64,000 nt of DNA from a bacterium (lineage in GTDB: Bacteria > Armatimonadota > Fimbriimonadia > Fimbriimonadales > Fimbriimonadaceae): positions 737,632 through 801,631 of the forward strand of contig JAIXQR010000001.1 of assembly GCA_027485645.1 (NCBI GenBank), written 5' to 3'. Position 1 is the stretch's first letter; each line of letters begins with the position of its first letter. Shown here in pieces: positions 1 through 64,000 of the stretch. The notes under the pieces are model-generated. The model ran no database searches and was not told the DNA's origin. It was given only the letters and a program-made list of their open reading frames with translations. The translations under genes and the position numbers were made by a program.

Positions 1-311
1 TTGGTTCCGGGGCGAATGAGGTGTTCGCGGCCATTGCTGTCGATCAGCATCGGCAGTTGGATGGCCGGCGCTCCGAAGGCATCACCGGGGAGAGCCCGGT
101 CGAAGATGAGGCCGCACTCGACGCAGAACATGACGCCGGTCGGGTTGAACGTTTTGCAGACTGGGCATTGAACCGGCTTGATCGTCTGGGTTGCGTTCAG
201 GCTGGGGGCCGAACCCATCATCGTCTTATTTGGATCTGCCACCGGCGGCGCGCCCATTTGGGTGCGGTTCGGGTCGCCGGAAAGAATCTGGGTGCGGTTT
301 AGGTCGGCCAT
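1..311 (-). CDS. Partial zinc-ribbon protein with threonine-repeat N-terminus, probably FHA-type (5' part only)
   Basis: The minus-strand frame starts with ATG at 311 (an in-frame ATG at 323 is an alternative) and runs off the left edge after about 103 residues. The first 45 residues are low complexity with four related units, NRTQIL, NRTQMG, NKTMMG and NATQTI. A four-cysteine zinc ribbon (CPVC, then CVEC about 15 residues later) follows, and then the start of a beta-rich segment (LIDSNGREHLIRPG) that looks like the first strand of an FHA domain. FHA proteins bind phosphothreonine, often on their own N-terminal tail. The zinc ribbon and repeats are directly visible; the FHA call is inference because the domain is cut off. 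Confidence 0.6.
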   Translation of the reverse strand, partial: MADLNRTQILSGDPNRTQMGAPPVADPNKTMMGSAPSLNATQTIKPVQCPVCKTFNPTGVMFCVECGLIFDRALPGDAFGAPAIQLPMLIDSNGREHLIRPGT

Positions 312-373
312 GCGCTCATCCATTGGACGGCTTAGGCCGCCTCATTCGTTTTACTCGGAATCGCGAAGCGGCA

Positions 374-862
374 TTAAGTCTCTCGTGCCAGCCACTCCAT
401 GATTTGTTTCTCTAGCGCTGGATTGGGTTCTGAAGTGGCGATCGCTACATCCGCCCAGCACAGTAGATCGCTCAGAGTCTTGGTTTCAAGGAACGTTTCA
501 AGCGAGGCGGATTTCCACAACGCGTCGACCGCTTCTATGGGACTTTGCCCGGCCAGGAGTCCCCTTTGGATATAAATTCTTGCAAGCTCTTCAGCTGGAC
601 TTGGGGTCGTGATGAATCCAAGTTTTGAAATCAGATCCGAGAGAATTGGCTGGGATGTTTCCCAGTTCTGGTCATCGGCGATGGCAAGGTCCAGTATTTC
701 AGGATCGCTGTGTCCTCTTAGGAGCAACTCGTCAGCCAGTTCCCGGACCATCTCGCGGTCACCGTTATTGAGCCTAACCATCAGACAAAGCTCATAGAAG
801 TGCTCTTGGGTCACGGGAAAAGCATACGACAGTCTTGACTTTTTTAGCGCATACCGGGACAA
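374..862 (-). CDS. Hypothetical protein, helical
   Basis: The open frame encodes 162 residues from a TTG at 862; a GTG at 814 is another possible start, and neither has a convincing ribosome site. The predicted protein is acidic, leucine-rich and probably all-helical. It has no signal peptide, membrane segment or catalytic motif that I recognise. The helical spacing resembles short TPR- or HEAT-like proteins. It lies back to back with the AAA ATPase, about 110 bp apart, so the two could share a control region. Coding character is supported by length and amino-acid composition only. I do not recognise the family. Confidence 0.5.
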   Translation of the reverse strand: MSRYALKKSRLSYAFPVTQEHFYELCLMVRLNNGDREMVRELADELLLRGHSDPEILDLAIADDQNWETSQPILSDLISKLGFITTPSPAEELARIYIQRGLLAGQSPIEAVDALWKSASLETFLETKTLSDLLCWADVAIATSEPNPALEKQIMEWLARET

Positions 863-971
863 TAAAGTTTCGTCATGAACCGCTACGCCGCCACCGCTTC
901 TTGGTAGTCAATCCGGACTCGATCTTCGAGTCTCGGCGGTGTTCCTGCTTCCGGCCCTTCTGGGCACGTTC

Positions 972-2204
972 ATGATGCGCAATTTAACCCAGATCATTAA
1001 CAGCTGTTTGTCGTCCTATCCGGCCCTTGTACCATACAAGCTGAGTCAGGAAATTCATGACTACTTTAGCGGGTTCTACATTCTAGAAACCGAAGACTTC
1101 GACTTTGACTTGCACGATTTCGTTTCCGCTACAAAGGCTTTTGCCAGCCCATCGGACGACGTGCATAGTCCACTCCTTGCGAACTGGTTTAACTCGGACC
1201 TTCCGGTTACGTTTTCTGCACCGACCGGTCTTTTTGACGTTCATTGGGGCGAGCATAAGCTACGAGTTCTGATGGTCTCGTACGGAGATTGCGATAAGCG
1301 TCAGTTCATCATTACGGATTCGGCCAAGTTGGCCCACGACTTCTTCGAGGAAGTCTGCCGCCATGGCTACGCCTCGCGTGCAGCCCTACTGGTCTATGCA
1401 AACGGAGGGTTTGCTAATGACGAAAGAATGTACGAGCAGATCCGGAAGGCATCGCTTGACGATCTGACATTGAGCGACGAGCTTCGTCAGGATATTCAGG
1501 AGAATATCTTCGACTTCTTCTCTGCTGAAGAAGTTTACAATCGCTACCGACTTCCTTGGAAGCGTGGAGTGCTGCTTACCGGACCACCCGGAAATGGCAA
1601 GACCCAAACGATCAAGGCGGTGATGGCGCAGTCAAAGCTGCCTTGCATCAGCGTGCGTAACTTCAATTCGGGACAAAAGACTAGTGCAATCGGCATCTCG
1701 GAAGTTTTCCGAAGAGCTCGCCAGATGGCTCCGTGCATGTTGGTTATGGAAGACTTGGACAGCTTGATTGATCGAAACGCGCTTTCGTATCTCTTAAATG
1801 AGCTTGACGGCTTTGCGGAGAACCGGGGCGTGTTGATCTTAGCGACCACCAACCACCCCGAAAAGCTAGACCCGGCTCTTACCGAACGTCCAAGTAGGTT
1901 TGATCGAAAGATCAGATTCGAGCTTCCAGGACCCGATGAGCGTTGTGCATACTTGCGCTCCCGCGCCGAGTTGCATCCGCCCGAGATGCGTCCCGACGAG
2001 CTTGAATTGATGGACCTGGCACTGCAGACGGAAGGTTTTACCTTCGCTTACCTAAAGGAACTGGATTTGTCGGCAACGATGAAATTCAGTCGTAATCCAG
2101 AAGCCAGCTCATTTTCAAAGTGCCTAAGAGACTTAATAAAGCCTCTGAAAGCTCAAATGAAATCTGACCAGAAAATTCCGGCGCCCGTACCCGAACGGGA
2201 TTAA
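972..2204 (+). CDS. AAA+ family ATPase, BCS1-like core
   Basis: About 410 residues from the ATG at 972 (ATG at 975 and a GTG at 939 are alternatives). The N-terminal 190 residues form an uncharacterised mixed alpha/beta domain. The AAA module follows: Walker A GPPGNGKT near residue 204, Walker B LVMEDLD near 257, and a second-region-of-homology stretch with RPSRFDRK near 306 that supplies the arginine-finger region. A small C-terminal lid follows. The approach to Walker A (PWKRGVLL) and the RPSRFDRK motif resemble the BCS1/fungal-type AAA subgroup more than FtsH or ClpX. It probably remodels or unfolds a protein client; the client is unknown. No membrane segment or protease domain is visible. 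The gene stands alone and converges on sufB. Confidence 0.8.
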   Translation: MMRNLTQIINSCLSSYPALVPYKLSQEIHDYFSGFYILETEDFDFDLHDFVSATKAFASPSDDVHSPLLANWFNSDLPVTFSAPTGLFDVHWGEHKLRVLMVSYGDCDKRQFIITDSAKLAHDFFEEVCRHGYASRAALLVYANGGFANDERMYEQIRKASLDDLTLSDELRQDIQENIFDFFSAEEVYNRYRLPWKRGVLLTGPPGNGKTQTIKAVMAQSKLPCISVRNFNSGQKTSAIGISEVFRRARQMAPCMLVMEDLDSLIDRNALSYLLNELDGFAENRGVLILATTNHPEKLDPALTERPSRFDRKIRFELPGPDERCAYLRSRAELHPPEMRPDELELMDLALQTEGFTFAYLKELDLSATMKFSRNPEASSFSKCLRDLIKPLKAQMKSDQKIPAPVPERD

Positions 2205-2218
2205 CGCCTAGAGATGTA

Positions 2219-2248
2219 GTAGCCGAGTACAGCCGTACCCGGCTACTA
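2219..2248. terminator. Hairpin between convergent AAA ATPase and sufB
   Basis: AGTAGCCG at 2219-2226 pairs with CGGCTACT at 2241-2248, and an inner GTAC/GTAC pairing extends the stem. No clear T-run follows on either strand, so it may be a weak or factor-assisted bidirectional terminator. It fills most of the 51-bp gap between the two stop codons. Confidence 0.45.
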
Positions 2249-2255
2249 ACGAGAG

Positions 2256-3776
2256 TTAACCTACGCTGCCTTCCAGGCTCACGCCCAGAAGCTTCTGCGC
2301 TTCAACCGCGAATTCCATTGGGAGTTCGCGGAACACTTCTTTACAGAATCCGCTAACGATCATATTCACCGCGTCTTCCGTCGGGATGCCTCGCTGGTTG
2401 CAGTAGAAGATTTGGTCATAGCCAATCTTCGAGGTAGAGGCCTCATGTTCTACCGTTGCCGTTGGGTTCTTAACTTCAATGTAAGGGAAGGTGTGCGCTC
2501 CGCATCGGTCGCCCATCAGCATCGAGTCGCATTGCGAGTAGTTCCGCGCGCCGTCTGCACCGGGGTTGATCTTTACGAGGCCGCGGTAAGTGTTTTGCCC
2601 GTTGCCAGCCGAAATACCCTTTGAGACGATCGTCGACTTGGTTCGCTTACCAATGTGAATCATCTTGGTTCCGGTGTCGGCCTGCTGCTTTCCGGCGGTA
2701 AGGGCCACGCTATAGAATTCGCCCACGCTATCGTCGCCTTGCAGGATGACGCTTGGGTACTTCCAAGTGATCGCCGATCCAGTCTCGACTTGCGTCCAGG
2801 TGACTTTGCTTCGCTTTCCGATTGCTCGTGCTCGCTTGGTCACGAAGTTATAGATGCCACCGACGCCGGTCTTTGGATCGCCTGGGTACCAGTTCTGAAC
2901 CGTGCTGTACTTGATCGTTGCATCGTCTCCGACGGCAATGAGCTCAACGACCGCGGCGTGTAGCTGATTCTCGTCTCGCTGGGGAGCGGTGCAACCTTCG
3001 AGGTAGCTCACGTAAGCGCCCTCTTCGGCCACGATCAGGGTTCGCTCGAACTGACCGGTGTTTTCTGCGTTGATTCGGAAGTAAGTTGAAAGCTCCATCG
3101 GGCACCGAACGCCCTTCGGAATGTAGACGAAGGAACCGTCGGAGAAGACGGCGGAGTTCAAGGTGGCAAAGTAGTTGTCGCTGTAGGGAACAACGCTGCC
3201 GAGGTACTTCTGAATCAGTTCTGGGTGCTCTTTGACGGCCTCACTGATGCTGCAGAAGATGACGCCATGCTTTCGAAGCTCTTCTTTGAAGGTCGTCACA
3301 ACGGAGACGGAGTCGAATACGGCATCAACCGCAACGTTTCCGGACATGCGGGCGAGAGACTCGGCGGGAGTTGGGGCAGCACCCTTGACGTTCAGGAGAA
3401 CCTTCTGCTCCTCGACGGGAATGCCGAGCTTTCGGAAGGTCTCTAGGAGCTGTGGGTCAGCATCCTCAAGCGAGTCAAGCACGGGCTTGAGCTTCGGCGC
3501 GGAGTAGTAGCTGATCGCCTGAAGATCGGTTTCTGTGTAGCTGACGTTTGGCCACTTTGGCGCTCGCATCGTCTTGAGGTGCTCGTATGCCTTCAGCCGC
3601 CAGGTCAGGAGCCACTCCGGCTCTTCCTTGATGGCCGACAGTCGGCGAATGACATCCTCGTTCAGACCGGGTTCGAAAGTGTCACTTTCGATATCGGTGC
3701 TCCAACCGTGCTCATATTCTCGGTTGGCAAATTGTTCTAAAAGGGCAGTGCTTTCGTCAAGTACTTGTTCGCTCAT
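2256..3776 (-). CDS. sufB: Fe-S cluster assembly scaffold SufB
   Basis: 506 residues from the ATG at 3776. The frame stays open to 3899, but SufB homology begins at the later ATG and the extra segment lies where the promoter should be. SufB, with SufC and SufD, builds Fe-S clusters in the cytoplasm. The beta-helix core is recognisable, including [15 protein letters not shown], the QCDSMLMG cysteine region and the C-terminal FCKEVF motif. Length matches the family. SufC, SufD and SufS are not adjacent, which is unusual because these genes are normally in one operon; they must be outside this window. The Nudix gene diverges from it. Confidence 0.95.
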
Positions 3777-3896
3777 ATGGGTTTCCAGAAGCACCCACCC
3801 GGGAGACCCGGCATCGTGCATTCTGTTCCTATCTACGTACAGTTTGACAGACTCGGCGGAGTGAACTACCCATTCTTTTCGGGAAAACTCCGGGAC

Positions 3897-3902
3897 CATA
3901 AT
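3897..3902 (+). promoter_or_regulatory. Candidate -10 box (CATAAT) for Nudix gene
   Basis: CATAAT ends 5 nt before the ATG at 3908, and no Shine-Dalgarno sequence can fit between. This suggests a leaderless or nearly leaderless transcript, as for several other genes in the window. No clear -35 is visible. Confidence 0.35.
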
Positions 3903-3907
3903 TCAGC

Positions 3908-4429
3908 ATGCGACTGACCTCCCGACGAGAAGTTTATCGAAACAAGTGGCTAACCCTCTTTGAAGATCAGATTGAGAGGTCGAACGGGTCGGCTGGTATC
4001 TACGCCTGGATTGACAAGCCGCCTTTTGCCGTGGTGATCCCGTTTGATGGCACTCATGTGACAATGATCCGGCAGTATCGGTACCCAAATCAGCGTTGGT
4101 CCTGGGAGTTTCCCAGCGGTGCGGTTGAAGGACGGCCAGAGCTTTCGGCAGTTGAGATCGCTCGACAAGAATTGCGTGAGGAAACCGGTCTCCTCGCGGG
4201 GCGATTGACCGCACTCGGCAAACTTGCCATTGCCCCGGGCTTTAGTAATCAGGAGTACACGGTGTTCTTGGCGGAAGACCTTGAGCAGACCGATTTGGAG
4301 TTAGAAGAGGAAGAAGCGGACCTTACCCAGGGCAAATTTACGCCCGCCCAAGTACGCGAAATGTGCGTTAGCGGCGAGATCACAGATTCGCCAACGGTAA
4401 CGGCGATGTTTCTTTGGCAAAACGCTTGA
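3908..4429 (+). CDS. Nudix hydrolase, ADP-ribose pyrophosphatase type
   Basis: 173 residues. The protein should hydrolyse a nucleoside diphosphate linked to another moiety, most likely ADP-ribose or an ADP-sugar, using Mg2+. The Nudix box spans roughly residues 78-102 (GAVEG...QELREETGL); the usual Arg of the RELxEE core is Gln here, a variant also seen in other ADP-ribose-type members. The APGFSNQE segment and acidic loop after the box fit the ADPRase group. It is divergent from sufB and followed 50 bp later by a GntR regulator. Substrate is inferred from similarity only. Confidence 0.85.
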   Translation: MRLTSRREVYRNKWLTLFEDQIERSNGSAGIYAWIDKPPFAVVIPFDGTHVTMIRQYRYPNQRWSWEFPSGAVEGRPELSAVEIARQELREETGLLAGRLTALGKLAIAPGFSNQEYTVFLAEDLEQTDLELEEEEADLTQGKFTPAQVREMCVSGEITDSPTVTAMFLWQNA

Positions 4430-4480
4430 CCGGGGGTAGCGAAAAGAACAATAATATTGGCTAGGCCACGTGCGAAAGTT

Positions 4481-5236
4481 ATGAAACCGGTACCCGTCTA
4501 CTCAAAGATCAAACAAGAACTTAAGGATCTGATGGATCGTGGAATGTACGAGGCTGGAGACAAGTTTCTGACCGAGCGGGATGTCGCCGCTAAGTACAAC
4601 ACGAGCCGAATTACGGCGAACAAGGTCTTGAGTGCACTAGTGGCAGAAGGCGTGCTGGAGTACCGACTTGGCGTCGGAACCTTTGTCAAAGCCCAAACCA
4701 TCGACTACGATCTGCGCTCACTCACGAGCTTCACCGCCCAGTGTCAGCGGGCCGGAAAGGTGCCGGGCACCGATGTATTGGAGTTCAGCTCGGGACGGGC
4801 AAGCGAATTCGATCCTGAAGTCATTGAGAACCTGCACTGCGGCAAACTTGACCGGATTTACCGAATGGTCCGCGTCCGAACGGCGGATGATGTTCCCGTG
4901 ATCTGTGAAGAGCGTTACTTGCTCGCTGGCTTTTGCCCCGGACTCAAGGTCGGGGACGTTGGCGGATCACTCTTTACAACGCTTGAATCTCGGTTTGGCT
5001 TAACCCTGTACGGTTCGGAAGAAACGATTTCTGCCGTAGTGCCGACCGAGAGCGTGGCTAAGGCACTGGAATTAGAACCCGTATCAGCCGTGCTAGAAGT
5101 GCGAGCGGTCGGCTTTCTCGATGCCGAGACTCGGCTTTGGTTCGAGATCACGCACTATCATCCCGAACATTACGCCTTCTACAACTGGCTCGGCCCGCTC
5201 CGCCGGACGCAACCGGCCGAAGGCGCTTTGCGCTAA
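4481..5236 (+). CDS. GntR family transcriptional regulator (HutC/UTRA type)
   Basis: About 251 residues from the ATG at 4481; an in-frame TTG at 4457 would add eight residues but overlaps a likely -10 box (TAATAT, 4452-4457). Residues 1-70 form a GntR winged helix (PVYSKIKQEL..., LTERDVAAKYNTSR, GVGTFV). The remainder is a UTRA ligand-binding domain of the HutC/FarR group, which senses a small metabolite. The gene sits 45 bp upstream of deoC on the same strand, so it may control deoxynucleoside or pentose use, but no operator repeat was identified. Effector unknown. Confidence 0.85.
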   Translation: MKPVPVYSKIKQELKDLMDRGMYEAGDKFLTERDVAAKYNTSRITANKVLSALVAEGVLEYRLGVGTFVKAQTIDYDLRSLTSFTAQCQRAGKVPGTDVLEFSSGRASEFDPEVIENLHCGKLDRIYRMVRVRTADDVPVICEERYLLAGFCPGLKVGDVGGSLFTTLESRFGLTLYGSEETISAVVPTESVAKALELEPVSAVLEVRAVGFLDAETRLWFEITHYHPEHYAFYNWLGPLRRTQPAEGALR

Positions 5237-5281
5237 CGATCAGTAGGTCTCGAACTTCATTCAACATTCAGGAATCTAACC

Positions 5282-6001
5282 ATGTGGAATTACGCTGACA
5301 TCGCAAAAATGATCGACCATTCGTTGCTCAACCCAACGTTGACCTATTCAGATCTCGTCGCGGGTTGCCGGCTGGCGGTGGCTTACGATGTTGCGAGCGT
5401 TTGCATCATGCCGTATGCGGTGCCGCTTTGCAGCGAACTCCTTCAGGAATCCGATGTGAAGGTCAGTACGACGATTGGCTTTCCACACGGCGGTCACACA
5501 ACTGCCGCAAAGGCATTCGAAGCCAACCGCGCGATTGATGACGGCGCACAAGAACTGGACATGGTTGTGAACGTCAGCCGCGTGAAGAGCGCTCACTGGG
5601 TCGAGGTTCAGGACGACATCCGAGCCGTGATTGAGGTCGCACATGGTCGCAGTCAGAAGGTTAAGGTGATCTTTGAAAATGCATATCTCACCGACGATGA
5701 GAAGATTCGTCTATGCGAGATCTGCGGTGAGCTGAAGGCAGACTGGGTCAAAACGAGCACCGGCTACGCCCCGACGGGAGCGATTACGGAAGACCTAATC
5801 TTGATGCGCAAGCACAGTCCTGAGCATGTGCAGGTCAAGGCCGCAGGTGGCGTGCGAGACCTGGATCGCATCATTGAAGTGCGAGCAATCGGCGTCACGA
5901 GAATCGGCACAAGTTCGACACCTAAACTGCTGGACGAGGCCCGTGCGCGGTTGGGGCTTGAGGCGATTACGACTCAGGCAGCAGAGGTTTCTGGGTACTA
6001 G
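5282..6001 (+). CDS. deoC: Deoxyribose-phosphate aldolase
   Basis: 239 residues. DeoC cleaves 2-deoxyribose-5-phosphate to glyceraldehyde-3-phosphate and acetaldehyde in the cytoplasm. The Schiff-base lysine lies in WVKTSTGYAP (Lys157), and the second active-site lysine in VKAAGGVR (Lys186). The IGFPHG and LDMVVN motifs and the length match bacterial class I DeoC. A GntR regulator lies immediately upstream. The last 35 bp overlap the 3' end of nhaA on the other strand. Confidence 0.95.
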   Translation: MWNYADIAKMIDHSLLNPTLTYSDLVAGCRLAVAYDVASVCIMPYAVPLCSELLQESDVKVSTTIGFPHGGHTTAAKAFEANRAIDDGAQELDMVVNVSRVKSAHWVEVQDDIRAVIEVAHGRSQKVKVIFENAYLTDDEKIRLCEICGELKADWVKTSTGYAPTGAITEDLILMRKHSPEHVQVKAAGGVRDLDRIIEVRAIGVTRIGTSSTPKLLDEARARLGLEAITTQAAEVSGY

Positions 6002-7328
6002 GACGCCGCCAAAGAAACGCAAATCCGAGAATTCCCATCATGGTGCTGGCCGCAATCGTGGCCAGCTTTGCTGAGTTGTGTGCTTCTGGCGCTTTGAACG
6101 CGAGTTCAGCTACGAAGAGACTCATCGTAAACCCGATACCGCACAAAATTCCGACGCCGGCGACATGCCGCATGGTGATTCCATCCGGAAGCCCGGCCAG
6201 TCGTAGCTGGACTGCGAGCCAACTCGCACCAAGAATGCCGAGTGGCTTGCCAACAATCAGCCCTGCGAGAACGCCGACGCTGACTGGCCCGGCGAGGCTA
6301 GCGCCACCGGTCAGCACCACCCCGGCGTTCGCAAGGGCAAAGACCGGCACGACCACGTACGTGATGTACGGACTCAAGATGTCCTCCATCCGTTCGAGCG
6401 GCATCTGTACATCGGTCGCGAGTCGACCGATTTCTCGGACTGCAAGCTGTCGGTCGGGTGTCATCTCGTGCGGATCCGCTGCCGCCGGACAGTCTTCAAA
6501 GGCTTGTAACGCCGCGTTGGTTTCGCTTACGTATTCGACCGGGTCAATGAAGGTGCGGATCGGGAGAAACATCGCGAGAAGCACACCGGCGACGGTCGCG
6601 TGAACTCCCGACCAGAGCGTGAACAGCCACAGAGGGAGTCCGATCACCGTGTACGCGGCTAGTGACTTCACGTTTAGCCGGTTCATGGCGTACAGCACAA
6701 CGAGGCACGCCGCCATTCCCCCGAGCATCGCCAGATTGATTTGGGCGGTGTAGAAGATTGCGATAACCAGTACCGCTCCGAGGTCATCGACGATCGCAAT
6801 CGCGGCCAAGAGGATCTTGAGGGCGACGGGAACGCGCGAACCTAGTAGCGACAATACTCCGAGCGAGAAGGCAATGTCCGTTGCCATCGGCACGCCGGTG
6901 CCTCGCAAATCCCCACCGTTGGCGTTGATTGCGGCATAAATCCCAGCCGGAACGATCATGCCCCCGATCGCCGCGATGATGGGTAGCGCAGCCTTGTCGC
7001 GCGAACTCAGCTCTCCCACCAGGAACTCCCGTTTGATCTCGAGACCCATCAACAAGAAAAAGAGGGCCATCAGGCCATCGTTGATCCAGTACCGAAGCGA
7101 GTGTCTTTCGGTGAACTCGCCGATGTTGATCGAGATCGGCGTGCTCCAGAAAGCCTCGTAATGGCCAGCCGGGCCAAGGTTTGCCCAAAGCATTGCCCAG
7201 ACTGCGAGCCCGACGAGCATCATTCCCGAAGTCGCTTCGTTCTGCGCGAATTCCAGAATCGGGCTGAGCAGCCTCGCCTTGATGCGGGTCTTGGCTACTT
7301 TCGGGCGGAAGCTCTTTTCACTGCTCAT
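5967..7328 (-). CDS. nhaA: Na+/H+ antiporter NhaA
   Basis: 453 residues with about 12 membrane helices. It exchanges cytoplasmic Na+ for external protons. The ion-binding pair Asp181-Asp182 lies in AIVDDLGAVL, preceded by the conserved ATDIAFSLG segment. The cytoplasmic loop between the two halves is long and acidic (around residues 270-310), which is common outside Proteobacteria. The ATG at 7328 is 63 bp from the divergent thioesterase gene. The 3' end overlaps deoC by 35 bp in tail-to-tail orientation. Confidence 0.95.
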   Translation of the reverse strand: MSSEKSFRPKVAKTRIKARLLSPILEFAQNEATSGMMLVGLAVWAMLWANLGPAGHYEAFWSTPISINIGEFTERHSLRYWINDGLMALFFLLMGLEIKREFLVGELSSRDKAALPIIAAIGGMIVPAGIYAAINANGGDLRGTGVPMATDIAFSLGVLSLLGSRVPVALKILLAAIAIVDDLGAVLVIAIFYTAQINLAMLGGMAACLVVLYAMNRLNVKSLAAYTVIGLPLWLFTLWSGVHATVAGVLLAMFLPIRTFIDPVEYVSETNAALQAFEDCPAAADPHEMTPDRQLAVREIGRLATDVQMPLERMEDILSPYITYVVVPVFALANAGVVLTGGASLAGPVSVGVLAGLIVGKPLGILGASWLAVQLRLAGLPDGITMRHVAGVGILCGIGFTMSLFVAELAFKAPEAHNSAKLATIAASTMMGILGFAFLWRRPSTQKPLLPES

Positions 7329-7377
7329 CGTGGGCTCGTTTTTCTACGACCTTCGGTCAATTTCTTGTGCGTCGGGG

Positions 7378-7383
7378 TTAACT
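7378..7383 (+). promoter_or_regulatory. Candidate -10 box (TTAACT) for thioesterase gene
   Basis: TTAACT lies 8 nt before the ATG at 7392, with no ribosome-binding site between, a spacing that fits a leaderless transcript. The match to TANNNT is imperfect at the second base, so this is weaker than the other examples. Confidence 0.3.
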
Positions 7384-7391
7384 CATCTCGC

Positions 7392-7841
7392 ATGAAATTT
7401 AGTCCGGCGTACCAAACGCCCACGGTTGAAAAGATACGCGTTCGCTACGGAGAGACCGACATGATGGGTCACGCGTACTATGCAAACTATTATTACTGGT
7501 TTGAACAGGCTCGGGGAGCTTATTGCCGAGACCGAGGATTTACGTATCTGCAACTAGAACAACTCGGCTATAAGTTGCCCGTCGTCGAATCACACGCCAA
7601 CTATCGTGCCGAAGTTCTCTACGATGACTTGATCGAAGTTCGAGTCTGGATCAGCGAAATGAAACGCGCGAGTATGCGCTTCGACTATGAGGTGTACAAC
7701 GTCACGCGAGATCTGATCACAACCACCGGCTACACGTGGCACGTGATGGTGGGTGAAAAGAAGAAGGCGACCTCCATCCCTGAGATGGTGAAGGAATGGT
7801 TGCTTCGAGAGCCGGCGCTCACGGCTTCAATCGAGCACTAA
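7392..7841 (+). CDS. Acyl-CoA thioesterase, YbgC/4HBT hot-dog family
   Basis: 149 residues from the ATG at 7392; the frame is open upstream but the extension runs antisense into nhaA. The family hydrolyses acyl-CoA thioesters. The signature VRYGETDMMGHAYYANY contains the catalytic aspartate (Asp23) and the following helix carries FEQAR. Size and single-domain layout match YbgC/FcbC-like proteins. Substrate cannot be told from sequence. A strong bidirectional terminator follows directly after the stop. Confidence 0.88.
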   Translation: MKFSPAYQTPTVEKIRVRYGETDMMGHAYYANYYYWFEQARGAYCRDRGFTYLQLEQLGYKLPVVESHANYRAEVLYDDLIEVRVWISEMKRASMRFDYEVYNVTRDLITTTGYTWHVMVGEKKKATSIPEMVKEWLLREPALTASIEH

Positions 7842-7881
7842 AAAAGGAAGTCCGGGAAGGTTTCTTCCCGGACTTCCTTTT
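7841..7881. terminator. Bidirectional rho-independent terminator
   Basis: A 14-bp perfect stem (GGAAGTCCGGGAAG at 7846-7859 with its complement at 7864-7877) has a GTTT loop, is preceded by AAAAA and followed by TTTT. It can terminate both the thioesterase gene and the convergent phosphoesterase gene. Confidence 0.9.
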
Positions 7882-7890
7882 GGAGCGAAC

Positions 7891-10509
7891 TTAGTTCTTG
7901 CTGCGGTTTCGCAGCCACTCAACGAACTTTGGATCGTCCATCTTCATCAGCTTTTCCGACCGTCGTCGCTTGAACTGCGGGTCGCTCGGGTCGAACGTCT
8001 CTTCGGGCTTAAACACGCGCGGGTCGACCGGCACATGGTTGTAAGGTGCGAAGTTTGGCTTGTCGGTGAACATGTCATCCAGCGGCGTCGCAACCGCATC
8101 GAACATGTTGTTCGGTCCAAGTCCGAACAGCAAGTAGATCGACCGGATGATCGACATGATGCTGGTGTGGTCATTTGAAACATAGCCGCGCTTCACGTAT
8201 GGTCCAATCGCCATCACAAAGCTTCGGTGTCGATCGACGTGGTCGTCATCGCCGCCAGAGTCGTCCTGGGTAACAAAAATGACCATGTTCTTCCACTCGG
8301 GCGTGTGGCTCAAGTAGTCCACGATTCGTCCCAAAGCGAGGTCATTGTCGGCCATGTAGCTGCAAACGTACGGGTAACCGCGATCCGGTCGCGCGCCTGA
8401 GCCGTGGTCATTGCAGATCGCAATGTTCATGAACTTTGGCAGTGGCTTCTTCTTGGCCCGGAAGTTCTTTTCGATGTCTTCCTCAAACCAGTCGGCACGA
8501 GCGATATCGGGAATCGAGTTGTTGTAGGCTGGGAATTCGAAACAAGTGTTCTCGAACAGGATTTTCGGCATCGGATGGTTAACAACGTAGTTTGTGCCGG
8601 TCTTGCTGTTCGGATCTAGCTCAAGCGAATTTGGAAGTTCATACCCTTCGCCGTAGTTGCGGAAGCTAATACCGGCGCGATGCAGGTGCTCCCATAGCGA
8701 TCCGTTCTCCAGATAGTCCTCAGGAATCTGAGAGCCGTCCGATCCGAACGAAACCATTCGGCCTTTGGTTTTGTCATCGGCCTTGAAGTTCCAACCTGCG
8801 TAGTACACGCGGGTTGTCCACAGGGATGGGTACACGCCGACGAGCCAGCGGTGTCCGTCGCCGCTTGCTTGCGGCTCCATGTAGAAGTTGTCCGAAATCC
8901 CAAACTGCTCTGCCAGACGGATGTGGTTTGGCATGATCGGCAAGCGGGTGGCTCGGCCTTTCTCTTCTATCCAACCGTTCATGCCGTACTCGGCATAGTC
9001 GGGCTCGCCTTTCGCGCCCTTCAGCCCGCCAAAGATGCCGTCAAACGTGTGGTTCTCCTTGGTGATGAAAACAACGTGCTTGATTTCTTTGCTCGCGGTA
9101 CCTGGCAGCAACGGCATGACCTTCTGGGTAGGCCGCGCGGTTCGAACAACGAGGCCATTGTTGGTCAGAACTTGCTTCGTGTACTTTGCCATCTCCGCAT
9201 CGGCGGGGATGGTGAGTTGCTGGACCATGCCTGGCATGGCTGTCAGTCCAAATCGCTCGTCGTCTTGAGCACGTGGCTGCTTTGCACCTTGCGGTCCACG
9301 TCCGATGCCTTTCTGAGTGGCAACGTTGAGGGTCTTGCCGTCCTTCGAAATGCGAACCTGCATCGGGAACCAGCCGCTCGGAATGTGGCCGAGGGTCTTG
9401 CCGGTCTTGGTTTCGATCACGCCGATGGCGTTGAGACCGCTTTCGCAAACGTAAAGCCGAGTTCCATCTGGCGAGATTGCCATACCGCTCGGAATCACAC
9501 CGCGAAGATTCTTCACCTCTGGCATCGGGGTGATCTTGTAGGTCTGAACGTTCTTCAGCGAGCTCGTATCGAAGACGGAAATTGTGTCGTTGTTCGCGTT
9601 GCTGACGTAGAGCCGCTTGCCGTAAACGAGCAGAGCGTTTGGAGCGCTTGCACCAACCGACTTCCCGCCGTCGGCCGGAGCATGGATCAGAATTCCGGAC
9701 TTCGCGAAGGCAATCTTCTTCGGCTTTGCGGGATCAGTGATCGTATATTGGTAGATGCTTTGGGAGTCTGGCACTCGCGGATCGCCAAGGCCCGCGATTT
9801 GCCGACCCTCGCGATAAACGCCTTCCGTTGCTTCCTTACTGGGGTATCCAAACGGCGGGTACTGAAGTCCCGCAGGGTGGCCTTTGCCGGCTTCCGGCTT
9901 TGGAACCGCCGTGTAGTCGAAGACGCCGATGTTCGCAACGAGAACCGACTTCTGGTCCGCTGAAAAGGCAATCGCGTAAGGCTGTCGACCAGCTTTGACT
10001 CGGCTAAGAACCTTGGCACCCGCGAGATCGATAGTCACCAAATCCTGGGTCGCAACATCGACCGCGTAAACCGTCTTGCCGTCCGGGGTGACGATCAGGT
10101 CGTTGAGGTAGCCGTTCTCACCGGTCGGAATTTGCTGCTCAACTTTCCAAGTAGCTCGGTCGATGATCGCCAGCCCAGCGGTGTCGCCGGTACTCATGAT
10201 CAATTTCGTTCCGTCGGGGGAGAAGACTCCGGCCGGAGCGGTCTTTGGAAGCTTGAGTCGCTTTCGCTCGCCGCCTTCGTGAATCGTGAGGCCCTCATCG
10301 TCAAAGCCTACGACGGTTTTCTCGTCTTGAGAGACAACGACGTTCCAGAGATCGGTTTGCGTATAGAGGCGCTTACCGAGAGGGGTGAGGAAGCGACCGT
10401 TCGGAAGGATCGTGGTGCCGTTCGGTACAACGCGGGCGTATTCGCGGCCCGCCGGAGCGGCGAGGTACGGGAAAGACGGGGCTAAAGCCAAGACGCCTAG
10501 CAGAAACAT
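7891..10509 (-). CDS. Secreted beta-propeller/phosphoesterase fusion protein
   Basis: 872 residues from the ATG at 10509, which begins a signal peptide (MFLLGVLALAPSFPYLAAPA); the frame is open to 10560. Residues about 30-460 form a YncE/WD40-like beta propeller with repeated FSPDGT, VTPDGKTVYAV and ISPDGTRLYV blades. The C-terminal half is an alkaline-phosphatase-superfamily phosphoesterase similar to acid phosphatase/phospholipase C (KENHTFDGIFG, GDGHRW, ICNDHGSG, TQDDSGGDDDHVDRHR), with metal-binding Asp and His residues visible. Exported location is expected. The natural substrate, a phospho-monoester or lipid, is unknown. Confidence 0.87.
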   Translation of the reverse strand: MFLLGVLALAPSFPYLAAPAGREYARVVPNGTTILPNGRFLTPLGKRLYTQTDLWNVVVSQDEKTVVGFDDEGLTIHEGGERKRLKLPKTAPAGVFSPDGTKLIMSTGDTAGLAIIDRATWKVEQQIPTGENGYLNDLIVTPDGKTVYAVDVATQDLVTIDLAGAKVLSRVKAGRQPYAIAFSADQKSVLVANIGVFDYTAVPKPEAGKGHPAGLQYPPFGYPSKEATEGVYREGRQIAGLGDPRVPDSQSIYQYTITDPAKPKKIAFAKSGILIHAPADGGKSVGASAPNALLVYGKRLYVSNANNDTISVFDTSSLKNVQTYKITPMPEVKNLRGVIPSGMAISPDGTRLYVCESGLNAIGVIETKTGKTLGHIPSGWFPMQVRISKDGKTLNVATQKGIGRGPQGAKQPRAQDDERFGLTAMPGMVQQLTIPADAEMAKYTKQVLTNNGLVVRTARPTQKVMPLLPGTASKEIKHVVFITKENHTFDGIFGGLKGAKGEPDYAEYGMNGWIEEKGRATRLPIMPNHIRLAEQFGISDNFYMEPQASGDGHRWLVGVYPSLWTTRVYYAGWNFKADDKTKGRMVSFGSDGSQIPEDYLENGSLWEHLHRAGISFRNYGEGYELPNSLELDPNSKTGTNYVVNHPMPKILFENTCFEFPAYNNSIPDIARADWFEEDIEKNFRAKKKPLPKFMNIAICNDHGSGARPDRGYPYVCSYMADNDLALGRIVDYLSHTPEWKNMVIFVTQDDSGGDDDHVDRHRSFVMAIGPYVKRGYVSNDHTSIMSIIRSIYLLFGLGPNNMFDAVATPLDDMFTDKPNFAPYNHVPVDPRVFKPEETFDPSDPQFKRRRSEKLMKMDDPKFVEWLRNRSKN

Positions 10510-10586
10510 CCCTCCATCTTGGGTGATAGATTCAGAAAAGGAAAGAGTTGTTAAGGACACTTAACATGCCGGGAAGCTTCGGGCAC

Positions 10587-10622
10587 AAAAAAGCCCCGGA
10601 ATCTGCGCTGATTCCGGGGCTT
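10587..10622 (-). terminator. Rho-independent terminator downstream of speD
   Basis: AAGCCCCGGAAT (10591-10602) pairs perfectly with ATTCCGGGGCTT (10611-10622) around an 8-nt loop. Read on the minus strand the stem is followed by a run of six T. It lies 15 bp after the speD stop and separates it from the phosphoesterase gene. Confidence 0.9.
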
Positions 10623-10636
10623 GGAACTTGTTTTGT

Positions 10637-11251
10637 TCAGCGATTGACTTCGCTGTGCAGTCCTCGTCGAACAACGAGGAACTTGATTCGAGTCGGTTGG
10701 AACCGCTCTTTCAGCACTTCGACCGCTCGGTGAACGAGGATGGTGCCTCCACAGTAGAACAAGTCAACTGCGGCATAGCCATGCTCGGGCCACGTGTGAA
10801 TCGTGTAGTGCGACTCCTGAATAATAACCGCGCCGGAAACTCCGTACGGCTTGAACTCATGGAAAGAGTCGGTGACGACCGTGGCTTCGCTCTGAATCGC
10901 CGCGTCCTTCATTGCCTTCCCAACCACGATTTCCTTTTCAAGGGCTTCATGGTTGCACCCGTAGAGTTCGATCAAAAGATGAGAGCCTAGCGATGGCTCT
11001 TCACCAATGCGGGCCGGTAGGCCCTCCTCGTCGTGTCCCAACCACTCGCCGAAGGCTTCTTCGTCGTCGCAGTGAATGAGAGTCCAACCCGCGTCATTTT
11101 GAATCTGCGGTGGTGGTGGTAGGGTCGCTGCTTGGGCTGCCTTAGCTTTACGCCCGAGCGTGTTGCGAATCCAGTCGATGAATGTTCCCGTTGCTGGAGT
11201 CGCAATTGCGCCCAGGACGAGTGTGCTAATAAGGAGCAGGTTGTTTGTCAA
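10637..11251 (-). CDS. speD: S-adenosylmethionine decarboxylase proenzyme with N-terminal membrane extension
   Basis: 204 residues from a TTG at 11251; GGAGGT stands 8 nt upstream, which supports this start. SpeD decarboxylates AdoMet to supply aminopropyl groups for polyamines. It self-cleaves at Glu146-Ser147 in QESHYTIHTWPE to form the pyruvoyl group; His152 and Cys167 match the His and Cys of the prokaryotic enzyme in spacing. The catalytic region starts near residue 88. Ahead of it lie a hydrophobic helix (residues 4-24), a basic stretch (RKAKAAQ) and a proline-rich linker, about 84 residues more than typical bacterial SpeD. This suggests membrane tethering. No speE is nearby. The upstream small ORF overlaps its start codon. 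Confidence 0.92.
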   Translation of the reverse strand: MTNNLLLISTLVLGAIATPATGTFIDWIRNTLGRKAKAAQAATLPPPPQIQNDAGWTLIHCDDEEAFGEWLGHDEEGLPARIGEEPSLGSHLLIELYGCNHEALEKEIVVGKAMKDAAIQSEATVVTDSFHEFKPYGVSGAVIIQESHYTIHTWPEHGYAAVDLFYCGGTILVHRAVEVLKERFQPTRIKFLVVRRGLHSEVNR

Positions 11252-11481
11252 TCACATGTACCTCCGGTTGAACCGTGCGCAGACACAAGATTTGCTCTTG
11301 CGCGGAAAACCCGACGAAAGGAGTTGTGCGGTGGGCGCAGCGCAATGCTACTAGCTTCGTCAACCAGTTCTCTTTCTGAGATCGCATTTCCATCGTTACC
11401 CGTACAACTAAGGTTTTCGCCTATGACGAGCGAACTCGTCTTAGCCGCCTCACGGATGACCGTGACGCAACTTCGAATCAT
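11248..11481 (-). CDS. Possible small ORF translationally coupled to speD
   Basis: A 77-codon frame begins with ATG at 11481, preceded by AAAGGGG with a 6-nt spacer. It ends in TGA that overlaps the speD TTG start (TTGA), and it contains the speD ribosome-binding site. The product has no recognised domain and is arginine-rich toward the end. Arguments for it are the ribosome site, the exact stop/start overlap and the otherwise empty 330-bp region. Against it is an unremarkable composition. It could be a leader ORF controlling speD, or chance. Apart from this ORF, the hairpin next to it and the ogt promoter, I see nothing else in 11252-11585. Confidence 0.35.
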   Translation of the reverse strand: MIRSCVTVIREAAKTSSLVIGENLSCTGNDGNAISERELVDEASSIALRPPHNSFRRVFRARANLVSAHGSTGGTCD

Positions 11482-11484
11482 ACC

Positions 11485-11504
11485 AGACCCCTTTCTTGGG
11501 GTCT
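11485..11504 (-). promoter_or_regulatory. Hairpin covering the ribosome site of the speD-upstream ORF
   Basis: On the minus strand AGACCCC-AAGAAA-GGGGTCT forms a perfect 7-bp stem with a 6-nt loop ending 3 nt before the ATG at 11481. The GGGG that would serve as Shine-Dalgarno sequence lies in the stem, so folding would block translation. There is no T-run, so it does not look like a terminator. Confidence 0.4.
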
Positions 11505-11573
11505 ATGTTCATACTCGAAAAAGTGACCGTTGTTCGCAGAATGTTTTTCCAAACGGCCCAAGCCGAACTTAGC

Positions 11574-11579
11574 TAGAAT
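11574..11579 (+). promoter_or_regulatory. -10 box (TAGAAT) for ogt, leaderless arrangement
   Basis: TAGAAT is followed by 6 nt and then the GTG start at 11586. Transcription would begin at or next to the start codon, and no Shine-Dalgarno sequence is present. Confidence 0.5.
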
Positions 11580-11585
11580 CTGCTC

Positions 11586-12083
11586 GTGAGCCGTGGATTC
11601 CGCCAAATACCTTCCCCCATCGGACCGTTGACTCTGGTTTCGGAGTCAGAAGGGCTGTGCGGATTGTATTTCGAAGCACATCAACATCCCCCGCGGTACA
11701 TCGGAGTTGAGCTAGATGACGACCCGATCATCGACCTCGCTACCCGAGAACTTCAGGAGTATTTCGACAATCGGCGCGAGCGATTCTCGGTCCCGCTCTA
11801 TCTCGAAGGCACGGAATTTCAGATCAAGGTCTGGCAGCAACTTCAAGAAATCTCGTACGGCGAGACGCTACGGTACCGAGACATTGCTGAACAAATGGAG
11901 AACCCGTTCGCCGTTCGCGCCGTGGGTGCTGCGATCGGCAAAAACCCTTTGAGCATCATCATCCCGTGTCATCGCGTTCTTGGGTCCGATGGCTCGCTCA
12001 CCGGCTTTGCCGGCGGAACGGATCGTAAACAGTGGTTGCTCAATCACGAGCGACCGTTGCAGATGTCCCTCTTCGAGTTCTAA
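11586..12083 (+). CDS. ogt: Methylated-DNA-protein-cysteine S-methyltransferase
   Basis: 165 residues from a GTG at 11586. The enzyme repairs O6-alkylguanine by moving the alkyl group to its own cysteine. The acceptor is Cys128 in IIPCHRV; the helix-turn-helix segment (YRDIAEQ, AVRAVGAAIGKNP) and the FAGGTDRK tail are typical. It is an Ogt-like single-domain form without an Ada domain. The gene overlaps the convergent ABC ATPase gene by 4 bp and diverges from the speD region. Confidence 0.93.
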   Translation: MSRGFRQIPSPIGPLTLVSESEGLCGLYFEAHQHPPRYIGVELDDDPIIDLATRELQEYFDNRRERFSVPLYLEGTEFQIKVWQQLQEISYGETLRYRDIAEQMENPFAVRAVGAAIGKNPLSIIIPCHRVLGSDGSLTGFAGGTDRKQWLLNHERPLQMSLFEF

Positions 12084-12736
12084 CTCAGGTGGGGTTCGGA
12101 GACGTGGCCATCCACCAGGCGCACGATCCTGTCTGCACGCTCCAGCATGGTCGGGTCGTGCGTAACCATCACCAAGGCGCCTTTGCCGCGCAGATCGTTG
12201 AGGAGGTTCACGACCGCGACTCCGTTCTTGTGGTCAAGGGAGGCGGTCGGCTCGTCCGCGAAAATGATGCGTGGATTGCCCATTAGGGCCCTCGCCACAC
12301 AAACTCGCTGACGCTCTCCACCGCTCAGCTCGTGCGGGAGCCGGTGTAGCTTGTTGGCTAAGCCGAGGCTTGTCAGCAAATCGGTTGCGCTCTCGATGGT
12401 TCCGCCCGATGGCTGAGCCACCAACACGTTTTCGATGGCGCTCAAATACCCAAGCAGGTAAGGCTGTTGGAATACGAACCCAAACTCTTTCAGCCGCAAA
12501 TTAGCGCGCGAGGCGTCGTCCATTCCCGAAAGCGGCTTGCCATCGAAAGTGATCTGCCCGGAACTTGGCGTTTTGAGGCCACTCATTAAATAGAGAAGTG
12601 AGCTCTTGCCCGAGCCAGATGGGCCAAGAATCCCGAGGAACTCGTTCTCTCGGACTTCTAACGAAACTTCGCGGCAGGCGAAAAGATCACGTCCCTGGTC
12701 TTGATAGACGAGGCTTGCCGACGTGACTTGTAGCAT
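12080..12736 (-). CDS. ABC transporter ATP-binding protein (LolD/MacB type)
   Basis: 218 residues from the ATG at 12736; the longer open frame upstream is antisense-like coding within the permease gene. Walker A is GPSGSGKS at residues 38-45, the signature LSGGERQ, Walker B IIFADEPTASLD, and an H-loop THD. It belongs to the group that powers FtsX/MacB-type mechanotransmission permeases. Its start overlaps the permease stop (TGATG), so the two are translated together and form one transporter. Confidence 0.92.
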   Translation of the reverse strand: MLQVTSASLVYQDQGRDLFACREVSLEVRENEFLGILGPSGSGKSSLLYLMSGLKTPSSGQITFDGKPLSGMDDASRANLRLKEFGFVFQQPYLLGYLSAIENVLVAQPSGGTIESATDLLTSLGLANKLHRLPHELSGGERQRVCVARALMGNPRIIFADEPTASLDHKNGVAVVNLLNDLRGKGALVMVTHDPTMLERADRIVRLVDGHVSEPHLS

Positions 12737-13935
12737 CAGACAATCCTCCGTTCGACCACGCCAATCGGATCGAATTTGCGGAACCGCAACACAACCGTCG
12801 CGATGGCAACGATCAGAATCGCGATCGGAAGCGGAATGCTGTATGCGTAAGCCACCGGGTCGAGGACATTTAGTGCGAACGCCTTTGGATCCATGAGCGT
12901 CTGCTTCGCCACGTTTAGCAATCCGTAAGCGGCTAAAAGCCCGAGCAACCAGCCGAACACCACAACGAGAATGGTCTCGATGACAACCCTTGAAAGCAGC
13001 TGCTTCTTGGTGTAGCCGAGCGCTTGGAGTAATCCGAACTCGACCAGGCGTTGCGATTGGTAGATGTTCATCAGCATGCCCATCATCGTCGTGATCACGA
13101 GCACCAGGGTGCCGATCACCACGTTTAGGATTTGGTAGAGCGTCGCGAACATGTCGTTCGTGTCTTTTTCCACTTGGTGATAGGCAAGAACGGCGACCGG
13201 GCGGCCTTTGAAATACTTCTCCGCCCAAAGGTCAAGTTTCGATTGCTCAGCCGGGGTTGGCGCGCAAAGGATGCCGATGTCGATGGGTGGGAAATGGAAA
13301 TCCTGGAGGTACTCGATGCTTGTCAGCATCACCCAGCGGTCGGTATCGGCGATTCCTACGACCTTCACCGAGTTCGGAGAAAAGCCGTCGTCCTTTTCCG
13401 GGCCCAGGAGCTCGCTTCCGAGCTTTAGTCCAAGGTTCTGGGCGACCGGGCGGCTGATGACGGCCTCGGCCTTACCGGCGCCAGGGAGCCGGCCATCTAG
13501 ACCCTTTGAGCCCTGCCGGTCAAGGTAGTACTGAAGGTCATCTTGCTTGAGCCCCGCGATGTAAAAGGGCCATTTGCCGACGATGCTCTGAACGACCGTC
13601 GCCGTTGTTCGGCACACGATGATGCGATCGATCGGGATCGGGCTTTTCTTCTTGATCTCGTCCAGAATTGGCTGGGTTTTCGCCGCATCGCCGCGCGGCG
13701 TGATGCCGGTGAACTCGCGGGAATAGTTGTAGATCACTCGGATGGAGAGCGGAATCGAGTTGATCATCGAAATGATGCCCGCCACCAACATGACGGCCAA
13801 AACGATGACCGCCGTTAGCGGGATCGACTTTCCGGCATTCCGCAACAGATAGGTCGTCGCGGCCAACGGACGGGTGAGCACTCGCCGGCCGGTTGAAGTT
13901 CTGTCGGCCGGGGGATCAACGCTTCGAACACTCAT
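12736..13935 (-). CDS. FtsX/MacB-type ABC transporter permease
   Basis: About 399 residues from the ATG at 13935 (an in-frame GTG at 13956 is possible). One N-terminal membrane helix near residue 40 is followed by a roughly 200-residue extracytoplasmic domain and three C-terminal helices with the FtsX-like motif VEFGLLQALGYTKKQLL. This topology is typical of MacB/LolCE-type permeases, which do not form a classical channel but move lipoproteins, peptides or antibiotics. It partners the ATPase encoded immediately downstream. Cargo unknown. Confidence 0.88.
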   Translation of the reverse strand: MSVRSVDPPADRTSTGRRVLTRPLAATTYLLRNAGKSIPLTAVIVLAVMLVAGIISMINSIPLSIRVIYNYSREFTGITPRGDAAKTQPILDEIKKKSPIPIDRIIVCRTTATVVQSIVGKWPFYIAGLKQDDLQYYLDRQGSKGLDGRLPGAGKAEAVISRPVAQNLGLKLGSELLGPEKDDGFSPNSVKVVGIADTDRWVMLTSIEYLQDFHFPPIDIGILCAPTPAEQSKLDLWAEKYFKGRPVAVLAYHQVEKDTNDMFATLYQILNVVIGTLVLVITTMMGMLMNIYQSQRLVEFGLLQALGYTKKQLLSRVVIETILVVVFGWLLGLLAAYGLLNVAKQTLMDPKAFALNVLDPVAYAYSIPLPIAILIVAIATVVLRFRKFDPIGVVERRIV

Positions 13936-14039
13936 TCCACCGTTATTAACGCACACGGGGCGAAGTCGTCGCGCGAAATGGCCGACAAATTCAAAAGGTC
14001 CCGGTAATCATTCCCATCTTGGGTAGCGTATGAGAATCC

Positions 14040-14777
14040 ATGTCGAAATCCATCATTGAAGTCAAAGGCCTCTCCAAGCGCTATGTTATGGGAGACCAGG
14101 TGGTCAATGCCCTCAAGGGAGTGAACCTGACGATCAATGAGGGCGAGTTCGTCGCCATCATGGGGCCATCCGGTTCCGGAAAGTCGACCTTTATGAACAT
14201 GATCGGCTGCCTAGACCGACCGACCTCTGGCGATTACCTCCTGAGCAACCAGAACGTCGCCGGAATGGATGACAACGAACTAGCGGATGTACGAAACAAG
14301 TACATCGGTTTCGTTTTCCAGAACTTTAACCTCCTCCCAAGAACCTCGGCGCTGAAGAACGTGGAGCTGCCGCTGATCTACGCTGGCGCAAAGGGCCGAA
14401 CTGAGCGCGCGAAGAAAGCTCTCGAAATGGTGGGCCTTGCCCAGCGAATGGATCACACTCCCGCGATGCTTTCCGGTGGTCAGCAACAGCGCGTTGCCAT
14501 CGCCCGAGCCATCGTGAACCAGCCGGTCTTGATCCTTGGCGACGAGCCGACCGGAAACCTCGACTCCCGGACCGCGGAAGAAATCCTCGCCGTGTTCCAG
14601 TTGCTGAACCGAGAAGGCAAGACGGTCGTGATCGTCACGCACGAAGAAGATGTCGCCTTGCACTGCAAGCGAATCATTCGATTTAAGGACGGCGAAATTC
14701 GAACCGACGAGCTGGTGGAGAACCCAACTGATGCTCGCGATGTGATCGCGCAGATGGAAGTTCCAGCGCCGGTTTAA
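14040..14777 (+). CDS. ABC transporter ATP-binding protein, MacB/LolD type, without adjacent permease
   Basis: 245 residues. Walker A GPSGSGKS is at residues 42-49, followed by Q-loop FVFQNFNLL, signature LSGGQQQR, Walker [13 protein letters not shown] and H-loop VTHEE. The sequence is very close to MacB/YknY-type ATPases. It is divergent from the permease-ATPase pair to its left, 104 bp apart, and the next gene on the right is a convergent TPR protein. Either it shares the neighbouring permease or works with one encoded elsewhere. A TAGCGT box lies 10 nt before the ATG. Confidence 0.92.
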
Positions 14778-14779
14778 CC

Positions 14780-15382
14780 TTACTTCTCGGCTTCTTTCTT
14801 GATCACGGTCGCAAGGCGCGCCTTTGCGGGTGCGTCATCTGGGTGGAGCTTAAGGTAGCGCTCCCATGTCGCGCGGCTCTTCTTGTATTCCTTCAGGCGC
14901 TCGTAGCTGTTCGCGACGATGCGGTACAGGTTCGGGTGGGATTTCGGGGTGAGGAACTTTTCACCGGCGGCAATCGCTTCCTTCCATCGGCGCTTTAAGA
15001 AGTGTTGCTGCGCTCGCGGCAGGGCGGAATCGGGGTCGTTCGGGTTCGAAACGGCGTATCGCTCGTAGACCTCCGCTGCCTCTTCTGGCTTTTCGATGCT
15101 TTCCAGAAGCCAGCCCAGATTCGTCGCGGCTTCGTAATCGGCTGGATCGAAGCCGTTCTGGATTTTCAGCATCTGGATGATTTTTGGATAGTCGCCGTCC
15201 TTAAACCAGATATCCGCCTGTTGATTCAGCCGGTTGTAGATAGCGGTCTCGACCATTTGCTCGGCCGTCTTCGGCTTCGGAGCGGCAACCTTTTTTGCCG
15301 GGAGACCCGAGGGTTGCTGCTTCGGGCTTTCGCCGCCCGTTTGGGTCATCGCAATAATGGCAAGAGCGGTGATGACGGGCAT
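14780..15382 (-). CDS. Exported TPR-repeat protein
   Basis: 200 residues. A short hydrophobic N-terminus (PVITALAIIAM) could be a signal sequence, followed by a Lys/Pro/Ala linker and then helical repeats from about residue 45. TPR-like units include FKDGDYPKIIQML, AATNLGWLLESIEKPEEAAEVYERY and NLYRIVANSYERLKEYKKSRATWERYLKLHPDD. TPR proteins mediate protein contacts; the partner is unknown. It ends 2 bp from the stop of the convergent ABC ATPase gene. Confidence 0.8.
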   Translation of the reverse strand: MPVITALAIIAMTQTGGESPKQQPSGLPAKKVAAPKPKTAEQMVETAIYNRLNQQADIWFKDGDYPKIIQMLKIQNGFDPADYEAATNLGWLLESIEKPEEAAEVYERYAVSNPNDPDSALPRAQQHFLKRRWKEAIAAGEKFLTPKSHPNLYRIVANSYERLKEYKKSRATWERYLKLHPDDAPAKARLATVIKKEAEK

Positions 15383-15444
15383 ATCTGATTAGGACGTTAC
15401 CGCAATCGAAAAGCGTTCCCGAGACCCATCGGCGCGGGTATCGG

Positions 15445-15450
15445 TAAAAT
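15445..15450 (+). promoter_or_regulatory. -10 box (TAAAAT) for gatB, leaderless arrangement
   Basis: TAAAAT is 8 nt before the gatB ATG at 15459, and the intervening CGGATCGC has no convincing ribosome site. Confidence 0.45.
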
Positions 15451-15458
15451 CGGATCGC

Positions 15459-16916
15459 ATGCCGAACTACTTACCCAGCGTGGGCATGGAAGTCCACGCC
15501 GAACTCGCTACCCAATCCAAAATGTTCTGCCGCTGTCGGGTGGCGTTTGGCGGGGAAGCGAATACGCGAGTTTGCCCGGTATGCCTGGGCCTGCCTGGAA
15601 CTTTGCCGGTGCCGAACCGTGCTGCCATTGAGATGGTGCTGAAAACCGCCTTGGCGATGAACTGCCAGATCGCGATGTACAGCGTGTTCCACCGCAAAAA
15701 TTACTTCTATCCGGACCTTCCAAAGGCTTACCAGGTGTCGCAGTACGGTGAAACCAACCCGCTCGGCTACTACGGCTTCCTCGAGATTCCGACCGTCGAC
15801 GGCGGCGTGAAGAAGATCAACATTCGGCGAATTCACCTTGAGGAGGACACCGGGAAGCTGCTGCATTTGACCAACGGCGGCAGCGGAATTGACTACAACC
15901 GCGCCGGAACTCCGCTGATGGAAATCGTCAGCGGCATGAACGAGCACGGCTATCCCGATATCACCAATCCCGACGAAGCGAAGGAGTACCTGACCCAGCT
16001 TCGGCAGATTCTTCTGTATCTCGGCGTTTGCGACGGCAAGATGGAAGAAGGCTCGCTTCGCTGCGAGCCGAACATTTCCGTGCGTGCCGAAGGTACCCGC
16101 GAGCTTGGGACCAAGACGGAGCTGAAGAACCTCAATTCCTTCCGTTCGGTGCAGCTTGGTGTGCAGTTTGAAGTCCGGCGACAATCGGCGGCGCTGGACA
16201 ACGGCGAAGTCATTCGGCAGGAAACCCGCGGCTGGAACGAGCAGAAGGAAGCGAGCTACCTGATGCGCGTGAAGGAATCGGAAAACGATTACCGATACTT
16301 CCCCGATCCGGACCTCATTCCGATGGTGTTCACGGAGGATTACATCGAGGGGCTGCGCGCCAATCTGCCCGAATTGCCGTTGGCGAAGATTCGCCGGTAC
16401 CAGTCGGACCTCGGCCTGAGCGCTTACGACGCCAACCTGATGACCGCCGACCGCGACTGGGCCTACTTCTTCGAAGATGCCGTTTCGAAAGGTGGCGATG
16501 CTAAGGCGATCTGCAACTGGATGAACAGCGACTTCGCGAAGATGCTGAACGAGGAAGGGAAGACCCCAGCCGAAAGCCGCGTGACAGCGGCCCACCTCGT
16601 TGACCTGACGACGTTGATTTCGAACGGCACCCTCTCGGGCAAGATGGCGAAAGACATCTTCGCCGAGGTCTACGCCACCGGCAAAATGGCCAGCGAGATC
16701 GCGAAGGAGAAAGGGGCCAGCCAGATCACCGACTCCGGCGCAATCACGCCGATCGTCGAAGCCGTCCTCGCCGCGAACCCCGAGATTGTCGCGAAGTACA
16801 AAGCTGGGAATGTCGGCGTCAAGGGTTTCTTGGTCGGCCAGGTCATGAAGCAGAGCCAAGGCCGAGCGAACCCCCAAATGGCGCAGGACTTGGTCCAGCG
16901 CGCGCTTGAAGATTGA
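15459..16916 (+). CDS. gatB: Asp-tRNA(Asn)/Glu-tRNA(Gln) amidotransferase subunit B
   Basis: 485 residues. With GatA and GatC it converts misacylated Glu-tRNA(Gln) or Asp-tRNA(Asn) to the amide form, so the organism probably lacks GlnRS and/or AsnRS. The start VGMEVHAEL, zinc ligands CRC and CPVC, the [10 protein letters not shown] motif and the C-terminal YqeY-like domain ([19 protein letters not shown]) are all present at family length. gatA and gatC are not in the window. A 468-codon frame on the opposite strand is a codon-bias shadow. Confidence 0.96.
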
Positions 16917-16980
16917 ACCTAAGACGGATTTAATTAACGTTCCCCCTCAGGCGGATTAATTACTTACACGGTGCTTTAGG

Positions 16981-17010
16981 TTCGGATTAGTTCGGATTCG
17001 TTCGGATTTG
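16981..17010. repeat. Three tandem 10-bp repeats TTCGGATTNG
   Basis: TTCGGATTAG, TTCGGATTCG and TTCGGATTTG stand in direct tandem array in the 177-bp gap between gatB and the next gene. Related CGGATT units occur just upstream (16925, 16952). Ten-base spacing places each copy on the same helix face, as expected for a multi-site operator, but it could also be simple sequence. Confidence 0.6.
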
Positions 17011-17032
17011 TAGATCTATCTTTAGGGGCCTT

Positions 17033-17074
17033 CAGTGCAAAAAAGTCAACCATCGATCTGAGGTTTTTGCACTG
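17033..17074. promoter_or_regulatory. 11-bp inverted repeat, possible operator
   Basis: CAGTGCAAAAA (17033-17043) is repeated inverted as TTTTTGCACTG (17064-17074) around 20 nt that contain ATCGAT. It spans the -35 region of the TATAAT promoter at 17081, a position where a bound dimeric regulator would affect initiation. It lacks terminator character because the loop is large. Confidence 0.5.
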
Positions 17075-17080
17075 ATGCCT

Positions 17081-17086
17081 TATAAT
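17081..17086 (+). promoter_or_regulatory. -10 box (TATAAT) 7 nt before the ATG at 17094
   Basis: A perfect TATAAT lies 7 nt upstream of the ATG at 17094, giving a predicted leaderless transcript. The alternative ATG at 17085 lies inside this box, which argues that 17094 is the true start. Confidence 0.6.
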
Positions 17087-17093
17087 GGTCTGC

Positions 17094-18443
17094 ATGGCAA
17101 GTGTGGCGATTCTTGGGCTGGTTTTCCTCACCACTGGCATAACCCCGCAGGAAAAGGATTCTCTTCAAACCAACATCATCAAGAATGGGAAGGGTGCCTA
17201 TGAGGACTATGTGCTGGCCGGAGAGCGCATGCGGGGTTCTATTGCAAGCACGTTGATTTCATACAATTCTCTGGGGCTACTTCTCGAAGGACTCAAACGA
17301 TCCGAGCAACCACAGAAATCGGATGCTTACTTCTTAAAGTCGAGACTAGAAACACTTGAAACACTCAAAGCTGCGCTGAAATCCTTGCCGTCCGGCCCGG
17401 GATGGCCAACCTCTCTAGATTACGACCAAGCTATAGTAAAGAACTTTGGTCCTGCGTGGTCGCTGATACTGCGGGGTAACCAAAAGCCTAGAATTCCTTC
17501 TCGGAGCCGGGTCGATTCCAGTACCTTGTTTCCCGAGCTAGCAGAGTTTAAGTTGCTAACCAATTTTGCCATGCGCAAAGCTCGGATTGAGTTTGCCAAT
17601 GGGAACGCTTCGGCTGCCCTGTCGACGTACCGGGAAACCTACAGGTTTATTCAGCGAATTGGAAGCGACACCCTCATTGCACGACTCGTCACGATCAGTT
17701 GTGAAGCGATACTCTTCGCTGAGATCGAGCGGAACCTGATTTCAGTTCCCTCGTCCGGACTTTCCGCTTTCATTGCGGATTTGCGGAGCGGGATTGCGGG
17801 CGTACCGCGTCTCATTGATTGCCTTACCGTAGAAAAGGAATTCTTTCGGTCTGAGGTAAGCGAGGTGGCAAACAAGCTAGAAGGACCCGACGCTGCATCG
17901 GCATTGTTAGAGTTTGACGATGAAATACCGCCGGAAGAATGGCAACCATTTCGCGCCGCGCTATTGGGCATGCCAACGTCGGAGCGCCGCCAATTCTTTA
18001 AGACGGTTCTAATGCGGCACGATTCCGAGCTTCAAGCGTTTGAGTCCAAACTTCGCGAACCTGAAGGTAATTGGCCGCTCAGCGAGCCACCACCTAGACC
18101 AAGCGGCTACGCGTCGACCTTCCTCAACGCCAACGCGCTTGCCGTTACTGGAATTGCCCGCATGGAAGCTGAGACGAGGACCCGGACTCGAATTGCAATC
18201 ATCACGCTCCTGGCCCGCGAGCACGCCTGGCAGCACGGAACTTATCCGGCTAGCCTGAAAGACTTCTTGTCTGAGACCGCATCAACTGACCCATTGACTA
18301 ACCAGCCGTACAAGTACTCGGTTGCCAATGGCGCGGTCGTCGTCAAAACCGCCGCCCACCCGGTCCTCGGCGAAATCTCCCTCCGCCGGGCACCTCGGTC
18401 TGACTCCAGCGCGGTCGACGGGGACAGGGTAATTTTGCCTTAG
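17094..18443 (+). CDS. Exported protein of unknown function
   Basis: About 449 residues from the ATG at 17094. The N-terminus (MASVAILGLVFLTTGITP) is a short signal peptide or anchor. The body is mainly helical with no catalytic motif that I know. The last 80 residues (RTRIAIITLLAREHAWQHGTYPASLKDFL, then TDPLTNQPYKYSV) match a pattern common in secreted proteins of Planctomycetes and related groups, where a helix is followed by a pseudopilin-like DPxTNxPxxY segment. It has its own promoter with tandem repeats and an inverted repeat upstream. It is somewhat more AT-rich than its neighbours. Function unknown. Confidence 0.75.
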   Translation: MASVAILGLVFLTTGITPQEKDSLQTNIIKNGKGAYEDYVLAGERMRGSIASTLISYNSLGLLLEGLKRSEQPQKSDAYFLKSRLETLETLKAALKSLPSGPGWPTSLDYDQAIVKNFGPAWSLILRGNQKPRIPSRSRVDSSTLFPELAEFKLLTNFAMRKARIEFANGNASAALSTYRETYRFIQRIGSDTLIARLVTISCEAILFAEIERNLISVPSSGLSAFIADLRSGIAGVPRLIDCLTVEKEFFRSEVSEVANKLEGPDAASALLEFDDEIPPEEWQPFRAALLGMPTSERRQFFKTVLMRHDSELQAFESKLREPEGNWPLSEPPPRPSGYASTFLNANALAVTGIARMEAETRTRTRIAIITLLAREHAWQHGTYPASLKDFLSETASTDPLTNQPYKYSVANGAVVVKTAAHPVLGEISLRRAPRSDSSAVDGDRVILP

Positions 18444-18478
18444 TTAGGATGTTCACAGACATCCTAACTACTGTGAAC
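18441..18478 (+). terminator. Two mutually exclusive hairpins at the gene end
   Basis: TAGTTAGGATG (18441-18451, including the stop codon) pairs perfectly with CATCCTAACTA (18460-18470). The loop of that hairpin, GTTCACAG (18451-18458), pairs with CTGTGAAC (18471-18478). The two structures cannot form together. No T-run follows. The remaining 125 bp to the next gene hold nothing that I recognise. Confidence 0.45.
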
Positions 18479-18602
18479 GAGCACCCTATTCATTGCGAAC
18501 TGAGTAGCCGGTCCTAATCACCAGGAAGACTAGTTGCTCGGACCAATCAGAACTTCGGTAGATTCATCCAGGTTCACTTTTTATTTACTGATCGAGTGAT
18601 CT

Positions 18603-19112
18603 TTAGTCCCTCTTCGTTTCTGAAACTGAACTTCTACTCTTCTGCTTGCCATCTACAACCTGACCATTCACGTAAATTGACCAGCGATCTTTCGAGTCGC
18701 CCGTGGATTCAAGCACTAAGGGAATCGTCTTCGAGGGCAGGTCGCCTTCGAACTTTCCGGCTACCGCCGGGTTTAGCTCGTACTCCACGGTTCCCGTTGC
18801 GGATGTTGCGGGGTTATCGAACTTGCGCATGGCCTCGGCTTCGGACATTCCGTTGGAGGCGATGCGGGGCTTTATGGCCTCCACCCAGCCGTTCGCTTCG
18901 GGGAATATGCCTTCCGATTCGTGATAGAGCATGAGCGCCGTGTGGAGCGCTTTGAGGTTGCCGACGCGGTCGGCGGTGTATTCCTCGCGGTCAATGCGGT
19001 CTAGGAACCCGTTCTTTACGAGGTCTCGAACGACCGGGCCGACCCAGATGACCAAGCCGAAAAAGATGAACAGGACGATGCCGCACCCGATTCGAACCCA
19101 CTTATTTTTCAT
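18603..19112 (-). CDS. Single-pass membrane protein, pseudopilin-like fold possible
   Basis: About 169 residues from the ATG at 19112; the frame is open to 19205 but the extension would overlap the divergent PLP enzyme. Residues 7-30 form one membrane helix (IGCGIVLFIFFGLVIWVGPVV). The exterior part begins with NLKALHTALMLYHESEGIFPE, the helix pattern of type II pseudopilins or DUF1559-like proteins, but no prepilin peptidase site precedes the helix. The C-terminus is Ser/Lys-rich. Function unknown. Confidence 0.65.
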   Translation of the reverse strand: MKNKWVRIGCGIVLFIFFGLVIWVGPVVRDLVKNGFLDRIDREEYTADRVGNLKALHTALMLYHESEGIFPEANGWVEAIKPRIASNGMSEAEAMRKFDNPATSATGTVEYELNPAVAGKFEGDLPSKTIPLVLESTGDSKDRWSIYVNGQVVDGKQKSRSSVSETKRD

Positions 19113-19154
19113 CTGCTTCTGCCCGCTCCCATATACTGGAAAATCCTCGACCTC

Positions 19155-20135
19155 ATGAGTATTCCCATCCGAAAGCCGCTTTGCCTGTTGCCGACTCCGC
19201 TCCATCGCCTCGATGGCGTTTCGGACGACCTCGGAATGGACGTTTGGATCAAGCGAGACGATCTTACGGGTTTCGGATTTGGTGGAAACAAGGGCCGAAA
19301 ACTGGAATATCTCATTCCCGACGTTTTAGCAAGCGGGGCAGATACGGTTATCACCTGCGGGAGCATTCAGAGCAATTTCATTCGCCAACTCGGTGCCGCC
19401 TGCGCGATGGTCGGCGTGGCTTGCGTAGCGGTCGTGATGGATAAGCCGTACGAGTTTGAGTTGCCAGTAGAAAACGGCTTGCGGGCGGAATCTGGAAATC
19501 GGCTTTTGGGAGACATCCTTGGCATCCAATGGGAAGTTTTGCCCAATGGCACCTGGGACACTCTGTTCGACGCGCTTGCCGATCGTGCAACGGCGTTGCG
19601 AGCCGAAGGCAAGGTGGTGTACGAAATCCCGGTCGGTGGCAGCACCGCCCTGGGGGCATATGGCTTTTTGCAGGCAGCGATTGAAATTCGGGAAGCGGCG
19701 TTCGATGCGGTCGTCTTTGCCTCCAGTAGCGGCAGTACCCACTCGGGCTTGGCGTACGGGCTACACGGCACGAGCACGCGGGTACTCGGGATTGCGTGCG
19801 ATCCGGAGCCGGAGATTGCCGAAGAATTTGCCGCCCTTGGGCAAGCACTGGCAGAGCTTGTACCTTTGCCGATCCGATTACAACCGTCGGATTACTCAGT
19901 GGACTTCCGCTTCGTTGGAGCAGGTTACGGAATTCCGAGCGAAGCCGGGCAAGCGGCCTTGGAGTACCTAGCGCAGAGGGAAGGGATCTTCCTCGATCCC
20001 ATTTACAGCGCCAAGGCATTCGCCGGTCTCTTGGAGATGGCGCGGAACGGAGAAATCGGCGGCAAAGTTTGCTTCTGGCACACCGGCGGAACCCCAGCTA
20101 TTTTTGCCCAAGCTGATGCTGGACATGCTCGATGA
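19155..20135 (+). CDS. PLP-dependent D-cysteine desulfhydrase / ACC deaminase family enzyme
   Basis: 326 residues of the fold-type II (tryptophan synthase beta) family. The PLP lysine is Lys46 in GFGGNKGRKLEYL, followed by the substrate-loop CGSIQSNF and a phosphate-binding ASSSGSTHSG. This is the D-cysteine desulfhydrase/1-aminocyclopropane-1-carboxylate deaminase group; D-cysteine desulfhydrase is the more likely activity in this setting, giving pyruvate, H2S and ammonia. The last 38 bp overlap the convergent DUF2752 gene. Confidence 0.87.
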   Translation: MSIPIRKPLCLLPTPLHRLDGVSDDLGMDVWIKRDDLTGFGFGGNKGRKLEYLIPDVLASGADTVITCGSIQSNFIRQLGAACAMVGVACVAVVMDKPYEFELPVENGLRAESGNRLLGDILGIQWEVLPNGTWDTLFDALADRATALRAEGKVVYEIPVGGSTALGAYGFLQAAIEIREAAFDAVVFASSSGSTHSGLAYGLHGTSTRVLGIACDPEPEIAEEFAALGQALAELVPLPIRLQPSDYSVDFRFVGAGYGIPSEAGQAALEYLAQREGIFLDPIYSAKAFAGLLEMARNGEIGGKVCFWHTGGTPAIFAQADAGHAR

Positions 20136-20589
20136 TTCGCTGTTCCTTCGGTGACCGGAAATCGGTAACGAGTGCCATGCGCCCGAAACCGTAAGCGAAA
20201 AAGACGACGCCAACCGCGATCATGCAGCGGTTGAAAACGGTGCCGTCAGTATTGAATCGTTGCTTCGTGACAATTCCGGCGAGCGCCATAAAGGCCGACC
20301 AAGAGAAAAGCAGATAAAGGAACGGACCGAGCCAGTGCGATTCGAACGAGCGCTCGAACTGACCATGGACAAAGGCGGTCCAGCTGGTGGTCAGGCCACA
20401 ACCAGGGCAAGGTCGGTTGAGAATGAGCGCACTAGGGCAGGGCGCAAGGCCGAGTTGTTGGTGGGTCCCGTGCCCATCGGAGCTTGGGTTCAAATAAAGC
20501 GCAATGCCGGTAACCGCGAGCCAGCAGCCAAACCAAAATGCTTGGAAAGTGATCGGGCTTTTTGAGTCCGTTGGTTCAAGCAACGGCAT
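20098..20589 (-). CDS. DUF2752 membrane protein
   Basis: 163 residues with three probable membrane helices. The hallmark CPGCGLTTSW follows the first helix, and this motif defines DUF2752, whose role is unknown. The CxxC could bind metal or undergo redox chemistry. The start overlaps truB by 14 nt, making it the last gene of the galE-to-DUF2752 run. Confidence 0.85.
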   Translation of the reverse strand: MPLLEPTDSKSPITFQAFWFGCWLAVTGIALYLNPSSDGHGTHQQLGLAPCPSALILNRPCPGCGLTTSWTAFVHGQFERSFESHWLGPFLYLLFSWSAFMALAGIVTKQRFNTDGTVFNRCMIAVGVVFFAYGFGRMALVTDFRSPKEQRIIEHVQHQLGQK

Positions 20590-21448
20590 CCGGCACCTCG
20601 GCGGGAATCACACATTCCGGCTGCAACATGTCACCCATGACGCGGGCAACGGAGAACACATTTCCTCGGGGGTCCAATAGACCTACGATGTTCCGGTCGG
20701 TGGAAACCGGCAAGCTGAGCTGCTTTCCTTGCCGAATTGCCGCGACTTCGATATCGGTGAGCTCCAGCAGTTGCATTGGAGGCAAGGCGTCGGCAAGCAC
20801 GATCACATGCTCTGGGCCGATTTCGGACATCGGAATCGCCATCTCTTCAGTAAATCGCCCGACCCGCGTTCGCTTCAACCCGACGAGGTGCGCACCACAA
20901 CCCATCGCCTGCCCTAGGTCGTGAGCGAGCGAGCGAACGTAGGTCCCGCCGGAGCAAATGATGCGTGCGGTGGCGACGTCCTCTTCGATCTTTAGGATGG
21001 AAAACTCAGTGATGTGGACGGTCCGCGGTTCGCGCTCGATGGTCTGACCTTGCCGGGCGAGCCGATAAAGCGGCTGGCCATTCACCTTTACCGCGCTGTA
21101 CATCGGCGGCAGCTGTTGAATGAGACCTCGAAAAGCGGCGAGTTGAGTTTCGATTTCGCCCGCGAGATCGGCCGGTAGCGGCTTGGGGTCAGAAGGCTGC
21201 CCTTCCAGGTCATAGGTCGAGGTTTCGACGCCAAACCGGATCTCGGCGATGTACTCCTTGGGCTCTAGCGGCAGGTACTGAAGAAATCGGGTGGCGGAGC
21301 CGATGGCAACAACAAGGAGGCCGGAGGCCATTGGGTCGAGCGTTCCCGCGTGTCCCACTCTTTTGGTCGAGAATCGTCGCCGCATCTGGTTCACAACATC
21401 GTGCGATGTCATGCCGAGCGGTTTGTTTATCAGGAGGATTCCAAACAC
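20576..21448 (-). CDS. truB: tRNA pseudouridine(55) synthase TruB
   Basis: 290 residues from a GTG at 21448. TruB makes pseudouridine 55 in the T loop of tRNAs. The catalytic aspartate is Asp38 in GHAGTLDPMASG; the KPLGMTSHDVV, SGGTYVRSLAHDLG and C-terminal PUA-like segments are present. The start overlaps nrnA by 19 nt. The pairing with nrnA is common because both are often near rbfA/infB in other bacteria. Confidence 0.96.
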   Translation of the reverse strand: MFGILLINKPLGMTSHDVVNQMRRRFSTKRVGHAGTLDPMASGLLVVAIGSATRFLQYLPLEPKEYIAEIRFGVETSTYDLEGQPSDPKPLPADLAGEIETQLAAFRGLIQQLPPMYSAVKVNGQPLYRLARQGQTIEREPRTVHITEFSILKIEEDVATARIICSGGTYVRSLAHDLGQAMGCGAHLVGLKRTRVGRFTEEMAIPMSEIGPEHVIVLADALPPMQLLELTDIEVAAIRQGKQLSLPVSTDRNIVGLLDPRGNVFSVARVMGDMLQPECVIPAEVPDAVA

Positions 21449-22401
21449 TGTTCAAGTTCGGCGACAAGCTGGGCTTCGGAAGACTCGATGGTGCCTTCAA
21501 AGGTGCAGCCGGCGGCGTTTTTGTGTCCCCCGCCGCCAAACTTACGCGCCACTTGGGCCACGTCAAGATCGGAACGAGAGCGAATGGAACACCTTACCTT
21601 TCCTGGATTGGGTTCTCTAAAAATGGCCGCGATTCGAACGCAGTCCGTAAACAGCATTTCGTTGACAAACCCCTCGGTGTCTTCATCGGTCGCGTTGGCT
21701 TCCTTAAAGGCGGAGTTCGGAATGAGGGTCCAGGCGAGGGAGCCGTTCATGGACATCTTCATGCCGTTTAGCGCGAAACCAAGAAGCCGAGTGGCGCTAA
21801 GCGGCTTGCGCTGGAAGACCTCTTCGCTGATCCGGTTCAAGTTTCCGCCGTGTTCCAGCAAGTAGGCGGCCATGCTCAGGGCTTCGGGGGTGGTGTTTCG
21901 GTAGCGGAATGATCCGGTGTCGGTGACAATTCCGGCTAGAAGCAGGGTGGAGATTTCGGGAGTGAAGTGGGCGTCGACTTGCTTCAGCAAGCGCGCCAGA
22001 ATCAGCGCGGCAGCCGGAGCGCTGGTATCGATGATTCGAATTTGGCCGGGCATTTCGTGCGGCATGTGGTGGTCAATCACCATTAGAGGCGCGCCGGTTT
22101 GGAAGTAGGGAGCTACGGTGCCAAGGCGATCGATGGATTCCAGATCGATCATGATCGCAAGGTCAACTTCGGCGGCGATCGGCGTTTGGCGAACTCGATT
22201 CACGCTCGGAAGAAATTGCAGATTGCGCGGGGCGGAGTTGTGGCACAGAACTTCGTTCGAAATTCCAAGCTGGTCTAGATAGTGCGATAGGGCCAGCGCG
22301 CTGCCGAGGGCATCCCCGTCAGGATTTTGGTGGGTGCCGATCCGAACGGATTTCACTCCGTCGAGAGCGGACTTAAAGGCAGCGGCATCTGATTTGATCA
22401 C
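21430..22401 (-). CDS. nrnA: DHH-family phosphoesterase, NrnA-type nanoRNase/pAp phosphatase
   Basis: About 323 residues from a GTG at 22401 with GGGGAG 10 nt upstream; the frame is open to a TTG at 22464 inside the previous gene. NrnA degrades short RNA oligomers and 3'-phosphoadenosine 5'-phosphate. Motifs are HQNPDGDALGS, IDLES, VIDHH and the DHHA1 tail GGGGHKNAAG. It is unlikely to be the missing phosphatase of the neighbouring arabinose-donor genes, which in mycobacteria is a PAP2 membrane protein. Confidence 0.9.
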   Translation of the reverse strand: MIKSDAAAFKSALDGVKSVRIGTHQNPDGDALGSALALSHYLDQLGISNEVLCHNSAPRNLQFLPSVNRVRQTPIAAEVDLAIMIDLESIDRLGTVAPYFQTGAPLMVIDHHMPHEMPGQIRIIDTSAPAAALILARLLKQVDAHFTPEISTLLLAGIVTDTGSFRYRNTTPEALSMAAYLLEHGGNLNRISEEVFQRKPLSATRLLGFALNGMKMSMNGSLAWTLIPNSAFKEANATDEDTEGFVNEMLFTDCVRIAAIFREPNPGKVRCSIRSRSDLDVAQVARKFGGGGHKNAAGCTFEGTIESSEAQLVAELEQCLESS

Positions 22402-22426
22402 CGAAAATTCACTCCCCAGGGGACCT

Positions 22427-23848
22427 TTACGGTCTCGCGTATTGTACACACTCGTCCAGCCCAATCCTGCAACTCAACTGGGTCTTGAACCTGCGCTTCG
22501 GGTCCCACTCATCTCTTAGAGCGGTAAATCGAGCAATCGCGGCCTCTCCCAGGCTGCGCTTCGCTTGCTCGGGAGACAGTAAACCGTCCTTCGCGAAGTA
22601 GAACCGACCTCCGGCGTTAAGGACAACATCGGCCATTTCCATGTACAGGTGGTTCAACGCCGGCGCATTTCTCGGCGTTTGGCGGAAGTCCAGAGCAAGC
22701 GAGAAACCATGGTCCAGATAGCGCAGCCACGTTTCGTCCGGGCGATGCTTCTTCAGAACGACAAGGTAGGGCTCTAGTTTTGCGGAGCGCCATCGTTGGG
22801 CGAGGTTGTTGAAGATGCCTTCCGCTGCTTGGGCTGGGACGATGGCTTGAAATTGAAGCAGTCCGTTCGGAACGTATGCCTGCTGCCAATTCGGCAAGTA
22901 ATCCAGCGGAAAGTTGTACTGAACCAAGCTCATAACCTTCGGCGCGCCTTCGGAAATCCGGGCGGCGTTGCTCTTGAGGGCAGAGGCAAGTTTCATTCCG
23001 GGCCGATTTGTGATGCGGCGCAGATGCTTCCAAGCGGTGTCGCGGTGAATGAGTCCCGCTAACTTGCCTTCGATTTTTTGATGCCGCAGGTCGAGGGTTT
23101 CGGGTTCCGATGACTCGGAATGCCACGCGGCCTGGAACACGCCAGCGCCGTTGGTAAATCCATTTACCCAGCTCACCGAGTAGTCCGCGTCATCGAATTT
23201 CTCGAACATCTCGAACTGCTGCGCCCAGCTGTGCACCCGTCGCTGGACGACGCGAACGTTACCGCTAGAGATTTTTTTTAGACGAAACCGGACTTTTGTT
23301 ACGATTCCGAGCAGACCGAGTCCGCCGTGTACGGCCCAGAACTCGGGCTGGGAAGGGGTGAGTTGCCGGACTTCGCCGTTGGCAAGCATGATCTCCAGCA
23401 TCTCGACGTGCTCGGCAAACGTGCCATGAGTGATGTTGTTCTTGCCGTGGATGTTGGTCGAAACGGCACCGGCGAGGGTGGGCTTCATGGTGCCGCTGAC
23501 GACGTTGAACCACCAGCCATCTTGCAAAACGTACTGCCAAATCGCTTCCAGAGTGGCGCCGCCTTCTGCTTCGATCACCCCAGTTTCCTTGTCCCAGGCG
23601 AGGACGCGATTCATACGGGCGAGGGAAATCGTTACGGATTCGAGAGGGCTGGAGGCGTCCCCGTAGGATTTGCCGCTGCCGCGCAACGTGATCGGCACAT
23701 CGAGCTCTTCCGCCAGGAGGACAACGCTTCGGAGTTCATGGAGGCTCGTCGGTTCGAAGAGGTAGCCATCTCCGGGCGAGAGGCCCCCGAAGCCATCAAA
23801 TCGGCGAATTCGCGCGAGTTCTAGATGCCGCGTCGCTGCATGATCCAA
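22427..23848 (-). CDS. dprE1: DprE1-like FAD-dependent oxidase (polyprenyl-phosphoribose 2'-epimerisation)
   Basis: 473 residues, close to the 461 of mycobacterial DprE1. DprE1 oxidises the 2'-OH of polyprenyl-phospho-ribose to the 2'-keto form. The VAO-type FAD domain shows RGSGKSYGD (Tyr62), NIHGKN (His134) and GGLGLLGIVTKV. The substrate domain shows YNFPLDYLPNWQQAY, LLQFQAIVP and GGRFYFAKD (Lys420), each matching mycobacterial counterparts as I recall them. The residue aligning with the benzothiazinone-reactive Cys387 is Ala385. The start overlaps the DprE2-like gene by 28 nt, and the UbiA gene precedes that. Role in arabinose-donor synthesis is inferred from the trio. Confidence 0.82.
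   Translation of the reverse strand: MDHAATRHLELARIRRFDGFGGLSPGDGYLFEPTSLHELRSVVLLAEELDVPITLRGSGKSYGDASSPLESVTISLARMNRVLAWDKETGVIEAEGGATLEAIWQYVLQDGWWFNVVSGTMKPTLAGAVSTNIHGKNNITHGTFAEHVEMLEIMLANGEVRQLTPSQPEFWAVHGGLGLLGIVTKVRFRLKKISSGNVRVVQRRVHSWAQQFEMFEKFDDADYSVSWVNGFTNGAGVFQAAWHSESSEPETLDLRHQKIEGKLAGLIHRDTAWKHLRRITNRPGMKLASALKSNAARISEGAPKVMSLVQYNFPLDYLPNWQQAYVPNGLLQFQAIVPAQAAEGIFNNLAQRWRSAKLEPYLVVLKKHRPDETWLRYLDHGFSLALDFRQTPRNAPALNHLYMEMADVVLNAGGRFYFAKDGLLSPEQAKRSLGEAAIARFTALRDEWDPKRRFKTQLSCRIGLDECVQYARP
22441..22446 (-). promoter_or_regulatory. Candidate internal -10 box (TACAAT) for nrnA-truB
   Basis: On the minus strand TACAAT lies inside the 3' end of the DprE1-like gene, about 39 nt upstream of the nrnA GTG. 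This leaves a short 5' UTR with a GGGGAG ribosome site, and would let nrnA, truB and the DUF2752 gene be expressed apart from the polysaccharide genes. Confidence 0.35.
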
Positions 23849-24552
23849 GACGGCAACCTCCGAATGATCGCAAAGATGAGGTGATGCTTCGGCTCTAGGT
23901 AGTACTCCCTCGAACGGCTTGTTTTTGAAAGGATGATCTTCGCCGCGTTGCTGGCCGAGATGGCGTTTTTGAAGTTGAGGTGTCGCGTCATTTCCGTATC
24001 GACCGGGCCAGGTTTCACGTTGATGACGATGACGCCAAGCTTCGACAGGCGATTTCGTAGGGCCTCGAGATAGGTCGAGAGCGCGGCTTTCGAGGTGTTG
24101 TAGACCGGCTGTCCCGGGCGACCACGATCGCCGGCGACGCTACCGATCCCGATGATCGTGCCGGATTGTGAGCCTTGAAAACGGATCGCCGCCTGATTCA
24201 GCCACGCAATCGCGCCGAGGACATTGACGTTGATCATGGCCATGTCCTTTTCGGTGTTGAACTCGGTCTTTCCGACCTCGGGCATGACGCCGGAGGCGTA
24301 GATGATGAGGTCACATCCGCCGAGCTGCGACGTGACTTGTTGAAAGAGCTCCGGCACTTCGCCGAACTCGGTCACGTCGTGGGCAAAGGGCAGAATCAGG
24401 TTCGGGAACCGCGCGGCGAGCTCGTCCAGTCGGTCCTTTCTTCGGGCAACTGCGGCAACGCGGCAGCCGGAGGCGGCAAGTTGCTCAGCGAGGGCAAGTC
24501 CGATGCCCGAGGATGCGCCAACAACGATTGCGGTGCGAAATGAGCGGGCCAC
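23821..24552 (-). CDS. dprE2: DprE2-like short-chain dehydrogenase/reductase
   Basis: 243 residues. DprE2 reduces the 2'-keto intermediate made by DprE1 to polyprenyl-phospho-arabinose using NADH. The Rossmann motif GASSGIG is at residues 12-18; the catalytic residues are Ser138, Tyr151 and Lys155 (GSVAGDRGR, then VYNTSKAAL). The sequence after the active site, NVKPGPVDTEMT, and a hydrophobic C-terminus are typical of the DprE2 subgroup. It lies 3 nt after the UbiA gene and overlaps DprE1 by 28 nt. By sequence alone it could be another SDR; the neighbours decide the call. Confidence 0.82.
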   Translation of the reverse strand: MARSFRTAIVVGASSGIGLALAEQLAASGCRVAAVARRKDRLDELAARFPNLILPFAHDVTEFGEVPELFQQVTSQLGGCDLIIYASGVMPEVGKTEFNTEKDMAMINVNVLGAIAWLNQAAIRFQGSQSGTIIGIGSVAGDRGRPGQPVYNTSKAALSTYLEALRNRLSKLGVIVINVKPGPVDTEMTRHLNFKNAISASNAAKIILSKTSRSREYYLEPKHHLIFAIIRRLPSWIMQRRGI

Positions 24553-24555
24553 GGG

Positions 24556-25470
24556 TTACCTGGATCCTCCCGAAACCGGACCCACTTTCGGGCCGAAGTC
24601 ACCGAGTCTGGGTGACACCATCGCGAACAGGGCGGTCAGGCCAAAGAGCACGACGGCGGTGATCATCGGGATGTCCTTGAGGAATAGGTTCTCTGGCTCC
24701 GCGCCATCGTTCTCGGTAAAGGTGAGGAACAGGAAGCGGAACACTGCGAAGGCAACCCAGAGGTAGGTGAACTTCAGGAGCGGGTGGTCCATTGCGGTTT
24801 GGCTTTCGATGCAATACACGCCGTATCCGAGTAGCGACGCGGCAGCGCAGACCACGACCGCCGTATCGAGGAAACGCAAGTTGTAGGCGCCCAGGCTTGT
24901 TCGGGTGGAGCTTGCACTGTCGCCCATCAGAATGCGCTCGCCACGTCGTTTGCCGAAACCCAGCATGAGGGCGAGGGAAAAGGTGCAGTAAAGAAGCCAG
25001 GACGAGACTTCAACGTTCATCGCCGCGGCACCAATGGCCGCGCGCAAAACGAAGCCGGAGGAGAGGCAGAATACATCGGCGATCGGCTGGCTTTTCAGGA
25101 CGAGGTTGTAAGCGGCCTGGATGGCGATGTAGAGAACGATAATCACCGTAGCCAGAGCGGGCAACAGCGTGAGTAATCCAAAGGCAATCACGGTCAGAAC
25201 TACCGCAAGAGCAATGGCAATCGGTACTTTCACCTCGCCGGAAGCGATGGGCCGAAACTTCTTTTTCGGATGGAGTCGGTCTTGTGGCGCGTCGAGGGTG
25301 TCGTTGACGATGTAGGTCGCCGAGCCCACCAGACCGAAGATCAGGAAGGCCAGCAAGCTGAGACGCCATCCTTCGGGGTTGTTGAGCGGATCGGTGAAGA
25401 GGATCGCGGCAAAAACGACAAAGCCCTTGATCCACTGTTTCGGGCGTAACAAGCGGAAGTACGGGGCCAT
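24556..25470 (-). CDS. ubiA: UbiA-family prenyltransferase, polyprenyl-phosphate phosphoribosyltransferase type
   Basis: 304 residues with eight or nine membrane helices. The first aspartate-rich motif NDTLDAPQD (Asn56 to Asp64), followed by HPKKKFRPIASG, is the form found in decaprenyl-phosphate 5-phosphoribosyltransferase (Rv3806c type) rather than in quinone or heme enzymes. The opening RLLRPKQWIKG also fits. It would transfer 5-phosphoribose from PRPP to polyprenyl phosphate at the membrane, the first step to polyprenyl-phospho-arabinose. It is followed directly by DprE2- and DprE1-like genes; the 5'-phosphatase for the next step is not seen. Confidence 0.83.
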   Translation of the reverse strand: MAPYFRLLRPKQWIKGFVVFAAILFTDPLNNPEGWRLSLLAFLIFGLVGSATYIVNDTLDAPQDRLHPKKKFRPIASGEVKVPIAIALAVVLTVIAFGLLTLLPALATVIIVLYIAIQAAYNLVLKSQPIADVFCLSSGFVLRAAIGAAAMNVEVSSWLLYCTFSLALMLGFGKRRGERILMGDSASSTRTSLGAYNLRFLDTAVVVCAAASLLGYGVYCIESQTAMDHPLLKFTYLWVAFAVFRFLFLTFTENDGAEPENLFLKDIPMITAVVLFGLTALFAMVSPRLGDFGPKVGPVSGGSR

Positions 25471-25506
25471 TTGCTTTCAGGAACGCTTTTGGTCGCGTTT
25501 TCGTGC

Positions 25507-26355
25507 CTAAGCCGAGGGCTCGGACTGCTTGAGTCTATCCGTAAACCGTTGCAGGGCGGAATCGAGATTCGGCATTTGGGGAATTCCGGCGGCTTGCAGC
25601 TTCTCGTTACTTAGAACCGAGTATTTCGGGCGTGCGGCAGGAGTCGGCCAGTCCTCGGTTCGGATCGGGCTGATATCCGCTTCGGAGATGCCATACGCGG
25701 CGACGGATCGCTTCGCGAAGTCGAACCAGGACATCGGCTCGCTTCCGGTTGCGTGGTAAATGCCGTCGGGCAGGTTTGCGTCGATCGCTTGAACGATGGT
25801 TTGCGCGAGGTCTTCGGTGTAGGTGGGGCAGCCGATCTGATCAGCAACCACGCGGAGGGGTTTGCCGGAGGACGCCACGCGGATCATCGTCTTCGGGAAG
25901 CACGGTCCTTCTGCGCCGAAGAGCCAACTCGTGCGAAGCACGATGGCTGAGGCGATGTTTCGCTCACCGGCCAGCTTGGTCCGGCCGTACTCGTTCATCG
26001 GGTTGGTTTCGTCGTTCTCGACGTACGGGCTGGTTTTCTCGCCGTCGAAGACGAAGTCCGTGCTGATATGGATCACGCGTGCGCTGAGGTCTGCGGCGGC
26101 AGAGCTGAGGTACGAAGGGCCGAGGGCGTTCGCCTCGTAGGCGGCTTGCTTCTCCTGCTCGGCAAGGTCGACCTTCGTGTAGGCAGCGCAGTTGATGATC
26201 CAGTTCGGGCGGCCCAATTCTCCCATCCCTAGCTGAGCCATCTGGGTTGGGTCGGCGATATCACACTGCGCCCGAGTTAGACCCGTTGCGGCTGAGCCGA
26301 AGGCACGCAAGACGTCTTTTCCAAGCATGCCTCCAGCACCGAGAACGAGGATCAT
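25507..26355 (-). CDS. rfbD: dTDP-4-dehydrorhamnose reductase
   Basis: 282 residues. RfbD/RmlD catalyses the last NAD(P)H-dependent step to dTDP-L-rhamnose. The Rossmann start GAGGMLG, ISTDFVFDG, the YGRTKLAGE catalytic Tyr-Lys and RTSWLFG are characteristic. Its start overlaps the upstream membrane-protein gene by 4 nt. rfbB and rfbC are 21 kb away at 47-48.5 kb, so the pathway is split; rfbA is not in the window. Confidence 0.93.
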   Translation of the reverse strand: MILVLGAGGMLGKDVLRAFGSAATGLTRAQCDIADPTQMAQLGMGELGRPNWIINCAAYTKVDLAEQEKQAAYEANALGPSYLSSAAADLSARVIHISTDFVFDGEKTSPYVENDETNPMNEYGRTKLAGERNIASAIVLRTSWLFGAEGPCFPKTMIRVASSGKPLRVVADQIGCPTYTEDLAQTIVQAIDANLPDGIYHATGSEPMSWFDFAKRSVAAYGISEADISPIRTEDWPTPAARPKYSVLSNEKLQAAGIPQMPNLDSALQRFTDRLKQSEPSA

Positions 26356-26708
26356 CCCGCTTGCTCTTGCGCGGCTTTCTTAATCTTCTGATCCATCACA
26401 AAGTAGATGATGATCAGGATCAACGGGATGACGGGTGCCACGTAGTGGGCGGCAACCATAAAGCGCGTGGTGATCGTGGTTCGGTAGGCGTAAGAGTCAA
26501 CACTTGGGTTTACGTAGCGCCAGAACCACGAGAAGCCGAAGAAGAAGCCGACCACGAACAGCACTAGGCTGATCCAACGCCATTTCGGCATATCTCCCGA
26601 GTTTTTAAACGAGATCCATCCGAGAATGAGCGAGAAGAAGCCGAGCACCGAAAAGAGTGCCGGCATCATCAAAATTTGGGTTGAGTTCCATGCGACTTCG
26701 CCTGGCAT
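26352..26708 (-). CDS. Small membrane protein, three helices
   Basis: 118 residues with three strong membrane helices (about residues 12-34, 44-67 and 83-106) and a short basic C-terminal tail. No family recognised. It lies between galE (21 bp upstream) and rfbD (4-nt overlap) in the galE-rfbD-ubiA-dprE2-dprE1 run. In size and location it resembles small GtrA- or Rv3789-like proteins that act on polyprenyl-linked sugars, but I see no sequence motif to support that. Confidence 0.75.
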   Translation of the reverse strand: MPGEVAWNSTQILMMPALFSVLGFFSLILGWISFKNSGDMPKWRWISLVLFVVGFFFGFSWFWRYVNPSVDSYAYRTTITTRFMVAAHYVAPVIPLILIIIYFVMDQKIKKAAQEQAG

Positions 26709-26729
26709 TGCTAAAGGGTACCCGTCGTG

Positions 26730-27722
26730 TTATGAGTGATCTTCGTAGCCGTTTGGATGGCTCGAGTGCCATGCCCAGGCGTGCTCGATGATGGAACGGA
26801 GATCTGGATATTGCGGATTCCAATTCCAGTCGGCTTTCACCTTAGCGCTTGAACCGATCAGTCGTGCCGGATCGCCGGGACGACGAGGACCGATGGAGTG
26901 GGGAACGGGCAAGCCGGTTACTTCTTCGACCGTTTTGATCACTTCTGCTACCGAATAGCCGTTCCCGTTGCCAAGGTTGTAAAAGCGGGAATCGCCGCCG
27001 TCCCGCAAGTGCGAGATCGCCAAGGCATGAGCCTGGGCGAGGTCGGCAACGTGGATGTAATCGCGAATGCAAGTGCCGTCGGGCGTGTCGTAGTCGTTTC
27101 CGAATACGGTCAGGGGTGGCTTCTTGCCTGTCGCGGCAAAAATGGCGTTCGGAATCAGGTGAGCCTCGGGGCGATGGTCTTCGCCGATAGCGCCGTTTGG
27201 ATCTGCGCCGGCGGCATTAAAGTATCGAAGGGCGACGCTTCGCAGGCCGTAGGCGTGGTCGAAGTCTTTCAGGATCATTTCAACCGCAAGCTTGGTTTGG
27301 CCGTACGGTGAGATCGGGTTTTGCGGGTGATCCTCGGTGAGGGGAATGCGTTGCGGTTCGCCAAAGGTTGCGCAGGTTGAGCTGAAGATGAACTTCTTGA
27401 TCCCACGTTCTCGCATGATCTCCAGCAGGGCGAGGACGGCGGAGGTGTTGTTCTTCCAGTATTTTCCGGGCTCCGTCACGCTCTCGCCGACGTACGTGTA
27501 GGCCGCGAAGTGCATGACCACGTCGATTTCTGGATTGGCATCGAAAACCGCGTGAAGATCGGCTTCGTTGCGGAGGTCTCCTTTCACAAACGGCGAGCCT
27601 GCAACCGCGGCTTCGTGACCGTATTCCAAGTTATCGAAAACCAGGTGGGGCCACTCATGGTTTCGGAGCCATTGCGTCATGTGCGAACCGATGTATCCCG
27701 CGCCGCCAACAACCAAAACCAT
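26730..27722 (-). CDS. galE: UDP-glucose 4-epimerase
   Basis: 330 residues. GalE interconverts UDP-glucose and UDP-galactose with bound NAD+. Visible features are GGAGYIGSH, AAYTYVGES, SSTCATFG, the catalytic YGQTKLAVE, RYFNAAGADP and RDYIHVADLA. Length is family-typical. It heads the minus-strand run down to DUF2752 and diverges, 35 bp apart, from the metallophosphoesterase gene. Confidence 0.95.
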   Translation of the reverse strand: MVLVVGGAGYIGSHMTQWLRNHEWPHLVFDNLEYGHEAAVAGSPFVKGDLRNEADLHAVFDANPEIDVVMHFAAYTYVGESVTEPGKYWKNNTSAVLALLEIMRERGIKKFIFSSTCATFGEPQRIPLTEDHPQNPISPYGQTKLAVEMILKDFDHAYGLRSVALRYFNAAGADPNGAIGEDHRPEAHLIPNAIFAATGKKPPLTVFGNDYDTPDGTCIRDYIHVADLAQAHALAISHLRDGGDSRFYNLGNGNGYSVAEVIKTVEEVTGLPVPHSIGPRRPGDPARLIGSSAKVKADWNWNPQYPDLRSIIEHAWAWHSSHPNGYEDHS

Positions 27723-27745
27723 GCGGTGATCCTACCTTCGGGCCG

Positions 27746-27751
27746 TACACT
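27746..27751 (+). promoter_or_regulatory. -10 box (TACACT) for metallophosphoesterase, leaderless arrangement
   Basis: TACACT is 6 nt before the GTG start at 27758. The same bases read TAGTGT on the minus strand one position over, so this short divergent gap may hold the galE promoter too. Confidence 0.45.
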
Positions 27752-27757
27752 AGAAAA

Positions 27758-28567
27758 GTGGTTCGACGTCGGCTAACCCGGAGAGAGTTTGTTGCAGGCG
27801 GAACGCTTGCGGCAATCTCGGCGGTTGGCGTCTGGGGCAGTCTAGAAAGCGACGCCATAGCAGTCATCCGCCGCCGCATAGAAGTGCCTGGCGCGGATAT
27901 GAAGGGCCTTAAGCTCGCTTTTCTGACCGATTGGCATCTCGATAACGCAGCAGCGGTTACTCGCGCGGACAGGAGCATTCAGATGGCCATCAAAGAGAAG
28001 CCGGACATGATCGTGCTGGGCGGCGACTACTGTTCGCGAGGCCGTGAGGTCTGGAAAGAACGCGTCACGACGGATCGGCTCAAGTTGCTGTTCGATGCGG
28101 GGATTCCCGTCTTTGGGATGCTCGGCAATCACGACTACGCGTTGGAAGCCACGGAGCACCTGCGGGCGACGTTTGCTCAGCTGGGCATGACGCTGCTGGT
28201 CAACCAGGTTGTGAATTACCAGGGCATTCAGGTTGCGGGGATCGACGACATGCTCTTTGGACGGCCGCAGATGAACTTGCTGCAAGAAAGCGGGGACCGA
28301 AATACGATTCTTTTGGTCCACGAACCGGACTTTGTTCCGAGCGTGGGCGGAGAATTTGGCCTAGCTCTAAGCGGTCATACCCACGGTGGGCAGATTTGCT
28401 GGGCCCCCGGAGTACCGATTCACCTGCCGAAAGGTGGAAGAAATTATGTTCACGGTGAGTTTCGGCAAGGGGACGCCGCGATGTACGTCAGCCGAGGAAT
28501 TGGGATGACGGGAGTCAATTTAAGAGTCTTCGCTCCGCCGGAGTTGACCATCTTAGAATTGGTCTAG
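27758..28567 (+). CDS. Tat-exported metallophosphoesterase (YkuE/YaeI type)
   Basis: 269 residues from a GTG at 27758. The N-terminus RRRLTRREFVAGG followed by a hydrophobic stretch is a twin-arginine signal. Calcineurin-like motifs follow in order: LTDWHLD, GGDYCSR, GNHDYAL, VHEPDF and GHTHGGQI, which bind two metals. Related proteins hydrolyse phospholipid headgroups or nucleoside-linked lipids. The setting between galE and glmS suggests envelope work. Substrate unknown. Confidence 0.87.
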   Translation: MVRRRLTRREFVAGGTLAAISAVGVWGSLESDAIAVIRRRIEVPGADMKGLKLAFLTDWHLDNAAAVTRADRSIQMAIKEKPDMIVLGGDYCSRGREVWKERVTTDRLKLLFDAGIPVFGMLGNHDYALEATEHLRATFAQLGMTLLVNQVVNYQGIQVAGIDDMLFGRPQMNLLQESGDRNTILLVHEPDFVPSVGGEFGLALSGHTHGGQICWAPGVPIHLPKGGRNYVHGEFRQGDAAMYVSRGIGMTGVNLRVFAPPELTILELV

Positions 28568-28580
28568 GGCCCTCGTGAGC

Positions 28581-28586
28581 TATAGT
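28581..28586 (+). promoter_or_regulatory. -10 box (TATAGT) for glmS
   Basis: TATAGT stands 9 nt before the glmS ATG at 28596. Only 28 bp separate glmS from the preceding stop codon, so no glmS ribozyme can be present. Confidence 0.45.
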
Positions 28587-28595
28587 AACGGCGAT

Positions 28596-30422
28596 ATGTG
28601 CGGTATTGCCGGTTACGTGGGAGAGCGAAACGGGGTTGAGGTTGCTTACGATCAGCTGAAGCGGTTGGAGTATCGAGGATACGACAGCGCGGGCATCGCG
28701 GTTCAGGTCGAAGGCCGACTGGAATTGGTCAAGAAGGCGGGCACCTTGAACATGTTGGCGAAGGAGCTGGAGCTTCATCCGATCACCGGTACCTGTGCCA
28801 TCGGGCATAGCCGATGGGCTACCCACGGCGGTCCGACGGACCTAAACGCTCACCCGCACTTTGACGGCGAGCAGGACGTCGTGCTCGTTCACAACGGCAT
28901 TATCGAGAACTACCTCGAACTCAAAGAAGAGCTGATGCAGAAGGGGCACACCTTCCTCAGCCAGACCGATACCGAAGTCGCGGCGCATGTGATTGGCGAA
29001 GAGTATCGCAAGGGCGGAACGTTGCTTGAAGCCGTTCGTCACGCGGTTCGTCGGTTCCGCGGAGCCTACGCATTTGTTGTCATGAGCCGGTCCGAGATCG
29101 GAACGATTGTTGCGGTCCGAAACGCGAGCCCGCTGGTTCTGGGCCTTGGACAGGGCGAGAACCTGTTGGCCAGCGATATTCCGGCTTTGTTGCCATACAC
29201 TCGCCAGGTTGTCGCGATGGAAGAAGGGCACCTTGCGGAGCTCAAGAAAGATTCCGTCCGCATCGTGGATGGTGATGGCCGAGACGTTCCAGTTCGGGCC
29301 CAAATCATCGAGTGGGATGTTGCGGCGGCGGAACGCGGCGGATATGAGCACTTCATGCTCAAGGAAATCCACGAGCAGCCACAGGTCATTCGGCAATGCT
29401 TGGCCGGACGACTTACCGAAGATCGCGTCTTCCTCGAGAACATCTTCTCCGACACGGTTTGGAACGAGATTGACCGCGTTAACATCATCGCTTGCGGCAC
29501 GGCGTTCCACGCGGGACTCATGGGCAAGCACTTGTTCGAGAAGCTGCTTCGGCTTCCGACCGATGTGTACTTCTCCAGCGAGTTTCGCTACGGCGACCCC
29601 GTTCTCTCACCGAAATCGCTCGCGGTCTTCGTCAGCCAGAGCGGTGAAACGGCGGACACCCTTGCCGCATTGCGACTTTGCAAGTCTCGACGCATTCGGA
29701 CTCTCGGCATTGTAAACGTCGTGGGTTCAAGCATTGCTCGCGAATGTGACCGAACGATCTTCACGCAGGCCGGACCGGAGATTTCCGTTGCTTCGACCAA
29801 GGCTTACACCGCTCAGGTTTTGGTGCTTTCTCTGCTCGCACTTCACATTGCCCAGGTTCAGGAGACTCCCGGACTTCGGGTTGCAGATTGGGTCGAAGAG
29901 TTGCGCCTGCTGTCAGATCACGCACAAACGGTACTGACATTGGAGCCAGAAACGGTTAAGCTTGCAGAGCAACTAAAGAACATGCCGCTATGTTTCTTCC
30001 TCGGACGAGGGGCAGATGCTTATGTGGGTTATGAAGGCGCTTTGAAGCTCAAAGAGATCGCTTACATTCCAACCCAAGAATCGCCCGCAGGCGAGATGAA
30101 GCACGGACCACTTGCCCTTGTGGAAGCGGGAGTTGGCGCGATCTTTGGTGCAACCGATCCTAGCACGGTAGACAAAGTTGTCTCAAACATTAAGGAAATC
30201 CAAGCGCGAGCCGGGACTGTACTTTCGATTACTTCGGACACTTCCGGAGCGATTCGAAAGGCGAGCGATCACACGCTCGAGTTTAAGCCAACGCGGTTTG
30301 ACTTCCTGAATGCTTTGCTCTCGGTGATCCCGATGCAGCTTTTGGCTTATCACATTGCGAATGCCAAGGGTTGCTCGATCGATCAGCCGCGAAACCTTGC
30401 GAAATCGGTGACCGTCGAGTGA
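28596..30422 (+). CDS. glmS: Glutamine-fructose-6-phosphate aminotransferase (isomerizing)
   Basis: 608 residues from the ATG at 28596, chosen because Met removal then exposes the N-terminal nucleophile Cys2 (MCGIAGYVG). GlmS makes glucosamine-6-phosphate, the entry to UDP-GlcNAc for peptidoglycan, LPS and exopolysaccharide. The glutaminase domain (residues 1-240, with GHSRWATHG and DTEVAAH) is followed by two SIS domains (SQSGETADT; SVASTKAYTAQ) and the C-terminal PRNLAKSVTVE. The sugar transferase gene follows after 1 nt. Confidence 0.96.
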   Translation: MCGIAGYVGERNGVEVAYDQLKRLEYRGYDSAGIAVQVEGRLELVKKAGTLNMLAKELELHPITGTCAIGHSRWATHGGPTDLNAHPHFDGEQDVVLVHNGIIENYLELKEELMQKGHTFLSQTDTEVAAHVIGEEYRKGGTLLEAVRHAVRRFRGAYAFVVMSRSEIGTIVAVRNASPLVLGLGQGENLLASDIPALLPYTRQVVAMEEGHLAELKKDSVRIVDGDGRDVPVRAQIIEWDVAAAERGGYEHFMLKEIHEQPQVIRQCLAGRLTEDRVFLENIFSDTVWNEIDRVNIIACGTAFHAGLMGKHLFEKLLRLPTDVYFSSEFRYGDPVLSPKSLAVFVSQSGETADTLAALRLCKSRRIRTLGIVNVVGSSIARECDRTIFTQAGPEISVASTKAYTAQVLVLSLLALHIAQVQETPGLRVADWVEELRLLSDHAQTVLTLEPETVKLAEQLKNMPLCFFLGRGADAYVGYEGALKLKEIAYIPTQESPAGEMKHGPLALVEAGVGAIFGATDPSTVDKVVSNIKEIQARAGTVLSITSDTSGAIRKASDHTLEFKPTRFDFLNALLSVIPMQLLAYHIANAKGCSIDQPRNLAKSVTVE

Positions 30423-30423
30423 C

Positions 30424-31110
30424 ATGAACAGCGATCCAGTAGAAAAAGCCGGCCCGAGTCTGCCGCCCTTCGCGTCGAACTTAGTTCGACGCGGGAAGTA
30501 TGGCTATCAGTCTTACCGCGCTTTGAAAAGGGTCGTTGATATTGTTGTTTCGCTCGGCGCGTTGATTTTGCTCTCGCCCGTATTCTTGGTTCTCACCTTG
30601 TGCATCGCAGCGGCGGATGGATTCCCGGTGCTCTTTCGCCAGCGCCGCCTAGGTGAGAACGGCGTCATGTTCTCCATGCTGAAATTTAGAAGCATGGTGA
30701 AGAACGCCGAAGAAGTTCTGAAGCGAGATCCGGTTCTTTACGAAGAGTTCAAAACGAACTTTAAGCTCAAGAACGACCCTCGAATTTTGCCAATTGGTAA
30801 GTTCATTCGTAAGACAAGCCTGGACGAGCTGCCGCAGCTGATTAACGTTTTGCGCGGCGAAATGAGCATCGTCGGCCCCCGTCCGATTGTCGAGAAAGAA
30901 CTCGAAATGTACGGGGATAAGAAGGACATTTATCTCTCAATGAAGCCGGGTTGCGCGGGACTTTGGCAGTGTAGTGGCCGCAGCGAAACGTCTTACGAGG
31001 AGCGGGTTGCCTTGGACGAACAGTATTACGTCACGGCGAGTATTCGAAACGACATCAAGATTTTGGTGATGACGTTTCTTGCCATCCTTAAGAAAGAAGG
31101 GGCGCAGTGA
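30424..31110 (+). CDS. Undecaprenyl-phosphate sugar-phosphate transferase (initiating)
   Basis: 228 residues of the bacterial sugar transferase family (WbaP/WcaJ C-terminal domain). One re-entrant membrane helix near residues 38-60 (VVDIVVSLGALILLSPVFL) is followed by FRQRRLGENGVMFSMLKFRSM, TSLDELPQLINVLRGEMSIVGPRP and PGCAGLWQCSGRSE. It loads the first sugar phosphate on undecaprenyl phosphate at the inner membrane and so starts the repeat unit. It lacks the N-terminal four-helix domain of WcaJ. The next gene overlaps its stop by 4 nt. Confidence 0.93.
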   Translation: MNSDPVEKAGPSLPPFASNLVRRGKYGYQSYRALKRVVDIVVSLGALILLSPVFLVLTLCIAAADGFPVLFRQRRLGENGVMFSMLKFRSMVKNAEEVLKRDPVLYEEFKTNFKLKNDPRILPIGKFIRKTSLDELPQLINVLRGEMSIVGPRPIVEKELEMYGDKKDIYLSMKPGCAGLWQCSGRSETSYEERVALDEQYYVTASIRNDIKILVMTFLAILKKEGAQ

Positions 31111-32210
31111 CCCCGGCCCATGTTGTTCTTGTTGTAGAAGCGACTTCTGGTGGATGCGGGCGACATACCGGCGATTTAGCGCTGGAGTTAGTCCGGCGAG
31201 GAATCGGCCTCACCCTCTTTTACGGTACGCGTCGAATTGATGCGCGATTTCGCGGGATCGTAAGTCAGCTTGAAAGTCAAGGCGTCAGTTGTCGGGCGAT
31301 GGATATTGCCCAGAAGCCACGCCTTGGCGACCTCAAATGGGTTCGAGAAATTCGATCGGCCGCGCCAAAGGGCTCGATCATTCACGGACAAGCGACAACC
31401 GGTGGCTTCTATGCTCGACTCGCCGCTAGCCGGTCTTGCCCGGCAGTTTTCACGCCCCATTCGTTCGTGACGATGATGCCCTACGTTGGCGACCGCGCAA
31501 AGGTGGTTTACGGCCAGATGGAGCGCTTCCTAGCCAAGCGAACGGCGCGCATTATCTGCGTCAGCAAGTTCGAAGCGGAGCATGGAAAGACCCTGGGCAT
31601 CGATCCCAATAAGCTACGAGTGGTCTACAACGGCATCGCGCCGCTGGCTTGCGCAGAACGGTCTGAGGTGCGGGCGCGGTGGGGAGTCGGACCGGAAACT
31701 TTGGTGATTGGCTTCGTGGGGCGCTTCGATCCGCCCAAAAATCCTGCCCTTGCCGTCCGAGCTTTTGAGAAACTTCGAGGGCTAAATGCCCGATTGGTCA
31801 TGGTCGGCTCGGGTTCATTGCAGGGTGAAGTCGATGCGGTGATTGGAGATCTCCCGGTGACGTTGCTTGGAGGCGTCCACGCGGAGCCGCTGTTGGGCGG
31901 GATGGACGTGCATTTGATGTCGAGCGATGCTGAGAGCCTGCCGTACGTACTGATCGAAGCGCAGAGTCTCGGACAGCCAATCGTGACAACTGACGTCGGT
32001 GCGGCCCGAGAGATCGTCACCGATGGACGTGACGGCTTCGTGTGCCCTCCCGGCGATGCGGATAGTCTAGGAACTGCCCTTCGCAAGATTGCCGAGAATC
32101 AGGAACTCAGAACAAGTCTTGCTCAAGAGGCCGTGGTTGCCGGTTCGAGATTCTCGCTTGACCGAATGGTCGAAGGCACTCTCTCGGTGTACTCAGAAGC
32201 GCTTTCGTGA
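31107..32210 (+). CDS. Glycosyltransferase family 4
   Basis: 367 residues, GTG start overlapping the previous stop. The GT-B fold has an N-terminal acceptor domain (GGCGRHTGDLALELVRRG) and a C-terminal donor domain with VGRFDPPKNPALAVRAFEKL and the ESLPYVLIEA (E-x7-E type) motif. It adds a sugar from a nucleotide donor to the lipid-linked repeat unit in the cytoplasm; donor unknown. Its last 88 bp overlap the convergent O-antigen ligase gene. Confidence 0.9.
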   Translation: MTPAHVVLVVEATSGGCGRHTGDLALELVRRGIGLTLFYGTRRIDARFRGIVSQLESQGVSCRAMDIAQKPRLGDLKWVREIRSAAPKGSIIHGQATTGGFYARLAASRSCPAVFTPHSFVTMMPYVGDRAKVVYGQMERFLAKRTARIICVSKFEAEHGKTLGIDPNKLRVVYNGIAPLACAERSEVRARWGVGPETLVIGFVGRFDPPKNPALAVRAFEKLRGLNARLVMVGSGSLQGEVDAVIGDLPVTLLGGVHAEPLLGGMDVHLMSSDAESLPYVLIEAQSLGQPIVTTDVGAAREIVTDGRDGFVCPPGDADSLGTALRKIAENQELRTSLAQEAVVAGSRFSLDRMVEGTLSVYSEALS

Positions 32211-33394
32211 GCGGCCGCACGTTCAAGTTGCGACAACTTCGCTACCGCAAGCCCGATTCCGAAGAATATCCAGGTGAAGTAACGCGCCTCGATCATCTCA
32301 CTGATCATTGCGTTGGCCAATGAGAGCAAGCCCGTCATAAAGGCCAGTCGGTACCCCGGCAACAGTTTTTGGTAGTTGAGAAAGATCGAGAGCAACAGCC
32401 CAAGGAAAATCCCAAGTCCAACGATTCCTAGTTCGGAAGCAAATTGAAGATAGCTACTGTGCGCTCCCAAAGGCTCGCCCGTTTCGGAGTGAATCGCGTA
32501 GGTTCCGTAGTCCCTTGTGGCAGGGCGATAGCCTCCAGCGCCGACGCCAATGATCGGATTGTCCTTGAAGATTTCGATTGCGGCTTTCCACCGGTCCCCT
32601 CGTCCGGTAAATCCGTCCGCGCTCGCACTCTCCGAGATCGATCCGATCCGTTCAATGTTTTTCTGAACCGATGGATTGGCGAGTAGGCCAGGAAGTGCGG
32701 CAAAGAAGATTGCCGCCGTAACGACCGCAGACGCTGGTTTACGGAAGAGATGGATGCAGATAACGATAAGGCTTGGAACACAAGCGATGAAGCCGCCTCG
32801 CGAGCCGGTGAGCATGACGCCATAGAGGGCGGCAAGGATGTACGAAAAGTTGAGAACTCGCCAGAACCTGTTTAGCGGTTTCTCACCAACCGCCAGTAGC
32901 CAAGCAACGGCTAGACCAGAGCCGAGCATTACGGCGGCGTGGTTCGGATGGATTCCGTCTGCACCATAGCGTCCGTCAGACAACTGGGGGCGGCCTTGAA
33001 GGTACGTGATGAAGATCTGGATGAAGACCGCGTACAGTCCGACTACGTAAGCCTGCAGCGCAATCTGGATCTCTTTCCACGACCTGAAAGTGTCGTAGAT
33101 CAGAAAGACTGCGACAAGGCAGAGTAGATACCGGAACGCGTACAGAATGGCGTCCGTTGGTTCTATCGCCCATAAGCTCGAAGCGTAAAGCAACGTTACG
33201 AACAAGCTCAGAAGACCGATGGTTGCCGGCATCTGACGAATTCGAAATCTCGGGAATCGGTCGAGGATCCAAGTAAAAGCGAAAAGGCTCAGCGATAAGC
33301 GAACCATGAAGCTCAAAAGAGCCCCGTTCATGTTCAAGCTCAGCGCGACAATGATAAACAGCGCACCGGAATACAGCAGTAGCGGTCTGGTCAT
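32123..33394 (-). CDS. O-antigen ligase/polymerase (Wzy/WaaL family) membrane protein
   Basis: About 423 residues from the ATG at 33394 (ATGA overlap with the previous stop). Ten or more membrane helices are interrupted by a large exterior loop near residues 250-330 with GRGDRWKAAIEIFKDNPIIGVGAGGY and HSSYLQFASELG, the Wzy_C signature. It joins exported repeat units into polymer or onto a lipid acceptor. The final 40 residues are hydrophilic and lie in the 88-bp overlap with the convergent glycosyltransferase gene. It is the last gene in the Wzz-led operon. Confidence 0.9.
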   Translation of the reverse strand: MTRPLLLYSGALFIIVALSLNMNGALLSFMVRLSLSLFAFTWILDRFPRFRIRQMPATIGLLSLFVTLLYASSLWAIEPTDAILYAFRYLLCLVAVFLIYDTFRSWKEIQIALQAYVVGLYAVFIQIFITYLQGRPQLSDGRYGADGIHPNHAAVMLGSGLAVAWLLAVGEKPLNRFWRVLNFSYILAALYGVMLTGSRGGFIACVPSLIVICIHLFRKPASAVVTAAIFFAALPGLLANPSVQKNIERIGSISESASADGFTGRGDRWKAAIEIFKDNPIIGVGAGGYRPATRDYGTYAIHSETGEPLGAHSSYLQFASELGIVGLGIFLGLLLSIFLNYQKLLPGYRLAFMTGLLSLANAMISEMIEARYFTWIFFGIGLAVAKLSQLERAAAHESASEYTERVPSTIRSSENLEPATTAS

Positions 33395-34461
33395 TGGAGC
33401 AGAACCTCTCGGTACGCCTCGAAGGCGCGTTCCTCCAAGAAGGGCTCCCAAGCGGCTGGGCTAATGGAAGGCTTTTGCTCAGCCATCCGAAGCTGAACTG
33501 CTTTGTGAAAAGCCGTCCAGTCATTCTCGGGAATGAGGTCGCCGAACTTTCCATCGGCCAAAATTTCGCGCGGTCCGCTCTTGCAATCGAAGCTCACGAC
33601 GGGCGTGCCCAGCGCCAAAGCTTCTACCAGGACGGTGGGAAGCCCTTCTAGCCGCGAAGGCAGAATGAGCACCTGCGCCGCCTTGATCCAAGGGTAGGGA
33701 TTGTCCTTGAATCCGAGCATGGTGATCTTTGTTCGGAAACCTCGGCTGGCAACGGCCTCTTGAATCTTTGTTTTGGTGGGACCATCTCCAAGAATCACGA
33801 CGCTACACGGTGGTTCAGGCATCGTTTCAATGAGTTCTACGACCTGCTTCGTCTCCGTGAGGCGGCCCACGAAAATGGCGTAGGGCGAGTGGTCTTGAGA
33901 GATGGGCTGGTCAGCTAAATCGTGGAAGCGCTTCGAGACGACGGGGTTGTAGATCGTCCGCATTTTTCCGGCCGGAATGCCGAGAAACTCTCCCGCATCT
34001 TTCATGCCGTCTTTCGAAACGCAAACGACACGATCGGCCTTCGGATAGAACTTGCGCATGAGGGCAAGGCGCTTCCGCTTGGTTTCATCGAGGTTTGAAT
34101 AGGCGGTACTCACGAACGTATGAATGCTGATGACGGTCCGGGTGCGCCGCACCAATCTTCCCGCCATGACGTTCGCCAAATTGACGCTGTCCAGGGCACT
34201 GAGAATCGCCGCCGGCTTCTGGCTAACGATGTATCGCAGTAGAGGAACCAGGGCTTGGAACGTACTTTGTTGTCCGAGGGTAACGGTTCGAATCCGATGC
34301 GGAACCTGATGCTCCATTTCGCCACCGGAGACCTGGGTGATGAGATCAACGGAGTAGTCCCTAGAGGCAAACGCTTCCGAGAGGTTGAGGATGATGCGCT
34401 CAGCACCTCCACCGCCAAGGCGCGGCAAGAAAAATGCGATTCTCGGATTAGCTTCGGGCAA
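33391..34461 (-). CDS. Glycosyltransferase family 4, tandem paralogue 3
   Basis: About 356 residues from a TTG at 34461, with GGAGG 6 nt upstream; the open frame reaches 34680 but that part lies antiparallel in coding style over the previous gene. Features are FLPRLGGGGAERIILNLSEAF near the start, VSKDGMKDAGEFLGIP, IFVGRLTETKQVVELIETM and PSRLEGLPTVLVEALALGTPVVS, then SGPREIL. It overlaps the preceding gene by 14 nt. It resembles the next two genes upstream, so the three arose by tandem duplication. Donor and acceptor unknown. Confidence 0.9.
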   Translation of the reverse strand: MPEANPRIAFFLPRLGGGGAERIILNLSEAFASRDYSVDLITQVSGGEMEHQVPHRIRTVTLGQQSTFQALVPLLRYIVSQKPAAILSALDSVNLANVMAGRLVRRTRTVISIHTFVSTAYSNLDETKRKRLALMRKFYPKADRVVCVSKDGMKDAGEFLGIPAGKMRTIYNPVVSKRFHDLADQPISQDHSPYAIFVGRLTETKQVVELIETMPEPPCSVVILGDGPTKTKIQEAVASRGFRTKITMLGFKDNPYPWIKAAQVLILPSRLEGLPTVLVEALALGTPVVSFDCKSGPREILADGKFGDLIPENDWTAFHKAVQLRMAEQKPSISPAAWEPFLEERAFEAYREVLLQ

Positions 34462-35554
34462 GGCATTCCTCCACGAGGTCGAGATATTGTTGGGCTGCTG
34501 CCGCGAACGAGAACGGCTGCCAAGCGTCGCTCGGAGCGCAAATGGGATTTGGCCCGAGTTGCTTTTCAATCGCCTTTGCGAGTTGCTCCGCATCACCGAC
34601 CGGCACGAGCGGGCCATATTTGCCGCCCTGCAAGATTTCGCGTGGTCCGCTGATGCAGTCGGTGGAAACAACCGGAACACCGCAACCTAGCGCCTCGATG
34701 AGCACGGACGGAAGACCTTCCCATTTGCTGGAAAGGACGAAGAGGTCGGCTTTGGCAATCTCCGCCAGCACGTTCTTGCTGAAGCCTGGAAGGGAAACCG
34801 ACTCGTTTAATCCGAGGGCAGAAATCTGTTGCGTGAGCTCCCCTCGCAGATCACCTTCGCCGAAAATGATGAGCTTGGCTCCGAGCGATCGCGGGAGTTT
34901 CGCAAAGGCGTTCAGAAGGAGCGGAAAGTCTTTAGGCGGCATCAATCGCCCAGCCGCAACAACCACGGGGCAAGATTTATTGACAAGCCAGGGATGGGTA
35001 GCGGGTTCCGTGGCACGCTTGAGCGACTCGGGTGAGACGATCGGGTTAAAGATCAGGCGAATCTTGCTTCGATCAATGCCAAGGAACTGGCTGGCATCCT
35101 GGGCAACGCCTTCAGAGACTGCCACGATCGCCTCCGCCTTGGCGTACAAGGCTTTGACAATCAAGGGCATCACTCGCATCCGGAAGGAGGTGGCGTTCTT
35201 GGCTTCCTGGCTCAGGCTCGAATGGATCGTGACGATGGCTTTGACCTTGGATGACTTCTGCGCCAAGATCGCAACCACGTTGGGTTGATTGAGGGCGCTG
35301 ATCGTGATGCGCGGATTCTCGCGGCGATAGTAGGCGCGAAGAGCTTTGCCCGCCCGGATCGGCGAGGTGACGCCGAGATCGACGACTCGGACGTTTGCCG
35401 GTACCGAGTTCAAGAATTCGCCCGTGGCGGAGGAAAGAACGAGATCAACTCGGTGGCCGAGGTCCGCCAGCGCGGTGGCAAGATTTAGCATCACGCGCTC
35501 GGCACCACCAACCTCCAAATTTTGGGTGAAGAGGGCGATGGGCTGAGAATTCAT
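34448..35554 (-). CDS. Glycosyltransferase family 4, tandem paralogue 2
   Basis: About 368 residues from the ATG at 35554 (ATGA overlap). It shares the GGAERVMLNLATAL opening, VSEGVAQDASQFLGID, AAGRLMPPKDFPLLLNAF, SKWEGLPSVLIEALGCGVPVVS and SGPREIL blocks with its two neighbours. A retaining GT-B enzyme acting on the lipid-linked repeat unit is expected. Donor cannot be predicted. Confidence 0.9.
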   Translation of the reverse strand: MNSQPIALFTQNLEVGGAERVMLNLATALADLGHRVDLVLSSATGEFLNSVPANVRVVDLGVTSPIRAGKALRAYYRRENPRITISALNQPNVVAILAQKSSKVKAIVTIHSSLSQEAKNATSFRMRVMPLIVKALYAKAEAIVAVSEGVAQDASQFLGIDRSKIRLIFNPIVSPESLKRATEPATHPWLVNKSCPVVVAAGRLMPPKDFPLLLNAFAKLPRSLGAKLIIFGEGDLRGELTQQISALGLNESVSLPGFSKNVLAEIAKADLFVLSSKWEGLPSVLIEALGCGVPVVSTDCISGPREILQGGKYGPLVPVGDAEQLAKAIEKQLGPNPICAPSDAWQPFSFAAAAQQYLDLVEECLARS

Positions 35555-36645
35555 CGGCACAGAAGCTCCTCGTACTGCGAAACCACGGTTTCTTGCGCAA
35601 AGGCACTGAGTCGATTCAGCGGGATCGAGGTTCGCGTTCGGTCGAGTTCGCGAAGGATTGCCGCGGCGAGACCGGCGTGATCGCCAACGGGAACCAACTC
35701 ACCCAACTCACCTCGTTCCAAAATTTCCTCCGGCCCGCTTGGGCAGTTTGTCGAAACAACCGGTGCCCCGCAAGCCATCGCCTGAATGAGCACTCCGGGC
35801 AGTCCTTCATATCGAGACGAAAGCACGAACATACGAGCCGCTCGAAAATGCGGGAATGGGTTTTGGGCGAAGCCGGGAAGTCGTACGTCTGCCTCAAGTC
35901 CAAGCTCTTGAATTTGGGATTCGAGTTGGGAGCGCAGTTCGCCTTCGCCAAAGATCAGCAACTTCGCGGTCTGCCCGTTGTCTTTCACGAGCCGAAAAGC
36001 CTTAAGGAGCGTCGCAAAATCCTTCTGATGGTTCAGCCGTCCGGCTGCGACAATGGTGTTGTTCGATGCTTGCAGCCACGGGTCGTGTTCGGCTTGCTCC
36101 GCGGCCGAGAGAATCTCGGCCGTAATGACCGGGTTGTAGATCACGGTGATCCGATCGACCGGGATGTTCAAGAAATCGGCGGTCTGGCTCGCGACCCCTT
36201 TCGAAACGGCATGAATCCCGTTTGCTCTTGGATACAGAAACTTGGCGAGCTTGAGCAAAACGCGGTCCTTTCGTCCGGTGAGAACCGAGTTCTCCTCGCC
36301 AAGAGAGTTTCGGATCGAAACAATCACTTTGGGTTTACGGGCGAGTCCGATGGTCGCTAGTTGCAGGGTCACGTTTGCCTTTTCCAGTGCACCGAGCACG
36401 CAACGAGGTCGGTTTGTGGCCAAATACTTTCTGAGGCTGGGAAGAGACTTGATCGTGTTCTCTTTGCCGAAGTCGTAGACCGGCATGTTCGCGGGGATGT
36501 GCTCTACGTACGGTCCGCTCTTGTTGGCTAACACGAGCTCAACTGGGTGGCCCTTTTCGAGCAGGGCACTCGCGACCTGAAGTACGGAGCGTTCTGCTCC
36601 ACCGCCTTCCAAGTTCGGCAAAAAGAACGCAATCGGCCGGCTCAT
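35551..36645 (-). CDS. Glycosyltransferase family 4, tandem paralogue 1
   Basis: About 364 residues from the ATG at 36645, which overlaps the flippase stop (ATGA); the frame is open to 36783 but only as a shadow of the flippase gene. Blocks are FLPNLEGGGAERSVLQVASALL, VSKGVASQTADFLNIP, AAGRLNHQKDFATLLKAF, SSRYEGLPGVLIQAMACGAPVVS and SGPEEIL. The donor-site glutamate of the second E position is Gln (LIQAMA), unlike its two paralogues. First of three tandem copies. Confidence 0.9.
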   Translation of the reverse strand: MSRPIAFFLPNLEGGGAERSVLQVASALLEKGHPVELVLANKSGPYVEHIPANMPVYDFGKENTIKSLPSLRKYLATNRPRCVLGALEKANVTLQLATIGLARKPKVIVSIRNSLGEENSVLTGRKDRVLLKLAKFLYPRANGIHAVSKGVASQTADFLNIPVDRITVIYNPVITAEILSAAEQAEHDPWLQASNNTIVAAGRLNHQKDFATLLKAFRLVKDNGQTAKLLIFGEGELRSQLESQIQELGLEADVRLPGFAQNPFPHFRAARMFVLSSRYEGLPGVLIQAMACGAPVVSTNCPSGPEEILERGELGELVPVGDHAGLAAAILRELDRTRTSIPLNRLSAFAQETVVSQYEELLCR

Positions 36646-37871
36646 GCGCTCACCGCCGGTGATAATCGCGCGCTTGCTCGTTGGAAAACAATCGCAGAAA
36701 GAACTGTTTGGATGCCCGCGCTGGCGGCGTATGCAATGGCCGCGCCGTTGATGCCGAGTCTCGGAACGAGGATCAGAAGGCACGCCAAGCCCACGACAAA
36801 CGCTGCGAGCTTGATTGGGAACTGAACTTTCAACTCGCGCATGGCAGTCAAGGAGTACCCGAAGACGTTGTTGTAGTAGGAGAACGCGCCGCCAAGAAGG
36901 ATGATCATGAACGCGCTCTGTTGGGTCGCATACTCGGGCCGAAAGATGGCGGAGATGAGGTCTTTGCCGAAGAATTGCCCGGCGAGAAGGCCGACTCCGC
37001 CAAATGCCGTTGCCAGAAGAAGTAGCCGCGAGGTCAAAAAGATGAAGCGTGGGCCGTTCTGATCGGCAGCCGCTTCACCAAGCGCGGTGGATGTTGACTG
37101 GCTTACTGCTACAACCACGGTGCTGCCAATCAGGACAAAGAAGTACATCGCGGTGTAGATCGCAATATCCGTGATGTTGAGACCGTACCGGCTCATCTGG
37201 GTGATGAAGCTTCCGAGGGCAACATTCGCCGCGAGGGGAAGAACCAAGACCAGAAGCTGCCTCATTCGGGCGAAGTCCCATTCGGGCTTCAGGTCGGAAA
37301 TGGAAACGACCTTCAGCACATTAGGGAAGTCGTACGCGGCAAGAATGAGCGTCGAGCACACGAGGTGGGCGATCAGCGACGGAACTAGATCGCGGGTTTG
37401 GTAGAACACCGCGGCAAACACCGACGTACCGAGGATGCCTCGAAAAGTCATCGAAAGGCCAACCTGGGGCATCTTGTGGTTCTTCTGAAGGATTCCGAAC
37501 AGGATGTCCGAAACCGACTCGATAGTCAATCGTGCCGTGAGTAGCCCAAATGCCGCCACCAAACCAGGCTGGTTGTACTGAACGAGGCCGATTGCCAAGC
37601 AAGCAAAACTCGCACAGATCATGCCGAGCAGCCGCAGAGACATGAACACCCCGTACTTAAACTCGGATCGAGCGTCGGTGTTCAGGACCCCGCGCAGGCT
37701 CAGCAAACCGAGGTCGGTCGCAGGCGTGCTGATCGCGGTCATCAACGCGAGTAGGCCAGCAGAATTGGATTGATCCAGCCGCGTGACCAAGTTAAAGTTT
37801 AGAAAATTGCAAGCTGCCCAAACGGCATAGCCAAGGAGTGAATAGGCAGCTGCCTTTTTAAGCCCGGCCAT
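36642..37871 (-). CDS. Oligosaccharide flippase (Wzx-like, MOP superfamily)
   Basis: 409 residues with about twelve membrane helices and few charges. It should flip the undecaprenyl-linked repeat unit across the inner membrane. Typical points are the N-terminal KKAAAYSLLGYAVWAACNF, paired 6+6 helices, and the C-terminal LVPRLGINGAAIAYAASAG common in polysaccharide exporters. It lies between the acyltransferase gene (9 bp) and the GT4 genes, completing a Wzx/Wzy-dependent set with the Wzz/BY-kinase. Confidence 0.87.
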   Translation of the reverse strand: MAGLKKAAAYSLLGYAVWAACNFLNFNLVTRLDQSNSAGLLALMTAISTPATDLGLLSLRGVLNTDARSEFKYGVFMSLRLLGMICASFACLAIGLVQYNQPGLVAAFGLLTARLTIESVSDILFGILQKNHKMPQVGLSMTFRGILGTSVFAAVFYQTRDLVPSLIAHLVCSTLILAAYDFPNVLKVVSISDLKPEWDFARMRQLLVLVLPLAANVALGSFITQMSRYGLNITDIAIYTAMYFFVLIGSTVVVAVSQSTSTALGEAAADQNGPRFIFLTSRLLLLATAFGGVGLLAGQFFGKDLISAIFRPEYATQQSAFMIILLGGAFSYYNNVFGYSLTAMRELKVQFPIKLAAFVVGLACLLILVPRLGINGAAIAYAASAGIQTVLSAIVFQRASARLSPAVSA

Positions 37872-37880
37872 TTGGAGTGT

Positions 37881-38390
37881 TCACCAGGGGTAAGGATACA
37901 GCCGGACAAGTTCCGCCTGTTTGTCGGACTTGTAGCGGGTCCGGTCGTATTCGGGGGTGGCGGCTTTGACCTTGGCGGCGTATTCGTCGACGGTCATCAT
38001 CACTTTTGCTGGGAGCCCGGCCACGACGGTGCCTTCTGGCACGTCTTTCGTCACCAGTGCGCCTGCGGCGACGATGGCGTTGGGGCCGATTGAGACGCCG
38101 GGAAGAATGGTAACGCCGTACCCGATAAAGCAGTTATCGTGGATGGTTATTCGCCCAAACTTGATCACATCGTTGTATTCCGGTCGATCGCGGAAAACGA
38201 ACGTGCTGCCGTCGTGGGTGATGAACGTGACCTTTCCGGAGAGCAAGCAGTGCTTGCCGATGCTTACCAGATACGGTTCGCTGCCGAACATCGGCATGCC
38301 TTCCATTCGGCAATCATCGGCAATCTGGAGCCCGCGCTTTTTGTAGCGATCCAGTCGCCACCGGAAAATGCGGCGCATCAGCGCGTCCAT
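37881..38390 (-). CDS. Hexapeptide-repeat acyltransferase (left-handed beta helix)
   Basis: 169 residues. Repeated hexapeptides (ITIHDN, CFIGYG, VTILPG, VSIGPN, AIVAAGALVTKDVPEGTVVAGLPAKV) form the beta helix of the CatB/maltose acetyltransferase group; the THDGS histidine is the likely catalytic base. It probably O-acetylates a sugar of the polymer using acetyl-CoA. It starts 2 bp after the Wzz/BY-kinase stop. Confidence 0.9.
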   Translation of the reverse strand: MDALMRRIFRWRLDRYKKRGLQIADDCRMEGMPMFGSEPYLVSIGKHCLLSGKVTFITHDGSTFVFRDRPEYNDVIKFGRITIHDNCFIGYGVTILPGVSIGPNAIVAAGALVTKDVPEGTVVAGLPAKVMMTVDEYAAKVKAATPEYDRTRYKSDKQAELVRLYPYPW

Positions 38391-38392
38391 GC

Positions 38393-40450
38393 TTAGTTCA
38401 GATCCTCAGAGTAGAACTCGGTGTTGGTGAAGACGACTCCAAGCAAGCGAGCATGAGCATGTCGAAGCAGCTCGATGCAGTACCGCATGAGGGTCTTGGT
38501 GGTGGCTCCTGGCTTGACGACAAAGACGACCGTGTCCACGGTTGCGGAAAGGCTCAGCGCGTCCGAGCGGGGAAGCATGGCTGGCGTGTCGAAGATGACG
38601 AGGTCGTACCGCTCAATCATCTCCCGATACATCTTTTGCATCGCGCCGCTGCCGAGGCCATCGGCCAAGCTGACTTCGCCCGAACCAGCGGTGATGAGGT
38701 GCAAGCCTTCAATCTCCGCGCTTCTCGTGACTGTTTCGAGTCCTTGCTGGTTGGAAAGGAGGTCGGAAAGGCCAGGACCACGCTCTAAGCCAAACCGGTC
38801 ATGGACGGCGGGCCGGTGCATGTTGGCATCGACCAAGAGCACGGATTTGCCCGTTCCAGCCATCGCGATGGCAAGGTTGGAGGCAACCTCGGATTTTCCT
38901 TCGCCGGCCCCCGTACTCGTGATCATCATCGACTTGAAAGGGTGTTCGGTAAGCGAGAAGAGCACGTTCGATCGAACGATACGGTAGTTCTCCATCACAC
39001 GGGAAGGAAGCGCATTTGACTTTCGCGCTGCCTTGCCGAAGGCGCGAGGCGGAACATAGCCAAGCGTCGGCGCATTCGCGATGCGGTACGCCTGATCAAG
39101 CGTGGTGATCTTGTCTTCCAGGCGATCTCGGACGATGGTGATGATGAACGCGATCACGAGTCCACCGACCAGCGCAAAGCCAATGTAGAGAGGTGGGTTT
39201 GGCTTGTTTCGCTTGGGCTCAGTGGGCAGCTGGATGATTTCGACCGGGTTTCGAATCGAGTTCTCGTAAACCTTCAGCTGCTGCGAGGAGCGGGAAGTGT
39301 TGTCAAGGTCTGCCTTAAGTAGTTCAACCTGCCGGCGGAGTCCAGCTATTTTGTCTCGCAGTTCGCTGTACTTGTTTAAGCGCTCGCGGGCTTCGTCCCA
39401 AACTCGCTTTCGCTGCGTGACTCGGGCCTCGGCGGCCTTCATTCGGGCTTGGGATTCGGCGATCTTGTCGTCGTAAAGCTGAAGAGCAGGGTTGCGAACA
39501 ACGCGCTGATTATCGAGAACCTTCGGCAGGCCCTGGATGTACGCCTCTTGCGACTTGACCTGGGCGTCGATCTGGCGAAATTCGACCGCACGTTCGTCGA
39601 AGATTTGGGAGACGCGGTCTCGCTCCGACTTAAGGTCGCTCAGCTTCTGGTTCGCCGCTTGAATCTGGTCGATGTTCTTTTCGACGGTTTGGTTTGGAAT
39701 CGTCTTCGGAAGCTTTTCGCGCTCCATCTTGACCTGGCGGAGGTATTCCGTTTCCGAGTCATATTCGGTCAGGGTGGCGTTGTATTCCTGCTCGGCGCGA
39801 ATTTCGACGGCGCTTCGGTCAACCGCTTCGGTTTCACTTGGCGACAGTTTGTTGTCGAGCAAGAATTTTCCAAGCTGAGTTTCTGCTTCGGCAAGGCTGG
39901 TTTTGGCCTTCTCCTGCAAACCATCCAAAAAGACGATCGCCTGTCGAAGTTCCGCGCTGTTGCGGTCGACCACCAACGTTTTGTAGGTTTCAGGAAGTTG
40001 GTCGGCGACGCGTCGAGCTAGTTCGCCGTTCGACGAGGTCACGGTGACTTCGATGACGTTGGTGAGCCCGACTTGGCGCGCCGAGACTTCCGGATCGCCG
40101 GGTTCTTTCGGCGTCAAGGAAGCGTCACGGCCGATAACGGTCTGGACGGCATTGCTTACAACGACGCCGGATTGGATCTGTTCAAGCTGGGTGGGGATGT
40201 CCGTGACGATTGGCGCAGTGACTTTGAACAGCGGGTCTTGGGTGTTAACCGGAGGAGCTTGCTGGCCCGAACGCCCTTCAACGACAATCCGTGTCGAGGA
40301 CTGGTAGGTAGGTTCAACAAGCAGGATGGCCGCGAGTCCGGCACCGGCAGCAATGACCAGTGAGATGATGACGACCCAACGCTGACGCTTAACCGCGTCC
40401 AAGAAATCTCGGAATGATGCATCCGTTGGTTGAGCTTTCACAACATCCAT
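38393..40450 (-). CDS. Polysaccharide co-polymerase fused to BY-kinase (Wzz-Wzc/ExoP type)
   Basis: 685 residues. The Wzz domain has membrane helices near residues 28-50 and 425-445, with a coiled-coil periplasmic region between them. The cytoplasmic kinase has Walker A TGAGEGKS, Walker A' VLLVDANMHRP and Walker B LVIFDTPA. It sets chain length and controls export by cycles of tyrosine phosphorylation. Unlike E. coli Wzc, the C-terminus has no tyrosine cluster, only one tyrosine in the last ten residues (EFYSEDLN). It heads the seven-gene operon; a TACAAT box on its strand lies about 40 nt upstream (40489-40494). Confidence 0.93.
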   Translation of the reverse strand: MDVVKAQPTDASFRDFLDAVKRQRWVVIISLVIAAGAGLAAILLVEPTYQSSTRIVVEGRSGQQAPPVNTQDPLFKVTAPIVTDIPTQLEQIQSGVVVSNAVQTVIGRDASLTPKEPGDPEVSARQVGLTNVIEVTVTSSNGELARRVADQLPETYKTLVVDRNSAELRQAIVFLDGLQEKAKTSLAEAETQLGKFLLDNKLSPSETEAVDRSAVEIRAEQEYNATLTEYDSETEYLRQVKMEREKLPKTIPNQTVEKNIDQIQAANQKLSDLKSERDRVSQIFDERAVEFRQIDAQVKSQEAYIQGLPKVLDNQRVVRNPALQLYDDKIAESQARMKAAEARVTQRKRVWDEARERLNKYSELRDKIAGLRRQVELLKADLDNTSRSSQQLKVYENSIRNPVEIIQLPTEPKRNKPNPPLYIGFALVGGLVIAFIITIVRDRLEDKITTLDQAYRIANAPTLGYVPPRAFGKAARKSNALPSRVMENYRIVRSNVLFSLTEHPFKSMMITSTGAGEGKSEVASNLAIAMAGTGKSVLLVDANMHRPAVHDRFGLERGPGLSDLLSNQQGLETVTRSAEIEGLHLITAGSGEVSLADGLGSGAMQKMYREMIERYDLVIFDTPAMLPRSDALSLSATVDTVVFVVKPGATTKTLMRYCIELLRHAHARLLGVVFTNTEFYSEDLN

Positions 40451-40593
40451 ATCTGGCTCACAAGAACAATCGGTCCGATCTGTCCCATTGTAAGGATGGC
40501 GAAAATGGGCATCATCTTTAGAGGCACGAAAGGGGTACCCGCTCGATGAACGAATAAAGGGTTAGCTGGCGTTGTCCTATTATAGGGAGAAAG

Positions 40594-41502
40594 ATGGCAA
40601 GCGACGCAACAAGTTTAGGGCAAAGTTCGGTCATCACCGAACCTGTGGCGGAGAAAAAAGCCTCGGTTGATTGGCAGACCATTGTCAAGTCAGAAGCTTT
40701 TCCTTGGGTGGTTGTTCTCGCCATTGCGATTTGTGCCCTATTTTCTGGCCTTTTGGCGGGATTGCCCAGTTTGTGGTTCCGTTCGGAGTCGTACTACTCC
40801 CATGGCATCCTGGTTCCGGTGATCGCGGGCTACATGCTTTGGACCCGCTGGCCTGAACTCGAGAAAATTGAAAAGAAGCCGGCTTACTTGGCGGCAATCC
40901 TTTTGGTTCCGGTGCTTTACATCACCTGGGTTGCGGCTCGTACGAGCATGGCGTTCACGCTGTCGTTGCTGTTTATCGCGACGATCGCGCTTGCGACTTG
41001 GGCCATTGCGGGCTGGAAAATGCTCGTCGCTTCGATTCCGGCGACTTTGTATTTGCTCTTCGGACTACCGGTGTGGAACTGGGTCATTGACCGTTTCACT
41101 CAGCCGATGCAGGAAATTTCGGCAAAGGTCTCGTTCGAACTCTTGCGAGCGATGGGCTACCAGATGTACCGGGCGGACAGCGTCACGATCATGCTGGATC
41201 AGTTCGAAATGAACGTGGGTGCTCCTTGTAGCGGCCTGCGGTTGATGCTGTCGCTGATCGCGCTCATGGTGTTCTTTATGTACATCGCGAAGCTACAGTG
41301 GTGGGCAAATGCCTTTTTGGCCGTGTTCATCATTCCGTTCGCCATCCTCATCAATGGAGTGCGAATCGCGATGATCGGCGTAGTTGGAAATACGTACGGC
41401 TACGAGGCTGGGCACCAATTCCACGATTACAGCGGATACATCAGCTTGGTGATCTGCTTCATCGTCCTACAGAAAGTTTGCCGCGCCTTGGGGTGGAAAT
41501 AA
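40594..41502 (+). CDS. xrt: Exosortase
   Basis: 302 residues with about eight membrane helices. The exosortase/archaeosortase catalytic triad is visible: Cys212 in GAPCSGLR, Arg257 in NGVRI and His277 in FHDYSGY. Exosortases cleave and transfer PEP-CTERM-type proteins; in polysaccharide loci they are known as EpsH. A TATTAT box and AGGGAGA stand just before the ATG. It overlaps the EpsI gene (TAATG) and diverges from the Wzz/BY-kinase. No PEP-CTERM substrate is seen in this window. Confidence 0.93.
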   Translation: MASDATSLGQSSVITEPVAEKKASVDWQTIVKSEAFPWVVVLAIAICALFSGLLAGLPSLWFRSESYYSHGILVPVIAGYMLWTRWPELEKIEKKPAYLAAILLVPVLYITWVAARTSMAFTLSLLFIATIALATWAIAGWKMLVASIPATLYLLFGLPVWNWVIDRFTQPMQEISAKVSFELLRAMGYQMYRADSVTIMLDQFEMNVGAPCSGLRLMLSLIALMVFFMYIAKLQWWANAFLAVFIIPFAILINGVRIAMIGVVGNTYGYEAGHQFHDYSGYISLVICFIVLQKVCRALGWK

Positions 41503-42152
41503 TGAACAAAACCGGATTCATCGTTGTTATCGGATTGATCGGCCTCACGGCGGTTGCCTCAACTTTGGCTCCGCGTCCGGTTGCAGCCAAGCGAACCGAA
41601 GCCTGGCTAGAGGATCAAATCCCGGAGAAGATCGACGGATTTGAGTACGTTCCGAGCGAGGACAACCCGAAGCAGAGCTACAAGATGGACAAGATGGTGT
41701 ACGACACCCTGAATCCATCGGGCATCGTTTCCCGCGTGTACTCGAAGGGTGGCGAGCAGTATGACGTCGTCCTAGTTAACAGCGACAACAGCGACAGCTT
41801 CCACGACCCACGCGTCTGCTTCCAGTCTCAAGGTTCAGAACTTATCAACGAGCGTGGAGTGTCGGTGACCACAAGTACCGGCGAGAAAATACCGGTCTCG
41901 TTTGTGGAGACCAAGATGAACGGCGAGTCACGGCTCGCGGCGTACACCTACAAGGGGCCAGCGGGCTACAACCCTGCGCCACTTCGACTGCTCTTCGACA
42001 TCTTCAAGGCCGAACTTTCGACCGGGAAAGTTCAGGAAGGGACGTTTTATCGCATCATCGCGCTGAGCCCAAGCACGGACGAGGAGCAGATGAAAAAATT
42101 CACCGCTTCCTTGTTGGAAGCGGTGAATAAGCAGAGCAAAGGGATTCTGTAA
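41502..42152 (+). CDS. epsI: EpsI family protein (DUF3485), exosortase partner
   Basis: 216 residues from the ATG at 41502. An N-terminal signal or anchor (GFIVVIGLIGLTAVAS) is followed by an exterior domain. The motif FHDPRVCFQSQG holds the conserved His101 and Cys106. EpsI is either fused to or next to exosortases in many exopolysaccharide loci; its reaction is not established. Its end is 4 bp from the convergent ugd stop. Confidence 0.88.
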   Translation: MNKTGFIVVIGLIGLTAVASTLAPRPVAAKRTEAWLEDQIPEKIDGFEYVPSEDNPKQSYKMDKMVYDTLNPSGIVSRVYSKGGEQYDVVLVNSDNSDSFHDPRVCFQSQGSELINERGVSVTTSTGEKIPVSFVETKMNGESRLAAYTYKGPAGYNPAPLRLLFDIFKAELSTGKVQEGTFYRIIALSPSTDEEQMKKFTASLLEAVNKQSKGIL

Positions 42153-42156
42153 GCGC

Positions 42157-43449
42157 TTAGCGGCTTCCGATTGTGTAGTAATCGAATCCGGCTCGCTCGG
42201 CAGTTTCTCGCTTGTAAACGCGTCGGCCATCGAAGAGGACGCGCGTCTTCATCTTGCTGCCCAGTCGGTTGAGGTCAAGCTGTCGGAACTCGTTCCATTC
42301 GGTGACGAGCACCAGAGCATCGGCATCTTCGGAGACGTCGTAAACGCCGTCCTTGTATTCGATGTTCGGGAAGACTCGCTTGAAGTTCTCCGCTGCGATT
42401 GGGTCGTAAGCGGAGACGATTCCGCCGGCCTTCACGATCTCTTCGACGATGATGAGGGACTTGGCGTCTCGAATGTCGTCGGTGTTCGGCTTGAAGGCGA
42501 GGCCCATGATTCCGATTCGCTTTCCGGCAAGTCCGCCAAGTCGCTTCTCAATGCGGCGAACGAAGTTCAGGGTCTGGTCATCGTTGATGTCGATGACGTT
42601 CTGCATGAGGTCAAAGTCGTAGCCGTAACGCTTCGCGGTAGAGAGCATTCCGAGAACGTCTTTCGGGAAGCACGAGCCGCCCCAGCCGAGTCCAGCGGAG
42701 AGGAACTGCGATCCAATTCGCTTGTCCATGCCCATTCCCTTAGAAACATCGGCGACGTTCGCATCAGCGAGTTCGCAGATTCGGCTGATCGCGTTGATGA
42801 AGCTGATCTTCATCGCAAGGAACGAGTTGCTGGCGTACTTGATGAGCTCGGCGGAGTTCAGGTCGGTGATGACCATCGGCGCCTCAAGGGTCGCGTAGAG
42901 CTCAACCAGTCGCATGGCGGCTTCCTTCTTCTTGGCACCGATGACGATTCGGTCTGGGTGCAGCGTATCGTGAATCGCCGAACCTTCTCGAAGGAATTCC
43001 GGGTTCGAAACGACATCAAAGAGGTGGGCAGGAACGCCTTGCTCCAGAATGATCTGCTCGACGAGTTCGCCGGAGCCAACGGGCACGGTGGACTTGTTGA
43101 CAACCACGGTCTGGTGGGTGATGGCTTGGCCAATGCTCTTTGCAACCGCGCGAACGGCGGTTAGGTCTGGAGTGCCGTCGTCGCCAGGAGGGGTGCCAAC
43201 CGCGATGAAAATGACTTCGCTCTTGCTCGCGGCATCCGCGATCGAGTTGGATACGGTCAAGAACCCTTCGTGGATTCCTTTTCGCATGAGCTCTTCGAGG
43301 CCAGGTTCGTAAATTGGCGATTCGCCTCGTTGGATGCTGTCCAGTTTCGACTGGTCGTTATCCACGCAGATGACATCGTTGCCTAGCTCTGCTAGCACAA
43401 CCCCGGTTACTAGGCCAACGTATCCCGTTCCAATAACTGCAACTTTCAT
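42157..43449 (-). CDS. ugd: UDP-glucose 6-dehydrogenase
   Basis: 430 residues from the ATG at 43449 with GGGAG six nt upstream; the frame continues to 43512 without support. The enzyme oxidises UDP-glucose twice to UDP-glucuronate. GTGYVGLVTG binds NAD+, and Cys260 in GWGGSCFPKD is the catalytic thiol. VNKSTVPVG, NPEFLREG and GLAFKPNTDDIRDA are typical. Product feeds the two UDP-GlcA enzymes encoded divergently at 43564 and 44514. Confidence 0.95.
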   Translation of the reverse strand: MKVAVIGTGYVGLVTGVVLAELGNDVICVDNDQSKLDSIQRGESPIYEPGLEELMRKGIHEGFLTVSNSIADAASKSEVIFIAVGTPPGDDGTPDLTAVRAVAKSIGQAITHQTVVVNKSTVPVGSGELVEQIILEQGVPAHLFDVVSNPEFLREGSAIHDTLHPDRIVIGAKKKEAAMRLVELYATLEAPMVITDLNSAELIKYASNSFLAMKISFINAISRICELADANVADVSKGMGMDKRIGSQFLSAGLGWGGSCFPKDVLGMLSTAKRYGYDFDLMQNVIDINDDQTLNFVRRIEKRLGGLAGKRIGIMGLAFKPNTDDIRDAKSLIIVEEIVKAGGIVSAYDPIAAENFKRVFPNIEYKDGVYDVSEDADALVLVTEWNEFRQLDLNRLGSKMKTRVLFDGRRVYKRETAERAGFDYYTIGSR

Positions 43450-43563
43450 CTTCCTCTCCCAAGTGTTCCGACCAGCAACATCCGCCGAGCCGACGGACGG
43501 ATTCTGACACAAGCCCTGTAAAGATGACTTTAAGGTCTGCTCTGGGCTAATCTATGAGAACCG

Positions 43564-44496
43564 ATGCACGCCGTAATTACAGGTGGAGCGGGATTCTTGG
43601 GGTCGCATTTGGCCGATGCCCTGATCGCGCGGGATTTCAAAGTTACGGTCATCGATAATTTGATCACCGGACAGTTGCGGAACCTTTCTCATCTGGAAGG
43701 CAACCCGAACCTAACGTTCATTCAGCACGATGTCGCCGATGCGTTTGATGTTGAGGGCGCGGTCGATTTCATCTTCCACTTTGCGAGCCCTGCCAGTCCG
43801 GCCGAATTCAAGCGTATTCCGGTTGAAGTGCTGCGTTGCGGATCTTTTGCCACTCACCACGGGTTAGACCTGGCCGAGCGAAAAGGGGCAACGTTCTTCT
43901 TGGCTTCAACGAGCGAAGTTTACGGAGATCCGATTGTTCACCCGCAGCCCGAAACCTATTGGGGCAACGTGAACTCTGTGGGGCCGCGAGCCTGCTACGA
44001 CGAAGGGAAGCGCTATGCCGAGGCGGCAACCGTCACCTACCGCGATTATCGCGGCGTTCAAGTTCGGATCGCTCGATTCTTTAACACGTACGGCCCGAGA
44101 ATGCGGATGGATGACGGGCGCGTGGTTCCGAACTTTATTCGCCAAGCCCTGATGGGAGAACCGCTGACGATCTACGGCGAGGGGCACCAAACGCGATCGT
44201 TCGGTTACTACGAGGACATCCTCGATGGCGTGGTTCGACTTGCTCTGAGCGACTATCAAGACCCGGTCAACTTTGGCACTCACCAAGAGATGACGATGCT
44301 TCAGTTTGCCGAAGCCGTGTCCGAAGCGGTCGGCATTCCTTGCCGAACCGTGCACTACCCGGCGGCCGAAGATGATCCAAAGCAGCGCCACCCAGACATC
44401 CAGCGCGCCTACGAAGTCTTGGGCTGGCAACCAACAACAAGCTTGATGGAAGGTCTCCGAAAGACCGTTGAGTATTACCGAGCTGAGCTCAAGTGA
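43564..44496 (+). CDS. uxs: UDP-glucuronate decarboxylase (UDP-xylose synthase)
   Basis: 310 residues. It converts UDP-glucuronate to UDP-xylose with bound NAD+. GGAGFLGSHLAD, FHFASPASP, STSEVYGDP, the ACYDEGKRYAE catalytic segment (Tyr145, Lys149) and RFFNTYGPRM match bacterial UXS. The next gene follows within 20 nt. A TAATCT box lies 10 nt before the start. Confidence 0.92.
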   Translation: MHAVITGGAGFLGSHLADALIARDFKVTVIDNLITGQLRNLSHLEGNPNLTFIQHDVADAFDVEGAVDFIFHFASPASPAEFKRIPVEVLRCGSFATHHGLDLAERKGATFFLASTSEVYGDPIVHPQPETYWGNVNSVGPRACYDEGKRYAEAATVTYRDYRGVQVRIARFFNTYGPRMRMDDGRVVPNFIRQALMGEPLTIYGEGHQTRSFGYYEDILDGVVRLALSDYQDPVNFGTHQEMTMLQFAEAVSEAVGIPCRTVHYPAAEDDPKQRHPDIQRAYEVLGWQPTTSLMEGLRKTVEYYRAELK

Positions 44497-44513
44497 GCGA
44501 AGAAAGAGCAACC

Positions 44514-45521
44514 ATGGACACTATTCTTGTTACCGGAGCCGCGGGCTTCATTGGATTCCACACGAGCTTGGAGCTTCTTCGGCGCGGCTATCGCGTGGTC
44601 GGACTCGACAACGTAAACGACTACTACGAAGTCCAACTCAAGCGGGACCGATTGGCTCAGCTGGCCGGCGAGGCGAACTTCACGTTTATTGAAGGGGACT
44701 TCGCGAACAACGAAACGGTGCTCGATACGTTCAAAGCAAATGAATTTCGGTATGTCATTCACTTGGGCGCGCAAGCAGGAGTTCGCTACTCGCTCGAGAA
44801 TCCTGGCGCGTACATACAGAGCAACCTTGTCGGGTTCGGCAATATGCTCGAAGCCTGCCGCCACAACAAGGTTGAGCATCTGGTTTATGCATCTTCAAGC
44901 TCGGTGTATGGCCTGAACGGCAAGATGCCGTTTGCAGAGACTGACGGCGTCAACCACCCGGTCAGCATGTACGCGGCGACTAAGAAGAGCAACGAGCTCC
45001 TCGCCCACAGCTACAGCCACCTATTCCGACTGCCAACCACCGGCTTGCGATTCTTTACGGTCTACGGTCCTTGGGGACGTCCAGATATGGCCCCAATGCT
45101 CTTTGCCAAGGCCATTTCGAACGGTGACCCGATCAAGGTGTTCAACTTTGGAAAGATGAAACGCGACTTCACTTTTGTCGACGACATCGTGAAGGGAGTC
45201 GTGGATTCCTGTTTCGCGGTTCCGACTCCTGATGAAACGTGGACGAACCTTGACCCGGCGCCGGATACATCTTCCGCGCCGTACCGAATCTTCAACATCG
45301 GCAACAGCGAGCCGGTTGAGCTTCTGTACTTCATTGAATGCATGGAGAAGGCCTTTGGCAAAGAAGTCGAAAAGATCATGTTGCCGATGCAGCCAGGGGA
45401 TGTTGTAGCGACGTTTGCCGATATGTCAAAGCTGGAAACGGCCATCGGATTCCGCCCGTCTACTTCGATTGAGGATGGGGTGGCGAAGTTTGCGGAATGG
45501 TACAAAGGCTACTATCGTTAG
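44514..45521 (+). CDS. UDP-glucuronate 4-epimerase
   Basis: 335 residues from the ATG at 44514, preceded by AAGAAAGAG; an in-frame GTG at 44493 that overlaps the previous stop would add seven residues. The protein interconverts UDP-glucuronate and UDP-galacturonate. The GAAGFIGFHTSL Rossmann start, GAQAGVRYSLENP, ASSSSVYG, YAATKKSNELLAHSY and the FGRPDMA-like region (PWGRPDMAPMLF) are typical of the GAE group. With ugd and UXS it gives UDP-GlcA, UDP-GalA and UDP-Xyl. Confidence 0.92.
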   Translation: MDTILVTGAAGFIGFHTSLELLRRGYRVVGLDNVNDYYEVQLKRDRLAQLAGEANFTFIEGDFANNETVLDTFKANEFRYVIHLGAQAGVRYSLENPGAYIQSNLVGFGNMLEACRHNKVEHLVYASSSSVYGLNGKMPFAETDGVNHPVSMYAATKKSNELLAHSYSHLFRLPTTGLRFFTVYGPWGRPDMAPMLFAKAISNGDPIKVFNFGKMKRDFTFVDDIVKGVVDSCFAVPTPDETWTNLDPAPDTSSAPYRIFNIGNSEPVELLYFIECMEKAFGKEVEKIMLPMQPGDVVATFADMSKLETAIGFRPSTSIEDGVAKFAEWYKGYYR

Positions 45522-45522
45522 T

Positions 45523-46587
45523 GTGATTCTTCCGACGCTGCTCTTGGCGATCGGCTGCGCAGATCGTCGCACCCCGGTGACTTATTCGATGCCGAGTGTC
45601 GAGGCATCGCGGGTACTGGTAGTTGTCAATAGCCGAAGTGAGCTCAGTCTCGAAATCGGGAACTACTACCTCGCCAAGCGAGGCATCCCGGCAAGCAACC
45701 TTTGCACGATCTCGGTATCGCCGACCGAAGAGGTTGTTGTTGCGAGCTACAAGCAAGATATTGAGAATCCGATTCGTCAGAAACTGGTCGGGCTTAACCG
45801 TCCTATAGACTACATTGTCTTTACGAAAGGCGTCCCTTTTCGAATGAACAACAAGGGGCTCTCGATCGATGCGGCAATCGCTTCGATGGACATCAAGGAC
45901 GACGGGAGTGCCGCCAAAGATCCGAACGCCGGCGCGCTGCCAAATCCGTACTACGGTAAGTCGGAGCCGTTTTCGCACGAGAAGTACGGGATGTACTTGG
46001 TCACTCGGCTAGATGGATATACGATTGATGACGTCAAGAAGCTGATCGAACAATCGATTAAGGCGTACAAGGTCGACGGAACCTTCCTTATTGACGAAGC
46101 TGATGATCGTAAAACGGGAGACTACGGCAAGTTCCAAGAAACGTTTGTCGAAGGAGTCGTGAAACTTCGGAACAAGAAACTCCAAGTCATCCACGATCAA
46201 GAGCGGGAGTTCGCCTCACCGACCGACACTTTGATTGGCTACGCAAGCTGGGGCTCAAACGACCGCCAATACCGGCCAGAGCTGTACCGTAAACTCAAAT
46301 TTGCTCCGGGTGCGATTGCAGAGACCTTCGTGTCAACCTCGGCCCGCACGTTCAAGCCGACTAGCGGAGGGCAAAGTCTGATCGCCGATCTGATTCATCA
46401 GGGGGTAACCGGAGTGAAAGGTTACTGCAGTGAGCCGTATCTGTTTGCGATGGCTAATCCATCGATCCTGTTTGATCGGTACACGGATGGCTTCAATCTT
46501 GCCGAGAGCTTCTACATGGCGTCGCCCGTTATCAAGTGGAAAGACATTATCATTGGCGACCCGATTTGTCGCCCATTTAAGAAGTGA
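45523..46587 (+). CDS. TIGR03790 family lipoprotein
   Basis: About 354 residues from a GTG at 45523, one nt after the previous stop. The N-terminus ILPTLLLAIGC is a lipoprotein signal with the lipobox cysteine. The TIGR03790 pattern follows: VLVVVNSRSELSLEIGNYYLAKRGIP, FTKGVPFR, a GYASWGSND segment and VTGVKGYCSEPYLFAMANP. The family occurs in bacteria with exosortase-like systems; its reaction is unknown. Placement between the uronate epimerase and gmhB, with GTGA overlap to gmhB, ties it to envelope polysaccharide. Confidence 0.87.
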   Translation: MILPTLLLAIGCADRRTPVTYSMPSVEASRVLVVVNSRSELSLEIGNYYLAKRGIPASNLCTISVSPTEEVVVASYKQDIENPIRQKLVGLNRPIDYIVFTKGVPFRMNNKGLSIDAAIASMDIKDDGSAAKDPNAGALPNPYYGKSEPFSHEKYGMYLVTRLDGYTIDDVKKLIEQSIKAYKVDGTFLIDEADDRKTGDYGKFQETFVEGVVKLRNKKLQVIHDQEREFASPTDTLIGYASWGSNDRQYRPELYRKLKFAPGAIAETFVSTSARTFKPTSGGQSLIADLIHQGVTGVKGYCSEPYLFAMANPSILFDRYTDGFNLAESFYMASPVIKWKDIIIGDPICRPFKK

Positions 46588-47069
46588 GAAAAGCGGCATT
46601 CCTTGATCGTGACGGCGTGATTAACGTCGATACTGGCTATCTTTCTAAGATCGAGGATCTCCAGTGGACTCCCGGAGCGATAGAAGCCATTCACCGGTTG
46701 AAAGCAATGGACTACCTGGTGATCGTGGTGACGAACCAGTCCGGAATCGCGCGCGGTTACTACACCGAGCAGGAGTTCCGAGAACTGACTATAGCCATGT
46801 TCGAATCAGTGCCAATTGACGCCGTGCTTTTCTGCCCACACCATGCGGACCTAACCGGGCCATGCGACTGTCGGAAGCCAGAACCCGGAATGTTGTTACA
46901 CGCAGCAAAGATCTTCGCCGTTGACTTAGCGGCTTCGTTTTTTGTAGGCGATCAGCCGAGCGATTTAGAAGCAGGTGCGCGCGCCAAGGTTGAAACGTGG
47001 CGGTTCGAAGGCGGCCGACTCGATCAGTTTATAGAAGATCGCCTAAGTACTTTCCGTAGTACTGCTTAA
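46584..47069 (+). CDS. gmhB: D-glycero-beta-D-manno-heptose 1,7-bisphosphate 7-phosphatase
   Basis: 161 residues from a GTG overlapping the previous stop. HAD-family phosphatase with LDRDGVIN (Asp8, Asp10), VVTNQSGIARGYY, the zinc site CPHH...CDC and the Lys-Pro KPEPGM, then FVGDQPSD. It removes the 7-phosphate in ADP- or GDP-heptose synthesis. gmhA is 1.5 kb further on, past rfbBC. The 3' end overlaps the convergent rfbB gene by 41 bp. Confidence 0.92.
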   Translation: MRKAAFLDRDGVINVDTGYLSKIEDLQWTPGAIEAIHRLKAMDYLVIVVTNQSGIARGYYTEQEFRELTIAMFESVPIDAVLFCPHHADLTGPCDCRKPEPGMLLHAAKIFAVDLAASFFVGDQPSDLEAGARAKVETWRFEGGRLDQFIEDRLSTFRSTA

Positions 47070-48057
47070 CAAAGGCTTGGTATTGTTGGTCCTCGACAAT
47101 CGGTCCCCACCAGCTTTGGTTTTCTCGATACCACTGAATTGTGCTCCGCAGGGAAGCGATGAAGTCCTTCTGTGGTTTCCATCCGAGAGCCTGAAGCTTG
47201 TCCGTGGTCATGCTGTAGCGAGCATCGTGTGCGCCCTTGCGAGGGTCTTCGATGTTGATCACCAAGTCGCGATCGCGCCCGGTTTCCTGCAGAAGAACTT
47301 CGAGGATCTCAAGGTTGGTGCGCTCGTTGATGTCACCGATGTTGTAAGCCTCACCGACAAGGCCTTGTTCCAACACGTGGAGCACTCCAGCAGCATGATC
47401 CTCCGCGTGGATCCACTCACGGACCTGACTGCCGTCGCCGTATAAGGGAACGTGTTTGCCCTGAATCAGTCGGCTCGCAAAAAACGGGATCAGCTTTTCG
47501 GGGTACTGGAACGGACCGAAAGTGTTTCCGCCTCGGGTCACGATGACCGGGGTTTTGTACGCCTTGTAGTGGGCGCGGCACTGAAGGTCACCGGCAGCTT
47601 TGCTCGCGCTGTATGGCGTGTTTGGCGCAATGGGCGTTTCCTCCGTGAAATGCCCTTCGGCGATGGTTCCATAAACTTCATCCGTTGAAACCTGAACAAA
47701 TCGTTCCAGCTGGTTCTCTCGCACGACGTTCAGAAGGTTCTCAACGCCCATCGCGTTTGACACGAGGAACGATGCGCCGACCACGAGGGAGCGATCGTTG
47801 TGACTCTCGGCCGCAAAGTTGACGAGCTGGCTAATTTGGTTCTGCTGGACGATTTCCGTAACTCGGGCATGGTCCTCAATTCGCCCATGGTGGAAGGTCA
47901 CCGCGCCATCGGCGAGGAAGTCCTCCATCGTGGAGTGGTTGCCAGAGTAGGTCAGGGCGTCGAGAACATGCACCGTCCAATCCGGCCGCGTGCGCCTGAC
48001 CAAGCGGACAAAGTGGGAGCCAATAAAGCCGGCTGCGCCGGTAACAAGGAGATTCAA
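47029..48057 (-). CDS. rfbB: dTDP-glucose 4,6-dehydratase
   Basis: 342 residues from a TTG at 48057 that overlaps the rfbC stop (TTGA). RfbB/RmlB makes dTDP-4-keto-6-deoxyglucose. GAAGFIGSHFVR, AAESHNDRS (the usual V is N), STDEVYGT, the YSASKAAGD catalytic pair and TRGGNTFGPFQYPEKLIP are diagnostic. It belongs to the rhamnose pathway with rfbC next to it and rfbD at 25.5 kb. Confidence 0.94.
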   Translation of the reverse strand: MNLLVTGAAGFIGSHFVRLVRRTRPDWTVHVLDALTYSGNHSTMEDFLADGAVTFHHGRIEDHARVTEIVQQNQISQLVNFAAESHNDRSLVVGASFLVSNAMGVENLLNVVRENQLERFVQVSTDEVYGTIAEGHFTEETPIAPNTPYSASKAAGDLQCRAHYKAYKTPVIVTRGGNTFGPFQYPEKLIPFFASRLIQGKHVPLYGDGSQVREWIHAEDHAAGVLHVLEQGLVGEAYNIGDINERTNLEILEVLLQETGRDRDLVINIEDPRKGAHDARYSMTTDKLQALGWKPQKDFIASLRSTIQWYRENQSWWGPIVEDQQYQAFVKQYYGKYLGDLL

Positions 48058-48500
48058 AGCTTGAACCTCGAGTTCGGATCGTTCTCGTGGCGGATTTCAT
48101 CCACCTCTTCCTTTCGATCCCAACCCGCGTACAGCCTGTCTGGCACGTTAACGACCATCGCGTCCTGGTCTCCAACGTTTCGGTATGCGTGAACCACCCC
48201 CGGCGGAACGGTGACAAAGGTTGGATTCTCGCGTCCGACGTGCAGAACTTCGTACTGCTCTGGTTCCCCTTCGCGATTTTCCCAAAGGTGAAGTTCGTAG
48301 GCGCCGTCAAAAAAGAGAAATCCGTCGGTTTGATCGTGGTGCTCGTGCGGGCCGCGGGCAACGCCGGGCTTCGTAACGCTCAGATAGCCCATCGCCGGGG
48401 AAAAACCTTCTGGCAAGCTATCGACGCGGAAAAGTTCAACGAGCCAACCCCGCGCATCCTCGTATCGAGGGACCGATTTCACGACTACACCTTTCATCAT
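48054..48500 (-). CDS. rfbC: dTDP-4-dehydrorhamnose 3,5-epimerase family protein
   Basis: 148 residues, shorter than classical RmlC (about 180). Cupin fold with ARGPHEHHDQTDGFLFFDG and VPPGVVHAYRN, the pattern of the short RfbC branch. It would epimerise C3 and C5 of dTDP-4-keto-6-deoxyglucose on the way to rhamnose. Stop overlaps the rfbB start. The promoter probably lies in the 40-bp gap shared with divergent gmhA. Confidence 0.87.
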   Translation of the reverse strand: MMKGVVVKSVPRYEDARGWLVELFRVDSLPEGFSPAMGYLSVTKPGVARGPHEHHDQTDGFLFFDGAYELHLWENREGEPEQYEVLHVGRENPTFVTVPPGVVHAYRNVGDQDAMVVNVPDRLYAGWDRKEEVDEIRHENDPNSRFKL

Positions 48501-48527
48501 TGCGGCGGGAAAAGGGTACCCCTCGGT

Positions 48528-48533
48528 TAGACT
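48528..48533 (+). promoter_or_regulatory. -10 box (TAGACT) for gmhA, leaderless arrangement
   Basis: TAGACT is 7 nt before the ATG at 48541. An in-frame GTG at 48538 lies only 4 nt from the box, so the ATG is favoured. Confidence 0.5.
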
Positions 48534-48540
48534 ATGGGTG

Positions 48541-49110
48541 ATGACGAGCAGATTTCAGCTGGCTTTGGCCGATCATCAATCTGCGTTAAGTCAGATCTCC
48601 GCGCTGGAGCCCGAACTCGATCGACTTGCGGACGTTTGCATTTCTAGCCTGCGTGCAGGCGGCAAGATCATTTTCTGTGGAAACGGCGGCAGCTCGTGCG
48701 ATGCCGATCATTTGGCCGCCGAGCTCGTCGGACGATTTCAACTGGACCGAAAGGGCTGGGCGGCGATTAGCCTTGCCACGTCCATGGCGGGCCTAACCGC
48801 AATCGCGAATGATTACGGTTTTGAATCGGTCTTCGAACGCCAGATCGAAGCACTGGGGCGGCCAGGGGACGTATTGATTGCGATCAGCACATCTGGCAAG
48901 AGTCCCAATGTCCTGCGGGCGGCAACTCTCGCCAAAGAGTTCGGTATTCACGTTTCGGCTTGGACGGGGCAAGCGCCGTCCCCGCTTGCCGATCTCTCGG
49001 AGACGAAGATTCTTGCGCCCAGCAAGGTGACGGCCCGGGTGCAAGAGATGCACATCTTCCTTGGCCACGTCCTTTGCGATCTGATTGAAACCGAGTTGAC
49101 GGCTTCGTAA
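48541..49110 (+). CDS. gmhA: Sedoheptulose 7-phosphate isomerase
   Basis: 189 residues. GmhA converts sedoheptulose 7-phosphate to D-glycero-D-manno-heptose 7-phosphate, the first heptose step for LPS or S-layer glycans. The SIS fold shows FCGNGGSSCDADHLAAELVGRF, ISTSGKSPNVL and the C-terminal zinc-site HIFLGHVLCDLIE. It is followed by nth with a 1-nt overlap. Confidence 0.93.
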   Translation: MTSRFQLALADHQSALSQISALEPELDRLADVCISSLRAGGKIIFCGNGGSSCDADHLAAELVGRFQLDRKGWAAISLATSMAGLTAIANDYGFESVFERQIEALGRPGDVLIAISTSGKSPNVLRAATLAKEFGIHVSAWTGQAPSPLADLSETKILAPSKVTARVQEMHIFLGHVLCDLIETELTAS

Positions 49111-49892
49111 TGGCGGCGCGTCGATGGAATTCGGCGACCATCGCCGAAATGCTAGCCTCGCTCGAGCGGTCGCACGGTAAGAGTCGCTACATCCCTCGGT
49201 TCGATCCGATGGACGAACTGATTTCTTGCATCCTAAGCCAGCACACCACCGACGCGCACAGCTTCCCGGCCTTCACTCAGCTTCGCGAGCGGTATCCAAC
49301 TTGGGCGGACGTTGTCGCCGCCCCCGTTGCCGAGGTCGCGAGCACCGTACGATTGGCCGGGCTAAGCAACCAGAAAGCCAAGAACATCGTCGGCTCACTT
49401 CAAAAAATCCACGAGCAGTTTGGCGATTATTCGCTTGAACTGCTGCGGACCTGGCCAACCGCCGAGGCGATGGTTTGGCTACAAACCTTGCCCGGGGTCG
49501 GTCCGAAAACGGCGAGCATCGTGCTTTGCTTTGCGATGGGCCGGGAAACAATTCCGGTTGACACCCACGTTTTTCGGGTCTCGTGGCGGCTGGGACTGAT
49601 CAAGGAAGAGATTGGCGAGGTTAAGGCGCACGGGGTCCTGATGAAACTTGTTCCCCGGGAACTGGCTTTTCCTTTCCACACCTTGCTGATCCAACACGGT
49701 CGGACGGTTTGCCGCGCGCCTTTGCCAAGCTGCGAAAAGTGCGATCTCGCGAAGCAATGCGCTTGGCTAAAATCAGACGGTCCAGGAAAGCGTCAGCGAG
49801 AAATGGCCCGCACTCGGAAGCGGTCGATCAAAGCGCGAAAGGCAAAGAAAGTGGAGGTGCCCGGTGGATCAGTCAACGATTCAAAGAATTGA
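49110..49892 (+). CDS. nth: Endonuclease III-like DNA glycosylase
   Basis: 260 residues. Bifunctional glycosylase/AP lyase for oxidised pyrimidines. The HhH motif LPGVGPKTASIV contains the catalytic lysine, VDTHVFRVSWRLGL the catalytic aspartate, and C-x6/7-C-x2-C-x5-C (CRAPLPSCEKCDLAKQC) the 4Fe-4S cluster. A lysine/arginine-rich tail of about 35 residues follows the cluster, more than in E. coli Nth. The last 29 nt overlap glnE. Confidence 0.92.
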   Translation: MAARRWNSATIAEMLASLERSHGKSRYIPRFDPMDELISCILSQHTTDAHSFPAFTQLRERYPTWADVVAAPVAEVASTVRLAGLSNQKAKNIVGSLQKIHEQFGDYSLELLRTWPTAEAMVWLQTLPGVGPKTASIVLCFAMGRETIPVDTHVFRVSWRLGLIKEEIGEVKAHGVLMKLVPRELAFPFHTLLIQHGRTVCRAPLPSCEKCDLAKQCAWLKSDGPGKRQREMARTRKRSIKARKAKKVEVPGGSVNDSKN

Positions 49893-52425
49893 AGGTCTAA
49901 CTCAGGCACAACCGGGTTGGCTCAGCGCCCTGGTGCCCGGTTTGGCGGACGCCGATATGGCGCTACGGGGACTTGAAACCTGGCTGGTGGCCTCAGGGAG
50001 TCCGGCGCTTTTCGCGGAAGAGCTTTCGGCTAACCCTGCCGGCGCACATCGCCTGTTGCAATTGCTTGGCACCTCGGGGCCAGTGGCGCAGTCTTTTCAG
50101 CAGAACCCAGAGCTCGGAATCACGGTTCTGGACGAGTCGACTTACCACGACGAGGTTGAGGTGTCTTCCTTGCTCGCCGAGGGACAGCTTCTGCTCCAAG
50201 CCAGCCGGAGCTATACCCACGGGCTTGATCGTCTCCGGTTTCTGAAGCAGAAGTGGTCGGCCGTCATTGTTTCGCACGATCTGGACGAAAGCTGGCCGCA
50301 GCCCAAAGTCTGGGCCGCGCTCAGTGCGTTGGCCGACGTCGTCCTAAAGCTCGCGACGGAGTGGGTTTGGAAGTCCGTCGCGCCCGGGCAGAGCATGCCT
50401 TGCCCGGTGGGAATTGTCGCCTTCGGAAAACACGGCGGGAATGAAGTCAACTACAGCTCTGACCTCGATTTAGTCTATGTTCTGCACGAAAACATAGAGG
50501 AATCGTTGGAGCCGGTCGCGGTGCGGTTCTGTGAAACTCTCGGACGTGCGCTAGAAGACCCGATGGGGCGGGGAAAGCTGTATCGCACCGATCTGCGGCT
50601 CCGACCGTACGGCGCGGCGGGTCCGCTGCTGGCAAAGTTCCGCGCTTACCGCGCCTATTACGAGCTTTACGCGGAGGCCTGGGAAGTTCAGGCTCTCCTT
50701 CGGTCACGGGTCGTGTGGGGCTCCGACGAGCTGCGGCGGGACTGGGAACAGCTGCGAAAATCGACTTGCTTTGGTCGCCCGCTCTCCGAAGTCAGCCTTG
50801 ACGCGATGCTGGCGATGCGGGAGCGCATTGAGCAAACGTGTTCGGCCAACGACATCAAGCGAGGTGCCGGCGGCATTCGTGATGTCGAGTTCATTTGCCA
50901 AATCTTGCAGTTGGCAACCGGCCTCGACCCCGCGCAGCCAACAACGCTTCGAGTTCTGTCTGAGCTCGGGCGCACTGGTCGGTTGAGTAAAGCTGACTGC
51001 GAAGTCCTCGCGAACGGCTACGAGTGGTTGCGAAAACTGGAGCACCGCATTCAGTTTGAGGATAGTCGCCAAACCCACGAAGTTCCGCCCAGCGGTCCCG
51101 CCCTCACGAAAATTGCTCGATTGATGAATGAAGGCACAGAAGAGCAGTTCCTTGCGGAACTCAAGCGCCGGCGTGCCCAGGTGAGCGGCGTGTACAACCG
51201 CCTGCTGCCTACGACGTCTCAGTCATACCGAGATCAAGTGCTGGCGCAGGAGCCCAAGATTCAGGACTGGTTTGACGCCTTGCCCGAGAAGGATGAGTTC
51301 TACCGTCAACTCGCGATGAACGCAGACTCGATGGACCGAGTCCTGCCGCTGGTTCGGTTCTCACCCCGGTTGGTGGAGTCCCTCAAGCACTCGCTCCCAA
51401 TAACGGAGGAAATCCTGAGTGGAGAAGTGCTGGAAGAACTGCCGAACGAGCTTCACATTTCCAACACCGAGGATCTGCCGGTTGTTTATCGCGAAGCGTT
51501 TTTGGAGAATCTCGTCCAGTTCGCCATTGCGGGTGGCCCTCCGCCGGTGGTGCCGCTTTCGCAACTCGCTCAGCAAGCCATCGCGGTTGCGGCTCAAGAA
51601 GCCAACTTTGTCGGGAGCGTGATCGCGCTTGGGAGTCTTGGGCGAGAGGATATGGGGCCCGGGTCAGACGCGGATGTATTGCTTCTGGTTGAGGATAAAC
51701 AGCAGACTTCTGAGCAATCCGCCCAGTTGATGCTCCGATTGCTTCAGAACTGGCGGCAAAGAGGCATGCCGCTGGAAGTCGATTCGCGGTTGCGCCCGGA
51801 CGGTCGCAAGGGTCTTCTGGTTCGCACGTTGCATGGCTTTGATAGTTATGCGGCCCGAGATATGGAGAACTGGGAGCGGTTTGCCCTCGGTAATGCCCGG
51901 TTGATCTACGGTGATCCTCGTGCCTTGCTGCACGTTTTGGCGTCCGCACGCATCGAGACCGATCGGCAACAAGCATGGACCGAGCTCGTTGAAATGAAAG
52001 CGCGGATTGAGCAGGAACGCGTTCGGGCGCATCATAGCCACCGCGACGTGAAGCTCGGCTACGGCGGCCTTTCGGATATTGAGTGGACCGTGCGAATGAT
52101 TGAGCTGCTCGGTCCCTGCGCACGGCGTCCCCAGGACGGCGCCGATTTGCGATCCCGAATTCGAAAACTTAATCAAGAAGGATTTCTGAATGTCTTTGAA
52201 GCGGAAATCCTAAACATCGGGCTGGCCTTCCTGCTGGAAGTTCGTATGCGGTTGGTGCTTGCCGGGTTTGAAGGTGATTTGATTCCGGAGAATCCGGACA
52301 AGCTGCAAATGCTAGCTGAGCCGATGGGGCTGACCAGCGCGAACGCATTTCTTGATCAGAAACAGCGAATTTGTGATGACGTTCGGAACCTATTTCAGGA
52401 GACAATAGAGCGACTTCGCGGATGA
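49864..52425 (+). CDS. glnE: Glutamine synthetase adenylyltransferase
   Basis: 853 residues from a GTG at 49864, shorter than the about 945 of E. coli GlnE. It adds and removes AMP on glutamine synthetase according to nitrogen status. Two nucleotidyltransferase domains are seen: GKHGGNEVNYSSDLDLVYV with GKLYRTDLRLRPYG in the first half (deadenylylation), and GSLGREDMGPGSDADVLLLVED with DSRLRPDGRKG in the second. The KRGAGGIRDVEF and GYGGLSDIEW segments follow each. No glnA or glnB is in the window. Confidence 0.93.
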   Translation: MDQSTIQRIEGLTQAQPGWLSALVPGLADADMALRGLETWLVASGSPALFAEELSANPAGAHRLLQLLGTSGPVAQSFQQNPELGITVLDESTYHDEVEVSSLLAEGQLLLQASRSYTHGLDRLRFLKQKWSAVIVSHDLDESWPQPKVWAALSALADVVLKLATEWVWKSVAPGQSMPCPVGIVAFGKHGGNEVNYSSDLDLVYVLHENIEESLEPVAVRFCETLGRALEDPMGRGKLYRTDLRLRPYGAAGPLLAKFRAYRAYYELYAEAWEVQALLRSRVVWGSDELRRDWEQLRKSTCFGRPLSEVSLDAMLAMRERIEQTCSANDIKRGAGGIRDVEFICQILQLATGLDPAQPTTLRVLSELGRTGRLSKADCEVLANGYEWLRKLEHRIQFEDSRQTHEVPPSGPALTKIARLMNEGTEEQFLAELKRRRAQVSGVYNRLLPTTSQSYRDQVLAQEPKIQDWFDALPEKDEFYRQLAMNADSMDRVLPLVRFSPRLVESLKHSLPITEEILSGEVLEELPNELHISNTEDLPVVYREAFLENLVQFAIAGGPPPVVPLSQLAQQAIAVAAQEANFVGSVIALGSLGREDMGPGSDADVLLLVEDKQQTSEQSAQLMLRLLQNWRQRGMPLEVDSRLRPDGRKGLLVRTLHGFDSYAARDMENWERFALGNARLIYGDPRALLHVLASARIETDRQQAWTELVEMKARIEQERVRAHHSHRDVKLGYGGLSDIEWTVRMIELLGPCARRPQDGADLRSRIRKLNQEGFLNVFEAEILNIGLAFLLEVRMRLVLAGFEGDLIPENPDKLQMLAEPMGLTSANAFLDQKQRICDDVRNLFQETIERLRG

Positions 52426-53099
52426 ACGTTTTCGGATTGACTTTGCTGGGGGCTTATCTTTTGGGCGGTATTCCGTTTGGAGTACTGGTCGCCCGAATGC
52501 AGGGCATTGATATCACGCAGGTCGGAAGCGGAAACATCGGCGCAACCAACGTCGTTCGAGCCCTTGGTCCACGGTGGGGCACCGTGACGTTTGTGCTGGA
52601 CATGCTGAAAGGGTTGATCCCGAGCTTGGTGGCACGCCAACTTTTCACCGCGCCGCTGATGGGGCTAGATCCCCAGGCGCTCTGGTTCATTTGCGGTTTG
52701 GTAGCGGTCATCGGACACGCAAAGAGTCCTTTTCTGAAGTTTAAAGGCGGAAAAGGGGTTTCCACCGCGCTGGGTGCAGGGCTGGGTTCCGCGCCGCTGG
52801 TTGCGCTGGGAGCCTTCGTGGTCTTTGCGATCGTTCTTGGCACGATCCGTTACATGGCGGTGGCCAGTATGGTCGCGGTTTGTTCGGCGGTTTTGTTCGC
52901 CGTGATCCTACCGGGACAGTCTTTGCAGGTCGTTCCGCTATTTTTCTTACTCGCGGCGTTGGTGGTGTTTCTACATCACAAAAACATTGCTAGACTTAGG
53001 GCCGGAACGGAGCCTAAGTTCGCATTCCGCAAATCGAGCGAGCAAGCATCAGCAGCGTCAAGTCAAGACGAATCTCCCATGGCGTCTCACAAGGAATAA
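52422..53099 (+). CDS. plsY: Acyl-phosphate:glycerol-3-phosphate acyltransferase
   Basis: 225 residues with five or six membrane helices, ATGA overlap with glnE. PlsY starts phospholipid synthesis from acyl phosphate. The three conserved loops are GSGNIGATNVVRALG, FKGGKGVSTALG and FLHHKNIARLRAGTEPK. A hydrophilic tail of about 25 residues (SSEQASAASSQDES) is added at the C-terminus. Confidence 0.95.
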   Translation: MNVFGLTLLGAYLLGGIPFGVLVARMQGIDITQVGSGNIGATNVVRALGPRWGTVTFVLDMLKGLIPSLVARQLFTAPLMGLDPQALWFICGLVAVIGHAKSPFLKFKGGKGVSTALGAGLGSAPLVALGAFVVFAIVLGTIRYMAVASMVAVCSAVLFAVILPGQSLQVVPLFFLLAALVVFLHHKNIARLRAGTEPKFAFRKSSEQASAASSQDESPMASHKE

Positions 53100-53101
53100 C
53101 T

Positions 53102-53890
53102 ATGCCGGTAGATCTATTTACAGTTGGTGCAGGATGCCTAACTTGGATTCCGGTCGCCATCATGGCGGTGAGCCTGATTCAGTGGATGATCGCCGGGGAT
53201 ATTGACCTTCCAAGCGGCTTTCTGGGGCTCTTGGTGAGCGTTGGACTTGGTACGGTTGCCATGCGACCACCGGCACCGATTCACGCGCCGATCGCGCTTT
53301 TCGTCGCGGTTGCCACGGTTGTCGTTTATCCCTTCCTTCGCGGCACGATGCAAATGCGCGAGCTGAAGAACTTTGAAGTGGATGAGCTAGAGCGTGCGTA
53401 CGATCTGCTCGGCCAGCAGCCAATGAATCCATTGCCGAAGTTTCGGGTTGCGAAGCAGCTATACGTGCTTGGGCTTCACGGACACGCGATTCGAATTGCC
53501 GAAGCTGTTCTGCCCCAACTTCCGAAAGATCTTTTTACCGACGAGCATCGCATTTGGCGACAGTGGCAGTACACGCCGCAGACTCCGGCGATGTTCGCGC
53601 CGATCAGTTGCAGCGAGTGCGGTCACCGAAATGATCCGGGACGGACTCATTGTTTCCAATGCGGCGCGCCGCATCTTTTGAACCGGTTCCGCGGAAAGAT
53701 CTTGCCTAAGAGTCAAGGGCGGAAGATTCTGGCAGCTTGGATTGCCCTCGTCATCATGCTTGTTGGATTGCCATTTGCCGGAAATCTGCCAATTGGCGGG
53801 GCCGTCGCCGTCGTCATCGCGTGCTTATCTGGAGCGGCGCTCGTGCTGTTTCTCGCGTTTCGTCCATCAAACGAAGGCGCAACGGCTTAA
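53102..53890 (+). CDS. Zinc-ribbon membrane protein of unknown function
   Basis: 262 residues. Three N-terminal helices (about residues 8-80) and two C-terminal helices (about 205-255) flank a cytoplasmic region. That region carries a zinc ribbon, CSECGHRNDPGRTHCFQCG near residue 165. It lies between plsY and the LptF/G-like gene with 2-bp and 15-bp gaps, so a role in envelope assembly is possible. No family recognised. Confidence 0.72.
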   Translation: MPVDLFTVGAGCLTWIPVAIMAVSLIQWMIAGDIDLPSGFLGLLVSVGLGTVAMRPPAPIHAPIALFVAVATVVVYPFLRGTMQMRELKNFEVDELERAYDLLGQQPMNPLPKFRVAKQLYVLGLHGHAIRIAEAVLPQLPKDLFTDEHRIWRQWQYTPQTPAMFAPISCSECGHRNDPGRTHCFQCGAPHLLNRFRGKILPKSQGRKILAAWIALVIMLVGLPFAGNLPIGGAVAVVIACLSGAALVLFLAFRPSNEGATA

Positions 53891-53905
53891 ACTAAGCCGC
53901 GTCGC

Positions 53906-54982
53906 ATGAAGAAACTAGATCTGTACATCCTCCGCGAGATGGTCGTGCCATTCATCCTGGGCACATTTCTCGTGGTTCTAATGTTCCAGATTAACGCCTA
54001 CATGTTCATGGCGAAGACTTACAACCTGGAGAATGTCCCTTACACGGCCGTTCTACAGTACATCCTTTTCCGCACGCCTGAGTTCATGAAGCAAACCCTG
54101 CCGGTTGGGGTCTCGCTCGGGGCTTCGCTTGCCATCACGCGGCTTGCGCGGGAAAGTGAGATCACGGCAATGCGCGCGGCCGGGACGCGACTGTTGCGGA
54201 TTGTCTTGCCCGTGGCGATTTTTGGGATTTTTGTCTCCGTCGGCAATTTCTTCCTCGTTGAGAACCTGATTCCAGACTGGACTCGCCGCGCCAATGCGAT
54301 CCTGATTCAGTCTGGAATCATGGGGCTCAGCCGGCCAACGATGAAAGCCAACTCGATTATCGAGCTGAACCAATACACCGCGTCGTTCGGAATCATTCGT
54401 CGCGTGGACGAGTACCGATTCGACATCTCAAACATAACGCTGTTTGAGCAGGTTGGGCCCAAGAAAGTCGGGATCATCACTGCCGAAACTGCCCAATACG
54501 ACCGCGGCGTGTGGACGTTTAAGAATGGCTACTACGTTGAGATTGAGGATGGAAACGTGATTGTTGCCAAGCCGAGAAAGAGCTTCCAGGTCAACCAGAA
54601 AATCGTGGTTGATGGACTATTTGGCGCGGGGCAGGTAGCGGAACGAACCATCACAGAGTTGCAAGCCTCGATTGATACCGCCCGAAAGCTGGGGGCAGAC
54701 CCGAAGAAGGAGGAGCTTGAGCTGCAGTCGCGCTACAGCATTCCCGTGGCCTGCTTTGTGTTTGCCGTGACATCTCCCGTGTTCGCGCTCGTGTTCGCGC
54801 GGACGGGCGGGTTTGTTGGCGTTATGGTCAGCTTTGTCGTGGTGTTGTTGTACTTTAACGCCTATGTTGTGTCCACGGAGATCTTGAGCAAGTCCTCGGC
54901 GGTGCCGGTTTTGGTTGCGGCATGGGCTCCCAATCTCATCTTCTTTGTCCTAGGTGTGTTTGCGATTTGGAGATTGGAGTGA
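53906..54982 (+). CDS. LptF/LptG family LPS-export permease
   Basis: 358 residues with three N-terminal and three C-terminal membrane helices around a beta-jellyroll periplasmic domain (residues 100-270). LYILREMVVPFILGTFLVVLMF at the start and SIPVACFVFAVTSPVFALVF in the second half match YjgP/YjgQ proteins, which with LptB pull LPS out of the inner membrane. A single such gene is present here; the partner and lptB are not. The following LptD-like gene overlaps its stop (GTGA). Confidence 0.9.
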   Translation: MKKLDLYILREMVVPFILGTFLVVLMFQINAYMFMAKTYNLENVPYTAVLQYILFRTPEFMKQTLPVGVSLGASLAITRLARESEITAMRAAGTRLLRIVLPVAIFGIFVSVGNFFLVENLIPDWTRRANAILIQSGIMGLSRPTMKANSIIELNQYTASFGIIRRVDEYRFDISNITLFEQVGPKKVGIITAETAQYDRGVWTFKNGYYVEIEDGNVIVAKPRKSFQVNQKIVVDGLFGAGQVAERTITELQASIDTARKLGADPKKEELELQSRYSIPVACFVFAVTSPVFALVFARTGGFVGVMVSFVVVLLYFNAYVVSTEILSKSSAVPVLVAAWAPNLIFFVLGVFAIWRLE

Positions 54983-57276
54983 AGGGTGGGCGAACCCTTT
55001 GCCTCGCCTTCGTGCTCAGTTCCGCCTCGGTCGCCTCGGCCCAGGTGTTTGGGAGCTACGAACTCCTCCGCTATGGCTATCCGCTGATCAATCGGGATCC
55101 TAATCGCGCGCCGATCAATCTTCCCACTGGAAGCGCAACCACCAATCCGGGGGCTCCGGCGCGTACCAATGACAATGAGCTTGAGATCCTGCGGGCTGGG
55201 TCACTGAACCGGGATGGAAAGCAGGTTCAGATCACCGGTGGAACCGAGGTCTTGTACCGTGGATATCGATGCTTTGCCGACAAGATCGACGGCAATCTTG
55301 ACACAGAAGTTTTTGACCTCAGCGGTAACGTGAAGATCATCGGTGCCGATGCGGTGGTTTACGGCGACAAGGTTCGGTTCAACTTTAAGGAAGAGAGCTA
55401 CGTCTCCGAGCGCGGAGGCGGCATGCTTCGTCCATCGCTGCTGAAGGGCGCGGTTACCGACAACGTGTACATCTCCTCGGTAGCCGCCGACGGCACCGAG
55501 CGCGAGAACCATTTCAAGGAAAGCGACTTCACCACGTGTAGCCTGGGCGATCACGCGCACTACGAAATTGAGTCTGCCGACGCCGTGGTGCGCACGAACA
55601 AGCGGGTGATTTTTCGAAAGGCTCGAATTCGGTTCTTCGGCAAAACCATCATTACGATTCCGTTCCTGTCAATTCCGATCGAAGACCAGAAGTCGCGTTA
55701 TTCCCCCGATGTCGGGCAGAGCCGAGACGAAGGCTATTACGTCAAGAACCGTTTTGGACTGTCGGCTTCCGACCGGATGGCTACCGATCTGAGGGTGGAT
55801 TACATGTCCAAGTTTGGGCCCGCTTTGGGCACCGACTATGCCTACGCCAACGGCAAGATGGACGGACTGACCCAGATCTACACCGTGTTAGGATCGGTCG
55901 GGACGCTCACGATGAAGAACCAGCACCGGCAACAGCTGGGCAGCGGCGAACTTTCTCTTCAGAACGACTATCAGAGAAACAACTATCTGACCTCGCCCGG
56001 CTCTACGCTGTTTACGACCAGTGGTCAATACAACCTTCGGTCGCGCGATGCGAATACCAGCCTGAACTTTCAACGAAATCGCAGTGAGTTTGGCGAGAGC
56101 GTTTCGGAAACGGAGGTGATTTCGATCAGCGATGATCGATCCATCGGACAGCTCCAGACTTCGAGCAACCTCAGCTACTCGGTAAACCGGAACGCGTACG
56201 GAGACTCGAACTCGTTCGAGTCCAAACAGCTGGATGTGCGGTTTCGGGCGAACCAGAACCTTCCGTTCGCAAATGCCGTGCTGGAGTACCAACGCCTAGT
56301 GCCCGTTGGTGACAACGTCGGCGGGTTCGGAACGGCGGATCGAACGCCGGTACTGACGCTCACCTCCGATGCGACGAAGTTGCTTGGGAAATCCCAGGGA
56401 AGGGCATTGCCTTTCCGAACCAGCTTATCGATTGGTGAGTTCGGCGGATTGCAGGGCTCGCGGGTGACGCGGAGCATTTTCGACTGGACGATGAACAAGA
56501 GTTCTGGTGGTCGGTCCCGTTTCAGCTTTGACTATTCGAGCGTGTTTAAGCAGTCCATGTACTCCGATGACACCGCGCAATACGTGGTGGGTGCGGGTTG
56601 GAACGCGGGATACCGGCTAGGTGGCGACACGTCGGCCAACCTTCGCTACAACTATTTGCGGCCCGAAGGGTACACGCCCCTGGCGCAGGACCGTACGGGA
56701 CGCACGCACACGTCAACGTTCGATGTCTCTACTCGGCCGTTGCGAACCTTCCTAATTGGAGCACAGACGGGTTTTGACTTTAACCAATCCAAGCAAAGTG
56801 ATATCGGTTGGCAGCAGTTCAACTTGCGCACGGAGTACCGGCCGAGACAGTACTTCAACTTTCGAACGCTGACCACTTACGACACGATTTCCCAGAACTG
56901 GAGCAGCGTTCGGCTTGATTTCACTTACCAGCCCGGAGCGACGTTCGTCACGCTTGGCGCGCGCTACGACGGCTTTCAGAAGCGGTGGTCAAACGCGAAC
57001 TTGTACTTGGCCAACCTGAAGTGGGGTCGAACGCGGGTCGGCGCGGTGCTTTCTTACAACGGCTTCACAAAGGAGATCGACGCGGCCCAGTACAACGCGG
57101 TGTACGACCTGCATTGTTGGGAGCTCGTGATGAGCTTGTCGGAGTACAAGACGGGCTTCCGTCCGGGCCGGGAAGTCCAAGTGTTTTTCCGGCTGAAGGC
57201 GTTCCCAACCGACCTGCCGTTTGGCATTGGCCGGCGTGGTCAGTCGATTGGATCGAACATCGGTTTCAACAACTAA
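54979..57276 (+). CDS. LptD/OstA-like outer-membrane LPS assembly protein
   Basis: 765 residues from a GTG at 54979 that gives a signal peptide (TLCLAFVLSSASVASA). An OstA/LptA-type jellyroll (about residues 60-200, with DGKQVQITGGTEVLY, ADKIDGNLDTEVFDLSGNV) is followed by FTTCSLGDHAHYEIESADAVV. The long C-terminal part has alternating aromatic/polar strands ending in Asn (SNIGFNN), as in a 26-strand barrel. LptD inserts LPS in the outer leaflet. The cysteine pattern of Proteobacterial LptD is not conserved. Paired with the LptF/G-like gene. Confidence 0.85.
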   Translation: MKGGRTLCLAFVLSSASVASAQVFGSYELLRYGYPLINRDPNRAPINLPTGSATTNPGAPARTNDNELEILRAGSLNRDGKQVQITGGTEVLYRGYRCFADKIDGNLDTEVFDLSGNVKIIGADAVVYGDKVRFNFKEESYVSERGGGMLRPSLLKGAVTDNVYISSVAADGTERENHFKESDFTTCSLGDHAHYEIESADAVVRTNKRVIFRKARIRFFGKTIITIPFLSIPIEDQKSRYSPDVGQSRDEGYYVKNRFGLSASDRMATDLRVDYMSKFGPALGTDYAYANGKMDGLTQIYTVLGSVGTLTMKNQHRQQLGSGELSLQNDYQRNNYLTSPGSTLFTTSGQYNLRSRDANTSLNFQRNRSEFGESVSETEVISISDDRSIGQLQTSSNLSYSVNRNAYGDSNSFESKQLDVRFRANQNLPFANAVLEYQRLVPVGDNVGGFGTADRTPVLTLTSDATKLLGKSQGRALPFRTSLSIGEFGGLQGSRVTRSIFDWTMNKSSGGRSRFSFDYSSVFKQSMYSDDTAQYVVGAGWNAGYRLGGDTSANLRYNYLRPEGYTPLAQDRTGRTHTSTFDVSTRPLRTFLIGAQTGFDFNQSKQSDIGWQQFNLRTEYRPRQYFNFRTLTTYDTISQNWSSVRLDFTYQPGATFVTLGARYDGFQKRWSNANLYLANLKWGRTRVGAVLSYNGFTKEIDAAQYNAVYDLHCWELVMSLSEYKTGFRPGREVQVFFRLKAFPTDLPFGIGRRGQSIGSNIGFNN

Positions 57277-57293
57277 CCTTCGTCTCCGCAGAT

Positions 57294-57299
57294 TAAACT
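57294..57299 (+). promoter_or_regulatory. -10 box (TAAACT) for the GT-C-like gene, leaderless arrangement
   Basis: TAAACT lies 8 nt before the ATG at 57308, in the 31-bp gap after the LptD-like gene. It would start a new transcript within the long plus-strand run. The intervening GACGGGCA has only a weak ribosome-site match. Confidence 0.4.
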
Positions 57300-57307
57300 G
57301 ACGGGCA

Positions 57308-59236
57308 ATGCTTGCCGTACTCATCACGTTTATCTTTTGCCTCGGATGGCTAGGGATTGGCAAGGCGCTTCTGGGCAAGCATTTAGAGCAGGAGGGAGGC
57401 ACGCTTGGCTTCAGCGTGGCCGGGCTCGTTGGGCTCGGCCTTTGTGGCTGGATCACGTTCTTCGTAGGACTGGTCCCCGGTGGATTGAACTGGGGGCTTT
57501 ACGTCGTGGGGGCGATCGCGGTTGTCGGCCTAGGTTTGTTGGCAAAGGGCGGCTTACGCGACATTCAGCCTTCGAGCTTGCTCGCAGCCGTGCCGGTGCT
57601 TTTCACCGGCCTCATCGGGGTGCTTGCTCCGAGCACAACGCTCGACTGGGACACGCTGGCGTATCACTTTGCCGTTCCCAAGATTTGGCTCCAGCACGGG
57701 CAGATTGATTTCATTTCGTTTATCCATCACTCCAATTTTCCGTTTGCCGTCGACAATCTGTACATTTGGGGCCTAAGCTGGGGAGGAGAAGCGGGAGCCA
57801 AGGCTTTTAGCGTTTGGTTTGCAGTGCTCGCGGTTCTGGGAGCCTTTGGCGCGGCCAGTGCGGCATACGGGAAGAAGGCCGGAATTTGGGCTGCGGTCTG
57901 CTTTGGCTGTCTGCCGATGGTCCTTTGGCTCAGCGGAACGGGCTACATCGATGTCAGTCAAGGGGTCTTTGCTGGACTGGCTCTGTACTACCTGGGGCAA
58001 TGGATTCAGAATCCTGAAGTCCCAAGTCGAGCCGTTCTCGGCGTGGTTTTGCTGGGGCTTGCGATGGCCAGCAAGTACACCGGATTGCAGACGGCGATTG
58101 TCTTCGCCTTGATTTTCGGATTTGTCGTGACGAGAAAGGGGCATGGCCTCAAGCTCTCGCCCGCCCTCATTCTCATTCCAATCGTCATCTGCGCGCCATG
58201 GTACTTGCGCAATATTGTAAATACCGGCAACCCGGTTTATCCCTTCTTCTATAGCGTTCTGAAAGGGAAGAACTGGAGCGATTACAACGCCAAGATCTAT
58301 GCAAACGAACAGCAGACTTTCGGCGTTGGGCGGGAAATTGCCAGCGCCGAACGGCCGGATTACACCGCGAATCCGCTAGAATTCTCCCGCTTACCGCACG
58401 CTATTTTCGGGCTTTCTTACCAGCCTGGGCGCTACATAAACCCGTCTCCGACGCAGGGGCAAGGAGTCCCGATGGGGGCGCTTGGCGCGGTTGGACTGCT
58501 TGCTCTCATCGCCTGGTTAGCGAGTGGTCGATCGCGAAAGTTCGAAGCGACGCTCATCGCGGGAGTCGGAGTGAGCTTGCTCATGTGGTTCTTCTTGAGC
58601 CAGCAAAGCCGCTACATCGTCGGTCTGATGTTCCCGCTTTCCATCCTCGCCGCTGGGGCAATATCGCGTTTGGCTATTGGCAAGGTGTTCCAGCTTCTGA
58701 TTCCCGTTCAGGCGCTTGCCGGGTTGTACGTGACCTACACGGCTGTCACGAGCGATCAACTGGAGGTTGCACTCGGCCAAACGGATCGGGAGGCCTACCG
58801 GGTGCGCCGCATCTCGTTTGCAGAACCTGCGGCGGAGATCAACTCGACGGTCAAGCCTGCGAAGATCGCGCTGTTTGATGAAGTGTTTGGCTTCTTGCTC
58901 GACGTGCCGTACTTCTGGGGCAACCCAGGACACACGACGGAGGTTGGCTACGAGGCCATGGAGACTCAGGATGACTTCGTGGATGGTTTGCAGAAGCAAG
59001 GAATCTCACACCTCTACTGGAACCTGAGCTTAACTCCGAAACCGCAGCGAGATGAGCTTCTGCAGGCATCCGGATTAGTGGGTACGCCGGTGGCGCTCAA
59101 TCCCGATGTGAGGGCGAATCTCATGGCTGATACGCAGAGCAAGTGGAAGCCATTACTCGTTGAAGCGATTGCTAGCGGCCGAATTCGGCTCGTAAAGGAG
59201 TTCGGTAGCCGAGTGATCTTGGAAATCGTTCGGTAA
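57308..59236 (+). CDS. Multi-pass membrane protein, GT-C glycosyltransferase-like
   Basis: 642 residues with about 12 membrane helices in the first 480 and a soluble C-terminal domain of about 150. After the third helix the first exterior loop reads STTLDWDTLAYHFAVPKIW; an acidic residue in this loop is the hallmark of GT-C enzymes (PMT/ArnT-like), which use polyprenyl-phosphate sugars. SKYTG and YLRNIVNTGNPVYPFFY, found in many such proteins, follow. A polyprenyl-phospho-arabinose donor from the DprE genes is one possible substrate, but that is inference. Confidence 0.75.
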   Translation: MLAVLITFIFCLGWLGIGKALLGKHLEQEGGTLGFSVAGLVGLGLCGWITFFVGLVPGGLNWGLYVVGAIAVVGLGLLAKGGLRDIQPSSLLAAVPVLFTGLIGVLAPSTTLDWDTLAYHFAVPKIWLQHGQIDFISFIHHSNFPFAVDNLYIWGLSWGGEAGAKAFSVWFAVLAVLGAFGAASAAYGKKAGIWAAVCFGCLPMVLWLSGTGYIDVSQGVFAGLALYYLGQWIQNPEVPSRAVLGVVLLGLAMASKYTGLQTAIVFALIFGFVVTRKGHGLKLSPALILIPIVICAPWYLRNIVNTGNPVYPFFYSVLKGKNWSDYNAKIYANEQQTFGVGREIASAERPDYTANPLEFSRLPHAIFGLSYQPGRYINPSPTQGQGVPMGALGAVGLLALIAWLASGRSRKFEATLIAGVGVSLLMWFFLSQQSRYIVGLMFPLSILAAGAISRLAIGKVFQLLIPVQALAGLYVTYTAVTSDQLEVALGQTDREAYRVRRISFAEPAAEINSTVKPAKIALFDEVFGFLLDVPYFWGNPGHTTEVGYEAMETQDDFVDGLQKQGISHLYWNLSLTPKPQRDELLQASGLVGTPVALNPDVRANLMADTQSKWKPLLVEAIASGRIRLVKEFGSRVILEIVR

Positions 59237-59249
59237 CCTTTGGGGCAAC

Positions 59250-60209
59250 ATGCAATATCGCAAGCTAGGCCGTTACGGAATTCGAGTCAGTGAAGTTGGA
59301 GTCGGTGGTTGGCTGACCCATGGTCGGACGATTGATGACTCGGTAACGTCCGAAATCGTTCACCGCGCTTTCGAGCTTGGAATCAACTTCTTCGACACCG
59401 CCGATGTTTACAACACCGGTGAGGCAGAGAAGTCGCTGGGTATTGCTATCCAAGATATCAAGCGAGAGTCGCTCGTCATTGCGACGAAGTGCTTCTTCCC
59501 GATGTCACAAGAGACCAACGACCGAGGATTGAGCCGAAAGCACATCACCGAGTCGGTGAACGCGAGCCTCAAGCGCCTTCAGACGGACTACATCGACTTG
59601 ATGCAGTTCCACCGGTTCGATTCAGAAACGCCGCTGGATGAGACTGTACGCGCAGTTGATGACCTGATTCGAGCCGGCAAGGTCCTTTACTGGGGCGTAA
59701 GCGAGTGGAAGGCGCACCAGATTTCGGAAGTCGTGAACGTTGCGAAGCAGTTGAACGCAAACCTTCCGGCGAGCAACCAGCCGTGCTACAGCATGCTACA
59801 GCGCTCGATCGAGGATAGCGTGATTCCTGTATCTGAGCTTCACGGCCTCGGACAAGTCGTCTTCTCGCCGCTAGCTCAGGGCATCCTGACCGGCAAGTAC
59901 CTGCCTGGACAGCCTGCTCCAACCGGAACGCGCGGAGCAGATGACAGTTCCAACATGTGGATGCGTGACACGCTCGCGAACCAAGAGCTTCTTCAGCGAA
60001 TCCAAGACCTCAAAGCGTACGTAGAGTCTCTCGGCTTTGAGTTGCCAGCGTTCGCGTTGGCATGGTGCCTGCGAAAGCAGAACGTGAGCTCGGTGATCAT
60101 CGGTGCGAGCCGAACCTCCCAGGTAGAGCAGAACGTTTTGGCCGCCACCTTGAAGCCAGAACCAGAAGTCTTTGAGAAGGCAGAAGCCATTCTAAGCGGG
60201 AATTCGTAA
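59250..60209 (+). CDS. Aldo/keto reductase
   Basis: 319 residues, TIM-barrel AKR of the voltage-gated K+ channel beta/YghZ-like group. The start YRKLGRYGIRVSEVGVGGW, FDTADVYNTGEAEKSLG with the catalytic Asp and Tyr, the active-site lysine in VIATKCF, and the C-terminal NADP site VIIGASRTSQVEQNV are visible. Substrate unknown. Confidence 0.92.
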   Translation: MQYRKLGRYGIRVSEVGVGGWLTHGRTIDDSVTSEIVHRAFELGINFFDTADVYNTGEAEKSLGIAIQDIKRESLVIATKCFFPMSQETNDRGLSRKHITESVNASLKRLQTDYIDLMQFHRFDSETPLDETVRAVDDLIRAGKVLYWGVSEWKAHQISEVVNVAKQLNANLPASNQPCYSMLQRSIEDSVIPVSELHGLGQVVFSPLAQGILTGKYLPGQPAPTGTRGADDSSNMWMRDTLANQELLQRIQDLKAYVESLGFELPAFALAWCLRKQNVSSVIIGASRTSQVEQNVLAATLKPEPEVFEKAEAILSGNS

Positions 60210-60211
60210 CG

Positions 60212-60712
60212 TTGAACGTAGCCAATCTAAGCCCCCTCCAACATCAAGAAACTGAGTTTGAAAAACGACGCGGCATCAGCCGCGTCGAGATTCGCTACGG
60301 TTTCGCCCAGGTCCACATCACGAACCTCGAGGGAGAGATTCAGGCCGCACGTTTACGCGTTTTGAAAGCGGTAAACGAGGCTGGGATTAGCGTGGACTTC
60401 TTGAAGCTCACGCCTACCGGGCTATCGTTCCTCGTCACAAACAATTGCGCGGACGGGGTTGCCACAGCGATTCAGCCGGTGGCGACCGACTCCAGCATTC
60501 GGTCGGAGCGAGCCATCGTCTTGGTTCACGCGGTGAACATTCGGGACGAGGAAGGGCTGATTGGCCACATCGTGCGGGAAGTCATTGAGACCGGCACGAC
60601 GATCGACCACATCGGCGACATGCACGACCGGTTGCTGATGATCGTGTCCGCGAAGGACGCGCCACGGCTTGAAAAGCTACTGACCGAGAAACTTCTGGCG
60701 GGGCAAGAGTAA
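60212..60712 (+). CDS. ACT-domain protein upstream of aspartate kinase
   Basis: 166 residues from a TTG two nt after the previous stop. Two ACT-like beta-alpha-beta units (about residues 27-90 and 100-160) are seen, with VEIRYGFAQVHITNLEGEIQAARLRVLKAV and AIVLVHAVNIRDEEGLIG. ACT domains bind amino acids. The stop overlaps the lysC start (TAATG), so it may act as a detachable regulatory subunit of aspartate kinase. That link is inference from coupling. Confidence 0.78.
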   Translation: MNVANLSPLQHQETEFEKRRGISRVEIRYGFAQVHITNLEGEIQAARLRVLKAVNEAGISVDFLKLTPTGLSFLVTNNCADGVATAIQPVATDSSIRSERAIVLVHAVNIRDEEGLIGHIVREVIETGTTIDHIGDMHDRLLMIVSAKDAPRLEKLLTEKLLAGQE

Positions 60713-62067
60713 TGCGAATCAAAGTCATGAAATTTGGTGGCACGTCGGTTGCCACGGCCGAAGCACGAATGCAATCCGCAATGCGGGTGATTTCGGCGAA
60801 AGACCAAGGCTTCCGCCCGGTCGTCGTTGTGAGCGCCATCGGTCGAAAAGGCGCACCGTATGCGACCGACACGCTCATCAATTTGCTGAACGAGATCGAT
60901 CCAAACGTCGATCCAGACCCAAGAGAGCTCGATCTACTCGTCGCCTGCGGCGAGATTCTCAGCGCGGTGGTTTTTGCCCACACGCTGAAAACCCTCGGAC
61001 ACAGCGCGATGGCCTTCCGAGGTGGGCAAGCTGGTATTCGAACCGATGGCGTCTACGGCAATGCCCGCATTGTCAGCATCAATCCGGTGGCTTTGCTCAA
61101 GAGCATTAGCGGTGGCCACATTCCGGTCGTTTGCGGCTTCCAGGGCGTTTTTGTCGATGGTCCCGGCATGCCGGGCGGCGAGCTTACGACGCTCGGACGT
61201 GGCGGCAGCGACACCACCGGTGCCGCGCTTGGCGCCGCGCTGAAGGCGGAGGCCGTAGAAATCTTCACCGACGTTGATGGAGTCAAGACGGCGGACCCGG
61301 ACGCGGTTCGCAACGCACCGACTCTTCGGACGGTGACGTACGACGAAGTCGCCGAAATCGCCCACTTGGGCGCCAAGGTCGTTCATCCACGCGCGGCAGA
61401 AATTGCGATGATGTACGGCATTCCGCTCTGGGTTAAGAACACGTTTAGCGACGACGAAGGTACACAAATCGTGCCGAAGTCGGAATTCCCTGGTCGCCGC
61501 GTGACCGGCGTCACTCACACCGGAAAGCTCGTTTATCTTCAGTTCGATCTTAGCGGCGCTGCCTCCGAACAGGAGCGCGTGATGCTCGAAACCCGGATTT
61601 ACGAAACGATGGCCCGCTACGACGTGAACCTGTTCATGTTGGACATGAGCCCAAGTAGCACCGGCTTCGCAGTCCCGCGAGATCAATATCCCATTGTCGA
61701 AAATGTCCTGGATGGCCTCGTCATTCCGGTCGGTGGAAACGAGCGTCGAGTCTATCTCTTCCAAGTCGGGCGCAACGCCTCGCGCGAAGTCGAGACGCAG
61801 GCCGCCTTGCTCGGATCGCTCGGGGAAGTTCGGCGGGTACCCGCCGAGTTGACCGAAGGCTGCACGATGGTTTCGCTTGTGGGCCATGAGTACATGCAGC
61901 AGCCCGGCGTGTTCTACAACGTGATGCACGCGCTAGCGGAGGCCCAGATTCAGGTGCTGCAGACGAGCGACTCCGACTACTCCCTCAGCGTGTTGGTCAC
62001 GGAAAGTGAGAGCCTCCGTGCGGTTCGGCTTTTGCACGAGCGATTTGGGTTGAGCGAGGTCCGGTAA
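60712..62067 (+). CDS. lysC: Aspartate kinase
   Basis: 451 residues. It phosphorylates aspartate, the first step to lysine, threonine, methionine and diaminopimelate. The kinase domain shows VMKFGGTSVA, GRGGSDTTGAALGAAL and FTDVDGVKTADP; a pair of C-terminal ACT domains (from about residue 290) gives feedback control. It is preceded in overlap by a separate ACT protein. A 331-codon antisense frame is a shadow. Confidence 0.94.
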   Translation: MRIKVMKFGGTSVATAEARMQSAMRVISAKDQGFRPVVVVSAIGRKGAPYATDTLINLLNEIDPNVDPDPRELDLLVACGEILSAVVFAHTLKTLGHSAMAFRGGQAGIRTDGVYGNARIVSINPVALLKSISGGHIPVVCGFQGVFVDGPGMPGGELTTLGRGGSDTTGAALGAALKAEAVEIFTDVDGVKTADPDAVRNAPTLRTVTYDEVAEIAHLGAKVVHPRAAEIAMMYGIPLWVKNTFSDDEGTQIVPKSEFPGRRVTGVTHTGKLVYLQFDLSGAASEQERVMLETRIYETMARYDVNLFMLDMSPSSTGFAVPRDQYPIVENVLDGLVIPVGGNERRVYLFQVGRNASREVETQAALLGSLGEVRRVPAELTEGCTMVSLVGHEYMQQPGVFYNVMHALAEAQIQVLQTSDSDYSLSVLVTESESLRAVRLLHERFGLSEVR

Positions 62068-62069
62068 CT

Positions 62070-62876
62070 TTGCCAACCCAAATCATGGGGATATTAAACG
62101 TCACGCCGGATTCGTTTTCGGACGGCGGACGCTTCTTGTCCCCAAAGATTGCGATCGAACACGGTCTGAAGATGGCCGCGGATGGGGCCGATTGGATTGA
62201 CGTCGGCGGAGAAAGCACGCGGCCCGGCGCCCTTCCTGTTTCCGTCGACGAGGAACTTGAACGCGTCTTGCCGGTTATTGAGGGCCTAGTGGAGCGCGGC
62301 TTGCGGGTGTCGATTGACACGATGAAATCCGGCGTCGCAAAAGAAGCCGTCCGCGCTGGGGCGACGCTGATTAACGACGTCACCGGTTGGAGTGATCCAG
62401 AGATGGGCACCGTTTGCGCGGAATCCGGTGCGGCCGTGTGCCTCATGCATATGCAAGGCGAGCCACGGACCATGCAGGCAAACCCAACCTACGCGAACGT
62501 CGTGCATGAGGTCCGAGACTTCCTGGTCGAGCGCGCGGAGTTTGCTCACTCGCTCGGAATCGCCAGGGATCGCATTTACATCGACCCCGGCATCGGATTT
62601 GGCAAGAAGCTTGAGCACAACCTGGACTTGCTGCGGCACCTTACGGACTTCGTTCAGACCGGGTATCCGGTGCTGCTAGGAACCAGTCGCAAGAGCTTCA
62701 TTGGCCGAATTCTAGGATCGGCAGAAGCGCCCTTGCCGACCGAAGAACGGCTTGAAGGAACCTTGGCGACCCAAGCCATTGCCGAGTCAGCGGGCATTGC
62801 CATTCTCCGCGTTCACGATGTGCTCAGCGCGGTGCGATTTTCCAAGATCTACCGAGCGATTACCGAACCTGATTAG
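62070..62876 (+). CDS. folP: Dihydropteroate synthase
   Basis: 268 residues from a TTG at 62070. It joins p-aminobenzoate to hydroxymethyl-dihydropterin diphosphate in folate synthesis. MGILNVTPDSFSDGG is the pterin-binding first loop; WIDVGGESTRPGA, VSIDTMK, INDVTGW, DPGIGFGKK and GTSRKSFIG follow in order. The last 17 bp overlap the convergent dehydrogenase gene. Confidence 0.95.
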   Translation: MPTQIMGILNVTPDSFSDGGRFLSPKIAIEHGLKMAADGADWIDVGGESTRPGALPVSVDEELERVLPVIEGLVERGLRVSIDTMKSGVAKEAVRAGATLINDVTGWSDPEMGTVCAESGAAVCLMHMQGEPRTMQANPTYANVVHEVRDFLVERAEFAHSLGIARDRIYIDPGIGFGKKLEHNLDLLRHLTDFVQTGYPVLLGTSRKSFIGRILGSAEAPLPTEERLEGTLATQAIAESAGIAILRVHDVLSAVRFSKIYRAITEPD

Positions 62877-63843
62877 CCTCGATCGGCGTTCCATCTCGGA
62901 ATGCGGCGAGGTTCTGGGCCGTCGTTTCGGCGATGGCTTCCAAGGCTTCTGTCGTGAGGAACGCTTGGTGACCGGTGATGAGCACGTTTGGGAACATCAG
63001 CAACCGCGCGAAGGTCTCGTCGGTCGGAAGCGAGCCGCTTAAATCTCGGAAAAACAGCCCGGATTCTTCTTCGTAAACATCGAGCCCAAGTGCTCCAATC
63101 TTCTGTGAACTGAGCGCCTCGATCGCCGCCGCGGTGTCAATGACCGCTCCGCGGGACGTGTTGATAATCACGACGCCAGGCTTCATCGCGGCAAGGGATT
63201 CTTGATTCACCAGATGGTGGGTGTCTGGGGTTAAGGGGCAATGCAGCGAGATGATGTCCGCCTCGGCCCAGATTCGCTCGATGGGCACGAACTCCCACTC
63301 GGAATCCTTCGGAGGAAACGGATCGTAGGCCAGAACCTTCATCCCGAAACCGGCTGCGATTCGGCAGAATGCAAGCCCGATCTTGCCGCAACCGATCACA
63401 CCAACGGTTCGGCCGTGAAGGTTGAATCCGACGAGGCCGTTGAGGCTGAAGTTCATTTCGCGCACTCGGTTGTAAGCGCGATGGGTTTTGCGGCTGAGGG
63501 TGAGCAAAAGGGCAAAAGCGTGTTCGGCAACCGCTTCTGGGGAATAGGCCGGCACTCGGGCGATGGAGAAGCCAAGTTCACGGGCCGTTTCGAGGTGGAC
63601 CGAGTTGAACCCGGCGCAGCGTAGGGTGATGTTCCGAACGCCAGACTGCGCGAGGAGGTGCAGCACCGGAGCGGAAAGATCGTCGTTCACAAAGGTGCAA
63701 ATCGCTTCCGAGCCACGAGCCAAGCTCACGGTTGAAGGCTCGAGTGGCAGCTCGACGAACATGGGGTCTACATTGAAACGAGCGGCCGCTTCCGCAAGGA
63801 ATGGCCGCTCGAAAGATTTGGTGCTGTAAACCGTAACTCGCAT
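62860..63843 (-). CDS. ldhA: D-2-hydroxyacid dehydrogenase, fermentative D-lactate dehydrogenase type
   Basis: 327 residues. NAD-dependent, reducing pyruvate to D-lactate or acting on a similar 2-keto acid. The catalytic Arg lies in FNSVHLETARELG-containing core (LRCAGFNSV), the NAD site is VGVIGCGKIGLAF, SRGAVIDT precedes the catalytic Glu, and the acid/base His is in ITGHQAFLTTEAL. The VYEEESGLFF segment is characteristic of LdhA rather than SerA or formate dehydrogenase. Confidence 0.92.
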   Translation of the reverse strand: MRVTVYSTKSFERPFLAEAAARFNVDPMFVELPLEPSTVSLARGSEAICTFVNDDLSAPVLHLLAQSGVRNITLRCAGFNSVHLETARELGFSIARVPAYSPEAVAEHAFALLLTLSRKTHRAYNRVREMNFSLNGLVGFNLHGRTVGVIGCGKIGLAFCRIAAGFGMKVLAYDPFPPKDSEWEFVPIERIWAEADIISLHCPLTPDTHHLVNQESLAAMKPGVVIINTSRGAVIDTAAAIEALSSQKIGALGLDVYEEESGLFFRDLSGSLPTDETFARLLMFPNVLITGHQAFLTTEALEAIAETTAQNLAAFRDGTPIEANQVR

Positions 63844-63862
63844 GGAACGAGTCTACGTCGGC

Positions 63863-64000
63863 TTACTGCTTCAGGGCTAGGTCTTCGTTCAAGCGAACGC
63901 CGAGGAGGGTTCCACGGGCGAGCTTCACGTCAGAAGGATTTTCCTTTGGCTTCTCAACCGATCCGATGACGTAGCCGAGGAGTCCGCCGAGGAGGGCTTT
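63863..64000 (-). CDS. Partial protein with glycine-zipper-like segment (3' end)
   Basis: The last 45 codons of a minus-strand gene enter from the right edge and end at the TAA at 63865-63863. The visible residues are KALLGGLLGYVIGS, a glycine-zipper-like hydrophobic helix, followed by a charged tail ending RGTLLGVRLNEDLALKQ. The tail pattern is common in small outer-membrane or cell-surface proteins of related bacteria. The ldhA start is 19 bp downstream, so they may be co-transcribed. Function cannot be told. Confidence 0.6.
   Translation of the reverse strand, partial: KALLGGLLGYVIGSVEKPKENPSDVKLARGTLLGVRLNEDLALKQ

Follow-up and report, generated by a model that had tools for sequence, protein, structure and literature searches.

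Three adjacent genes of the window (the whole 64,000-nt stretch of DNA analysed) very probably make a polyprenyl-phospho-D-arabinofuranose donor, with the UbiA protein and the DprE pair assigned from sequence and gene context. This DPA-type reading, proposed in the initial annotation, was supported by family models, matches to solved structures, kept gene order, co-occurrence and a phylogenetic tree. The three genes and their upstream neighbours were as follows:

22427..23848, minus strand: DprE1-like FAD-dependent polyprenyl-phospho-ribose 2'-oxidase, 473 aa (PF01565, NF053785, PDB 4aut, tree)
23821..24552, minus strand: DprE2-like short-chain dehydrogenase (SDR), 243 aa (GASSGIG and YNTSK motifs; adjoins DprE1)
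24556..25470, minus strand: UbiA-family polyprenyl-phosphate phosphoribosyltransferase (DPPR synthase), 304 aa (NF008977, PDB 8j8j, motifs)
25507..26355, minus strand: RmlD, dTDP-4-dehydrorhamnose reductase (TIGR01214, 278 bits, above cut-off)
26730..27722, minus strand: GalE, UDP-glucose 4-epimerase (TIGR01179, 420 bits, above cut-off)

Coordinates and strand of the three ORFs were as first described, together with the 3-nt gap from UbiA to the SDR and the 28-nt overlap of SDR and oxidase; the same overlap recurred in the relative G013 (L034; 91% identical). The genes galE and rmlD (initially termed rfbD) indeed formed one run with the trio, on the same strand and immediately upstream, with a 118-aa ORF containing three transmembrane segments between them; both are outside the donor pathway, and RmlD marks a glycan neighbourhood. 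Downstream of the trio, the nrnA–truB neighbourhood (NrnA/DHH) was conserved.

In the proposed pathway, UbiA would move phosphoribose from PRPP onto polyprenyl phosphate, a phosphatase would then take off the 5'-phosphate, the DprE1-like FAD oxidase and DprE2-like SDR would invert the ribose at C2 by way of a 2-keto intermediate, the lipid-linked sugar would be flipped by a GtrA protein, and, outside the cytoplasm, a GT-C enzyme would attach the sugar to a surface glycan. Such a pathway points to D-arabinofuranose (D-Araf) in the cell envelope of a phylum from which few members have been cultured; no report of D-Araf or lipid-linked pentose in the Armatimonadota envelope was found in the literature searched.

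Enzymes of the trio and their distribution

The UbiA protein passed the cut-off of the NCBIfam decaprenyl-phosphate phosphoribosyltransferase model NF008977 (239.8 bits; cut-off 234), and its sole PDB match was Rv3806c (8j8j; E 1.4e-32). The motifs NDxxDxxxDxxHxxKxxRPxAxG and KRxxE...R..L..Y were kept in an alignment of 15 relatives, and the Asp-rich NDxxDxxxD and the KR..E...R..L..Y residues were common to the window protein and Rv3806c. Judged by these sequence features, the protein initially called a UbiA-family phosphoribosyltransferase is a DPPR synthase of the Rv3806c family. A UbiA relative was also present in one metagenomic phage record.

The oxidase had DprE1 as its top match both in NCBIfam (NF053785; E 1e-66) and in PDB (4aut; E 1e-39, the next VAO enzyme being at E 8e-13), as initially suggested; it is named DprE1-like because it scored 225.7 bits against an NF053785 equivalog cut-off of 500. 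HGKN, QxQ, K366 and AKD were conserved in the alignment, and the oxidase carried the HGK motif and equivalents of DprE1 Gln336, Lys367 and Lys418 (Mtb numbering). The position of DprE1 Cys387, the benzothiazinone target, was occupied by Ala in 33/33 aligned sequences, and with this replacement the family is predicted to be insensitive to the benzothiazinone class; Cys387 is not known to be a catalytic requirement. In the tree, the oxidase grouped with DprE1 of Rhodococcus and Nocardia and not among unrelated VAO enzymes, the placement that would have spoken against the initial assignment; all DprE1-like proteins clustered together, at a wide distance from the remaining VAO enzymes that their genomes encode. 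This tree was quick and had long branches (6.3 changes per column for the VAO outgroups) and a weak root fork, and only its large supported splits were relied on.

The SDR matched the DprE2 model NF053786 (E 2e-28) with 99.8 bits against a cut-off of 250, and other SDR models scored higher; in Armatimonadota, Chloroflexota, Planctomycetota and Myxococcota alike, it adjoined DprE1 at nearly every locus whose sequence extended to that side. The SDR family is too broad for substrate assignment, and similarity to the mycobacterial enzymes is low.

The survey of the trio suggested with the initial annotation found DPPR synthase in 194/201 Armatimonadota genomes and DprE1 in 95/201; the synthase was present in 94 of the 95 DprE1 carriers and missing from one, a co-occurrence that is weak alone because 194/201 genomes have the synthase anyway. 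Linkage was seen in two families: UbiA lay <3 kb from DprE1 in 38 of the 43 window-family genomes with window-type DprE1, and the order DprE2–DprE1–UbiA was found in 4/6 genomes of family f12. Eight window-family genomes matched another DprE1 type (tree-confirmed for two) and appear to carry it in place of the window type, the two types occurring together in none. Outside Armatimonadota, no UbiA adjoined the window-type pair, and DPPR synthase was located elsewhere in 19/20 such genomes.

The novelty implied by the initial wording "outside Actinobacteria" did not hold: D-Araf pathways with these enzymes have been reported for Pseudomonas paraeruginosa pili (PMC12369383), Azorhizobium Nod factors (PMC2443382) and several Gram-negative glycans (PMC11127046), and a genome scan brought out DprE1 relatives in many phyla, at least 585 in all. 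Such genes outside Actinobacteria were known before; what is added here is DPPR synthase, and with it a pointer to lipid-linked pentose, in nearly every sampled Armatimonadota genome.

Flippase and 5'-phosphatase candidates

A HAD–GtrA fusion holding the genome's only GtrA was found by genome search on contig C2, outside the window. It was present in 29/33 window-family genomes searched; two of the other four had HAD and GtrA as neighbouring ORFs, and two g15 genomes had HAD only, UbiA, DprE1 and GtrA being missing from g15 all three together. UbiA adjoined GtrA in sister families f2–f4; sister family f5 displayed HAD–UbiA–GtrA adjacency (4-nt HAD/UbiA overlap in two), and in a Sinorhizobium nod cluster (L068) GtrA was a neighbour of UbiA, DprE1 and DprE2. 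From the fusion and operon evidence, GtrA is probably the flippase, and the fused HAD domain may, at somewhat under an even chance, be the 5'-phosphatase; one fused protein would then be a candidate for two pathway steps, 5'-phosphate removal and flipping. The initial remark that no 5'-phosphatase was obvious in the window stands in that the candidate lies outside it, but a candidate does exist.

The chances are evenly balanced that this HAD is instead the cell's phosphatidylglycerophosphate phosphatase (YqeG/GEP4), unrelated to pentose, and that the 5'-phosphatase lies elsewhere, e.g., in a PAP2 or an unlinked HAD protein. The domain was of HAD-IIIA, YqeG/GEP4 type (YqeG model above cut-off; PF09419 PGP_phosphatase match), PgpA was not found in the genome by genome search, and g15 retained HAD without UbiA, GtrA or DprE1; the case for a 5'-phosphatase is weak for the first two of these reasons and because g15 has HAD without UbiA/GtrA, and the HAD moreover was situated in an mltG–aroE housekeeping operon. 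A pentose role is favoured by the GtrA fusion across the window's family, the 4-nt-overlap operon with UbiA in f5, alphaproteobacterial loci with HAD fused to UbiA itself, and the weak 5'-nucleotidase activity of Bacillus subtilis YqeG (PMC5080769).

Four other proteins were considered and rejected: (i) as flippase, the 118-aa protein between galE and rmlD, which had no Pfam match and was missed by the GtrA search; (ii) as 5'-phosphatase, a calcineurin-like phosphoesterase at 27758–28567, which was YaeI-like with a Tat-like signal and hence probably periplasmic; (iii) the downstream NrnA/DHH protein, a conserved nrnA–truB neighbour and hence not specific to the pathway; and (iv) a HAD protein at 46584–47069, which was GmhB-like and close to a GmhA-like SIS protein.

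Candidate transferase, possible acceptor and alternative substrates

The following features of the window bear on the later steps:

30424..31110, plus strand: polyprenyl glycosylphosphotransferase (Bac_transf; PF02397), with a homologue in the f2–f4 UbiA–GtrA cluster (synteny)
38393..40450, minus strand: Wzz/ParA-type chain-length protein, with a homologue in the f2–f4 UbiA–GtrA cluster
40594..41502, plus strand: exosortase (EpsH family; PF09721, TIGR02602 above cut-off), with a homologue right after UbiA–GtrA in f2–f4
41298..42152, plus strand: EpsI-like DUF3485 protein, paired with the exosortase (PF11984; synteny)
57308..59236, plus strand: candidate GT-C glycosyltransferase, 642 aa (PMT_2 match, AF2 fold comparison)

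No arabinosyltransferase had been obvious in the window initially; the genome search for GT-C enzymes brought out the candidate at 57308–59236, with PMT_2 above cut-off in that search and below it on the whole protein. Its AF2 model (pLDDT 88) matched ArnT (Z 22), AftA (Z 15) and Emb (Z 14–15). The gene was single-copy throughout the order and missing from g15; it is not arabinose-specific because it is order-wide, even where DprE1 is absent. The genome encoded several GT-C enzymes, the window one without linkage, and the phylogenetic profile cannot pick among them because two GT-Cs show an identical order-wide pattern. This candidate is rather unlikely to be the transferase that uses the donor.

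The initial annotation placed the trio beside an exopolysaccharide locus. An exopolysaccharide/exosortase locus was present at about 30.4–43.5 kb of the window, but in most genera sampled from the family the trio lay away from exopolysaccharide genes, and the link ran via UbiA–GtrA in f2–f4, where it was embedded within an exosortase/exopolysaccharide cluster. A GalE-like epimerase adjoined UbiA in f2–f4 and perhaps acts on a lipid-linked pentose, as happens in Citrobacter O2.

That the donor serves LPS or protein is only slightly short of an even chance: the candidate GT-C sat two genes past an LptF/LptG gene, its top structural match ArnT is a modifier of lipid A, and D-Araf is found on pilin in Pseudomonas. 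The UbiA–GtrA clusters of the three sister families, and two genera of the window's own family where UbiA adjoins exosortase, argue for exosortase-linked exopolysaccharide, and an acceptor tied to that system is a candidate. It would tie the exosortase loci of these bacteria to a pentofuranose donor, a link for which no precedent was found in the literature searched. More tentatively, the polyprenyl-phospho-pentofuranose pathway could be an ancestral, near-universal and exosortase/exopolysaccharide-linked envelope trait of Armatimonadota, with the ribose form everywhere, D-arabinose in about half via DprE1/DprE2, and the fused HAD–GtrA as 5'-phosphatase plus flippase.

The window DprE1 belonged to a separate clade with order DprE2–DprE1, common to Armatimonadota, Chloroflexota, Planctomycetota and Myxococcota, whose long, supported stem (1.18; SH-aLRT 98) set it apart from actinobacterial and proteobacterial types. 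This stem, together with the pair's separation from UbiA outside Armatimonadota, would fit a pair acting, as epimerase or oxidase, on another sugar or lipid, with lipid-linked pentose made by UbiA only; that is improbable given the active-site residues common with DprE1, the linkage of the pair to UbiA in two families and two arrangements, its co-occurrence with DPPR synthase, and the way the other DprE1 type seems to stand in for it in sister genera. That the window UbiA protein is instead a prenyltransferase of the quinone, heme or another pathway is barely credible, membership of the broad UbiA superfamily (PF01040) notwithstanding, since quinone and heme models scored 43 and 35 bits (~200 below the DPPR synthase model), the PDB search gave Rv3806c only, and the genome had two separate UbiA homologues unmatched by the window protein at E 1e-3.

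Comparison with known systems

The DPA-type pathway favoured here had three enzyme families in common with the mycobacterial decaprenyl-phospho-arabinose pathway (Rv3806c, Rv3807c, DprE1, DprE2, Rv3789, Emb/Aft), and resembled it in the proposed flippase, a small protein of SMR/GtrA type in mycobacteria and a GtrA here. It differed in (i) a different DprE1 clade, DprE2 before DprE1, and Ala at the Cys387 position, (ii) the phosphatase, PAP2-type Rv3807c in mycobacteria and a HAD candidate here, and (iii) the transferase, Emb/Aft in mycobacteria and a candidate GT-C with an ArnT/Aft-like fold here.

The three-component pentofuranose systems of Gram-negatives (Kelly et al. 2024, PMC11127046) likewise comprise a polyprenyl phosphoribose synthase, HAD phosphatase, flippase and GT-C, the last three being candidates here, and DprE1/E2 homologues are reported where Araf occurs. 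Those systems have HAD fused to UbiA and a MATE-type flippase, whereas here a HAD-IIIA domain was fused to GtrA, and the genes were dispersed and included no assigned GT136 member; the flippase–synthase linkage typical of them was seen in f2–f5, with GtrA, not MATE, adjoining UbiA.

Pilin glycosylation in Pseudomonas paraeruginosa PA7/Pa5196 (PSPA7_6245–6251, with TfpW) makes D-Araf by homologous enzymes in a diderm, but from a compact pilus-tied island, and no pilus genes were seen beside the window trio. The Azorhizobium/Sinorhizobium noe genes for Nod factor arabinosylation gather UbiA, GtrA, DprE1 and DprE2 in one cluster and, unlike the window, display the order UbiA–GtrA–DprE1–DprE2, the other DprE1 type and a symbiosis function.

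The three genes and their DprE1-like clade

The initial annotation had described a polyprenyl-phospho-arabinose donor module, and the three ORFs claimed for it were confirmed, including the 3-nt gap and the 28-nt overlap:

24556-25470, minus strand, UbiA-family protein (DPPR synthase, decaprenyl-phosphate phosphoribosyltransferase of the Rv3806c family)
23821-24552, minus strand, short-chain dehydrogenase/reductase (SDR; DprE2-like)
22427-23848, minus strand, oxidase (DprE1-like)

The 28-nt overlap was identical in a 91%-identical relative. The UbiA protein scored 239.8 bits against the decaprenyl-phosphate phosphoribosyltransferase model (curated cut-off 234) and matched only Rv3806c among solved structures, and the oxidase had DprE1 as its top match both by model and by solved-structure sequence. 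In the model search, the oxidase fell under the mycobacterial DprE1 equivalog cut-off. The SDR, initially called a DprE2-like reductase, did resemble DprE2, but it stayed under the DprE2 model cut-off, and generic SDR models scored higher. Since UbiA passed its cut-off while the oxidase and the SDR fell below theirs, the three proteins were named DPPR synthase, DprE1-like, and DprE2-like, respectively.

A tree was built from 104 DprE1-like proteins and seven further VAO oxidases, of which the window's family Fimbriimonadaceae supplied six and the window's own genome two of those six. This family (f1) was assigned to Fimbriimonadaceae through the DprE1 of G047, identical to that of CP021423 (Armatimonadetes bacterium Uphvl-Ar1), and through the titles of neighboring tree records. 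The DprE1-like proteins clustered separately from the seven, and the window oxidase fell within the DprE1-like group rather than with the unrelated VAO enzymes, the alternative placement raised initially. The DprE1-like proteins comprised (i) an actinobacterial set including Rhodococcus and Nocardia, (ii) a mostly proteobacterial/Bacteroidota set, and (iii) a third clade (SH-aLRT 98, stem 1.18) containing the window oxidase and proteins from other Armatimonadota, Chloroflexota, Planctomycetota, and Myxococcota. The third clade displayed the gene order DprE2-DprE1, while the other sets had DprE1-DprE2, mostly downstream of UbiA. The HGK motif, the Gln, and both Lys were conserved in the DprE1-like alignment; the position of the benzothiazinone-target Cys was occupied by Ala in all 33 aligned DprE1-like sequences (22427-23848 and relatives), from which natural insensitivity would be predicted.

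Linkage and distribution of DPPR synthase and DprE1

Within the window's family, UbiA lay no more than 3 kb from DprE1 in 38 of the 43 genomes carrying the window-type (third-clade) DprE1, and another Armatimonadota family, f12, had the order DprE2-DprE1-UbiA in four of six genomes. Beyond Armatimonadota, the third-clade DprE2-DprE1 pair occurred without an adjoining UbiA, and DPPR synthase was found at another locus in 19 of 20 non-Armatimonadota genomes with the window-type pair (25/26 once the Armatimonadota in the same search are included). Of 201 Armatimonadota genomes, 194 had DPPR synthase and 95 had DprE1, and in a single genome DprE1 occurred without DPPR synthase; this co-occurrence is weak taken alone because the base rate of DPPR synthase is high. 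Eight genomes of the window's family matched the other DprE1 type (confirmed by the tree for G058 and G049), and none of these eight matched the window type, an either-or pattern to be expected if both types have the same role. A DPPR synthase relative with 31% identity was also encoded in a metagenomic phage record (MT837543.1, 4931-5731; H26).

The HAD-GtrA fusion and the role of its phosphatase domain

The window's genome encoded a single GtrA protein, and the same polypeptide included a phosphatase domain of the HAD-IIIA class (YqeG-type) with the DxDxT and GDxxxTD motifs:

27136-28194 of contig C2 of the window's genome G000 (9637-10695 of locus L073), HAD-GtrA fusion in the ruvX-mltG-aroE operon

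The fusion was present in 29 of the 33 genomes searched of the window's family (one of the 29 with an in-frame stop), and HAD and GtrA were separate neighboring ORFs in two others (G052 and G032). Another Armatimonadota family, f5, harbored HAD-UbiA-GtrA at the same site, between mltG and aroE; in two of the f5 loci, a 4-nt overlap joined HAD and UbiA. The mltG-aroE operon of the window's family seems to have lost UbiA, with fusion of the leftover HAD and GtrA, a direction that we infer.

Genome searches of g15, a genus of the window's family with 1.5-Mb genomes (G054 and G055), found HAD, while UbiA, DprE1, GtrA, and both tested GT-Cs were all absent. GtrA accordingly belongs with the pathway, being missing where UbiA and DprE1 are missing, but HAD may have a housekeeping role, since g15 keeps it without the pathway. 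This retention, together with the failure of a genome search to find PgpA in the window's genome, makes phosphatidylglycerophosphate phosphatase as likely a reading of HAD as a pentose-pathway phosphatase. Weak 5'-nucleotidase activity has been described for Bacillus subtilis YqeG (PMC5080769) and is compatible with either role.

Surface glycan genes and comparison with known systems

UbiA-GtrA was contiguous with genes for polysaccharide export protein, Wzz/ATPase, polyprenyl glycosylphosphotransferase, exosortase, and EpsI in Armatimonadota families f2, f3, and f4, and these clusters contained no DprE1. A GalE-like epimerase was mostly located upstream of UbiA in the three families, directly before UbiA-GtrA in loci L077, L080, L085, and other f2 loci; by analogy with Citrobacter O2, that of the f2 loci may be a lipid-pentose epimerase. 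UbiA adjoined exosortase in two genera of the window's family, and the window itself carried these exosortase and exopolysaccharide genes too, at a distance of 5-17 kb from UbiA. Also in the window, a conserved 118-aa protein with three TM segments and no Pfam match (26352-26708) was encoded between galE and rmlD. GmhB-like HAD and GmhA-like SIS proteins (46584-49110), with NAD-sugar epimerases nearby, suggest heptose in a surface glycan.

A candidate GT-C enzyme was encoded in the window two genes downstream of LptF/LptG; its predicted model (pLDDT 88) had ArnT as top structural match (Z 22), and it matched AftA and Emb at Z 14-15, among many other GT-C matches. The 784-aa protein between LptF/LptG and the GT-C (54922-57276) had no Pfam match and is possibly an LptD-like outer membrane protein.

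The initial description of the module as lying outside Actinobacteria has published precedents: D-Araf with homologous enzymes has been reported for Pseudomonas paraeruginosa pili (PMC12369383), Azorhizobium Nod factors (PMC2443382), and other glycans (PMC11127046), so the module is a variant on a known theme. As far as the searched literature shows, the new elements are the near-universal presence of DPPR synthase in the phylum Armatimonadota, the distinct clade of DprE1, the fusion of HAD to GtrA, and the link to exosortase genes.
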